Assembly (NCBI GenBank): GCA_030679975.1
Contig: JAUXSL010000052.1
Coordinates: forward strand, 1 to 32,376
Source of the DNA: Actinomycetota bacterium
GTDB taxonomy: Bacteria; Actinomycetota; Aquicultoria; CAJVYJ01; JAUVQD01
Reading direction: 5' to 3'
Length of the DNA stretch: 32,376 nt
Part shown: piece by piece, positions 1 to 32,376 of the stretch
Layout of the letters: each line of letters opens with the position of its first letter
How positions within the stretch are numbered: the stretch's first letter is position 1
Notes under the pieces: generated by a model
Told to the model about the DNA's origin: nothing
Databases searched by the model: none
Seen by the model: only the letters and a program-made list of their open reading frames with translations
Made by a program: the position numbers and the translations under genes

Positions 1-74
1 CTCTCGCTTCTGTACACCGGCCCCTCCCTAAAAGAATCCTCTTTGGAGGGATTGTCTCAATTAAGCAAGGGCTC

Positions 75-113
75 GTGGTACATTTTTACGCCGCCCTAAG
101 TGGTACATTTTTA
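75..113. repeat. Two 14-nt direct repeats near a possible mobile-element end
   Basis: The 14-mer GTGGTACATTTTTA occurs at 75-88 and again, identically, at 100-113, 25 bp apart. Repeated motifs of this look are found in the ends of some insertion sequences, IS21-type elements in particular (from memory). No transposase is present between the window edge and the tRNA gene, so this may be one end of an element lying to the left or a relic. The short inverted repeat CCCTCC/GGAGGG further left may belong to it. Confidence 0.45.
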
Positions 114-144
114 TCCTGCCATAGACACTCATCGGGCCTATAAA

Positions 145-173
145 GCAAAAAATGCCCTTATACAGGCATTTTC
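145..173 (-). terminator. Intrinsic terminator of the tRNA-Asn gene
   Basis: Read on the minus strand just after the tRNA 3' end, the sequence is AAAATGCC, an 8-nt loop, then GGCATTTT followed by more T residues. This is a stem with a U tract, the usual form of a Rho-independent terminator. It lies directly downstream of the tRNA. Confidence 0.75.
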
Positions 174-179
174 TGATTG

Positions 180-534
180 CTCCCCGGGTAAGACTCGAAC
201 TTACAACCCTTCGGTTACACTTAACCCCGTCGTTTCCGGCGGGAGTGGACTATCTCTTCACCATATCCGGCATGGCCGGACTTAGGTGCTGGGCGCTTCC
301 ACCACAAAACTGTGATGTACGACCTTACGGTCTAGTCTCTGCACGTTCCCCAGAAGCGTGATCGAAAATTAGACTTTCGACGCGTTCTACTCCCGGGGCT
401 TCGCTCAGGATTACCATTTCTCGATTATCTCGAGAGGCAGGCTTCCCTGAATTCACCCAGTGTTCATTTCCCGATTTCTCGAGAAAGCTGCATCGTTTTA
501 CAGCCGAATGCTCTACCGATTGAGCTACCGGGGA
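180..534 (-). tRNA. trnN: tRNA-Asn(GUU) gene split by a group I intron
   Basis: On the minus strand the 5' exon (534-500) has acceptor strand TCCCCGG, a D arm and the anticodon 5' strand TTCGG with loop CTGT. The 3' exon (217-180) supplies TAA, the pairing strand CCGAA, a five-base variable loop GGGTT, the T arm GTAAG-TTCGAGT-CTTAC, the acceptor strand CCGGGGA and discriminator G. Joining the exons gives the seven-base loop CTGTTAA with anticodon GTT, and every stem pairs. The short variable loop and G73 fit tRNA-Asn. They argue against tRNA-Tyr, which the unspliced GTA would suggest but which has a long variable arm in bacteria. The 3' CCA is not encoded: after the discriminator G the gene reads CAA. 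Confidence 0.93.
218..499 (-). ncRNA. Group I intron (282 nt) in the tRNA-Asn anticodon
   Basis: The intron lies between anticodon bases U35 and U36. P1 forms between exon GGCTGT (505-500) and the internal guide GCAGCT (491-486), with the expected U-G wobble at the splice site. The intron ends in G (218). P7 is formed by AGACTA (338-333) and TAGTCC (252-247), each in the context typical of the conserved R and S elements. P8 is a perfect TCCGGC/GCCGGA hairpin (280-266), and a Q-like segment AATCCTGAGCGAAGCC lies upstream. There is no homing endonuclease ORF, so it is a compact ribozyme, most like the subgroup IC3 introns of bacterial tRNAs. Self-splicing is inferred from structure. Confidence 0.92.
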
Positions 535-557
535 GTGTCAATAAAAACGACCCGCAA

Positions 558-586
558 ATTATAACCCGGCCGCAAATTGCTGGCAA
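558..586 (-). promoter_or_regulatory. Sigma70-type promoter for the tRNA-Asn gene
   Basis: On the minus strand, TTGCCA (586-581) is followed after exactly 17 nt by a perfect TATAAT (563-558). The -10 box ends 24 nt before the mature tRNA 5' end, leaving a leader of roughly 17 nt. The rest of 541-774 shows no gene on either strand. Confidence 0.8.
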
Positions 587-774
587 TGGGCACTAGGCAT
601 AAGTTCATGGAGATGCTATTCCCTCGGAAAAGCAAGAAAACTCCGCAAAGACTATTCTTCACGACTTCATCGTTATTTTTGCACACCATTTTCATATAAT
701 AGCGATACAGTTGATCTCAGAAAAAGATTTTAGAGATATAAGTTTGGTGCCGTAGCCAATGTAGCCGCGCTTAG

Positions 775-803
775 GGCCGGGCCTCCGAATCGGAGGCCCG
801 GCC
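775..803 (-). terminator. Long hairpin downstream of mgtA
   Basis: The arms 775-788 and 790-803 are perfectly complementary (GGCCGGGCCTCCGA and its complement) around a single central base. The hairpin begins 41 nt after the stop codon of the minus-strand P-type ATPase gene, so it probably ends that transcript. It has no U tract, so it may act as an RNA-stabilising 3' hairpin or a factor-assisted terminator. Confidence 0.6.
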
Positions 804-843
804 TATCGCTTGCCGCCAACCGGCAAACAAATAGCGTCAAGCA

Positions 844-3399
844 TCAGATCAATTCATGCCGGCGGTAAAACCAGGATTTTACCAACTGGACAAGCGCCAG
901 ATAAGTTAAGGCCAGCATAATAATAGAAATCGTCAACCAAGGCGGCATTGGTGTGAAGCCGAAATAACGCCCGGGCCCGGTGAACGGCAGCAAAAATCCG
1001 ATCGCGGCCACGGTTAAGACCGTTAAGGTCAGCTGTTTGCTCGGCCTGCTGGTCAGGGGATTAGCCGCCGTCCGGATGACAAACACCACCAGAGTCTGTG
1101 TCGCCAAAGACTCTACAAACCAGCCGGTGTGAAAAAGACTCTCGTTCGCATGGAAAACAAAAAGCAGAACCCCAAAAGTGGCGAAGTCGTAAATAGAACT
1201 GATAGGGCCGATGACGACCATAAACTGGCGGATAAAATCTATCCGCCACCGCTTGGGCCGGCGTAATAGCGCCTGGTCGACGTTGTCGCTGGGAATGCTC
1301 ATTTGGGACATGTCGTAAAGTAGGTTGTTAAGCAGTATCTGCGTGGGCAGCATCGGTAAAAACGGCAGAAAAAGTGACGCCGCCGCCATGCTGAACATGT
1401 TTCCGAAGTTGGAGCTCGTGCCCATGATGATGTATTTCATGATGTTCGCAAAGCTGCTTCGTCCCTCGACAACCCCGGCGTGCAGCACCCCCAGGTCCTT
1501 TTCGAGCAGGATGATATTAGCCGCGTCTTTGGCCACGTCTACCGCGTTAACCACGGATATGGCGATATCGGCGGTATGCATGGATGGAGCGTCGTTGATA
1601 CCGTCACCCATGAAACCGACAACCCAGCCGCGCGCTCTAAGCGCGGTTATCACGCGGTTTTTTTGCTCCGGGGCTACGCCGGCGAAGATGGCTTTGCGTT
1701 CGGCATTGTAGGCCAGCGCCTGGTCGTCCATCGCGTCCACTTGTGAGCCGACCAAGATTCGATCGGTCGGCAGCCCAACGTCCGCGGCGATTTTTCGCGT
1801 CACATATTCGTTATCGCCGGTCATGATGAGAGTAGTGATGCCGTCGTTCGCCAGAGCCTGAATGGTCCGGCCGACATCTTCTTTGGGCGGGTCGAGAAAA
1901 GCGGCAAACCCGACCAGCGTCATATCCCGCTCAACGCTTCTATCATAATCCGCTTCCCGTGGAACCGGGCGCACGGCTACTCCCAACACACGCAAGCCGT
2001 CGGCGCTTAAAGTTTTAAAGGTGCTCTCGGCTGTCTCCCGGGCTTTTTTGTCAAAGGGAACTACCGCCTCCCCCCGGCGTACGGTTCCGCAAACCTCAAA
2101 GATGTTTGAAGCGGCGCCCTTTGTTATCAGTGTGCGCTCCCCGTCATGCTCTACGACGACCGAGAGCCTTCGGCGCTCGAAGTCAAAGGGGATCTCATCG
2201 ATTTTCGTATATTCACCGACGTCAAGCTCTTCGTACTGGAGAATGGCGTCATCAAGGGGATCCTTCACGCCGCCCTCAAAAAAACTGTTGAGGTAGGCCA
2301 TGCGCAAGACATTTTCATCTCCCTTCCCCTCGACATTCACGTGCTTTTGGAGCACGACCTCACCCAGGGTCAATGTTCCCGTCTTATCGCTGCACAATAT
2401 TTCCATGCTGCCGAAGTTTTCTATCGACTCCAACCGCTTGACGATCACTTTGCTTTTTGCCATGCGTTTGGCCCCCTGGGCTAAAGTAACGGAGAGAATG
2501 ACCGGCAACAGTTCGGGGGTAAGGCCGACAGCCAAAGCTATGGCAAAGAGAAAGGACTGGAGCACCGGGCGCTTGAAGCTGACATTGACGAAAAACACAA
2601 AAAGCGTAAGAAGGATGATAACGCGTATTATCAGAAAGCCGAATCCTTCTATTCCCTTGTCGAATTCTGTTTTCGGCTCGCGCTCGGACAGCTTTTTAGC
2701 GATCCCGCCCAACGCGGTCGCCTCGCCCGTACGGACGACAACCGCCTCGGCCATCCCGCTCTGGACTGAGGTGCCAAGGAAAATGCTGTTTGAAGCCTCT
2801 GTTAACCCGTGCGGTCCTCCGGTCAAGTCTTCCGCCCTCTTCTCGACAGGCAGCGACTCCCCGGTCAGGGCGGATTCGCGCAAATGGAGCTCACGTTGAC
2901 CGAGCAAACGGGCGTCAGCCGGCACCAGGCTACCGGCATTCAATTTAACGACATCCCCCGGCGCCAGATCCGCGACACTGAGCTCCCGCTCTTTGCCGTC
3001 GCGGACGACCGTACATGTTAAGGCCACCCGCGCCCGCAGGCCTTTCAAGGCGCTCTGCGATTGAAATACCTGGTAAAAGTTGAGTGTCACACTCAGTAAC
3101 ACGATCGCGATAATGATGATCGCATTTATTCTTTCGCCAACGGCAAGTGATACAAAAGCGGCCGCCAGTAAAGCTATCACCAGGGGGTTGATGAAGAACC
3201 GGAGGAACTCTATTAAAGCCACAAAGCGCCGCTCGTGAGTGACCTTGTTGGGACCGAAGGCCTGTAAGCGCTCCCGCGCTTCAGTCGTCGTCAACCCTTC
3301 AGTTGCTGTTTTTAGCTTGATAAGCAGATCGTCGAGGGGTACGTCCCAATAACTATTCTGAAAATCGCGCTGTTTATTTACAGATGCGTTGTTAGCCAT
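844..3399 (-). CDS. mgtA: Magnesium-translocating P-type ATPase (MgtA-like)
   Basis: A P-type ATPase of 851 residues, the usual size for the P3B/MgtA group, which imports Mg2+ into the cytoplasm. An N-terminal cation-ATPase domain (LLIKLKTATEGLTTTEARER) precedes two membrane helices. Next come the actuator domain with the TGES loop (ESALTGESLPVEK), a second helix pair containing the PE motif (VGLTPELLPVI), and the phosphorylation motif DKTGTLT. The hinge region reads TGDNE and GDGIND, and the hydrophobic C-terminal third contains the remaining helices. The TGDNE wording with the ALAVGLTPELLPVI helix favours Mg2+ over Ca2+ pumps. The start ATG has AAAGGGGAA upstream. No Mg2+ riboswitch (M-box) was recognised in the 264 nt before it. 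The gene stands alone, with a strong hairpin after its stop. Confidence 0.88.
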   Translation of the reverse strand: MANNASVNKQRDFQNSYWDVPLDDLLIKLKTATEGLTTTEARERLQAFGPNKVTHERRFVALIEFLRFFINPLVIALLAAAFVSLAVGERINAIIIIAIVLLSVTLNFYQVFQSQSALKGLRARVALTCTVVRDGKERELSVADLAPGDVVKLNAGSLVPADARLLGQRELHLRESALTGESLPVEKRAEDLTGGPHGLTEASNSIFLGTSVQSGMAEAVVVRTGEATALGGIAKKLSEREPKTEFDKGIEGFGFLIIRVIILLTLFVFFVNVSFKRPVLQSFLFAIALAVGLTPELLPVILSVTLAQGAKRMAKSKVIVKRLESIENFGSMEILCSDKTGTLTLGEVVLQKHVNVEGKGDENVLRMAYLNSFFEGGVKDPLDDAILQYEELDVGEYTKIDEIPFDFERRRLSVVVEHDGERTLITKGAASNIFEVCGTVRRGEAVVPFDKKARETAESTFKTLSADGLRVLGVAVRPVPREADYDRSVERDMTLVGFAAFLDPPKEDVGRTIQALANDGITTLIMTGDNEYVTRKIAADVGLPTDRILVGSQVDAMDDQALAYNAERKAIFAGVAPEQKNRVITALRARGWVVGFMGDGINDAPSMHTADIAISVVNAVDVAKDAANIILLEKDLGVLHAGVVEGRSSFANIMKYIIMGTSSNFGNMFSMAAASLFLPFLPMLPTQILLNNLLYDMSQMSIPSDNVDQALLRRPKRWRIDFIRQFMVVIGPISSIYDFATFGVLLFVFHANESLFHTGWFVESLATQTLVVFVIRTAANPLTSRPSKQLTLTVLTVAAIGFLLPFTGPGRYFGFTPMPPWLTISIIMLALTYLALVQLVKSWFYRRHELI

Positions 3400-3481
3400 A
3401 AACTAAGATTTCCCCTTTTTACCCCCGTAACATGCCTTTGCCGATTAGGACGGCGAGCATCGTCTTCCGGTTCGGAAAAGG

Positions 3482-3684
3482 GGTTGTACTTCTTAAGGGG
3501 CCGGTATTCCCGTGCCGGCGGAAAGCGCGCTCATTGTGCCGGCCTTCTTCGCCGGGCATGGGGTCCTCAGAATCTGGCTGGTCATCCCCATCGCTATGGG
3601 GTTCTTTTTCACTTTAGGAAAGGCGGGCATTGCCAATTGTTCGCGGGTTGGCGAGAAGCGCTATCACCTATACAGGGCGCTTAA
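3482..3684 (+). pseudogene. Decayed DedA-family membrane protein fragment
   Basis: In the frame starting at 3497 the translation reads GAGIPVPAESALIVPAFFAG, then a hydrophobic stretch containing IWLVIPIAM, then RVGEKRYHLYRAL. This order matches the signature of DedA/SNARE-associated membrane proteins, which begin with a glycine-proline-glutamate loop, continue with a membrane segment and end near an arginine-rich GRR.GER motif. The stretch lacks a start, is preceded by an in-frame stop, and an upstream run (VVLLK) lies in a different frame, so it looks like a frameshifted relic. Its 3' end overlaps the end of the minus-strand propeller gene. It could be chance coding potential; the recognition is from memory of the family. 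Confidence 0.42.
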
Positions 3685-4581
3685 TATGTCCGAATTGGCG
3701 GCAGTCGGCCGCATTCGGCTGAAATATATCCGCAGTCTCTTGCCGGACCCTCGCCGGACCATATCGGGATCCATGGCATTGGCTCGCGAGAGCGCGATCT
3801 TGAGACCGGCGAATTTGAAATGTCGGCCGTCTGTGGAAAATGCTCTGTATATCTTTTGCAGTTCGTCCGATGGCTTGCTTCCGGCCGCGGCCGGCATAGT
3901 GGAAAAAAGCAGGATGTATTTACTACCCACCTTGGTCACATCGGGGTCGACTAGGGTGGACATCCGCTTGTTCAGGTGAATAAAACCTTCTTTTGTCCAA
4001 TTGAGGCCTTCATCGGAAGAGATCGCTGATTTGCTCTTCAGTCCGGCGGTGTAGTACATGCGCAGGCTGCCGTCGTCGAGTTCGACGACATCAGGCACCG
4101 ACGTAAACGTCGTGTCGTCCGTGCCGCTGTCTTCAAGCCGCACGCCCGCTTCCACGCTGAAATTATTAACACCATCGGTGCTGGTAGCGCTATAGAGCCG
4201 TCGCGGCGACGATGTGCTGGTGCCGCTTTTGCCTTCAAAGATCATTCGCCATGTGCCGTCGTTGAGTTTGAATATTGAGGAATTAGATATTTGAGTGACG
4301 GTTGGAACAGCAGCCTGCACCGTCGTTTGATTCAGGGCTTGGCGGTCGTTGGTAAAATCTTTGCCATTGGTGGAGTCGACCACCCTGATTCCCTCGCCGG
4401 TATAGTACATTCGGTAGGTCCCGTCATCGAGCTTAATTGTGTTTGAGCTGACGCCGTCATGCACCCGCACACCGCGCTCGAGGCGGAACTGTAAGTTGCG
4501 GCTTCGGTCGATCGCGAGAGCTGAGACGGTCCCGGCGAGGAGCAAAAATAGAACCACTAAAAACCCGGCAGTTTTTTTCAT
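3664..4581 (-). CDS. Secreted beta-propeller (sialidase/glycosidase-fold) protein
   Basis: About 305 residues. An N-terminal signal peptide (MKKTAGFLVVLFLLLAGTVSALA) is followed by repeated blade motifs of the form LDDGTYRMYYTG, LNDGTWRMIFEG and LDDGSLRMYYTAG, then degenerate copies ending in RIYFSRMRP. Such DDG-x-xRMYY repeats are typical of five-bladed propellers related to glycosyl hydrolase families 32/43/68 and BNR-repeat proteins. No catalytic triad could be assigned, so the protein may bind surface or carbohydrate ligands rather than hydrolyse them. The ATG at 4581 was chosen over one nine codons upstream because AGGAGG lies four bases before it and the signal peptide then begins with MKK. 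The gene is monocistronic. Confidence 0.7.
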   Translation of the reverse strand: MKKTAGFLVVLFLLLAGTVSALAIDRSRNLQFRLERGVRVHDGVSSNTIKLDDGTYRMYYTGEGIRVVDSTNGKDFTNDRQALNQTTVQAAVPTVTQISNSSIFKLNDGTWRMIFEGKSGTSTSSPRRLYSATSTDGVNNFSVEAGVRLEDSGTDDTTFTSVPDVVELDDGSLRMYYTAGLKSKSAISSDEGLNWTKEGFIHLNKRMSTLVDPDVTKVGSKYILLFSTMPAAAGSKPSDELQKIYRAFSTDGRHFKFAGLKIALSRANAMDPDMVRRGSGKRLRIYFSRMRPTAANSDILSALYR

Positions 4582-4710
4582 GCGTCCTCCTTGGAATTTC
4601 TTGATCAAATAGTTATTTTCCCAATAGAGTTATTTTAAACGCTTGTTCCGCGGTAGCTCCCTGCCCAACAAAGCAAAACATATCGTCTTTATCTGCCGAT
4701 AACCAATAAT

Positions 4711-4923
4711 ATGAAACGCGTGATTCTCATAACAGTTCTTATGGCGGTCCTGGTTCCAGGCTGTGGTTCGGCCGCGACCGATGGCGCATCTGTCGCGACC
4801 ACAACGCCGGGCTATTCCGATTCAGCGCCGGCGAAAATGCTGGATGCGCCAAACAAGGCGCGTGACGCCGTACAAAAAGCCGGCGAGCGGGCCAAAGCCG
4901 CTCAAGACGCAATCGGGAAATAA
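4711..4923 (+). CDS. Small lipoprotein, 70 residues
   Basis: The protein begins MKRVILITVLMAVLVPGCGS, a type II signal peptide with lipobox VPGC, so the mature protein would be lipid-anchored at Cys18. The remaining ~50 residues are rich in Ala, Lys and Asp and end in a predicted helix (KARDAVQKAGERAKAAQDA) with coiled-coil-like spacing. No Shine-Dalgarno sequence is evident before the ATG. The family was not recognised. The TMEM175-like gene follows 30 nt downstream on the same strand. Confidence 0.6.
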   Translation: MKRVILITVLMAVLVPGCGSAATDGASVATTTPGYSDSAPAKMLDAPNKARDAVQKAGERAKAAQDAIGK

Positions 4924-4953
4924 CACCTAGGCCAAAACGGGAACAATTCCCGT

Positions 4954-5556
4954 ATGAAGTCAATAGCTGAACCGGTTATGGCCACCGGGAGAATCCAGGC
5001 TTTAACGGATGGCGTCTACGCCATCGCCATGACCATCCTCATTCTTAACCTTCATGTTCCGCAAGTGCCCCATCGTGGCCCGGATTTAATAAACGCGCTC
5101 TGGCGCCTCAGCACCTTTTTCATGGATTTTGTCATCAGCTTCCTGTTGCTCGCCATCTTTTGGGTCGTCCATCACCTTCACTTTCATCACATCAAGCGGG
5201 CGGACAGGAAACTTCTCTGGATAAATCTTCTCAGTTTGCTTTTTGTCGTGTTGATCCCGTTTACGACGTCGGTCTACGGGGAGTATCGCGAACTGACGGT
5301 TGCGGCCGCCTTCTTTGAAGCAAACATCCTGGTGCTCGGCTTGATTAAATGCGCGCAGTGGTCGTATGCGACGAGCAAGCACCTGTTGGTCGATCCTGAT
5401 CTGGACCAGGCGATCATCGATGAAAACAAAAGAGTGGGCCTGGTGACGCCGGTGGTCGCCTTAATCGCCATCGGGGTGGCTTTCGTCGCGCCGGATTGGA
5501 GTACGAGTACATTCCTATTGATCCCGTTGGTTATCCGCGGGGTCCGTCGCTTGTGA
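4954..5556 (+). CDS. TMEM175-family (DUF1211) potassium channel-like membrane protein
   Basis: A 200-residue integral membrane protein with about six hydrophobic helices. The first helix carries RIQALTDGVYAIAMTILILN, matching the RxxxFSDGxxAIAxT motif of TMEM175 channels except that the FSD triad reads LTD. Bacterial members are tetrameric K+ channels in the cytoplasmic membrane in which residues of the first helix line the pore. A later helix contains IFWVVHHLHFHHIKR, a conserved histidine-rich segment of the family. The start could also be the ATG nine codons later. The altered FSD triad may affect gating, so transport function is inferred. Confidence 0.75.
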   Translation: MKSIAEPVMATGRIQALTDGVYAIAMTILILNLHVPQVPHRGPDLINALWRLSTFFMDFVISFLLLAIFWVVHHLHFHHIKRADRKLLWINLLSLLFVVLIPFTTSVYGEYRELTVAAAFFEANILVLGLIKCAQWSYATSKHLLVDPDLDQAIIDENKRVGLVTPVVALIAIGVAFVAPDWSTSTFLLIPLVIRGVRRL

Positions 5557-5574
5557 CTTCAGGGGACACCATCA

Positions 5575-6267
5575 ATGCCGGTCTGCTTGACCGCTCGGTC
5601 GGGTAAGAGCTTAAATAGTGACATGCCCAGATATTACGATATAAGCCCGACGCTCGGTCCGATGACACCGGCGTGGCCGACCGATCCGCCTGTGGTTTTT
5701 AAGCCCAGCAAATCAGTTATGAAAGGCGCCGGGTCCAATGTGACTGGGCTATCGATGAGTTCCCATGCCGGCAGCCATGTCGACGCGCCAAGTCATCTTT
5801 ATAGCGACGGCATGACGGTGGAAAAACTGCCTTTAGATGTGTTGATCGGCCCGGCCTCGGTTGTCGAGTTCACGGCCGACATAATAGACCGCGGCGTTCT
5901 GGCCTCGTCTTGGCCGGCGGGTAAGGTCGAGAGGCTTCTCTTTAAAACGAGTAACTCCATGCTTTGGTCAAGCCCCGCCTTTATGCCCAAGTTTGTCGGG
6001 CTGACGGCGGACGCGGCCGATTATCTTGTCGAGCGTGGCGTAAAATTGGTGGGAATCGACTACTTATCGATCGAAGCTGAACACGGGACGGGGGCGCCGG
6101 TCCACCAGACGTTGCTAAAAAACAATATTTTCATCATCGAGAGCCTGGACTTATCCCCGGTCGAGCCCGGCGGATACGAACTGATCTGCCTGCCGCTAAA
6201 ACTTGACGGCCTGGACGGAGCTCCGGCCCGTGTGGTGTTGCGGGACCTGGCGGACACGAGTTTCTAA
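5575..6267 (+). CDS. Cyclase family protein (kynurenine formamidase-like metal hydrolase)
   Basis: The protein contains YDISPTL near the N-terminus and the metal-binding motif HAGSHVDAPSH (HxGxHxDxPxH). Further on are GIDYLSIE and HQTLLKNNIFIIESLDLS. These are hallmarks of the cyclase/arylformamidase family, soluble Mn2+ or Zn2+ hydrolases of about 210-230 residues that act on N-formylkynurenine or other amide and lactone substrates. The substrate cannot be told from sequence, and no tryptophan-degradation genes are nearby. The ATG at 5575 has AGGGG about ten bases upstream. An in-frame ATG at 5623 starts right before the conserved domain and is a reasonable alternative. The 3' end overlaps that of the convergent RRM gene by four bases. 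Confidence 0.8.
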   Translation: MPVCLTARSGKSLNSDMPRYYDISPTLGPMTPAWPTDPPVVFKPSKSVMKGAGSNVTGLSMSSHAGSHVDAPSHLYSDGMTVEKLPLDVLIGPASVVEFTADIIDRGVLASSWPAGKVERLLFKTSNSMLWSSPAFMPKFVGLTADAADYLVERGVKLVGIDYLSIEAEHGTGAPVHQTLLKNNIFIIESLDLSPVEPGGYELICLPLKLDGLDGAPARVVLRDLADTSF

Positions 6268-6530
6268 GCCGCGCCCCGGTCGCTTCTAGGCTTGGCTACG
6301 CTCACCGTTAGATTTCGGCCCATCTGTTCTTTGCCGTCAAGAGCTTCCATCGCGGCGTCAGCCTCGCTCTCCAGAGCCATCTCGACAAAGGCGAAACCCC
6401 GGCTCCGACCGGAGTACTTGTCGGAGATAAGCCTTATCGATTCCACCGCTCCGTACGGGCCTAACAGCTCTCGCAAATCTTCTTCTGTGGTGTCGTAGGA
6501 AAGGTTTCCCACATACAATGTCTTTGCCAT
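6264..6530 (-). CDS. Single-RRM RNA-binding protein
   Basis: An 88-residue protein made of one RNA recognition motif: RNP2 is LYVGNL (residues 5-10) and RNP1 is RGFAFVEM (about 44-51). A short basic tail ends SDRGAA. Bacterial proteins of this type, best studied in cyanobacteria, bind single-stranded RNA and often respond to cold. The length is typical. The gene is monocistronic and convergent with the cyclase gene. Confidence 0.9.
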   Translation of the reverse strand: MAKTLYVGNLSYDTTEEDLRELLGPYGAVESIRLISDKYSGRSRGFAFVEMALESEADAAMEALDGKEQMGRNLTVSVAKPRSDRGAA

Positions 6531-6644
6531 GATCCCTTTTTTTCCAAAACCGGCCTTTCGTAACCAGATCGGAAAACTTTTTAACCTGACAGACGGTTTC
6601 TTTTGTGATAAAGTTTTTCAGTCATGTTTTGAAAGGAGCAAGTC

Positions 6645-7112
6645 TTGAAGAAGTACTTAATCGTTTTTGCCGTTGTCGCGCTGGCGGTGGCCATCGCCGG
6701 GTGTAAGCAGCAGCAAGCGCCAACGGGCGGCACGCAGCAGCCGATACCGCAGACCGCGCCTCAGCAGCCGGTCGGTCCCCCGACTTATGTAGCAGCGGGC
6801 AAGACGCCGGAGGACCACGTCAACGAATATTATAACGCTTACAAAGAAAAGCGGCTCGAAGATGCGTTTAACTTGGCGCCGGCGGAGAATAAAGCCAAGC
6901 AACCTAAGGCGGATTTTATTAGCGCGAGACAAGGCATGCCGATCACAGCATTCAAGGTCGGGCCGACCCAAAAACAGGGGAACGATAAGGCCCAGATCGC
7001 GGTTGAATATGACCTCGGCCAGAACGGCACCTGGGTCAGCACCTGGGAGTTCCAGAAAAAGGGCGATAAGTGGGAAGCGGTCAGATACCTGGCCAACATG
7101 AAAAGTCAGTAA
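6645..7112 (+). CDS. Lipoprotein with a Gln/Pro-rich linker and NTF2-like domain
   Basis: A TTG start with AAAGGAG six bases upstream begins a lipoprotein signal peptide ending in the lipobox IAGC, about 20 residues in. A flexible Gln/Pro/Thr linker of some 30 residues follows. The globular domain begins EDHVNEYYNAYKEKRLEDAF and ends with a strand-rich WEFQKKGDKWEAVRYL. That helix-then-sheet order with a terminal W-x-V motif resembles NTF2/DUF4878-like domains. It would be anchored outside the membrane; the function is unknown. An intrinsic terminator follows, so it is a single-gene transcript. Confidence 0.72.
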   Translation: MKKYLIVFAVVALAVAIAGCKQQQAPTGGTQQPIPQTAPQQPVGPPTYVAAGKTPEDHVNEYYNAYKEKRLEDAFNLAPAENKAKQPKADFISARQGMPITAFKVGPTQKQGNDKAQIAVEYDLGQNGTWVSTWEFQKKGDKWEAVRYLANMKSQ

Positions 7113-7134
7113 AGTCGGAAGCGATTATCTTATG

Positions 7135-7164
7135 AGCGCGGGTCGCAAGGCCCGCGCTTTTTTT
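7135..7164 (+). terminator. Intrinsic terminator after the NTF2-like lipoprotein gene
   Basis: AGCGCGGG (7135-7142) pairs perfectly with CCCGCGCT (7151-7158) around an eight-base loop and is followed by seven T residues. It separates the lipoprotein gene from the quinone operon. Confidence 0.92.
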
Positions 7165-7232
7165 GTGTGCGGTGCGTCCGGCCGGTTCGGGCATTTCACC
7201 TTAGATAGCTTACCCAAGGCAGGCCTTTGAGG

Positions 7233-7248
7233 TTTGATTTGCGTCAAA
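7233..7248 (+). promoter_or_regulatory. FNR/CRP-type palindrome upstream of the Rieske-quinone operon
   Basis: TTTGATttgcGTCAAA differs at one position from the FNR consensus TTGAT-N4-ATCAA and contains a perfect TTTGA/TCAAA inverted repeat. It is centred about 70 bp before the first start codon of the operon. No convincing -10 box at the spacing expected for class II activation was found. Control by an oxygen- or redox-sensing CRP/FNR regulator is inferred. Confidence 0.5.
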
Positions 7249-7309
7249 AGGTGCAACGCAGGGGAAAAAGAAGCGTTGAGAAAAATCGCTAAAAATCGAG
7301 GTGGATTTG

Positions 7310-7591
7310 ATGAAGTTGTCCGATGTTCAGCAAAGTGAAGGTCTCACCGGGGAGATAGACGGGCGGGAAGTGGCCGCGTTCGGCCGGGACGGGCAGATGA
7401 TTGTCCTGGAAAATGTCTGCACTCATCGAGGCTGCCAGACTATCTGGAACCCGGACGAAAAGACATGGGATTGCCCGTGTCACGGTTCCCGTTTTAGCGC
7501 CGACGGCCAGGTCATTCAAGGTCCGGCCCGGGCGCCGCTCAAACCCTTGCGTTTTGAGGTCGTTGACGACGATCTTAAGCTGGTCGAATGA
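7310..7591 (+). CDS. Rieske-type [2Fe-2S] ferredoxin
   Basis: About 93 residues forming a single Rieske domain. The cluster ligands are in CTHRGC and CPCHGSRF, the C-x-H and C-x2-H pattern, and the end reads LKPLRFEVVDDDLKLVE. It is a soluble electron carrier of the type that serves ring-hydroxylating oxygenases. The ATG at 7310 was chosen because GAGGTGG lies six bases upstream; a GTG nine bases earlier overlaps this ribosome site. It is the first gene of a nine-gene run and overlaps the reductase gene by four bases (ATGA), so the two are probably co-translated partners. No oxygenase subunit is encoded nearby. Confidence 0.88.
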   Translation: MKLSDVQQSEGLTGEIDGREVAAFGRDGQMIVLENVCTHRGCQTIWNPDEKTWDCPCHGSRFSADGQVIQGPARAPLKPLRFEVVDDDLKLVE

Positions 7592-8835
7592 TGGGAGCGA
7601 AAGACTTCCTGCTGGTCGGCGGCGGGGTGGCATCGGCCCGATGCGCGGCCATGTTGCGCAAGCAAGGGGCCGACGGGCGCATCACCATCGTCGGAGCGGA
7701 AGCCGAACCCCCTTACAATCGACCGCCGCTTTCAAAGGGCGTCTTGCTGGGCCGCGAAGACCCCGCGCGGATATATCCTTATCCTCAAGATTATTATGAG
7801 CGCCATAGTATCGACCTGGTTTTAGGCGCGACCATCGCCGGCGTCGACGCCGCCGCTAAGACCGCCAAAGCCGCGGACGGCCGCGAGTTCGCGTATGAAA
7901 AGCTGCTGGCGGCGACCGGCGCCAGTCCCCGGCGGCTGAATATACCCGGGAGCGACCTAAACAATATTTTCTATCTTCGAACATTGCCCGAGTCGTTGGC
8001 GATAAAGGGCATGTTCAAGCCCGGCAGGCGCGCCGTGATCGTCGGCGCCGGCTTTATCGGCATGGAACTGGCTTCGGCGTTTGTCCAAAACGGCCTGGAA
8101 ACCACGATGCTGGTCAGGGAAAGCGGTCTATTTACGCGGTTAGGTTCTGCGCGGTTATCTAAATTCTTCGAGGATTACTATCTCAGCCAGGGGGTCAAGA
8201 TCGTCTACAACGATTCCGCCGTCCGCTTTGAGGGCGGCGCTCAGGTGGAGCGGGTGGTGACGGTCCAAGGATTGTCGCTCGATTGCGATCTCACGGCCGT
8301 CGGCATCGGGGTGGCGCCGGAAGTCGGTTGGCTTCAAGGGTCCGGCGTGGAGCTGAGCAACGGCGTGGTCGTGGATGAGTATTTACAATCAGGCAACCCG
8401 GATATTTACGCCGCCGGCGACATCGCCAACTTTTATGACCCCATATTTAAGAAGCGGCGACGGATAGAGCACTGGGATAACGCGATCAAGCAGGGCGAGC
8501 TGGCGGCCTTGAATATGCTGGGACAAAACGTCGCCTACGATACCGTGGCCTATTTCTTCTCGGATATCTTCGACCTGTCCTGGGAGTGGCTGGGTGACAA
8601 TTCCGATATCGACGCCACGGTTACCAGGGGTTCGCTGGCAGACCGTTCGGCGATTATATTCTACTTGAAAGAAAACCGGCTAAAAGCCGCGTTCTTGCTG
8701 ATGCAAAGCCCGAAAGAGCGCCTGTGGGTCGAGCGGGCCATTGTCGAGGGTCTGGAGTTCGGACCCGAGCGACAGGCCAAGCTCGCCGACGCGTCTTATC
8801 CGCTCGACGCGGTTATCTCCGCACAGTCTTCATGA
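7588..8835 (+). CDS. FAD-dependent NAD(P)H:ferredoxin reductase (class I pyridine nucleotide-disulfide reductase fold)
   Basis: A 415-residue protein with an N-terminal FAD-binding motif (LLVGGGVASARCAAMLRKQ) followed by PPYNRPPLSKG. A central NAD(P)H-binding motif reads VIVGAGFIGMELASAF, and a second FAD motif lies in NPDIYAAGDIANFYDP. The C-terminal domain carries WEWLGDNSDIDATV. This order and length match the reductases that reduce Rieske ferredoxins in dioxygenase systems and rubredoxin/putidaredoxin reductases. It starts inside the end of the Rieske gene and ends overlapping the next gene's ATG. The obvious role is moving electrons from NAD(P)H to the adjacent Rieske protein; the final acceptor is unknown. 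Confidence 0.87.
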   Translation: MMGAKDFLLVGGGVASARCAAMLRKQGADGRITIVGAEAEPPYNRPPLSKGVLLGREDPARIYPYPQDYYERHSIDLVLGATIAGVDAAAKTAKAADGREFAYEKLLAATGASPRRLNIPGSDLNNIFYLRTLPESLAIKGMFKPGRRAVIVGAGFIGMELASAFVQNGLETTMLVRESGLFTRLGSARLSKFFEDYYLSQGVKIVYNDSAVRFEGGAQVERVVTVQGLSLDCDLTAVGIGVAPEVGWLQGSGVELSNGVVVDEYLQSGNPDIYAAGDIANFYDPIFKKRRRIEHWDNAIKQGELAALNMLGQNVAYDTVAYFFSDIFDLSWEWLGDNSDIDATVTRGSLADRSAIIFYLKENRLKAAFLLMQSPKERLWVERAIVEGLEFGPERQAKLADASYPLDAVISAQSS

Positions 8836-9851
8836 AAGACGAGATCACACTAGCCTTTACGGGCGATGTCATGTTGGGGCGCGGCGTCAATGAGGCGGTG
8901 CGCTTAAACAGTCCGGATTGGCCGTGGGGCGATATGGTCGAGTCGCTCAAAGGGGCCGACCGGCGCTTTATAAATCTAGAGTGCGTCATTGCCGCCGCCG
9001 GGCGCCCTTGGAGCCGCACCCCGAAGACCTTTTTATTTAAAGCCGATCCCGTTGCCGTCGAAACGCTTAAACACGCCGGCATCGACTTTGTCTCCCTGGC
9101 CAACAACCATTCATTGGACTTCGAAGACGAGGCGCTAGTCGAGATGTTGGGCCGGCTCGACGCCGCCGGGATCGCGCGGGCCGGGGCCGGGCGGGATTTG
9201 TCCGAAGCGGCTAAGCCGGCCTTTCTTGAAGCCGGCGGCCGGCGCATCGGCGTTGTCTCCATAACCGATAACGAGCCCGTCTGGGCCGCGGCCCAGGGTA
9301 TTCCCGGCGTCAACTATTGGCTGGTAACACTCGGGGCCGCCAATTTCGCCAAGGTCGAAGCGATGATCGAAGACGCCCGGCGCCAAGCCGATCTGGTGAT
9401 ACTCAGCGCCCATCTCGGGCCCAACATGGTTGAAGAACCGGCGCCCGTCTTTCGCCGGTTCGCCAGAGCGGCCGTCGACGCCGGCGTCGATATCTTCCAC
9501 GGTCACAGTGCGCACGTGTTTCAAGGAATCGAGATATACAAAGACAAAGTCATCATCTACGACGCGGGCGATTTCGTCGACGATTATGTCGTCGATCCGA
9601 TCCTGCGCAACGACTTGTCGTTTCTATTTCTCGTCAAAGTTAGAGGGCGGGGGATAGCCGGGGTGGAGCTTCTGCCGACGCACATCACCGATTACCAGGT
9701 TAATCAAGCCGAAGGCGCTCTTGCCGAGCATGCGCTGGTGAGGATGTCGGCCTTATGCGACCGGCTGGGTACGGCTGTCGAGCGTGCCGGCGGCAGGTTG
9801 TATATCCCGGTTCCGGGCAAGGAGAATCGCCGGGCGGCAAAAAACGGGTAG
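8832..9851 (+). CDS. CapA-family metallophosphoesterase-like protein
   Basis: A 339-residue protein starting at an ATG that overlaps the previous stop (ATGA). It opens TLAFTGDVMLGRGVNEA, has NLECVIA, then SLANNHSLDFEDEAL, HLGPNMVEEP, and later DIFHGHSAHVFQGIEIY and YDAGDFVDDYVVD. These are the conserved blocks of the CapA/PgsA poly-gamma-glutamate synthesis domain, a calcineurin-like metal-binding fold. Genuine capsule proteins are membrane-anchored; this one has no signal peptide or membrane helix, so it is probably cytoplasmic. Its place between redox and prenylquinone genes suggests a phosphoesterase role, but the substrate is unknown. No capB or capC genes are present. Confidence 0.8.
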   Translation: MKDEITLAFTGDVMLGRGVNEAVRLNSPDWPWGDMVESLKGADRRFINLECVIAAAGRPWSRTPKTFLFKADPVAVETLKHAGIDFVSLANNHSLDFEDEALVEMLGRLDAAGIARAGAGRDLSEAAKPAFLEAGGRRIGVVSITDNEPVWAAAQGIPGVNYWLVTLGAANFAKVEAMIEDARRQADLVILSAHLGPNMVEEPAPVFRRFARAAVDAGVDIFHGHSAHVFQGIEIYKDKVIIYDAGDFVDDYVVDPILRNDLSFLFLVKVRGRGIAGVELLPTHITDYQVNQAEGALAEHALVRMSALCDRLGTAVERAGGRLYIPVPGKENRRAAKNG

Positions 9852-9875
9852 AGATATAATAATGAGGAGGGCGAT

Positions 9876-10214
9876 ATGTATAAAACCATCACACGCGAAG
9901 AACTACAGGCCAAAAGGGAGCGGGGTGAAAATTTCCGCCTGGTAAACGTGCTGCCGGCATCGGCTTTCGCCGAGGCGCATATACCGGGCTCGGAAAATGT
10001 GCCCCTCACCGAGATCGAGGAGCGGGCGCCGGCCTTGTGGGAACCGGACGAAGAGATCATCGTCTACTGCCGCAGCTTCGACTGCAACGCCAGCCCAATG
10101 GCCGCGACCTTCCTGGACAGGCTCGGTTTCATCAACGTCTGGGATTTCGAGGGCGGCATGGAAGACTGGATCGACGGCGGCGGGGACATCGCTTACGAGC
10201 GCCGGGCCGCTTGA
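9876..10214 (+). CDS. Rhodanese-domain protein
   Basis: A 112-residue single rhodanese domain: LVNVLPASAFAEAHIPGSENVPL, then the active-site loop VYCRSFDCNASPMAATFLDRLGF and finally VWDFEGGMEDWIDGG. The catalytic cysteine is the first of CRSFDC, the persulfide-carrying position in sulfurtransferases. A strong GAGGAGGG precedes the ATG. It lies 24 nt after the CapA-like gene and just before the IMPase-like gene. It could supply sulfur, for example to the iron-sulfur proteins of the operon; that role is inferred. Confidence 0.85.
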   Translation: MYKTITREELQAKRERGENFRLVNVLPASAFAEAHIPGSENVPLTEIEERAPALWEPDEEIIVYCRSFDCNASPMAATFLDRLGFINVWDFEGGMEDWIDGGGDIAYERRAA

Positions 10215-10227
10215 TGAGGGCCGGGCA

Positions 10228-11001
10228 TTGAACGACTGGCTTGAAGCCGCTAAAGAAATAGCGGTCGCCGCGGGCGACATGGTTAAAGAGATGGCCGCCT
10301 CGCGCCCCAAAGTGACCCATAAAGGTCCGGTCGATCTGGTTACCGAAGCCGATGTGCGCGCCGAGAAATACATCATCGGCGAGTTGCTGAGGCGTTTTCC
10401 CGGCCACCAAATACTGGCGGAAGAATCCGGCGGCACAGCTGACGCCGAGTACGTCTGGATAATCGATCCCATCGACGGCACGACCAACTACGCCCACGGC
10501 TTTCCCGTCTGGGCCGTTTCCATCGGCCTTTTTATCGATAAACGCCCGGCTGTCGGCGTCGTTTACGACCCGAACCTAGGTGAGCTTTTCGCCGCCGTCA
10601 AAGGCAGCGGCGCCGTCTTGAACGACAAACCGATAAGCGTTTCAACTGTCGGCAAAATGACCGACGGCCTGTTGGCGACCGGGTTCCCGTATACCCTCAG
10701 GGAAGGGCCACAGAGGATAATGTCCGATTTCTCGCAAATCTACCTGGCCTGTCAGGGGGTGCGCCGAGCCGGCGCCGCCACCATCGATCTCTGCGCCGTC
10801 GCCTGTGGCCGGTTCGACGGCTTTTGGGAAGTCGGCTTGAAGCCCTGGGATACGGCCGCCGCCGGGTTGATCGTCGAAGAGGCCGGCGGGCGGCTCTCTA
10901 AATACAGCGGCGGGTCTTTCGATCACTTTGTTCCCGAGATGGTCGCCTCCAATGGGCTCATCCACCAAGAACTCCTGGACATCCTTCAAAGACAAGATTG
11001 A
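10228..11001 (+). CDS. suhB: Inositol monophosphatase-family phosphatase
   Basis: About 257 residues. Metal-site motifs are LAEESGG, DPIDGTTNYAHG and WDTAAAGLIVEEAGG, all diagnostic of the lithium-sensitive Mg2+ phosphatase family (inositol monophosphatase, also fructose-1,6-bisphosphatase in some lineages). The reading frame has no ATG near the domain start. A TTG at 10228, with GAGGG nine bases upstream, gives MNDWLEAAKEIAVAAGDMVK, the normal N-terminus. It follows the rhodanese gene by 13 nt. Its job in a quinone operon is not obvious; it may make free inositol or dephosphorylate another metabolite. Confidence 0.83.
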   Translation: MNDWLEAAKEIAVAAGDMVKEMAASRPKVTHKGPVDLVTEADVRAEKYIIGELLRRFPGHQILAEESGGTADAEYVWIIDPIDGTTNYAHGFPVWAVSIGLFIDKRPAVGVVYDPNLGELFAAVKGSGAVLNDKPISVSTVGKMTDGLLATGFPYTLREGPQRIMSDFSQIYLACQGVRRAGAATIDLCAVACGRFDGFWEVGLKPWDTAAAGLIVEEAGGRLSKYSGGSFDHFVPEMVASNGLIHQELLDILQRQD

Positions 11002-11032
11002 CGCCGACCGCTTTAGCCCTTATTGTGTACGC

Positions 11033-11995
11033 ATGCTCGACGGCTCCCTTTCCATCGATAAAACAGCTGATAAACCCGCGGGCGCCGCCCGTCTAACCGA
11101 GGTGATCCGGGCGCTTTTAGGGATGTCGCGGGCGATCGTCGCCGTCTTTGTGGTCGCCCACGCCGGCCTGGCCGCCATCTTCGCTACCGGTCGCGTGCCG
11201 GATATCCGCACCATCGTCATCGGCATATTCGCCTGCCTCTTCGGCACCGGCGCTTTGATCGGGCTAAACGATCTCCTTGACGTAAGCCTCGACCGCCGGC
11301 GGATGGCCGCCGAGGGGGAAGCGCCGGAGTTGGATCTCGGTTCGCTCTTTATCCACCACCCGGTCGCCAAAGGCGTTATCAGCATGTCGACGGGGCTCAT
11401 CTGGGTAGGCTGCTTGTCTATTCTGAGCTTAAGCCTGATATCCATGCTCAAGTCGGGACTCTGGCCGATATTTCTCCTGGTCGCGGTCTGCGTGGCGCTC
11501 TATTCGATCGTCGGTCGTTACACCTATTTCAAATTCATCTTTGTGGCTATGGCGGTCACTTTGGGGGCCCTGTCGGGCTGGCTCGTCGTCGCCCCGGCCA
11601 ACACCACGACGTTCCTGCTCTTCGGCGCCTGGACCTACCTTTGGGAGATCGGCGGGCGCAACGTGCCCAACGACTTTAACGATGTCGATGAGGATGCCGC
11701 TTTAGGCGTAAAGACGATCCCCGTCGTTCTCGGTAAAGCCCGGGCCGGAAAGATCGTCTTCTGGGCCCTGCTCGCCAGTTTTCTGGTGAGTCTGCCGCTG
11801 ATGGTCATGACAGACAAGCCGCCTCTCTTCATTGGCGGCGCGGTGCTGATCAGTCTCTATCTGCTTCTCATACCCGGTTATGCTTTAATGCGGGACCCGC
11901 GGCCACAGATATCGAGAAAGTTGTATAATAAATCGGCTATCTTTCCTTTAGTGCTTCTACTGCTTTTGATGGTCAATCTGCTGCTGGTGCGCTAA
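11033..11995 (+). CDS. UbiA-family prenyltransferase
   Basis: A 320-residue membrane protein with eight or nine hydrophobic helices. The first Asp-rich motif is NDLLDVSLDRRR (NDxxDxxxD) and the second is NDFNDVDEDAALGVKTIP, both on the cytoplasmic side and used to bind Mg2+-prenyl diphosphate. UbiA enzymes attach polyprenyl chains to aromatic rings in ubiquinone, menaquinone, plastoquinone, tocopherol and heme O synthesis, or to glycerol phosphate in archaeal lipids. The following methyltransferase and UbiV/UbiU genes point to a quinone ring as acceptor, though sequence alone cannot say which. The ATG at 11033 has no clear ribosome site, and it lies only 31 nt after the IMPase-like stop, so coupling is possible. 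Confidence 0.82.
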   Translation: MLDGSLSIDKTADKPAGAARLTEVIRALLGMSRAIVAVFVVAHAGLAAIFATGRVPDIRTIVIGIFACLFGTGALIGLNDLLDVSLDRRRMAAEGEAPELDLGSLFIHHPVAKGVISMSTGLIWVGCLSILSLSLISMLKSGLWPIFLLVAVCVALYSIVGRYTYFKFIFVAMAVTLGALSGWLVVAPANTTTFLLFGAWTYLWEIGGRNVPNDFNDVDEDAALGVKTIPVVLGKARAGKIVFWALLASFLVSLPLMVMTDKPPLFIGGAVLISLYLLLIPGYALMRDPRPQISRKLYNKSAIFPLVLLLLLMVNLLLVR

Positions 11996-12029
11996 ACTGA
12001 ATGACTGTCTAATCAGGAGGTTTCTTTAA

Positions 12030-12764
12030 TTGCAGCAACCCGAACGACTTAAGAACGTAAAGCGGCCCGAGACCGAGGAGACGGTCCAGGCCTTCTTTTC
12101 ATCGGTGGCCCGCCGCTACGATATAGCCAACAGCGTCATCAGCATGGGGCGCCATTATGGCTGGAAGCGCCGGGCGGTCAGAGAAGTCAACCCGCGGCCG
12201 GGCGATAAATGTGTCGACGTTTGTACCGGCACTAACGACGTGGCCGTCATGCTGGCCAAAAAAGTCGGCCCGACCGGCCACGTAACGGCGGTCGATTGGA
12301 ACAAAGACATGCAGGATGTCGGCGATTTCAAGATCAAGAAGTTCGGGTTACAAGACCGGATAACCAATATCCAGGGCGATGCCGAGGCGCTGCCTCTGCC
12401 CGATAACGAATTCGACCGGGCGACGGTGGCCGTGGCCTCGCGCCACCTGCGCATCCCCAAACACTTTGCCGAGCTGTACAGGGTGCTTAAGCCCGGCGGG
12501 CGGGTTGTGGTTCTCGACTTTTTCGAGCCGCCCAACGCCATCTTCAGGAACTTGTACTTTTTCTACTCCTATCACATACTGCCGCGTCTCGGAAACTTGA
12601 TAACCCGCGATAGGACAGGTGTCTATTCTTATCTGCCGGATTCGGTCAAGCTCTATTACAAACCGGAAGATTTCGCGCGGGAGATGGAAAAGGCCGGCTT
12701 TAGAAACGTTAAATACTATCCGCTTTTTCACGGCGTCGTTTACATCCATGCCGGCGATAAGTGA
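12030..12764 (+). CDS. ubiE: UbiE/MenG-family quinone methyltransferase
   Basis: A 244-residue class I SAM-dependent C-methyltransferase. The SAM-binding motif is VDVCTGTNDVAVMLA in place of the usual LAGGTGD. It is followed by TAVDWNKDM, YRVLKPGGRVVVLDFFEPP, YSYHILPRLG and the C-terminal FRNVKYYPLFHGVVYIHAG, which is the end signature of ubiquinone/menaquinone C-methyltransferases. The family's GLRNV motif is altered here to SRHLRI, so substrate specificity may differ from MenG. It begins at TTG with AGGAGG nine bases upstream. UbiV starts six nt after its stop. Confidence 0.83.
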   Translation: MQQPERLKNVKRPETEETVQAFFSSVARRYDIANSVISMGRHYGWKRRAVREVNPRPGDKCVDVCTGTNDVAVMLAKKVGPTGHVTAVDWNKDMQDVGDFKIKKFGLQDRITNIQGDAEALPLPDNEFDRATVAVASRHLRIPKHFAELYRVLKPGGRVVVLDFFEPPNAIFRNLYFFYSYHILPRLGNLITRDRTGVYSYLPDSVKLYYKPEDFAREMEKAGFRNVKYYPLFHGVVYIHAGDK

Positions 12765-12770
12765 TTTTCT

Positions 12771-13718
12771 ATGAGTCTGTCGATCGAGCTAGTTGCCTGC
12801 TTACCCAACAAAAAGACATTTGACGGCGTCGACGCCGGGGGCCTTAACTCGGGCCTTGACTATATCTTCGACGGCTTCTATCTAGGCCAGCCATACTGCC
12901 TGAAGTCTCAGGGAAACTTTATCGTCAACCATGATGATCTGCGCGCCGTTGTCGGCGCCCTGCGCGGGCGGGGCAAAAAAGCTTATCTGACGACGCCGGC
13001 CATCCCCAAAGGCAAAGATCTGGCGATGGTAAGAAAAGCCATAGCCGCGGCGGTCGACGCCGGCATCGACGGCGTCGAGGCCCATGATGTCGGGGTGTTT
13101 CGCATCTTAAGGAACGAATTTCCTCAGGCTGCCGCCCATGTCGGCAATTTCGCCAATGTCTATAATGAAAAAACGGCGGCCTTATACAAAGGCCTGGGCG
13201 CCGCCCGGATATCCCCCAGTAACGAGTTGACGGGGGAGGAGTTGGCGATCGTGGCCGGAGTCGAGGGCGTCGAATTCGCCAGGGCGGTCCACGGGCCGTT
13301 GCCTCTCGGCATGGCTTACGCTTGTCTCTTGCGCCGCACCGGGGATTCCGAAACTGTCGATCCTTGCCGCCAGCAGTGCGCGATCGAACATTTTATGGAA
13401 CTCGACGGCTGGCGGATGCGGTCCGTCGGCACGTCGGTCTTAATGGGCGAGGACTATTGCCTGGTCGAGCACTTGGCCGGTCTGCTCGGGGCGGGCGTGT
13501 CCACCATGCGACTGGAAACATATTTCGATTCCCCGGAGCGGATAATCGCGTTGGGGAAAATATACCGGCAGGCTTTGGATGACGCCCTGGCCGGGCGCGG
13601 CGCCGGAGCGGAACATGTCGAGGCGGTGCGGGCGTTGACGACAGCCGGCCTCTGCAACGGCTGGCATTTTGGCCAAAGCGGCCGCGAATATGTCGGGGCG
13701 GGTGAATCGAATGTCTGA
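12771..13718 (+). CDS. ubiV: UbiV-like U32-family iron-sulfur protein (O2-independent quinone hydroxylation)
   Basis: A 315-residue U32 (peptidase-like) protein. It shares with Proteobacterial UbiV the segment YLGQPYC (Cys43), the block LPLGMAYAC-x13-CRQQC and a C-terminal LCNGWHF. These give the C...C-x13-C-x3-C set that binds a [4Fe-4S] cluster in UbiV (C-x12-C-x3-C in E. coli, from memory). UbiV works with UbiU to hydroxylate the ubiquinone ring without O2. The gene overlaps ubiU by eight bases, so a UbiU-UbiV complex is likely. No ubiT (SCP2-domain) gene is present here. The alternative is an RNA-modifying U32 protein, but the cysteine pattern argues against it. Confidence 0.82.
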   Translation: MSLSIELVACLPNKKTFDGVDAGGLNSGLDYIFDGFYLGQPYCLKSQGNFIVNHDDLRAVVGALRGRGKKAYLTTPAIPKGKDLAMVRKAIAAAVDAGIDGVEAHDVGVFRILRNEFPQAAAHVGNFANVYNEKTAALYKGLGAARISPSNELTGEELAIVAGVEGVEFARAVHGPLPLGMAYACLLRRTGDSETVDPCRQQCAIEHFMELDGWRMRSVGTSVLMGEDYCLVEHLAGLLGAGVSTMRLETYFDSPERIIALGKIYRQALDDALAGRGAGAEHVEAVRALTTAGLCNGWHFGQSGREYVGAGESNV

Positions 13719-14682
13719 TAACGGTCATAAGTCTGATAACGGTCATAAAAAGATAATGCTGATGTCGCCGGCCGGCAGCCTCGAGGGCGCTAAGTTGGCT
13801 TTCGATGCCGGCGCCGATGTCGTCTACGCCGGAGTCAAGAACCTGAGCATGCGGCCCAAGCGCGTCGAGTTCGATCAGAACCTCGGCGAGCTGATAGATT
13901 ACGCCCACGGGCGGGGGAGCCAGGTCTACGCGACCACGAATGTCTGCCCCAAGCCCAGCGATATCCCGCTCTTTGAAAAACGTATGGCTGAAGTCAGCGC
14001 GCTCGGCGCCGATGCCGTTATAGTCAGCGACCCCTGGGTGATGGAGCACGTCCGCGATAACTATCCCAACCTGCCTGTTCACGCCAGCATCATGACCAGC
14101 GTCGTCAACGCCGAATCCGCCAGGTTCTACAAGGAGCGCGGCGCGTCAATGGTGGTCGTCTCCCGCAGTCTGGGCGACCTCGATGAAATCCGGCGGATCA
14201 AAGACGAAGTCAATGTCGACATAGAGGTCTTCGTCCACGGCGGCATCTGCTATATGTTCGACGGCGATTGCTATATGAGCAGCTACTGGCGGCAAAAGCG
14301 CGATTTCGACCCCGACCTCGGTGTCTTCCGCCTGTTCGGCCAGAACAACACTAAAGGCGAGTGCCAGCTTATCTGCAAACGGGAGTGCTCGTTAACCGCC
14401 GATGGGGAAGAGCTGGCCAAGGGCAGGTTGATGCGCCGCCCGGATGACGTCGGTCTCGACCGTCTGCCCGCCTACATCGATATGGGCGTGCGCGTCCTTA
14501 AGATAGAAGGCCGGGCCATGTCCTTAAACTACATCGCCGAAGCCACCAAACTTTACCGCCAGGCCATCGACCTCTATTATGCCGACCCCGACCGCTGGCA
14601 GGTGCGCGACGAATGGCGCCCCGCCGTCGACCAACTCATCGAAGAGCGACTCGACTACGAGCGCACCTGGCATATCGGGTAG
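13711..14682 (+). CDS. ubiU: UbiU-like U32-family iron-sulfur protein (O2-independent quinone hydroxylation)
   Basis: A 323-residue U32 protein with LMSPAGSLEGAKLAFDAGAD near the start. The motif GGICYMFDGDCYMSSYW matches UbiU's GSLCIMSEGRCYLSSY, followed by GECQLICKREC and, near the end, LKIEGRAMSLNYIAEATKLY. The cysteines of C-x6-C and C-x3-C are placed as in cluster-binding U32 proteins. The ATG at 13711 begins eight bases inside the end of ubiV. An unusual Ser-Asp-Asn-Gly-His-Lys pair at the N-terminus comes from a tandem 18-bp repeat. With UbiV it should form a heterodimer that takes oxygen from a non-O2 donor. Its quinone substrate in this organism is unknown. Confidence 0.83.
   Translation: MSDNGHKSDNGHKKIMLMSPAGSLEGAKLAFDAGADVVYAGVKNLSMRPKRVEFDQNLGELIDYAHGRGSQVYATTNVCPKPSDIPLFEKRMAEVSALGADAVIVSDPWVMEHVRDNYPNLPVHASIMTSVVNAESARFYKERGASMVVVSRSLGDLDEIRRIKDEVNVDIEVFVHGGICYMFDGDCYMSSYWRQKRDFDPDLGVFRLFGQNNTKGECQLICKRECSLTADGEELAKGRLMRRPDDVGLDRLPAYIDMGVRVLKIEGRAMSLNYIAEATKLYRQAIDLYYADPDRWQVRDEWRPAVDQLIEERLDYERTWHIG
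13714..13749 (+). repeat. Tandem 18-bp duplication at the ubiU N-terminus
   Basis: TCTGATAACGGTCATAAG is followed at once by a copy differing only in the last base. It encodes Ser-Asp-Asn-Gly-His-Lys twice. The extra hexapeptide precedes the conserved domain and probably reflects a replication slip. Confidence 0.85.
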
Positions 14683-14958
14683 CGCCTCTGCGAGGCGCGG
14701 GCAAAACGCCGCAAATGGAATGACCGGTTCGATTCGGTCCTTGCCCGTTCCCGCGAAATCTTCCGCCGGCGGCTCATAGATCAAGGCTATGATCCAGACA
14801 AACTGAGCGATGAAGAGGTCGCCGAAATCATCAAGCCGAGATTCCAACCAAGCTCCGGACCAGGTTTTCGCGCCCGCCTCTATCCATGTCTTGCCGGATT
14901 AAGAGGCCGATATCCGCCGCGATCCCAGAGCCGCGAATATGTTATGCTGCACACATAA
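14683..14958 (+). pseudogene. Stop-separated open frame after ubiU, possible gene remnant
   Basis: Directly after the ubiU stop, the same frame stays open for 91 codons. Its first half reads like real protein (RRKWNDRFDSVLARSREIF, then RRRLIDQGYDPDKLSDEEVA), a charged helical pattern seen in small antitoxin-like or unknown bacterial proteins. There is no ATG, GTG or TTG in frame before that segment. The second half, rich in Pro and Arg, looks non-coding. The likely reading is a 5'-truncated relic; a non-standard start or an accidental open frame is also possible. The 317-nt gap 14683-14999 holds nothing else recognisable. Confidence 0.35.
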
Positions 14959-14999
14959 GTCAGCTTGAAAATTGTGGTCTTTGGTGAAAGGGGCGAATA

Positions 15000-15509
15000 A
15001 TGTCACGTAAGATATTGGTCATCGTTTTAGTGTTGGCGATGGGCGCGCTCACAACGGCCTGCGCGAAAACCATCGCGGAGAAGGTAATAGAGAACCAGAC
15101 CGGCGGCAAGGTGAAGGTAAATTCGGGTAAAGGCTCGGTTGAAATAAAGGGGAAAGGCGGTACGCTGAAGGTCGGAGAAAACACGCTTCCGGCCGACTTC
15201 CCCAAAGACGTTCCCGTATACAAGCCTAATACAGTCAAGAGCTCGATGAGCAACATCGTTGAAGGCAAGAAATCCTTTGTAGTCATCTTAACGACCAAAG
15301 CCGACGTTGACGCCGTCGCCGATTTCTACAAGAAAGGGCTGACCGGGAACGGTTGGACCGAAAAATCGGCCTTAACGGGCGGCGAGGGCGGTACACGGTT
15401 TGCCACCCTGGGCTACGAAAAAGGCGGTGCCATGGTAACCGTCACCATCACCAGGGCAAACAATGACAAAGAAACCCAGATGATGATCAGTTTTAATCCA
15501 AAGACGTAA
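15000..15509 (+). CDS. Lipoprotein of unknown function
   Basis: 169 residues with a lipoprotein signal ending in the lipobox TTAC (Cys21). Then comes KTIAEKVIENQTGGKVKVNS and a domain containing LPADFPKDVPVYKP, VVILTTKADVDAVADFYKKG and a C-terminal VTVTITRANNDKETQMMISF. The pattern 'P.DFP.DvPvYp' followed by 'a.fYk..L...GW' is common in unnamed secreted lipoproteins of anaerobes. GAAAGGGG precedes the ATG. The function is unknown; it should sit outside the membrane. Confidence 0.7.
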   Translation: MSRKILVIVLVLAMGALTTACAKTIAEKVIENQTGGKVKVNSGKGSVEIKGKGGTLKVGENTLPADFPKDVPVYKPNTVKSSMSNIVEGKKSFVVILTTKADVDAVADFYKKGLTGNGWTEKSALTGGEGGTRFATLGYEKGGAMVTVTITRANNDKETQMMISFNPKT

Positions 15510-15561
15510 TATCCACTCCAGTCCGAGGCGTGCGAGCGAGGCGAATCAATCAACGCCTGTC

Positions 15562-15581
15562 ATTCCCGCGTACGCGGGAAT
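15562..15581. repeat. Perfect 20-bp palindrome, REP-like
   Basis: ATTCCCGCGTACGCGGGAAT is a perfect 20-nt inverted repeat between two same-strand genes. Its core resembles the CATTCCCGCG...CGCGGGAAT intergenic repeats found in many bacterial genomes. It could act as a weak terminator for the lipoprotein gene, but it has no T tract. Confidence 0.6.
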
Positions 15582-15645
15582 TTCGGCCCATTTTATGTGA
15601 AAACGGGTAGATAAACGCATGTGATTATTAGAATGGAGGCATAAA

Positions 15646-16074
15646 ATGACCTCTGAGGAAGAAGTCCGGCAAGCGTCAGATCAGTTTTACGCCGCGCTCA
15701 ATAGTGTGTTTGCGGGAGATATCGCTCCGATGGAAGACATTTGGTCACACGGGCCGGATGTAATGACCATGCACCCGCTCGGCGGCCGCCAGCTCGGATG
15801 GGAAAAAGTCAGAGAGTCTTGGGAACAAGTGGCCGGGGCGATTTCAAGCGGCCAAGTCACCGCAACCGGGCTTAGGATCAGTGTGCTCGGCGACGTTGCT
15901 TTCACCATCTGCGTCGAACGCGGTCAGGTGGAAGTCGGCGGCGAAACCATCGAGATCAATATCCGCGCCACCGGTATCTATCGCCGCGAAAACGGCCAAT
16001 GGAAGAAAGTATTCCACCATAGCGATATCGACCCGGCGCTTCAGGAAGCAATAGAGCGCCGGCAAGTGGCCTAG
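15646..16074 (+). CDS. SnoaL/NTF2-like domain protein
   Basis: A 142-residue soluble protein. It starts with a helix (EEEVRQASDQFYAALNSVF), continues with APMEDIWSHGPDVMTMHPLG, and ends with sheet strands (IEINIRATGIYRRENGQWKKVFHHSD). This is the SnoaL-3/DUF4440 type of the NTF2-like fold. Such proteins have a cone-shaped pocket and many roles, including small-molecule isomerases. GGAGG lies before the ATG. No operon partner is adjacent. Confidence 0.82.
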   Translation: MTSEEEVRQASDQFYAALNSVFAGDIAPMEDIWSHGPDVMTMHPLGGRQLGWEKVRESWEQVAGAISSGQVTATGLRISVLGDVAFTICVERGQVEVGGETIEINIRATGIYRRENGQWKKVFHHSDIDPALQEAIERRQVA

Positions 16075-16094
16075 GTGGTCGCAGGCGGGCAATC

Positions 16095-16850
16095 TCAAGC
16101 CTCGGGCCGCAAAGCCAGCGCCATCTTCTCAACTTCGTCCCGGCTGAACTTGGCTTTGCCCTCCGTAACAATCTTGCTTAGAAACCGAGGCCTGGTCACT
16201 CTGACATGCTCGACCGTCAAGGCATTATTATCCACCCAAGCGTTGGTAAAGCAGAGAACAGGATTAACGAAAATCCGCTCGCGGGTCATGGGCTTGAGCT
16301 TATCCGCTAAATACGCGGCCTGGCGGCGAACTTGTTTTAAGGGGTCTTTGTCAAATGGATGGCCGTTAAGACATAGACATTTGGTGGTGTAGTGAACGCG
16401 GCCATCATGAGCTTTGGTTTCGATCACGAAGAGTCCGGTTCGACCGACAACCACATGGTCGATATTTCCGTGGCCGTTCGGCAAGTCATGGATAACGTGA
16501 AAATCTTCTGATTCGATTCCCTTAAGAGCCTCAGCGACACGCCGCTCGCCTCGGGCGCCTTTGATCCATGTGGCCTCAATGTGATCGGCTTTGGCATCAA
16601 GTTTCAATTGCCAGATGTACAAGAGTAAAAACAGCGCGATAATCCAGGGGAGATAGGTCAGCCGATGTGTGCTTAACAACAGCTTAAAACTGAAGGCTGC
16701 AATCAGCAATGAGCAAACAAACCAAGGCAGGAATGATTTTAGCATCCGCTTGGCGCCAACCAGTCGCATGCTTCTGCCCGCCGCCCCTCGGGCGAAAATA
16801 GACCAATCTATTTTATCCTTACCGTTTGACATACGACTTTTATCGGACAT
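16095..16850 (-). CDS. Membrane-anchored NERD-domain protein
   Basis: 251 residues with two adjacent hydrophobic helices near residues 45-85. The NERD (nuclease-related) domain follows: GARGERRVAEALKGIE, HVIHDLPNGHGNIDHVVVG, then GLFVIETKAHDGRV, the D-x-E-x-K type catalytic arrangement of the PD-(D/E)XK fold. A further block is QVRRQAAYLADKL. NERD proteins are thought to act on DNA, but their biology is poorly known. The start at 16850 has no evident Shine-Dalgarno sequence; an in-frame ATG at 16832 is an alternative. Confidence 0.8.
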   Translation of the reverse strand: MSDKSRMSNGKDKIDWSIFARGAAGRSMRLVGAKRMLKSFLPWFVCSLLIAAFSFKLLLSTHRLTYLPWIIALFLLLYIWQLKLDAKADHIEATWIKGARGERRVAEALKGIESEDFHVIHDLPNGHGNIDHVVVGRTGLFVIETKAHDGRVHYTTKCLCLNGHPFDKDPLKQVRRQAAYLADKLKPMTRERIFVNPVLCFTNAWVDNNALTVEHVRVTRPRFLSKIVTEGKAKFSRDEVEKMALALRPEA

Positions 16851-16915
16851 TCAGATCGAGTCAGTGAGCACTTACTTATCACCTTGGCCCCGGATGCAAT
16901 TTATAGAACATACGT

Positions 16916-16944
16916 TTGCCTAACAACCCCTTATCTGCTACTAT
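16916..16944 (+). promoter_or_regulatory. Promoter of the DUF1016 nuclease operon
   Basis: TTGCCT and TACTAT are separated by exactly 17 nt on the plus strand, about 85 bp before the first gene. A GC-rich inverted repeat (GCCCGG...CCGGGC, near 16974-17001) lies between promoter and ribosome site and could be a control site. Confidence 0.5.
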
Positions 16945-17030
16945 ATCCATAGCATCAAAACCACATAATAATGCCCGGCGCTGCTCTACACAGCCCGGGC
17001 GCGGACCCAACTACACGGAGGTGTTGGATC

Positions 17031-17318
17031 GTGGCAAATCGTAGCACAAAACCCCGCTCGCTTCATTGGCTGAGGGAAGAGGCAAGGGCGGCGCGCCGGC
17101 GGCACAGGGCGGCGGTGACCGTCAATGTCGAGGACGCGATCTTTGCAAGGCTGGTTGAAGCGGAAGAACTGCTGATTGTCGCCATCGGGCTTTTTACGGA
17201 GCTGGCGGAGGACGAAGCGAATTGGCTTTTTAGTCACCAGGCCGACATTGGTGACGCTCGTTGGGCGTTGCGGAGCGCCATAGATGATAGAGCGACAGTT
17301 CGGGAGGTGAGTAGATGA
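17031..17318 (+). CDS. Small partner protein of the DUF1016 nuclease
   Basis: 95 residues from a GTG start with GGAGGTG nine bases upstream. The N-terminal part is strongly basic (ARAARRRHRAAV). The remainder is predicted helical with LVEAEELLIVAIGLFTELAE. The family was not recognised. Its stop overlaps the nuclease start (ATGA), which points to coupled translation and a physical pair. It may be the regulatory or antitoxin half of a two-gene system. Confidence 0.6.
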   Translation: MANRSTKPRSLHWLREEARAARRRHRAAVTVNVEDAIFARLVEAEELLIVAIGLFTELAEDEANWLFSHQADIGDARWALRSAIDDRATVREVSR

Positions 17319-18421
17319 CAGGCAGAGACCTGATTAACGCCGACTACACGGTATTTGTTACCGATTTGAAGGTTCGCATCCGATCGGCCAGGATTTCGGC
17401 GGCCCGAGCAGTTAACCGGGATTTGGTCTTGCTATACTGGGATATCGGTCGGGCTATCGTGGAAAAGCAGGAGCAACTTGGTTGGGGTCGGGCGGTTGTC
17501 GAAAGGCTCGCCGGGGACTTGCAGGCGGCTTTTCCTAACACTCAAGGTTTCTCGGCGCAGAACTTGTGGCGGATGCGACAATTCTATGCCGACTACACGG
17601 CCCCTGAGTTTTTCGAACAGGTGCAAGGAATCACAGAATTAGACGATGGCCAATCGCGGCCAAAGGATGCGCCCGAAGTTCTCTCACGGGCTGTGAGAGA
17701 TTTAGTGGTGCAGATTCCGTGGGGACACCACGCGAATCTCCTTGCGAAGATCAAGGCGCCCGAAGCCCGCTTCTATTACCTTCAGGCTACCGCTCGCTAT
17801 GGCTGGACACGCAATGTGTTGCTAAACCAAATAAAGGCTGCGGCTTATGAGCGATCGGTTAACGAGGGTAAGACGCACAATTTTAATCTTGCGCTGCCGG
17901 CGCATCTAGCGGAGCAGGCGGAGGAGGCACTTAAGAGCTCGTACAATCTCGAATTCTTAGGGATTGGTCGCGAGGTTCGCGAGCGGGAACTGGAAAACCG
18001 GCTGATCGAACGCCTTCAGCAATTTATCCTGGAGCTTGGCTACGGTTTTTGCTTCATTGGCCGTCAATATCGGCTCATCTTGGGGGAAAATGAATATTTT
18101 ATTGACCTGCTTTTCTACCACCGTTTTTTGAAGACCCTGGTGGCGGTCGAGCTAAAAGTGGGAGTCTTTGAGCCGGAGTTCGCGGGGAAAATGGATTTCT
18201 ATCTAAATCTATTGAACGAGAAGGAGCGGGCCGCTGACGATCAGCCCTCGATCGGGATTATCTTGTGTGCCGAGAAGGACGATGTGGTGGTAGAGTTCTC
18301 GCTCAAAAGCAAGACGAACCCTATTGGGGTAGCCGAGTACAAGCTCACGGATAGGTTGCCGGAAGAACTGAAGGGTAAGTTGCCCAGCGAAAAGGCGCTA
18401 CGTGATGCCCTGTTGATGTAA
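17315..18421 (+). CDS. DUF1016 (YhcG-type) PD-(D/E)XK nuclease
   Basis: 368 residues. The N-terminal DUF1016 domain holds LLYWDIGRAIVEKQEQLGWG, then FSAQNLWRMRQFYADY and VQIPWGHHANLLAKIKAPEA. The C-terminal nuclease domain holds FCFIGRQYRLILGENEYFID and LLFYHRFLKTLVAVELKVG, which supplies the D...E-x-K catalytic residues. Homologues such as E. coli YhcG are widespread accessory proteins associated with mobile DNA and proposed to act in DNA cleavage or defence. The length is typical. It is encoded immediately downstream of, and overlapping, a small basic protein. Confidence 0.88.
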   Translation: MTGRDLINADYTVFVTDLKVRIRSARISAARAVNRDLVLLYWDIGRAIVEKQEQLGWGRAVVERLAGDLQAAFPNTQGFSAQNLWRMRQFYADYTAPEFFEQVQGITELDDGQSRPKDAPEVLSRAVRDLVVQIPWGHHANLLAKIKAPEARFYYLQATARYGWTRNVLLNQIKAAAYERSVNEGKTHNFNLALPAHLAEQAEEALKSSYNLEFLGIGREVRERELENRLIERLQQFILELGYGFCFIGRQYRLILGENEYFIDLLFYHRFLKTLVAVELKVGVFEPEFAGKMDFYLNLLNEKERAADDQPSIGIILCAEKDDVVVEFSLKSKTNPIGVAEYKLTDRLPEELKGKLPSEKALRDALLM

Positions 18422-18442
18422 TCGCCGAAGAAGAGGTAAAGT

Positions 18443-18475
18443 ATGATTGTTGAAACGTCTGAGGAGTTCAAGTGA
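18443..18475 (+). pseudogene. Ten-codon vestige of a RelE/HigB-type toxin
   Basis: ATG followed by IVETSEEFK and a TGA that overlaps the GTG start of the XRE antitoxin (GTGA), with AAGAGG upstream. In intact HigB/NadS-type modules the toxin gene sits here and begins with similar words (M-I-x-E-T). The most likely reading is that the toxin body was deleted, leaving its start and stop context to couple translation of the antitoxin. It could also be a small leader peptide. Confidence 0.4.
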
Positions 18476-18768
18476 AAGATGAGCTGTTTGCCGAATTGCT
18501 TGACAGCGTGCGTGAAGGCGGCGCTATTTTGCGCAAAGAGAAACAGCCGAAAAGGACTTTCGAGCTTACAGAACCAGATGTAAGTGCTATTAGGCGGAAA
18601 TACCACCTCTCTCAGGCAAAGTTCGCGGCGCTGCTCGGCATAAGCGTCAGTACCCTTAGAAACTGGGAACAAGGCCGGCGCAAGCCGGAGGGGTCAGCCA
18701 GAGTTCTGTTAAAAGTTGCCGAGCGACATCCCGAGGTAATTCTCGATGTTCTCCACAAGGCCGGTTAG
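18472..18768 (+). CDS. XRE-family antitoxin-like regulator (HigA/NadS type)
   Basis: 98 residues. The helix-turn-helix lies in the C-terminal half: LSQAKFAALLGISVSTLRNW followed by EQGRRKPEGSARVLLKVAER, the conserved ending of HigA-2/NadS antitoxins. The N-terminal segment (ELLDSVREGGAILRKEKQPK) would bind a toxin. It starts at GTG with GAGGAG upstream. No intact toxin is encoded next to it, so it is an orphan antitoxin or regulator. Confidence 0.82.
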   Translation: MKDELFAELLDSVREGGAILRKEKQPKRTFELTEPDVSAIRRKYHLSQAKFAALLGISVSTLRNWEQGRRKPEGSARVLLKVAERHPEVILDVLHKAG

Positions 18769-18797
18769 CGAGTAGCATTGCAGACTAGGGAAGCAAA

Positions 18798-18998
18798 ATG
18801 AAGCTTAAAGTCGACGAAAAAAATGACGCACTATATTTCCGGCTCGATGAATCGGAGATCGTTGATTCCGAAGAGGTTAAGCCTGGGATCATCCTTGACT
18901 ACGATGCCAACGATAATGTCGTCGGTGTCGAGATTCTAGGGCTAAGCAAGCGTGTACCGCTGGCTAAGCTCAAAAGCCTCCAATTTGAAACTGCCTGA
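18798..18998 (+). CDS. DUF2283 protein
   Basis: 66 residues matching the DUF2283 pattern throughout: MKLKVDEKNDALYFRLDES, then VKPGIILDYDANDNVVGVEI and LGLSKRV. These small sheet proteins are often found beside DUF4258 or other putative toxins. Here no such partner is adjacent. It follows the XRE gene by 29 nt on the same strand. Confidence 0.88.
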   Translation: MKLKVDEKNDALYFRLDESEIVDSEEVKPGIILDYDANDNVVGVEILGLSKRVPLAKLKSLQFETA

Positions 18999-19089
18999 AT
19001 CTCGGGAAGTGCAAGCTGACAGAACCCAGGATTCGGTTTCTAGCAGCTCATGATCATAGTCTCGGCAAAATTCTGACAAGGAAGCTCGT

Positions 19090-19318
19090 GTGGACGAATC
19101 AAAGGTAATTCAAAAATTAATTGAGCATGACAAAAGGTTTGAGCAGCTGGTTACCAAGAAAGAATTCACTGAATTTAGAGACGAAAACTTCAATCGTCTC
19201 GATGATGTCATGGTCATCCTGAAGCGTCTCGATTAGGAGCGTGTTTTTTTCGAATGAGCGCGTTAACCGAATTGAAGCCAACGTCGAAGCGCTTAGGGCG
19301 GAAAGCTCAGAAGGTTAG
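19090..19318 (+). pseudogene. Broken coiled-coil small protein gene
   Basis: A GTG start (AAGGAAG upstream) opens a 48-codon frame with charged helical repeats (KLIEHDKRFEQLVTKKEF, then FNRLDDVMVILKRLD), ending at TAG (19234-19236). The frame resumes as ERVF and, after losing one T from a run of seven Ts, continues SNERVNRIEANVEALRAES until a stop at 19316. The natural protein would read RLDQERVF.NERVNRIE, so the gene seems to carry a Gln-to-stop change and a frameshift in the T tract. A related fragment lies at 20719-21007. Alternatively, the short 48-residue product is the functional form. Confidence 0.55.
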
Positions 19319-19327
19319 TGCTATAAT
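19319..19327 (+). promoter_or_regulatory. Extended -10 promoter of hicBA
   Basis: TGCTATAAT is an extended -10 element with a perfect TATAAT. It lies right after the broken coiled-coil gene and about 43 bp before the hicB start. No good -35 box is present, as is usual for extended -10 promoters. Confidence 0.55.
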
Positions 19328-19369
19328 TCAGACAACGAGGGCGTCGGCTGCTCAGAAGTGGAGATAACG

Positions 19370-19588
19370 ATGTCAAAAACTTTTAAGATAATCCTTGAAC
19401 CTCAACCGGAAGGCGGTTATACGGTTTGCGTCCCTGAACTCCCTGACGTCGTTTCCGAGGGGGACACGAAGGAAGAGGCTATCGAGAACATTAAAGACGC
19501 GATAGAGGGTTACTTGCTGACGATGAAAGAAATGGGCTGGACAACACCTGTGGTTGAAGAAGTTACGGTTGACGTTCAGGTCGCATGA
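19370..19588 (+). CDS. hicB: HicB-family antitoxin
   Basis: 72 residues forming the partial RNase-H-like HicB domain: FKIILEPQPEGGYTVCVPEL, PDVVSEGDTKEEAIENIKDA and IEGYLLTM. It has no appended DNA-binding domain, as in the short HicB subgroup. The ATG at 19370 follows GTGGAG; a GTG four codons earlier is less likely. Its stop overlaps the hicA start (ATGA), the normal layout for co-translated pairs in this antitoxin-first order. Confidence 0.9.
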   Translation: MSKTFKIILEPQPEGGYTVCVPELPDVVSEGDTKEEAIENIKDAIEGYLLTMKEMGWTTPVVEEVTVDVQVA

Positions 19589-19815
19589 GCGACAAACTCC
19601 CGAGTCTCAAGCCCGCCCAGCTTATCCGAGTTCTTGAAAAAGCAGGTTGGTACATCAAGCGCCAAACCGGCAGCCACGTCATTTTAGTCAACGAAGCCTT
19701 AAGGAAGAGCCTCCCGGTGCCTATGCATAAGCGATATCTAAAAACGGGCACGGCTCAGGGAATCATTAGACGCGCTGGCCTCACCGCCGAAGAAGTTCAC
19801 CGTCTGCTTAAGTAA
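19585..19815 (+). CDS. hicA: HicA-family mRNA interferase toxin
   Basis: 76 residues with the HicA signature: LKPAQLIRVLEKAGWYIKRQ, then TGSHVILVN, whose histidine is the catalytic residue, and LPVPMHKRYLKTGTAQGIIR. HicA toxins have a double-stranded RNA-binding-like fold and cleave mRNA; HicB binds and neutralises them. The length is normal and the active-site histidine is present, so the pair looks functional. Confidence 0.92.
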   Translation: MSDKLPSLKPAQLIRVLEKAGWYIKRQTGSHVILVNEALRKSLPVPMHKRYLKTGTAQGIIRRAGLTAEEVHRLLK

Positions 19816-19817
19816 TC

Positions 19818-19970
19818 ATGAAAAACCGCCCGCTAATCAAATGGTTTGATCTTTACCGCCGGTTGCGCAAACCTACCGCGCCGCCGCCTAAAGCACATGG
19901 GACAAAAGGCTACACTAAGGCAGATCGTCGAAAGGCTAAGAAGGCGATAGACGAAGAAGCGCACAATTGA
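19818..19970 (+). CDS. Basic microprotein, copy 1 (50 residues)
   Basis: A short ORF starting two nt after the hicA stop. It encodes MKNRPLIKWFDLYRRLRKPT, then PPPKAHGTKGYTKADRRKAK and a short acidic end. It is strongly basic with a Pro-rich middle. A near-identical copy at 21023 keeps the same protein despite many silent changes, which is good evidence that it is translated. The family was not recognised. It could be a nucleic-acid-binding accessory of the toxin-antitoxin locus, but no function is claimed. Confidence 0.65.
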   Translation: MKNRPLIKWFDLYRRLRKPTAPPPKAHGTKGYTKADRRKAKKAIDEEAHN

Positions 19971-20012
19971 CAATGTGGATCAAGGAGCGCTTGCGGCAAG
20001 AGGCTTCGTGCT

Positions 20013-20348
20013 CTATCGATTAAGACGAGCGGCTACAGCGTACTGCATAAAGTATCGCTCCAAACTCTCGTTATCCTCAGCTTGCCCGGTTTCGTCATAA
20101 ATAGCGCTAAGATACACTTCTTTTGCTCTCAGCACTTCCTTGGACCTAATAGATTTATTCGCGATCAACGACGATACTGTCGCATCGAACAAATCGATTG
20201 CACGGCCTACAGCCTGCGCGCAACCAGCATCATCGCGGCGACGCTTAGCGCTAAAAGATCGGCCAACTTCGCTGGAAATATTGCCCATTTGGTCAAAGAT
20301 GCTCATCTTTGACCAACGCTCTCGATCTACCGCATACGGAACGTTCAT
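20013..20348 (-). CDS. Helical protein paired with DUF5674
   Basis: 111 residues, predicted largely helical: NVPYAVDRERWSKMSIFDQM, GNISSEVGRSFSAKRR, then AIDLFDATVSSLIANK and SLERYFMQYAVAARLNR. The pattern resembles small four-helix proteins of unknown function. The start codon overlaps the stop of the DUF5674 gene (TAATG), so the two are co-translated. They form a compact two-gene operon opposite to the surrounding genes. Confidence 0.75.
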   Translation of the reverse strand: MNVPYAVDRERWSKMSIFDQMGNISSEVGRSFSAKRRRDDAGCAQAVGRAIDLFDATVSSLIANKSIRSKEVLRAKEVYLSAIYDETGQAEDNESLERYFMQYAVAARLNR

Positions 20349-20686
20349 TATTTGACTTTCTCCGCAACCAGCAAGGTTATCTGTTTACGAAGTTTTTCAT
20401 CATCCACCCCGCGTGACATGTTTTGTTGCCTGGGGCGAATGTTTATCATCGAATCAAATTCGATAAACTCATCCGTTTGGAATTGGGCCGGGTATAGATT
20501 TATGCCCCACAAATCGTTTTGGTCGGAACCATTTTCCAAAAAATATTGTTCGGCGTCGACGTGCATTTCCACATCTACAACCAGAAGTGTTTTTTTAAGG
20601 TCGACAACCGCTTTTACAAAATTCCCATACATTTTAAGTGCCATTTCGGATAGTTCAGCAATGGTTATCGAATCGACCTGTTTCAT
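20348..20686 (-). CDS. DUF5674 protein
   Basis: 112 residues with the recognisable blocks MYGNFVKAVVDLKKTLLVVD, VEMHVDAEQYFLENGSDQND, LWGINLYPAQF and FIEFDSMINIRPRQQNMSRG. These match DUF5674, a small protein family without known function. It is the first gene of a two-gene operon. The genomic setting among toxin-antitoxin genes suggests a similar role, but this is inference only. Confidence 0.82.
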   Translation of the reverse strand: MKQVDSITIAELSEMALKMYGNFVKAVVDLKKTLLVVDVEMHVDAEQYFLENGSDQNDLWGINLYPAQFQTDEFIEFDSMINIRPRQQNMSRGVDDEKLRKQITLLVAEKVK

Positions 20687-20718
20687 AATAAAAAGTATAT
20701 CAGAAAGCGCCGGTCTGG

Positions 20719-21007
20719 TTTTTGGATGAAATGGTTAAGATCCTGCGCCGGCTCGACTAAGAGCTGGAGTTGGAGTTGCCCCGTTTCTGTTGACACCTTA
20801 ACTTGGAACAACGGCGTCCGCCGCTGGTTATGAATATATAGAAAGTTTTGACTTTCATTGGGCAGGGAACGCTTGAGGCAAGAGGCTTCGCAGTCGAAGG
20901 CTTGCAAATAAACATAGCAAAAGGCGCGCGTTGACAACCGATTTGAGGATTGTTTAACTAGGTTTATGGACGAAACGAGCCTCGACCAGGAGCGGTTTGG
21001 CGCCTGA
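20719..21007 (+). pseudogene. Scattered remnants of a second coiled-coil gene copy
   Basis: FLDEMVKILRRLD followed by TAA and GAG (20719-20763) matches the end of the broken gene at 19090 (VMVILKRLD, then stop, then E). Further right, 20966-21007 encodes MDETSLDQERFGA, which joins the start of the same gene (MDES) to its LDQERF segment as if by internal deletion. Both are too short to be functional. They occupy most of the 336-nt gap 20687-21022. The segment LDQERF shows the glutamine codon that is replaced by a stop in the other two places. Confidence 0.45.
20931..20959 (+). promoter_or_regulatory. Promoter upstream of microprotein copy 2
   Basis: A perfect TTGACA is followed after 17 nt by TTAACT, a plausible -10 box. 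It lies about 65 bp before the second microprotein and just before the 14-codon remnant MDETSLDQERFGA. Confidence 0.55.
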
Positions 21008-21022
21008 ATTGAAATTGAAATC

Positions 21023-21172
21023 ATGAAAAAACGTCCCATAATCAAATGGCTTGATCTCTATCGCCGGTTGCGCAAACCTACCGCGCCGCCGCCTAAAGCG
21101 CATGGGACAAAAGGCTACACCAAGGCCGACCGTCGAAAGGCCAAGAAGGCGATAGATAAAGAAATGGATTAA
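21023..21172 (+). CDS. Basic microprotein, copy 2 (49 residues)
   Basis: It encodes MKKRPIIKWLDLYRRLRKPT, then the same Pro-rich and basic segment as copy 1, ending in KKAIDKEMD. The two proteins differ at only a few residues, mostly near the ends and by conservative changes, while the DNA differs at many third positions. That is the pattern of selection on the protein. The downstream gap 21173-21418 shows no further gene. Confidence 0.65.
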   Translation: MKKRPIIKWLDLYRRLRKPTAPPPKAHGTKGYTKADRRKAKKAIDKEMD

Positions 21173-21421
21173 GCGGCCAATTCGCCTTTAGTATAACGGA
21201 TGATTTTGTGGCAAAATTCCGCTAAGTCGGCCCCGGGCGCGGCCGCTTCTTTACTGAGTCACGCATAACTTGAAAATCATTCCTGGCGGACGCTTGCGGT
21301 TAAGGCGACTATCAAGTCGAAGTCATCCGGGTTTAAGTCATGGACAGCGTTGCTTTCTTCCGAGACAGAGTGGTAAGCTGGCGGTGAAAATGGCGCATTT
21401 GGTTCTGAAAGGAGCCCCGTG

Positions 21422-21772
21422 GTGGACAACAATGTAGGTACCATAATCCCCATAGCTATAGTTCTATATTTAGGCATACTAATTTTCATGCTGGCTTCAA
21501 TGTGGCGGGTCTTTGAAAAGGCCGGTCGCCCGGGATGGGCGGCCATCATACCGATCTATAACACTTACATCATGCTGCTGGTCGCGGGTAAGCCCGGGTG
21601 GTGGCTGCTCCTGCTGCTGATTCCGTTCGTCAACATCGTCATTGAGATACTGGTTGTTGTCGGTGTGGCCCAGAAATTTGGAAAGGGCGGTGGCTTTGCG
21701 GTCGGGCTGCTCTTCCTTCCCTTCATATTCTTTCCGATACTTGCTTTCGGTAGCGCCGAGTACACAGGTTAG
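21422..21772 (+). CDS. DUF5684-type membrane protein
   Basis: About 116 residues with three to four membrane helices. A conserved block FEKAGRPGWAAIIPIYNTYI is followed by AGKPGWWLLLLLIPFVNIVI and then FGKGGGFAVGLLFLPFIFFP, ending GSAEY. This matches the DUF5684 family of small membrane proteins, sometimes fused to signal peptidase I. Two GTG codons are adjacent; the second (21422) has the better spacing to AAAGGAG. The function is unknown. Confidence 0.82.
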   Translation: MDNNVGTIIPIAIVLYLGILIFMLASMWRVFEKAGRPGWAAIIPIYNTYIMLLVAGKPGWWLLLLLIPFVNIVIEILVVVGVAQKFGKGGGFAVGLLFLPFIFFPILAFGSAEYTG

Positions 21773-21781
21773 GGCAAGTCT

Positions 21782-22963
21782 TTAAGGAGCGCTTGCGGCG
21801 TGCTTCGCGCGGATCTCATCGGCCAGGGCATCGAGCGCGGCGAAATCTTCGGCCCGCGGATAGCCTTTGGCGAGAACCGGCTCGATTATCTCGACCTTGA
21901 GGTTGGACAGCATTCCGGTCAATTGCTCCACGGCCTTGCTGCCCCATCCGTAAGAGCCGATAAACGAGGCGTATTTGGTTTTTGGTCGCAGCGCGTTGAT
22001 CAGGTAGGCGGCGCTGACGGCGCCGGGGTGAGCGCCCACCAGCACGGTGGGGGAAGCCAGAATTATAGTCGAGGCATCGACTATGGCCGTTGCCAGGCGG
22101 CCTAAATCGACCCCGGTCAGGTGGAACGGCTTGACGGCGATATCCCGGTCGATCAAAGCATCAATGAAGTAATCGACCATCCGCTGGGTGCTGCCGTGCA
22201 TGGAAAGATGAGCGATGACCACCTCGTTCTTGGTCTGGTCGCCGACCCAATCCCGGTAGGCGTCGATAATTAATTCCGGGCGGTTGTGAAGCGGGCCGTG
22301 ACTCGGCGCGATTATGTCGACATCAAGCTCCGCCACCTTCTCCAGGTGTTTTTTGATGTTGTTTCGATACGGCATCATTATCTCGGCATAGTAGCGCTTA
22401 GCCGCCGGTAATATTGTGGGGTCGTCGCCGGCGAAGAGCGCGCCGGTCGCCAGATGCGTGCCGAAGAAATCGCACGTAAAGAGCACCCGCTCTTCTTTAA
22501 GATAGGTCATCATCGTCTCGGGCCAGTGGACCCAGGGAACCAGGATAAACTCGAGAGATCTGTCTCCGAGCGACAATACATCCCGATCTTTTATCTCGAC
22601 AAACCTTTCGTCGGGAATCAGCAGGAGGTCTTGGAGCATCGGCCGGCACTTGGCGTTGGTCACAATCTTAGCCGTTGGATAGCGGGCGAGCACATCGGGC
22701 AAAGTTCCCGAATGATCTTGCTCGGCATGGTTCACAACAACGTAGTCGAGGTTGTCGAGACCCAGCTTGTCAAGATTTCTGAACAAGTGGTCTTTCTTGG
22801 TGGGATCGACGGTGTCTATCAGCGCCGTTTTTTCGCTTCCCTTAACCAGGTAAGCATTGTAGCTCGTGCCATCGGGGAGCGGTATCAGTTCGTCAAATAG
22901 CCGCCGGTCCCAATCGATCGCCCCGACCCAATACACGTCCGGTTTAATTTGTCTGACAGCCAT
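21782..22963 (-). CDS. fprA: Flavodiiron protein (FprA-type O2/NO reductase)
   Basis: 393 residues in the two-domain layout of class A flavodiiron proteins. The N-terminal metallo-beta-lactamase domain carries the diiron ligands in NHAEQDHSG (H-x-E-x-D-H), WVHWPETMMTY, FTCDFFGTH and APSHGP. The C-terminal flavodoxin domain has HLSMHGSTQRMVDYFIDAL and GSYGWGSKAVEQL for FMN. These soluble enzymes reduce O2 to water or NO to N2O and protect anaerobes. AAAGGAG sits just before the ATG. No rubredoxin gene is adjacent. Confidence 0.92.
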   Translation of the reverse strand: MAVRQIKPDVYWVGAIDWDRRLFDELIPLPDGTSYNAYLVKGSEKTALIDTVDPTKKDHLFRNLDKLGLDNLDYVVVNHAEQDHSGTLPDVLARYPTAKIVTNAKCRPMLQDLLLIPDERFVEIKDRDVLSLGDRSLEFILVPWVHWPETMMTYLKEERVLFTCDFFGTHLATGALFAGDDPTILPAAKRYYAEIMMPYRNNIKKHLEKVAELDVDIIAPSHGPLHNRPELIIDAYRDWVGDQTKNEVVIAHLSMHGSTQRMVDYFIDALIDRDIAVKPFHLTGVDLGRLATAIVDASTIILASPTVLVGAHPGAVSAAYLINALRPKTKYASFIGSYGWGSKAVEQLTGMLSNLKVEIIEPVLAKGYPRAEDFAALDALADEIRAKHAASAP

Positions 22964-23152
22964 CTAGTGCTCCTTTACGAAATCATACACGCTCGATTCA
23001 AGCTTGTCGATCAAGTTTGACGGTGCTTCGATCTTAAGCCCTTCCTTGCCGGTCTGGTAATAACGCAAAGCGCCGGGGTTATCGGCGCGGTGGTGACGAC
23101 GCCGGCGATAACCGGATGGTACCGGGGGCTTAATAAGCCGGGCTTTTGACAA
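22964..23152 (-). CDS. Doubtful small ORF ahead of the flavodiiron gene
   Basis: A 62-codon frame whose stop abuts the flavodiiron ATG (TAGATG). The C-terminal part, YYQTGKEGLKIEAPSNLIDK followed by LESSVYDFVKEH, looks protein-like, but the N-terminal part is Arg- and His-rich. The only start is a TTG without a ribosome site, which overlaps the -35 box of the opposite promoter. It may be a truncated gene whose true N-terminus has decayed. The last codons overlap the Shine-Dalgarno sequence of the flavodiiron gene. Confidence 0.35.
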   Translation of the reverse strand: MSKARLIKPPVPSGYRRRRHHRADNPGALRYYQTGKEGLKIEAPSNLIDKLESSVYDFVKEH

Positions 23153-23174
23153 TATTGTTATTTACTGATATTGT
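23146..23174 (+). promoter_or_regulatory. Promoter and AT-rich operator region of the AbrB/RelE module
   Basis: A perfect TTGACA is followed after 17 nt by TATTGT. The sequence just downstream repeats GTAAAT twice (23173-23193), the kind of repeated AT-rich half-site that antitoxins bind for autoregulation. The first start codon is 37 bp after the -10 box. Confidence 0.6.
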
Positions 23175-23211
23175 AAATTCGTAAATATGGAATACTAAAG
23201 AGAGAAGAAAC

Positions 23212-23487
23212 ATGGGCGAAATCGCAAAAATACAAAGGAACTTTCAGATCACTCTGCCGGCGCCGGTGCGCAAAAAAGCCGATATGCGTGTCGGTGATCT
23301 TGTCGATGTGGAAGTGCGCGCGGACGGCATCTTGCTAAAACCGGTGACGACTGTCGATCGATCGCAGGCTTGGTTTTGGGCAAAGCCGTGGCAGGAAGAA
23401 GAAAAGAAGGTCGAGCGCGACTTCAAGAAGGGCCGAGTTAAGACAGCCAAAACCGTTGATGAGTTTATAGATGAGCTTGATAAGTGA
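23212..23487 (+). CDS. AbrB/MazE-type antitoxin
   Basis: 91 residues. The N-terminal swapped-hairpin AbrB domain reads EIAKIQRNFQITLPAPVRKK, then MRVGDLVDVEVRADGILLKP, and binds DNA. The Lys/Glu-rich C-terminal tail (KVERDFKKGRVKTAKTVDEF) would wrap the toxin. The gene overlaps the toxin gene by four bases (GTGA). It is the first of a two-gene toxin-antitoxin operon. Confidence 0.9.
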   Translation: MGEIAKIQRNFQITLPAPVRKKADMRVGDLVDVEVRADGILLKPVTTVDRSQAWFWAKPWQEEEKKVERDFKKGRVKTAKTVDEFIDELDK

Positions 23488-23744
23488 TCATCTCTCGCTC
23501 CCCGCGCTTTGACAGTGCCTACAAAAAGCTTGCGCCGGACGTCAAAGATCAGTTCAAGACAAAAATTAGATTGATGGTTGAATCGAAATTTGCTCACCCA
23601 TCTCTGCGCGTAAAAAGAATTCAAGGAACGGCCGGTATCTGGGAAGCGAGCATTGATATGAACCATCGTTTTACTTTTGAAAAGATTGAAGATGGAATCC
23701 GGCTGAGGGTCATCGGCAAACACGACATTATTGACAGACCGTGA
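23484..23744 (+). CDS. RelE/ParE-superfamily toxin
   Basis: 86 residues with SPRFDSAYKKLAPDVKDQF, then HPSLRVKRIQGTAGIWEASI and a C-terminal RLRVIGKHDIIDR. This is the compact RelE/YafQ-like fold, whose members usually cleave mRNA on the ribosome. The GTG start overlaps the antitoxin stop. The conserved arginine and the W-E-A-S-I strand are present, so the toxin looks intact. Confidence 0.85.
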   Translation: MIISRSPRFDSAYKKLAPDVKDQFKTKIRLMVESKFAHPSLRVKRIQGTAGIWEASIDMNHRFTFEKIEDGIRLRVIGKHDIIDRP

Positions 23745-23768
23745 GTTTTTCATGACTGTTCGCTTGGC

Positions 23769-24752
23769 CTACTTTTTTCCGGCAATAATGAGTTGCTGGT
23801 CGCGCGCGGCCAGATCGAGGAGTTTGATGCCGCTGAAACCGGCGGCGGTCAACCATTCGGTATACTGGTCGACAGTCCAGGTGCCGCCGTTGGCTGTGTT
23901 TACCAGCATGTTGATGCCGAATAAGGGGGCCGACGGGCTCCGGCCCCGGACGTAATCCTGAATGGCGATCAGTCCGCCGGGCGCCAGGGCCTTAAAGACA
24001 CGCTTGTAGAGCGCCGTGTTCTTATCCGGTCCGTATATGTGCGTGACATTGCCTAAAAACACTATGTCGAACGGCCCCTTGGGGATAGACTCGTTAAAAT
24101 CGCCGCCCACCGGCGTTATCCTCGGGAACGTGGCGGATATCTCGTCTTTTATCGTCTCCACGACATCCTCGATATCGAACAAAGTCACGGTCAAGCCATA
24201 GTCGGCGAAGACTTTGCTGACGGTGCCGGTCGCCCCGCCGATATCGAGGACCGACTTGGCCCGTGGAAACTGGGTCAGACATACATTCACCGCTTGCTCG
24301 GCCGTCGGCCAGGCGTAGACATCCATCGCCCGGACAAAGCCTTCGACCGATTCGCTGAAGCGGTCGCCGGGGACCGCTTCGCCGGTTGCCAGCGCCTCGG
24401 GCAGGGTCAACCATCTTTGGGCCAGCCTCCAACTGTGCAAGACCGCCCAGCCGAGGTAGGCGCGGCTGGTCTTGTCGCCGAACTTTTTCATCGCCGCCTT
24501 CGTCAGGGCGTACGGTTCGCCGTCCGGTTCTAAATAGCCCGCTTCAGCCAGCGCCGCCAGAAAGATAGACGTCGCCCGCTTGTCGAGCCCAAGCTCCTTT
24601 GCCAGCGCGTCGGAGGTACGCGGCGCCGCTGCCAGCGCGGTGAAGACGCCGGTTTTTATCGCCGCCCCGACCAGCATTAACTCCTGCCATGAGCCGGACT
24701 CATACCATCGCCCACTATGATATTTTGCCGACAAAAAAGATGTATCGGACAT
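23769..24752 (-). CDS. SAM-dependent O-methyltransferase (acetylserotonin/plant OMT type)
   Basis: About 327 residues. An N-terminal winged-helix dimerisation domain (LMLVGAAIKTGVFTALAAAP, then TSDALAKELGLDKRATSIFL) precedes the Rossmann methyltransferase domain. The SAM-binding motif is VLDIGGATGTVSKVF, followed by TLFDIEDVVETI, FDIVFLGNVTHIYG and LAPGGLIAIQDYV. This layout is typical of family 2 O-methyltransferases. The acceptor is unknown and there is no biosynthetic cluster around it. The ATG at 24752 was preferred over farther-upstream codons because the domain begins right after it; no strong ribosome site is present. Confidence 0.83.
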   Translation of the reverse strand: MSDTSFLSAKYHSGRWYESGSWQELMLVGAAIKTGVFTALAAAPRTSDALAKELGLDKRATSIFLAALAEAGYLEPDGEPYALTKAAMKKFGDKTSRAYLGWAVLHSWRLAQRWLTLPEALATGEAVPGDRFSESVEGFVRAMDVYAWPTAEQAVNVCLTQFPRAKSVLDIGGATGTVSKVFADYGLTVTLFDIEDVVETIKDEISATFPRITPVGGDFNESIPKGPFDIVFLGNVTHIYGPDKNTALYKRVFKALAPGGLIAIQDYVRGRSPSAPLFGINMLVNTANGGTWTVDQYTEWLTAAGFSGIKLLDLAARDQQLIIAGKK

Positions 24753-24849
24753 TCCGGCATTGTAGCAGAGGCGGAATAGGCTGTCATCGCCCGCCGGTCT
24801 CGTTATATACTGACGTTTTACGATGACGATTTCAGGAGGGGACGACCAT

Positions 24850-25137
24850 GTGTGGATGACAGTCAACTCGCTGGCTTTGATCCGTCGTTGGGACCCATAT
24901 CCTTTCATCTTGCTCAATCTGGTTTTATCCTGCCTGGCGGCCATCCAGGCCCCCGTTATCTTAATGAGCCAGAACCGGCAAGCGGACCGGGATAGGATAC
25001 AAGCGGACCTTGATTATGAGGTCAACATCAAAGCTGAAAACGAGATAGGGGATATGCAACGGGACTTAGATGAGATAAAGCAAATGGTCGCGGCGTTGTC
25101 TGTCGCGAGTGCTGACGGGACCGGGGGCAAAGCCTAG
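24850..25137 (+). CDS. N-terminally truncated DUF1003 membrane protein
   Basis: About 95 residues. It contains FILLNLVLSCLAAIQAPVIL followed by MSQNRQADRDRIQADLDYEV and EIGDMQRDLDEIKQMVAAL, the second half of the DUF1003 domain with its helix and coiled-coil tail. Full DUF1003 proteins have another membrane helix and about 60 more residues at the N-terminus. These are absent here. The GTG at 24850 has a strong AGGAGGGG eight bases upstream, so a short product may really be made. A longer frame begins at 24823. Confidence 0.7.
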   Translation: MWMTVNSLALIRRWDPYPFILLNLVLSCLAAIQAPVILMSQNRQADRDRIQADLDYEVNIKAENEIGDMQRDLDEIKQMVAALSVASADGTGGKA

Positions 25138-25153
25138 AGGGCCGGCCGCGCTT

Positions 25154-27172
25154 CTAAAAAACCGCCAGTAACCGCGTGGCGATTCCGCCGACCAGGATGG
25201 CCAGGCCCACAGTGAACGCCGAGATACTGACGGCTTTTTTCCAGGAAAGCTCCCGCGCCAGGATGGCGATGGTGGCGACGCAGGGGATATAGATGGTGGT
25301 TACGAGCGCGTAGACGAAGAGCTGGTTCGCGGTCATGAAGTGAAGCAGATTTCTCCCTTCAGGGCCGTATTTAACCACCGCCAACGTAACCAGCAACTGC
25401 AGGGCCAGTTCTTTGCGCAGGACGGCGAAGAGCAGCGTTAAGCCGGCAACGGCGGGCAGCCCCAACCAGCCCTCGACGAGCGGCGCCATCGGCGCCGACA
25501 ACTTCCAGATATAGCCGGTCTCATAGACCGCGCCCAGCACGATGCTGCCGACGAAGACTATCGGCATGGCCGCTGTAATAAAGTGCTTGAAGCGGAACCA
25601 GGTCTTTTTGGACATGGACAGCAGCGACGGCAGCCTGAACGGGAACATCTCCATAACCAGACCGCCCGGTTGATTCGGCAGCAGCTTATTCAAGGCCATC
25701 CCGACAGCGACGATCAGGAGCAGGACTATGGCGAAGATAGCGGCGGCCGGCTGCCAGCCGCCGACGAAAGCCAACGCGCCGATGATGACCGCCGTGCGCG
25801 CGCTGCAGGGAACCAGGGTTATCAGGGTGGACGCGACGACCCGTTCTCTTTCCGTCGTCAGGACGCGAGTGCCGATGATGGCGGGTACGCTACAGCCGGC
25901 CCCGGCTATCATAAGGATTATCGCCCGACCGTGAAGCCCGAACTTGTGCATTATCCGGTCGGTCAGGAAGGCGACCGAGTTGAGGTAGCCGGTATCCTCG
26001 AGCAGCGCCAGGAGAAAGTAAAAGGTCAGAACATAAGGGATACCGATGCCTAAAGTGGCCAAGATGCCGGCGTCAAAACCCCAATTAAGGATGTGGGCCA
26101 CCACCCCGGTCCCGGCGACGAACCTGATGACGCTGTCGATAACGGGCGAGGCGGTCAGCGACCAGATATAGGTGAACTGGTTCGACAGCCAGCTCCCGAC
26201 AAAGAAGAGAAACGCGAAGAGTCCCGTCAGGACCCCGCCAAGTATGACCAGCCCCGAAAACGGCGCGGTGGTAGACCGCCACAGCTTCTCGGAGAGCGGC
26301 ACTTCGCGCCGGCTCAAAGTCTGCACTTCTTGAGTGATAACCCCGGCCAGCCCGTACCGTTCCCGGGCCAAGCTGACAGGCGAGGGTTTGCCGTGCATCG
26401 CTTCTATTTGGGCGGACAGCCGGCCGGCCTGGGCCACAAGAGAGCGGCCCTCAGCGGTTTCGCCGGCCGCGTTGATGAACTCATCGTCTTTTTCCAGCAG
26501 TAAGATGCTGAGCGCTCTGGACGAGAGGTTGTGCGGGAAGCCGTTATCCGCCGTTTTTATGCCCGCCCCGAGTTCGCGGATCAATTGCTCGATGTCTTCA
26601 TCGTATCTGGTCGCATGCGCGGGCTGTTTGCCGCGATCCCTAGCGACCTCGATAGCGGTCGCCATCAGCGTGTCAAGGCCCTGCCCTCGCGTCGCCACCG
26701 TCGGGACGACCGGCACGCCCAGCGATATCGCCAGGCGGTCCGTGTCGGTCGTCAGACCTTTCTTCTCCGCCTGGTCTATCAGATTTAAAGCCAGCACCAG
26801 AGGAAAGCCCAGGTCGAGGAATTGAAGGACGATGTAAAGATTCCTGACGAGATTAGTGGCGTCGACCATGACTATGACCACGTCGGGGTCGCCGTCGATG
26901 ACGGCTTGCCGGGCCACCCATTGGTCTTCGGAGACGCCGCCGATGGCGTAAGTGCCGGGCAGGTCGATGATGCCGATCCGGTGACCCTCGAAATTGGTGA
27001 CGGCGATATTCAGTTCGACGGTTTTACCCGGATAGTTGGCTGTCATGACGCCCATGCCGGTCAGATGATTAAAAAGGGTCGATTTGCCGACATTCGGGTT
27101 GCCGGCCAAGGCGAAAGTGAAATCGGTCTCGCCCTTGATCTTATCGATGGCGCCGCAGCATGAGAGGGACAT
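25154..27172 (-). CDS. feoB: Ferrous iron transporter FeoB
   Basis: 672 residues. The N-terminal G domain has G1 GNPNVGKS (residues 24-31), G3 DLPGTYAI and G4 NLID. The C-terminal membrane domain has Gate segments with GCSVPAIIGTRVLTTERE and VPCSARTAVIIGALAF, and ends in several helices. FeoB imports Fe2+ under reducing conditions. Its start overlaps the DtxR-FeoA gene's stop by one base. The two therefore form an operon in which the FeoA function is fused to the regulator. No separate feoA or feoC gene is present. Confidence 0.95.
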   Translation of the reverse strand: MSLSCCGAIDKIKGETDFTFALAGNPNVGKSTLFNHLTGMGVMTANYPGKTVELNIAVTNFEGHRIGIIDLPGTYAIGGVSEDQWVARQAVIDGDPDVVIVMVDATNLVRNLYIVLQFLDLGFPLVLALNLIDQAEKKGLTTDTDRLAISLGVPVVPTVATRGQGLDTLMATAIEVARDRGKQPAHATRYDEDIEQLIRELGAGIKTADNGFPHNLSSRALSILLLEKDDEFINAAGETAEGRSLVAQAGRLSAQIEAMHGKPSPVSLARERYGLAGVITQEVQTLSRREVPLSEKLWRSTTAPFSGLVILGGVLTGLFAFLFFVGSWLSNQFTYIWSLTASPVIDSVIRFVAGTGVVAHILNWGFDAGILATLGIGIPYVLTFYFLLALLEDTGYLNSVAFLTDRIMHKFGLHGRAIILMIAGAGCSVPAIIGTRVLTTERERVVASTLITLVPCSARTAVIIGALAFVGGWQPAAAIFAIVLLLIVAVGMALNKLLPNQPGGLVMEMFPFRLPSLLSMSKKTWFRFKHFITAAMPIVFVGSIVLGAVYETGYIWKLSAPMAPLVEGWLGLPAVAGLTLLFAVLRKELALQLLVTLAVVKYGPEGRNLLHFMTANQLFVYALVTTIYIPCVATIAILARELSWKKAVSISAFTVGLAILVGGIATRLLAVF

Positions 27173-27825
27173 CAGGCGCTCTCCCTGACCATGATCTTCG
27201 AGGCGAGGTCGCGACCGAGCGCGTAGCGGGCCGCGCCGACCTGGATGAGGAGGGGACCGCGGAACGGGCCGATCTCCTCGACTACTATCTCGACGTCGGG
27301 CATCAAACCGAGGGTAGCCAAATATTTAAGCATCTCCGGATCATCCTCACTGACCAGCGCGATAACCGCCTTTTCGTCCGGGCCCAGGTCCGATAGAGGC
27401 CTGGTCGGAAGGGTAGTTATGACACCTTCCTTATCCGGGATAGGGTAGCCGTGAGGGCAGCTCTTGGGATTATTGAGCAGCCGGTCCAGCCCATCCTCGA
27501 CTTCGGGCGAGAGGACGTGCTCAAGTTTGCAGGCTTCCTCATGCGCTTTCTCCCAGGGCAGGCCGAGTATGTCGGTCAGAAAACGCTCGGAGAGACGGTG
27601 CTTTCGGACAGTTTCAAGCGCTGCTTTAGTACCGCTCTTGGTCAGGCCGATAGAGCCGGTCTTATCTCGCTTGGCCAGCTTGGCCAAGATTAATTTCTTG
27701 ACCATCTCAGCCGTGGCCGCCTGCGAGAGCCCCAAATGCTCAGCCAGACGGGCCTGGCGCACCGGCCCCGCCTCGCTCAACTTGTATAGCGCTTCTAAAT
27801 ATTCTTCCGTAGCTCGTGAATTCAA
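27172..27825 (-). CDS. DtxR-family iron regulator fused to a FeoA domain
   Basis: 217 residues. An N-terminal winged helix (ATEEYLEALYKLSEAGPVRQ, then LAEHLGLSQAATAEMVKKL) is followed by the metal-binding dimer domain (HRLSERFLTDILGLPWEKAH, then CKLEHVLSPEVEDGLD). The C-terminal SH3-like FeoA domain reads LSDLGPDEKAVIALVSEDDP, GLMPDVEIVVEE and ALGRDLASKIMV. DtxR/IdeR proteins repress iron genes when bound to Fe2+. This arrangement puts sensor and transport accessory in one protein next to FeoB. It should autoregulate through the palindrome upstream. Confidence 0.9.
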   Translation of the reverse strand: MNSRATEEYLEALYKLSEAGPVRQARLAEHLGLSQAATAEMVKKLILAKLAKRDKTGSIGLTKSGTKAALETVRKHRLSERFLTDILGLPWEKAHEEACKLEHVLSPEVEDGLDRLLNNPKSCPHGYPIPDKEGVITTLPTRPLSDLGPDEKAVIALVSEDDPEMLKYLATLGLMPDVEIVVEEIGPFRGPLLIQVGAARYALGRDLASKIMVRESA

Positions 27826-27859
27826 TTAAGACCTCACTCAAGGAAACCGTTAGCATATA

Positions 27860-27875
27860 GTTAGGAACACCTAAC
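27860..27875. promoter_or_regulatory. Iron-box-like operator (GTTAGG-N4-CCTAAC)
   Basis: A perfect 6-4-6 inverted repeat, GTTAGGaacaCCTAAC, close to half-sites of the DtxR/IdeR consensus (TTAGG...CCTAA). It begins two bases after the -10 box of the feo operon on the minus strand, so it covers the transcription start. Bound iron-loaded regulator would block transcription. It may also affect the divergent radical SAM-heme operon. Confidence 0.78.
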
Positions 27876-27877
27876 AG

Positions 27878-27906
27878 ATAATACCATATATACCTGCACA
27901 TGCCAA
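27878..27906 (-). promoter_or_regulatory. Promoter of the dtxR-feoB operon
   Basis: On the minus strand, TTGGCA (27906-27901) and TATTAT (27883-27878) are separated by 17 nt. The operator palindrome starts immediately downstream. Confidence 0.72.
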
Positions 27907-27998
27907 GAAAATAACATCTACAGTCGGTCCAGGCGCGCGGAATAGGCGCGATCTGTGTTAAAATAGCCGGGTTACACTATTTGTTTTTGAGGAGTTTA

Positions 27999-29093
27999 AT
28001 GGCTAAAACAGAAGAATTTGTGCCGAAATGGATAGCCTGGGAGACGACCGGCAGGTGCAATTTAAATTGTATCCACTGCCGGTGCGACGCCGGTATGGAA
28101 TCGGGCGAAGGCGATTTTACGACCGATGAGGCAAGAGCTTTGATAGACGATATCGCTTCTTACGCCAAGCCGGTCATCGTCCTTTCCGGCGGGGAACCGC
28201 TCCTGCGGCCCGATATTTTTGAAATTGCGGCCTACGGCGCCGAAAAAGGCCTGCGTATGTGCATGGCGACCAACGGGACGCTGATAAACGATAAGGTCTG
28301 CGAGGATATGAAAGCCTCTGGAATCAGGATGGTCTCGCTGAGCCTTGATGGGTCGACCGCCGAGATACACGATAATTTTCGCAACCAGAAGGGCGCGTTT
28401 GCCGGGGCGCTGCGGGGAATGGAGTTCTTGAAAAAGCACGGCATCCCGTTTCTCATAAACTCCAGCTTCACCAAGCGCAACCAGGAAGATATCCCCAATG
28501 TCTACCGGTTGGCCAAAAAGCTCGGGGCGACCGCCTGGTACATGTTTATGATCGTCCCGACCGGGCGGGGAGAGGAGATAATGAACGAACTTATCTCCGC
28601 CGACGATTATGAAGAGATACTCGATTGGCATTTTCATCAGGAGTTGGATGAGCCGGAGATGTTGATGCGCCCGACCTGCGCGCCGCATTATTACCGTATA
28701 ACCCTGCAAAAAGTCAAAGAGGAAGGGGTCGATTTCAACCGGCGCACCCTCTCCTTTTCCACCGGCGGTTCCAAGGGCTGCATAGCTGCCCAGGTCATCG
28801 CACTTATAACCCAACACGGGGATGTTCAGCCGTGCAGCTATTTTCCGATCAGCGCCGGCAACGTCAAGGAAAAATCGTTTAAAGATATCTGGGAGAATTC
28901 GGAGCTGTTTAAATCACTGCGTGATTTCAGCAGCTACAAGGGCCGTTGCGGCCAATGTGAATATATAAGCGTTTGCGGCGGTTGCCGGGCGCGCGCCAAT
29001 GCCGTTTACGGCGACTACTTAGAAGAAGAACCATTCTGTAATTACGTCCCCTTTAAGATGAGAAAAACCGAAGGAGAACTGAGTGCCAAGTAG
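27999..29093 (+). CDS. Radical SAM/SPASM protein, AhbD-like heme synthase candidate
   Basis: 364 residues. The radical SAM cluster motif is CNLNCIHC (Cys20, 24, 27), followed by [15 protein letters not shown]. The C-terminal SPASM-type region has [11 protein letters not shown] and [17 protein letters not shown] for auxiliary clusters. The start ATG has GAGGAG seven bases upstream. It overlaps hemE by 11 nt and lies in an operon with hemE and hemH. AhbD and NirJ-type enzymes of this build modify porphyrin side chains, AhbD by decarboxylating Fe-coproporphyrin III to heme without O2. That assignment is from context and family resemblance; other SPASM proteins act on peptides. Confidence 0.78.
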
Positions 29094-30117
29094 CGATTAT
29101 CGATTTTTAAAAGCCTGCCGGGGCGAGCCGGTCGACGCCACCCCGATATGGATAATGCGCCAAGCCGGCCGGTACCTTCCCGAATATCAAGCGGTCCGGT
29201 CAAAGGTCTCTTTTCTTGAATTGTGCAAGACGCCCGAACTGGCGGCGGAAGTCACCATCCAGCCGGTGGATATCCTCGGGGTCGACGCGGCTATTCTGTT
29301 CTCCGATATCTTGATAGTGGTCGAGGCGATGGGTATGCCGCTTCATTTCGACGAAGGTCCCCCGGTTTTGGGATCGCCGATAACCGACAGGGGCGGCGTG
29401 GACCGCCTTGGCGTGCCCGATCCCGAAGCCGCGATGCCGTTCGTCATGGAAACTATCAGGATCCTGCGGCGGGAGCTTGTTGGGCGGGTCCCGCTTATCG
29501 GATTCTCCGGCGCGCCGTTTACTTTGGCCAGCTACATGATAGAAGGCGGCAGCTCCGCGAACTTCCTTAAACTCAAGCGGGTCATGTTCGAGCAGCCCGG
29601 TGTCTGGCACGCGCTGATGGATAAAGTCACAACAGCGGTGATCGAATATCTAAAGGCCCAGATCGCGGCCGGCGTGCAGGCCGTTCAGCTTTTTGACAGT
29701 TGGGGCGGCACCTTGTCGCCGCGCGATTACCGCGAATTTTCACTTCCGTATAGCAGCCGGGCCATCGCTGAGTTAAAAGGGCTTGGCGTTCCGATAATCC
29801 ATTTTGTCCAGGGGAATCCGGCGCTTCTACCATTGGTGGCTTCGGCCGGCAGCGATGTCGTCGGAGTCGATTGGCGCATCGAGATAGGCGATGCCCGCCG
29901 GTTGGTCGGCGAGGGCGTGGCTGTCCAGGGGAACCTCGAGCCGGTGGCGCTTTTTCTGCCGGTCGAAAAAATCGAGGAACGGGCCGCGGAAATAATCAAA
30001 CAGGCCGGGCCGACGGGGCATATATTCAATCTGGGCCACGGTATTTTGCCGCCGACACCGGTAGCGAACGCTAAGGCGCTGGTAGACGCGGTTCATCGCC
30101 TTAGCGCGGTCGGATAG
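29083..30117 (+). CDS. hemE: Uroporphyrinogen decarboxylase
   Basis: 344 residues, the normal size. The N-terminal signature [20 protein letters not shown] is complete, followed by [46 protein letters not shown] and [12 protein letters not shown]. It converts uroporphyrinogen III to coproporphyrinogen III in the cytosol. The GTG start has AAGGAG upstream inside the preceding gene. hemH follows after three bases. Confidence 0.95.
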
Positions 30118-30120
30118 GGG

Positions 30121-31176
30121 ATGGCGGTCACGGACCCAATAATAGACCCGATAATCGATCCCAAGAAACCATTTGCCGTCATCTTGCTCAACTTGGGCGG
30201 GCCGGATTCCACGAAAGCGGTCAGGCCTTTTCTGCAAAATCTCTTTTCCGATAGAAGCATAATCAACCTGCCGATGCAGCCGATATTGGCGCGGATCATC
30301 TCCCGCAGGCGGGCAAAGAAAGTCGTGGAACGCTACGAGGCTATCGGCGGCGGTTCGCCGATCCTGGAATTGACCCAGGCGCAGGCCGACTTGCTCCAGC
30401 GGGGCTTGAAAGACGCCGGCCTGGACTGCCGGACATATATCGGCATGAGCTATTGGCATCCGTTTATCCGCGAGACAGTGGACCGCATAGTTAAAGACGG
30501 CTATGAGCAGATCCTGGCGTTCAGTCTTTTCCCGCACTTTTCGCTGGCGACTACCGGCGCTTGCCTTGATGAGCTGAAAAAAGCCTTGATCGGCCGGCGC
30601 AAGGCTGTGAAGCTGTCGATTATCGACGCCTGGTATGACGACAAGGCCTATATCCGAGCGCTCACCGCGTCTATTAAGGAGGGCCTCGATCGATTCGACG
30701 CCGACCGGCGCGACCGGGTCACGGTTTTATTCAGCGCCCACAGCCTGCCGCAGGACTTTGTGGACAGAGGCGATCCTTATCCCGACCATATCGCCGCCAC
30801 CATCAAAGGTGTGCTGGCGGAGTTGGGCCCGGTAAACTGGCGGCTGGCGTTTCAAAGCCGGAGCGGGCCGGTGAAATGGATGAAACCGCAGACGGATGAG
30901 GTTATAAAAAAGTTAGCGGCGGCCGGGGTCAAAAACCTGCTGGTCGTGCCGATCAGCTTTGTCAGCGATCACATCGAAACCTTATACGAGATCGACATCA
31001 TGTATAAAGAGTTGGCGCTGGCCAATGGCGTCGAGGTCTTTGAGCGCAGCCCGTCTTTGAATGACTCGCCGTTGTTCATTAAAGCCCTGACGGGAATAGC
31101 CTTAAACAAACTAGGATTGAGTGAAAAGGCGGCGGCTTTTTATCCGAAGATCCAGCCGCCGGCTTCCTCGAAGTAA
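30121..31176 (+). CDS. hemH: Ferrochelatase (protoporphyrin or coproporphyrin type)
   Basis: 351 residues with AVILLNLGGPDSTKAVRPFL, IGGGSPILELTQAQAD and IGMSYWHPFIRETV carrying the metal-site histidine. Further blocks are LFPHFSLATTGAC, SAHSLPQDFVDRGDPYPDHI and VPISFVSDHIETLYEID with the conserved Glu. It inserts Fe2+ into a porphyrin. In coproporphyrin-pathway bacteria the same fold acts on coproporphyrin III; sequence alone does not decide, but the absence of hemN/hemF next door and the AhbD-like neighbour make that reading attractive. There is no C-terminal cysteine cluster. Its 3' end overlaps the convergent rubrerythrin-like gene by 37 nt. Confidence 0.92.
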   Translation: MAVTDPIIDPIIDPKKPFAVILLNLGGPDSTKAVRPFLQNLFSDRSIINLPMQPILARIISRRRAKKVVERYEAIGGGSPILELTQAQADLLQRGLKDAGLDCRTYIGMSYWHPFIRETVDRIVKDGYEQILAFSLFPHFSLATTGACLDELKKALIGRRKAVKLSIIDAWYDDKAYIRALTASIKEGLDRFDADRRDRVTVLFSAHSLPQDFVDRGDPYPDHIAATIKGVLAELGPVNWRLAFQSRSGPVKWMKPQTDEVIKKLAAAGVKNLLVVPISFVSDHIETLYEIDIMYKELALANGVEVFERSPSLNDSPLFIKALTGIALNKLGLSEKAAAFYPKIQPPASSK

Positions 31177-31658
31177 TACGACTGATCTTCCAGATATTTT
31201 TTCGACTCCGCCAGCAGTTTGTGGTGGAGGACTTCCTCGTCGGCGAGCCAGCCGAAGAATCTTCTTAACCGCTCATCAGTGCTGCTGTCGCGGACACTGG
31301 CGTACATTTCAAACCCCTGTTTTTCAGTAACCATAGCCATGTCGTATACGGCCAGGTCGCTTAAGTCCGCCCCGGCGCCGGATTTACCCTCGTCTTTGGC
31401 GCCGCCGATCAGATCGGCTATCTTTTCCGGCGTGGTTGTTCGGCACTCGGCGTCCATGTCGAATTCAGTCAGCCCTAAGAGATAGTCGTTAAACTTCTCT
31501 ATCTTACGGATATGCTCGACTTCCTCGTCAGCTAAAAAGAGTAGGGCTTTCTTAGCGAACCGGTCTTGAGCTTCACCGACCGCGTCACGGTAATATTTTT
31601 CGCCCTGGCGTTCATATTCGATCGCGAATCTTAAAGCGTCACAATAAGATTGGTCCAT
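31140..31658 (-). CDS. Rubrerythrin-like ferritin-family protein
   Basis: 172 residues. Two helix pairs carry diiron ligands: AIEYERQGEKYYRDA and ADEEVEHIRKIEKF in the first half, then MVTEKQGFEMYASV and LADEEVLHHKLLAESKKYLE in the second. This is the E...ExxH arrangement of rubrerythrins and related ferritin-like oxidases. It lacks the rubredoxin domain, so it is a rubrerythrin-core type probably involved in peroxide or iron handling. GGAGG precedes the ATG. It is convergent with hemH, overlapping by 37 nt. Confidence 0.88.
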   Translation of the reverse strand: MDQSYCDALRFAIEYERQGEKYYRDAVGEAQDRFAKKALLFLADEEVEHIRKIEKFNDYLLGLTEFDMDAECRTTTPEKIADLIGGAKDEGKSGAGADLSDLAVYDMAMVTEKQGFEMYASVRDSSTDERLRRFFGWLADEEVLHHKLLAESKKYLEDQSYYFEEAGGWIFG

Positions 31659-31767
31659 GGTGCCTCCGGATAGTTATTTCCCCGAACACTCAAGTTGAAT
31701 CACGACCTACTCGGCGGTATAGTGAAAGGGACGGGTGATGGGAGTAGGCGTCGATGCGGAGGTCAAT

Positions 31768-31893
31768 ATGGACTGGCAGGCAATTGTCATAGTTTTGTTG
31801 GTGGCTTGGGCGATCTATCACACGATTGTCGAAGCCCAGCAGGAGAAAAAGATAAAGGACCTGGAAAGAAAGATATCGAGAAGCGACGATTGA
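31768..31893 (+). CDS. One-helix membrane microprotein (41 residues)
   Basis: MDWQAIVIVLLVAWAIYHTI followed by EAQQEKKIKDLERKISRSDD: one membrane helix, then a charged, probably coiled cytoplasmic helix. GGAGG lies six bases before the ATG. The product is short, but the ribosome site and sharply bipartite composition support translation. The family was not recognised. Confidence 0.6.
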   Translation: MDWQAIVIVLLVAWAIYHTIVEAQQEKKIKDLERKISRSDD

Positions 31894-31956
31894 CCGCGAT
31901 TTTAGCTAATCCCGCAAAGTGGAATAAACAGCTAAAACGTATTTCGGGGTGATTAC

Positions 31957-32376
31957 ATGCTTAGAACCACAGCACGCGTAAGGCTTGACGATCTGGACGT
32001 CAATCTGGGCAAACGGGTCCGGTTGCATCGGCTTCTTTATGAGCACGGGCCGGCCAACGGCACACTACTGCTTCTCCCGATCGATCAGGGGTTGGAGCAC
32101 GGGCCGGTCGATTTTTTCGACAATCCGGACAGTCTGGATCCTGAATTTCAGTTCCGACTGGCAGTCGAGGGCGGCTTCTCGGGGATAGCCCTTCACTTCG
32201 GTTTGGCCCAAAAGTATCTGCGGCGCTATGCCGGGAAAGTGCCGTTGGTGTTGAAGGTCAACGGCAAGACTACGATACCCAGCGACAGTTGCGCTTTTTC
32301 ACCGCTGACGGGATCGGTTGAAGACGCGGTCCGCCTGGGCGCCGACGCGGTGGGTTACACCCTGTACGTCGGCTCG
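31957..32376 (+). CDS. Class I fructose-bisphosphate aldolase, archaeal/DhnA type (cut by window end)
   Basis: The first 140 residues are visible, with no stop before the window edge. The diagnostic block [18 protein letters not shown] is followed by [30 protein letters not shown] and [13 protein letters not shown]. This is the DeoC/LacD-like aldolase family in which a lysine forms a Schiff base with the substrate; that lysine lies beyond the window. Enzymes of this kind act in glycolysis and gluconeogenesis in archaea and many anaerobic bacteria. GGGGTGA precedes the ATG. Confidence 0.88.

Follow-up and report, generated by a model that had tools for sequence, protein, structure and literature searches.

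The window, a stretch of 32,376 nucleotides, carries a tRNA-Asn gene in two halves on its minus strand, 179 bases from the contig end of a MAG assembly. The gene and its immediate surroundings comprise the following features:

558-586, minus strand: sigma-70-like promoter, TTGCCA-17-TATAAT, from a consensus scan
500-534, minus strand: 5' exon of tRNA-Asn(GUU), nucleotides 1 to 35, ending ...CUGU (U35), placed by ARAGORN in intron mode and by alignment to intronless relatives
218-499, minus strand: group I intron of 282 nt, starting AAAACG and ending ...AAGUG with its terminal G at 218, boundaries from ARAGORN
180-217, minus strand: 3' exon of tRNA-Asn, from U36 to the discriminator G73, CCA not encoded, placed by ARAGORN and by the empty-site alignment
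143-179, minus strand: terminator-like hairpin with a U-rich 3' side, directly 3' of the tRNA

With introns allowed, ARAGORN reports tRNA-Asn(GUU) at c[179,534], where 282 nt of intron separate position 35 from position 36, and the joined exons fold as a tRNA with a GUU anticodon, U1-A72 and G73. Without introns it reports no tRNA in the window, and the Rfam tRNA model gives a marginal match at the locus (29.2 bits). The Rfam group I model (RF00028, Intron_gpI) matches positions 226-509 of the minus strand over the full model, with 84.1 bits (gathering threshold 50) and an E-value of 3e-20. Our family model R1, whose training set includes the window sequence itself, scores 134.7 bits.

A first-pass annotation, made from the sequence, had drawn a group I intron in tRNA-Asn(GUU) at this place and suggested the Rfam search. 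Its coordinates, 180-534 on the minus strand, are exact. ARAGORN and the empty-site relatives described below confirm the host, the 35/36 site and the length of 282 nt, and the group I assignment is borne out by the covariance match, the ARAGORN intron call, the same relatives and covariation across the family. The annotation had also expected a gene finder that ignores splicing to call Tyr(GUA) or to miss the gene: the default finder does miss it, but no Tyr(GUA) call appears, ARAGORN finding nothing.

The promoter-like element matches the consensus at 11 of 12 positions and ends some 23 nt before the tRNA, in a region where the scan would yield about one qualifying site by chance. The hairpin on the opposite flank folds at -14.7 kcal/mol (z -4.0) and is absent from the list of the consensus scanner. 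Near the contig start, at window positions 76-114, GTGGTACATTTTTA is present twice and looks like transposon-end repeats, which may be the cause of the contig break.

Architecture of the predicted ribozyme

The intron can be resolved into the helices of a group I core:

486-505, minus strand: P1, exon GGCUGU (505-500) with the internal guide GCAGCU (491-486), from the sequence; local fold z -4.4
468-485, minus strand: P2 hairpin with a GAAA loop, from the MFE fold; 20 double-change pair types in 42 alignment rows
289-460, minus strand: P3, CUGGGUG (460-454) with CGCCCAG (295-289), from the MFE fold; both sides changed in three of seven pairs
405-450, minus strand: P4, UCAGGG (450-445) with UCCUGA (410-405), enclosing P5 and its extension, from the MFE fold and covariation in 24 sequences
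343-404, minus strand: P6 with a long P6a/P6b extension, from the MFE fold and covariation in 24 sequences
247-338, minus strand: P7, the guanosine-binding helix, AGACUA (338-333) with UAGUCC (252-247), forming a pseudoknot with P3; pairing in 100% of cells across 24 sequences
300-332, minus strand: a pair of additional hairpins, P7.1 (GACC-GUAA-GGUC, 332-321) and P7.2 (CAUCAC...GUGGUG, 317-300), located between P7 and P3, from the MFE fold
259-288, minus strand: P8 hairpin, from the MFE fold; three of four pairs change on both sides
226-243, minus strand: P9 hairpin, from the sequence and the 42-row alignment, absent from the MFE fold

At the 5' splice site U35 (position 500) lies opposite G491 in a wobble pair, and the guide GCAGC is found in nearly all relatives. 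This U-G pair, the two P7 strands, the P8 hairpin and the terminal G (G218) had all been pointed out by the first-pass annotation and are present in the sequence. No convincing P10 pairing was found between U36-A37-A38 and ...CGAU. IC3-type bacterial tRNA introns are not known to have P7.1/P7.2 hairpins between P7 and P3, whereas the window intron has two; inserts at this place occur in part of the tRNA-Asn family, and other members are without them.

Folded without constraints, the 355-nt precursor takes up an MFE structure that contains P1, P2, P3, P4, P5, P6 and P8 as well as the tRNA's acceptor, D and T arms (z = -6.4; none of 100 shuffles folds equally well). The structure of the locus is not due to chance. 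Across 24 sequences, 98.1% of cells are paired in the full structure including the P3/P7 pseudoknot, against 30-44% in controls with partners slid by one to three columns, a comparison in which the unslid version is favoured because the helix assignment started from the window sequence. Double-sided changes, which come from the other sequences, occur in 12 core-helix pairs (35 cells) compared with two to four pairs (four to seven cells) in the slid controls, and compensatory change in the core helices is also seen in the second alignment of 42 rows. P7 has one varying pair across the 24 sequences, and its covariation support is thin.

Empty sites, gene copy and predicted splicing

Seven genomes of the same order were compared. 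Three of them (G001, G002 and G003) have an uninterrupted tRNA-Asn, CTGTTAACC, which shares its anticodon arm with the predicted spliced tRNA and is 92-97% identical to it. An orthologous intron is present in G006, which belongs to another genus of the same family and has its tRNA halves at two contig ends. The empty sites and this ortholog therefore fix the splice sites independently of the ribozyme model. Presence of the intron is patchy among the relatives of the order. G001, whose tRNA-Asn is intronless, has a group I intron in its 23S rRNA (L128, 196-489).

The host is taken to belong to Actinomycetota; among solved structures, its RpoB is most similar to entries regarded as RNA polymerases of actinobacteria. 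The genome of the window has 47 typed tRNA matches, which cover the other amino acids and include tRNA-Tyr(GUA) as a separate gene. The second, intact tRNA-Asn that had been raised as a possible objection was not found in the 95.8% complete assembly, where a search with the spliced tRNA returns these two halves as the only close matches. It is unlikely that a second copy lies in the remainder of the genome. As the only tRNA-Asn detected in a 96% complete genome is interrupted, the cell should depend on the predicted splicing. The closed chromosome of Nitrospira moscoviensis presents the same picture, with two tRNA-Asn halves as the only close matches and the next-best ones that we checked being tRNA-Lys and tRNA-Arg.

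Splicing would follow the two-step pathway that is established for group I introns. The 5' strand of the anticodon stem, GGCUGU, would pair with the guide GCAGCU as P1, and an external guanosine held in P7 would attack after U35. The freed 3'-OH of U35 would then attack after the terminal G, and the exons would join as CUGUUAA, a normal Asn anticodon loop, with CCA subsequently added enzymatically. Because P1 is built on the anticodon-stem strand, the unspliced RNA should form either P1 or the anticodon stem, not both at once.

We considered whether the locus could be dead, a tRNA-Asn pseudogene with a decayed intron, the functional tRNA-Asn lying in the missing 4% or so of the genome. At 95.8% completeness a second copy could have been missed, and the 16S rRNA too is absent from the assembly. 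Yet the stems of the tRNA and the core helices of the intron are all intact, promoter- and terminator-like elements stand on both flanks, a second genus has the orthologous intron, and the closed N. moscoviensis genome has no close tRNA-Asn match other than the copy with the intron; we regard a dead locus as quite improbable. An assembly chimera fusing two sequences inside the tRNA is harder still to credit: the MAG consists of 127 contigs and the gene is near a contig end, but the intron occupies the identical base position at about 70 other loci, including single-contig chromosomes. Equally far-fetched is removal by a tRNA-splicing endonuclease acting on a bulge-helix-bulge, with no ribozyme involved. 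The anticodon-loop position recalls archaeal introns, but the host is bacterial, the 282-nt insert has a full group I core (P3 to P8 and P7), and it lies at 35/36 rather than 37/38 with a U.G pair and a terminal G. We conclude that the single detected tRNA-Asn(GUU) gene of this genome is very probably split by a group I ribozyme belonging to a lineage of tRNA-Asn 35/36 introns, for which we infer splicing, self-catalysis and homing.

The intron family and its probable mobility

About 85,000 species genomes were scanned with a pattern for the 5' half of tRNA-Asn ending in CTGTA, which detects only introns starting with A and returned 70 stretches. Introns could be delimited in about 60 of these, all following CTGT, ending in G and continuing with TAA, and RF00028 confirms most of them. 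CTGT stands at the 5' site in every relative, by search design in L058-L127 and independently in L136-L158. A group I search of 397 relatives from the phylum found further tRNA-Asn introns, some with a first base other than A, and in the class of the window at least 11 of 36 genomes have the intron (G000, the window's genome, G006, G012, G013, G014, G018, G026, G027, G029, G030 and G034). Model R1 was trained on 24 bacterial members; of its 79 matches in the collected loci, 73 are in cellular tRNA-Asn genes, the window included. ARAGORN labels seven loci (L139-L141, L144-L146 and L158) as Thr, Ser, Tyr or His; manual inspection of the exons shows tRNA-Asn in each case (CTGT^...G^TAAC). Four pattern matches (L069, L109, L120 and L084) proved to be tRNA-Tyr or other genes and have no group I intron.

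The roughly 70 further introns at the identical 35/36 site come, by record title, from Nitrospirota, deltaproteobacteria, Desulfobacteraceae, Polyangiaceae, Bdellovibrionaceae, Omnitrophota, Patescibacteria (Collierbacteria and Roizmanbacteria), Actinobacteria, Chloroflexota, Aerophobetes and Marinimicrobia, and from DPANN archaea. A copy from WOR-3 is incompletely resolved, and a possible Bacteroidetes copy is cut off at a contig end. In a tree of 182 columns the window intron groups with those of its class-mates L158, L140 and L146 (support 0.76-0.85), and a larger clade (0.94) adds Aerophobetes, Omnitrophota and a deltaproteobacterium, other Actinomycetota introns falling elsewhere. This tree, short and with modest supports, is suggestive of transfer.

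Five DPANN contigs (L058, L070, L077, L095 and L100) also have the intron in tRNA-Asn genes. The archaeal hosts have G1-C72 where the bacterial ones have U1-A72, and the five introns, left out of a bacterial-only model, score 83-101 bits with it. L100 (Pacearchaeota) also encodes an MCM with an archaeal winged helix, which argues against misbinning of this contig; the other four are less certain. All 39 archaeal group I introns in a published survey are in rRNA (PMC6125680), whereas those on the five DPANN contigs are in tRNA-Asn.

Of the family's introns in the size range of about 420-590 nt, most contain an ORF of about 110-125 residues that begins a short way past the 5' splice site and ahead of the guide, thus in the P1 loop. 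Full-length copies keep the pattern CxxCGY...LE[FL]HH...CANCHRE.H. As putative HNH endonucleases these ORFs score 15.5-20.7 bits against the Pfam HNH model (PF01844), slightly short of its curated cut-off of 21.4. Actinobacterial and Pacearchaeota copies share 62% identity over 102 residues. As read from the sequence, the end of several ORFs runs through the guide, P2, P3 and P4 (...LQLPRETVVETSGEFREA). The window intron has no HNH ORF, its longest ORF being 43 residues. Judging by their ORFs and their distribution, the long members have probably invaded intronless tRNA-Asn genes by homing. The target GCUGU belongs to a stretch that is conserved in tRNA-Asn, and tRNA-Tyr also has the CUGU (in CUGUA). 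Beyond this, the window intron might still be mobile in its lineage, with another intron copy in the population providing an HNH endonuclease in trans. The ORF is present in the class-mates G029 and G030 and the intron is patchy in the order, but the window intron itself encodes nothing longer than 43 residues, and we find continued mobility of this kind doubtful.

Viral contigs contain both relatives of the HNH protein and tRNA introns. The former are encoded in 168 viral stretches (L178-L257); as proof of phage transfer they fail, none of the 34 tested lying inside an intron of the tRNA-Asn family. The phage-type tRNA cluster of L164 (3099-3209 and 447-561 minus) is interrupted twice by group I introns: tRNA-Tyr(GUA) at U35^A36, and a tRNA-Asn-like gene with poor pairing in its 3' half. 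A GIY-YIG-like ORF follows. The tRNA-Tyr intron may lie at the same place because CUGU is shared between the two tRNAs. The 256-kb contig L169 has a tRNA-Asn at 10742-10873 (minus strand) with a 198-nt group I-like intron that scores 60.7 bits with R1 and is not reported by Rfam at E 0.01. In L172, L174, L177 and L167 tRNA-Asn has insertions of 79 nt and 48 nt at 35/36, below group I size. The phage introns known at the time of one earlier study were all in protein-coding genes (PMC3984707).

Other tRNA and rRNA genes are also interrupted. An initiator-type tRNA-Met(CAU) in the genome of the window (C57:21760-22090, minus strand; L049:360-690) has a group I intron of about 256 nt (54 bits), for which visual inspection favours the site U33^C34, with P1 GGCU/GGCU and P10 CAU/AUG. 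Contig C87 of the same genome (L050; also L003 and L004) has an insertion-broken 23S rRNA fragment with two group I matches of lower score (39 and 30 bits), so that rRNA as well as tRNA genes seem to contain introns in this genome. Two Actinomycetota loci (L147 and L152) have a group I intron in the anticodon loop of tRNA-Gln(CUG), a host outside the published lists that we examined.

On balance it is somewhat more likely than not that a single mobile lineage, specialised on the tRNA-Asn anticodon through an HNH endonuclease in P1, extends across some ten bacterial phyla and into DPANN with phages as possible carriers; the window intron would be a member that lacks the endonuclease and that its host relies on. 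If this is true, the DPANN members would be the first archaeal tRNA group I introns. Having bacterial-like endonucleases, the archaeal introns open the transfer of a ribozyme between domains to direct testing.

Relation to known introns

Bacterial tRNA introns have been described mainly in tRNAs for Leu, Ile, Arg and fMet (PMC4033280, PMC3984707, PMC8450103, PMC4853749). We found no tRNA-Asn group I intron, bacterial or archaeal, in the searchable literature, where subscription journals are mostly outside the scope and absence is no proof; nor did we find there the host tRNA, site, endonuclease type or taxonomic breadth of this family. The first-pass suggestion that an Asn host is uncommon thus agrees with the literature searched but not with the genomes, in which the identical site is interrupted across many phyla. 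The novelty apparently lies in a broadly spread, undescribed tRNA-Asn intron lineage, the mechanism being ordinary group I splicing. The lineage adds to the few tRNAs known as intron hosts in bacteria and would as a whole merit a family description. In such genomes an essential tRNA gene is lost by the default tRNA finder. Nitrospira moscoviensis, cultured and with a closed genome, offers a tractable case of how a cell copes with an intron inside its only Asn anticodon and of how such an intron spreads.

One known bacterial anticodon-loop intron likewise splits the anticodon, at 34/35. It shares with the Asn intron the group I class and a P1 built on the 5' strand of the anticodon stem (host: PMC4033280). 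The window intron differs from it in its Asn host, its 35/36 site and the extra P7.1/P7.2 hairpins, and many Asn relatives differ in having a putative HNH ORF. Further group I introns of small size in the anticodon loops of bacterial tRNAs include those of Azoarcus tRNA-Ile(CAU), Synechocystis and Gloeobacter tRNA-fMet, and tRNA-Arg. In Synechocystis the intron contains a 150-codon ORF (PMC5733544), and PMC3984707 cites an endonuclease with specificity for the tRNA-fMet anticodon region. Hosts and sites in these introns are other than those of the Asn family, whose putative endonuclease is of the HNH type and about 115 residues long. A similarly wide distribution is known for the group I introns of tmRNA, which occur in 21 phyla at few subsites of one loop, few of them with endonucleases (PMC11915505). 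The tmRNA introns lie in the T-loop and are associated with LAGLIDADG proteins, whereas the Asn introns occupy one exact anticodon site and are associated with putative HNH proteins.

Follow-up and report, generated by a model that had tools for sequence, protein, structure and literature searches.

The gene block A-E-V-U of an actinobacterial genome and M, a partly unlinked methyltransferase gene, probably encode a compact O2-independent route to a methylated, possibly methoxylated, polyprenyl benzoquinone-type respiratory quinone. The window, i.e. the whole stretch of DNA that was analysed (32,376 nucleotides), is one whole contig of G000, a MAG of Actinomycetota (1.76 Mb, 127 contigs, 96% complete). 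The suspicion, raised in the first-pass annotation, that the host is not a Proteobacterium is therefore borne out; the four genes A, E, V and U were found, by Pfam searches and by reading of the sequence, exactly where that annotation had placed them (Table 1).

Table 1. Features of the window related to the putative quinone pathway
Feature	Position	Strand	Description
A	11033-11995	+	320 aa; divergent UbiA-superfamily prenyltransferase; Pfam UbiA 92.9 bits
AGGAGG	12015-12020	+	Shine-Dalgarno-like; precedes the TTG start of E; read from the sequence
E	12030-12764	+	244 aa; TTG start; UbiE/MenG-type SAM C-methyltransferase; Pfam Ubie_methyltran 198.4 bits
V	12771-13718	+	315 aa; UbiV-like U32 protein; Pfam Peptidase_U32 94.6 bits
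U	13711-14682	+	323 aa; UbiU-like U32 protein; Pfam Peptidase_U32 188.3 bits
M	23769-24944	-	SAM methyltransferase of PF00891 type; probably a fifth gene of the pathway

Conservation and distribution of the locus

The Pfam scores of A, E, V and U are all far over the cut-offs. The start of U and the stop of V overlap by 8 bases, a pattern resembling that of a translationally coupled operon. The A-E-V-U order is found in G000 and seven relatives, i.e. eight genomes belonging to four families and two classes. The full order is found in G001, G002, G003, G017 and G038 (the last one from a class other than that of the window); in G005, the cluster is divided between two contigs by a contig end; G006 (81% complete) carries E-V-U alone, without any match to the UbiA family. 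A GTDB-wide scan with protein A (about 85,000 species), which may omit the genome of the window itself, retrieved six loci, found exclusively in Actinomycetota; judging from the CSMAG prefix, most of these six relatives would be cold-seep MAGs. A protein V of the window's family is encoded by 8 of 397 genomes sampled across the phylum: the members score at least 446 bits, except one that is cut by a contig end (236 bits), and the next score is 154 bits.

Among the cluster relatives, identity to the proteins of the window is 46-74% for U and 33-62% for V. The dN/dS ratios between two near relatives (G001 and G003) are 0.076 for A, 0.045 for E, 0.150 for V and 0.025 for U: the cluster genes are under purifying selection. 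Because the gene order is kept in seven other genomes and these ratios are as low as 0.025-0.15, the locus is not a chance association. The cluster genomes are all incomplete MAGs (71-96% complete); a chimeric MAG was rejected as an explanation, since the same block with its ahbD/hemE neighbours recurs in other MAGs. Other genomes from the class of the window's host carry loci encoding UbiU, UbiV and UbiT, which correspond to a system different from that of the window.

Characteristics of the encoded proteins

Protein A is a prenyltransferase of UbiA type, as previously annotated (PF01040, 92.9 bits). It carries the motifs NDLLDxxLD, HHPVxxG and WEIGGRNxPNDFNDxxED, so that both Asp-rich motifs of the superfamily (NDLLDxxxD, NDFNDxxED) are conserved, and it is the only UbiA-family protein encoded by G000. 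Its scores against NCBIfam models do not exceed 46.5 bits and are under every UbiA, MenA and MqnP cut-off; A is remote from all characterised UbiA proteins.

Protein E has the altered motifs CTGTND and SRHLRI, as quoted in the first-pass annotation. The former reads C(T/A/S)GT(N/C/A)D in the relatives, and SRHL is retained in 7 of 8 (ARHL in G017). The NCBIfam model that gives the best score is NF052510 (MpqE, benzoquinol methyltransferase), although this score fails the curated cut-off (263 versus 335 bits); the runner-up is TIGR01934 (UbiE/MenG subfamily, 207 bits). The MpqE model is also the best one for E from three divergent relatives (261-278 bits, all under 335), and it comes top by at least 50 bits in the four E proteins tested. 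The likeness is a score versus an NCBIfam model, not versus actual MpqA-E sequences; PMC13386864 and this model are the sources used for the mpq gene set.

Protein V has the four Cys of UbiV (C43, C185, C199, C203), invariant in seven sequences; their spacing in the window (CXnCX13CX3C) is essentially that of the E. coli reference (CXnCX12CX3C; PMC6747719). Four Cys are also invariant in U (C180, C187, C218, C222; eight sequences), but their spacing, CX6CX30CX3C, fits neither that of UbiU (CX6CX16CX38C) nor the common spacing (CX6CX15CX3/4C; PMC6747719). The scores are well under the NCBIfam equivalog cut-offs (NF047965, NF047963), with 72.5 versus 275 bits for V as UbiV and 168.7 versus 440 bits for U as UbiU; the terms UbiU and UbiV therefore denote here a resemblance of sequence, not an assignment. 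The tree, built from 42-44 U32 proteins, places V beside the UbiV clade as its sister (support 100/100 for the two combined) and U in the same relation to the UbiU clade (98/92). Both proteins lie outside the TrhP, RlhA, UbiU and UbiV clades in the best tree, in which the V side is long-branched. The best match of the predicted models of V and U (pLDDT 73 and 77) is in each case 5d88, a solved U32 structure; the models are consistent with a U32 barrel and are weak precisely in the Cys regions. A sequence search of the PDB retrieved no U32 entry with V and 5d88 only with U.

A search for UbiT, as proposed in the first-pass annotation, retrieved no member of this family (PF02036, SCP2) from six of the cluster genomes, G000 included; in G005 and G006, SCP2 matches are located on contigs other than that of the cluster. 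UbiT is required in E. coli. The initial description of the pair as UbiU-UbiV with conserved Cys sets thus holds for the Cys set of V and for the presence of four invariant Cys in U; it does not hold for the spacing in U, the cut-offs and the UbiT partner.

The gene M is found in all eight cluster genomes (E <= 1e-51), and ten cluster-less genomes gave no comparable match, the highest score being 48 bits (G012); both the cluster and M are missing from G004 (75% complete). The co-occurrence of M and the cluster has a Fisher p of about 2e-5, a value that ignores relatedness, related genomes not being independent. In G001, G002 and G003, M adjoins U and is transcribed in the opposite direction; it is nearby in G005 and unlinked to the cluster in G006, G017 and G038; in the window, it is located 9 kb downstream of the cluster, beyond a stretch encoding a YhcG-type nuclease. 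As conservation begins only around residue 63, the true start of M may be further in. An invariant His inside a conserved HIY is found, according to an alignment made by eye, at about the position of the catalytic base of O-methyltransferases. Most relatives of solved structure methylate small molecules, and many are O-methyltransferases (MmcR, COMT, hydroxyindole and caffeate enzymes); O-methylation by M is likely on account of these relatives, but they also include one C-methyltransferase. M is probably the fifth gene of the pathway.

Quinone markers, proposed pathway and other explanations

MqnA/MqnD (PF02621) and UbiD (PF01977) are absent from all eight cluster genomes; the former are present in five other genomes of the same class and the latter in 6 of 7 others searched. 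In the cluster genomes, no MenD match exceeds the cut-off (best, 73 versus 244 bits), and the matches look like other ThDP enzymes. The chance that one gene is missing from all eight genomes, given a completeness of 71-96% and assuming independent losses, is about 2e-8. The absence of known pathways refers to the marker families tested, i.e. MqnA/D, MenD and UbiD.

G000 encodes a complex I, including NuoD (480.7 bits, cut-off 360) and NuoH (360.8 bits, cut-off 305), both over equivalog cut-offs, as well as NuoA, NuoB, NuoC, NuoM, NuoN and a protein in which a NuoI domain is joined to a flavoprotein resembling glutamate synthase. NuoD retains GPQHPSMHG and DRADY, which we take to carry the His and Tyr of the quinone site; NuoD-type genes are additionally found in G001, G005, G006 and G038. 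A quinone is expected in G000 because complex I is present; the markers of the tested pathways are missing. Neither cytochrome bd (0 of 15 genomes searched) nor an NrfD-type protein was found in G000, and its AhbD-like protein corresponds to heme synthesis of anaerobic type. An ordinary proteobacterial ubiquinone locus was rejected in view of the host and the scores, standard futalosine menaquinone synthesis in view of the absence of MqnA/D and UbiD, and the standard Men pathway in view of that of MenD. The search for men and mqn genes, also proposed in the first-pass annotation, bears on the products suggested there: complex I and the lack of menaquinone, UbiD and UbiT markers point to a quinone of unassigned type, and a menaquinone derivative formed by one or other of the known routes is not supported (MqnA/D and MenD absent).

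By analogy with characterised enzymes, we infer the following reactions, order and product. A would join a polyprenyl tail to an aromatic ring. U and V, presumed to form a heterodimer in which each subunit binds one [4Fe-4S] cluster, would hydroxylate the ring without O2. The oxygen donor would probably be prephenate, as for UbiUV: hydroxylation by the latter was found to be O2-independent by 18O2 labelling (PMC10470549), and prephenate was reported as its oxygen source (review, PMC11574389). M would put a methyl on the newly made hydroxyl and E would methylate a ring carbon, like MpqE, UbiE or MenG; the product would then be reduced by complex I. Removal of the carboxylate without UbiD could involve a MenA-like decarboxylative prenylation, a COQ4-like oxidative decarboxylation by the U32 proteins or a carboxyl-free precursor. 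It is conceivable, if doubtful, that the product is an undescribed respiratory quinone made by a five-gene route devoid of UbiD and UbiT, in which a separate U32 lineage would both hydroxylate the ring independently of O2 and remove its carboxylate, as an anaerobic counterpart of COQ4.

Other explanations were considered. The host could make ubiquinone itself by a strongly diverged route that needs no O2: UbiA, UbiE and UbiUV would be represented by the diverged A, E and U-V, M would replace UbiG and unrelated enzymes would catalyse the UbiC and UbiD steps. A prenyltransferase, a hydroxylase pair, a C-methyltransferase and a likely O-methyltransferase are indeed all there, V and U branch as sisters of UbiV and UbiU, respectively, and ubiquinone has a precedent outside Pseudomonadota (PMC13386864); this is nevertheless unlikely, as UbiD is found in none of the eight genomes and UbiT is not found in G000, all proteins are far under the Ubi equivalog cut-offs and E is nearer to MpqE than to UbiE. 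Neither the strict linkage to the U32 proteins nor the joint occurrence of M would be explained if a naphthoate precursor (e.g. DHNA) were scavenged from neighbours and converted to menaquinone by a MenA-like, decarboxylating A and by E acting as MenG, U-V adding an optional hydroxyl. Moreover, the scores of A with MenA models are only about 21-24 bits and lower than those with UbiA models, and E scores 163 bits with the MenG model versus 263 with that of MpqE; such scavenging is thus rather improbable, even though it would account for the missing UbiD and early Men and Mqn genes and a prenyltransferase and MenG would be enough by themselves.

A product other than a respiratory quinone, i.e. 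a prenylated aromatic or an archaeal-type lipid, would fit the top solved-structure match of A (digeranylgeranylglyceryl phosphate synthase, an archaeal lipid enzyme) and the family of M, frequent in secondary metabolism. It is quite improbable: methyltransferases of the UbiE type and U32 pairs resembling UbiUV are linked to quinones, and complex I would be left without a known quinone source. That V and U hydroxylate RNA, as TrhP or RlhA do, and lie beside two quinone genes by accident is highly improbable. The branching of V with UbiV and of U with UbiU (supports given above), i.e. beside UbiU/UbiV, as the first-pass annotation had anticipated, and not in the RNA-modifying clades, the lengths of V (315 aa) and U (323 aa), which lack the C-terminal parts of TrhP (453 aa) and RlhA (653 aa), and the linkage to A and E repeated in eight genomes all argue against it. 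U nevertheless ends in CX3C like RNA-modifying U32 enzymes, and AU tests did not reject its grouping with TrhP (p 0.12), with RlhA (0.075) or with both (0.058).

Comparison with known systems

The preferred reading remains an O2-independent route to a methylated benzoquinone-type carrier. UbiUV-type hydroxylation outside Pseudomonadota is not new in itself, since O2-independent ubiquinone synthesis has already been published for the Desulfobacterota class GWC2-55-46 (PMC13386864). What is new is the separate lineage of the U32 pair, the fixed A-E-V-U operon, the co-occurring methyltransferase and a host devoid of UbiD, UbiT and menaquinone markers; no description of an A-E-V-U operon was found in the literature searched on UbiU in Actinomycetota. 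Surveys have reported many lineages without a recognised quinone pathway and have suggested that further quinones await discovery (PMC13386864). The A-E-V-U locus is a concrete candidate: the operon is conserved, and its host genomes encode complex I while lacking all of the tested pathways. If the proposal is true, anaerobic Actinomycetota would join the organisms that hydroxylate the ring independently of O2 and possibly those with a carrier of benzoquinone type, which would be relevant to whether such quinones predate oxygen.

The pathway of GWC2-55-46 (PMC13386864) is also an O2-free quinone route with U32 hydroxylases, encoded by compact gene clusters in uncultured lineages that are known from MAGs, are not Pseudomonadota and have no menaquinone pathway. 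It includes UbiC, UbiD, UbiG, UbiX and UbiT, and complementation of E. coli has been obtained with it, whereas the cluster genomes lack UbiD, G000 lacks UbiT and the proteins are far more divergent. The methyl-plastoquinone pathway of Nitrospirota (MpqA-E) shares with the cluster an E protein closest to the MpqE model (4 of 4 tested), but the E proteins tested stay under the MpqE cut-off (261-278 versus 335 bits) and the hosts differ (aerobic Nitrospirota versus anaerobic-looking Actinomycetota). In the futalosine and Men pathways, too, a prenyltransferase of the UbiA family acts before a methyltransferase of MenG type; these pathways need no U32 pair, and the cluster genomes have neither MqnA/D nor MenD over the cut-off. 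UbiU-UbiV(-UbiT) of E. coli (yhbU/yhbV/yhbT) likewise consists of two short, neighbouring U32 proteins, each of a single domain and with four conserved Cys; the V and U proteins of the window form sister clades to it in the tree, and the Cys arrangement of V is nearly identical. The window pair differs by scores under the curated cut-offs, by the CX6CX30CX3C spacing of U, by the lack of UbiT in G000 and by its place in an A-E-V-U block together with UbiA- and UbiE-type genes.

Surroundings of the four-gene cluster in the window

The UbiU-like gene (U) of the A-E-V-U operon is parted from the methyltransferase gene M by a stretch that is read as a probable insertion, because U and M are adjacent in three relatives (G001-G003). 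A YhcG/DUF1016 nuclease gene lies within this stretch. The AhbD-like heme b synthase found downstream scores 453.7 bits, below the cut-off of 500; in G003, the three heme genes occur in identical order and are followed by a gene encoding a protein with an FAD-binding-type N-terminus.

Coordinates of the features (L, stretches from other contigs or genomes)
Location	Positions	Strand	Feature
Window	226-509	-	Group I intron RF00028 (84 bits), near contig edge
Window	467-534	-	tRNA match overlapping the intron (joint span 226-534)
Window	14683-23200		Probable insertion
Window	17315-18421		YhcG/DUF1016 nuclease
Window	27981-31176	+	AhbD-like synthase, hemE, ferrochelatase, consecutive
L114 (G000:C126)	7470-9458		NuoI fusion
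L117 (G006)	4959-6947		ORF equal in length to the NuoI fusion ORF
L121 (G012)	9220-17330		Locus with UbiU-type genes
L122 (G012)	2-3540		Locus with UbiU-type genes
L123 (G009)	10534-12932		UbiU-UbiV-UbiT triplet
L124 (G017:C176)	3335-4291		Second UbiA-family protein

Complex I and a second UbiA-family protein

In the complex I operon of the window's genome, the NuoI domain is fused to an NAD(P)-binding flavoprotein resembling the glutamate synthase small subunit, and additional antiporter-type subunits are encoded. The second UbiA-family protein of G017, whose N-terminal start (LLGFSR...AQAAL) resembles that of the cluster prenyltransferase A, is possibly its paralogue.

UbiUV-type genes in genomes lacking the cluster

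G012, which belongs to the class of the window's genome, carries two such loci. One encodes UbiD (MqnL-type, above cut-off), two MqnE/MqnC-like radical SAM proteins, an MqnP-like prenyltransferase, two UbiU-like proteins and one UbiV-like protein; the other encodes UbiD, UbiX, UbiU and an SCP2 (UbiT-like) protein. MqnA/D were not found in a search of this genome. UbiUV-type genes here sit inside a futalosine-type operon. E. coli-like UbiU-UbiV-UbiT triplets are found in the actinobacterial genomes G009, G024 (L048) and G008 (L053, UbiU frame broken into two), all of which also carry MqnA/D and UbiD.
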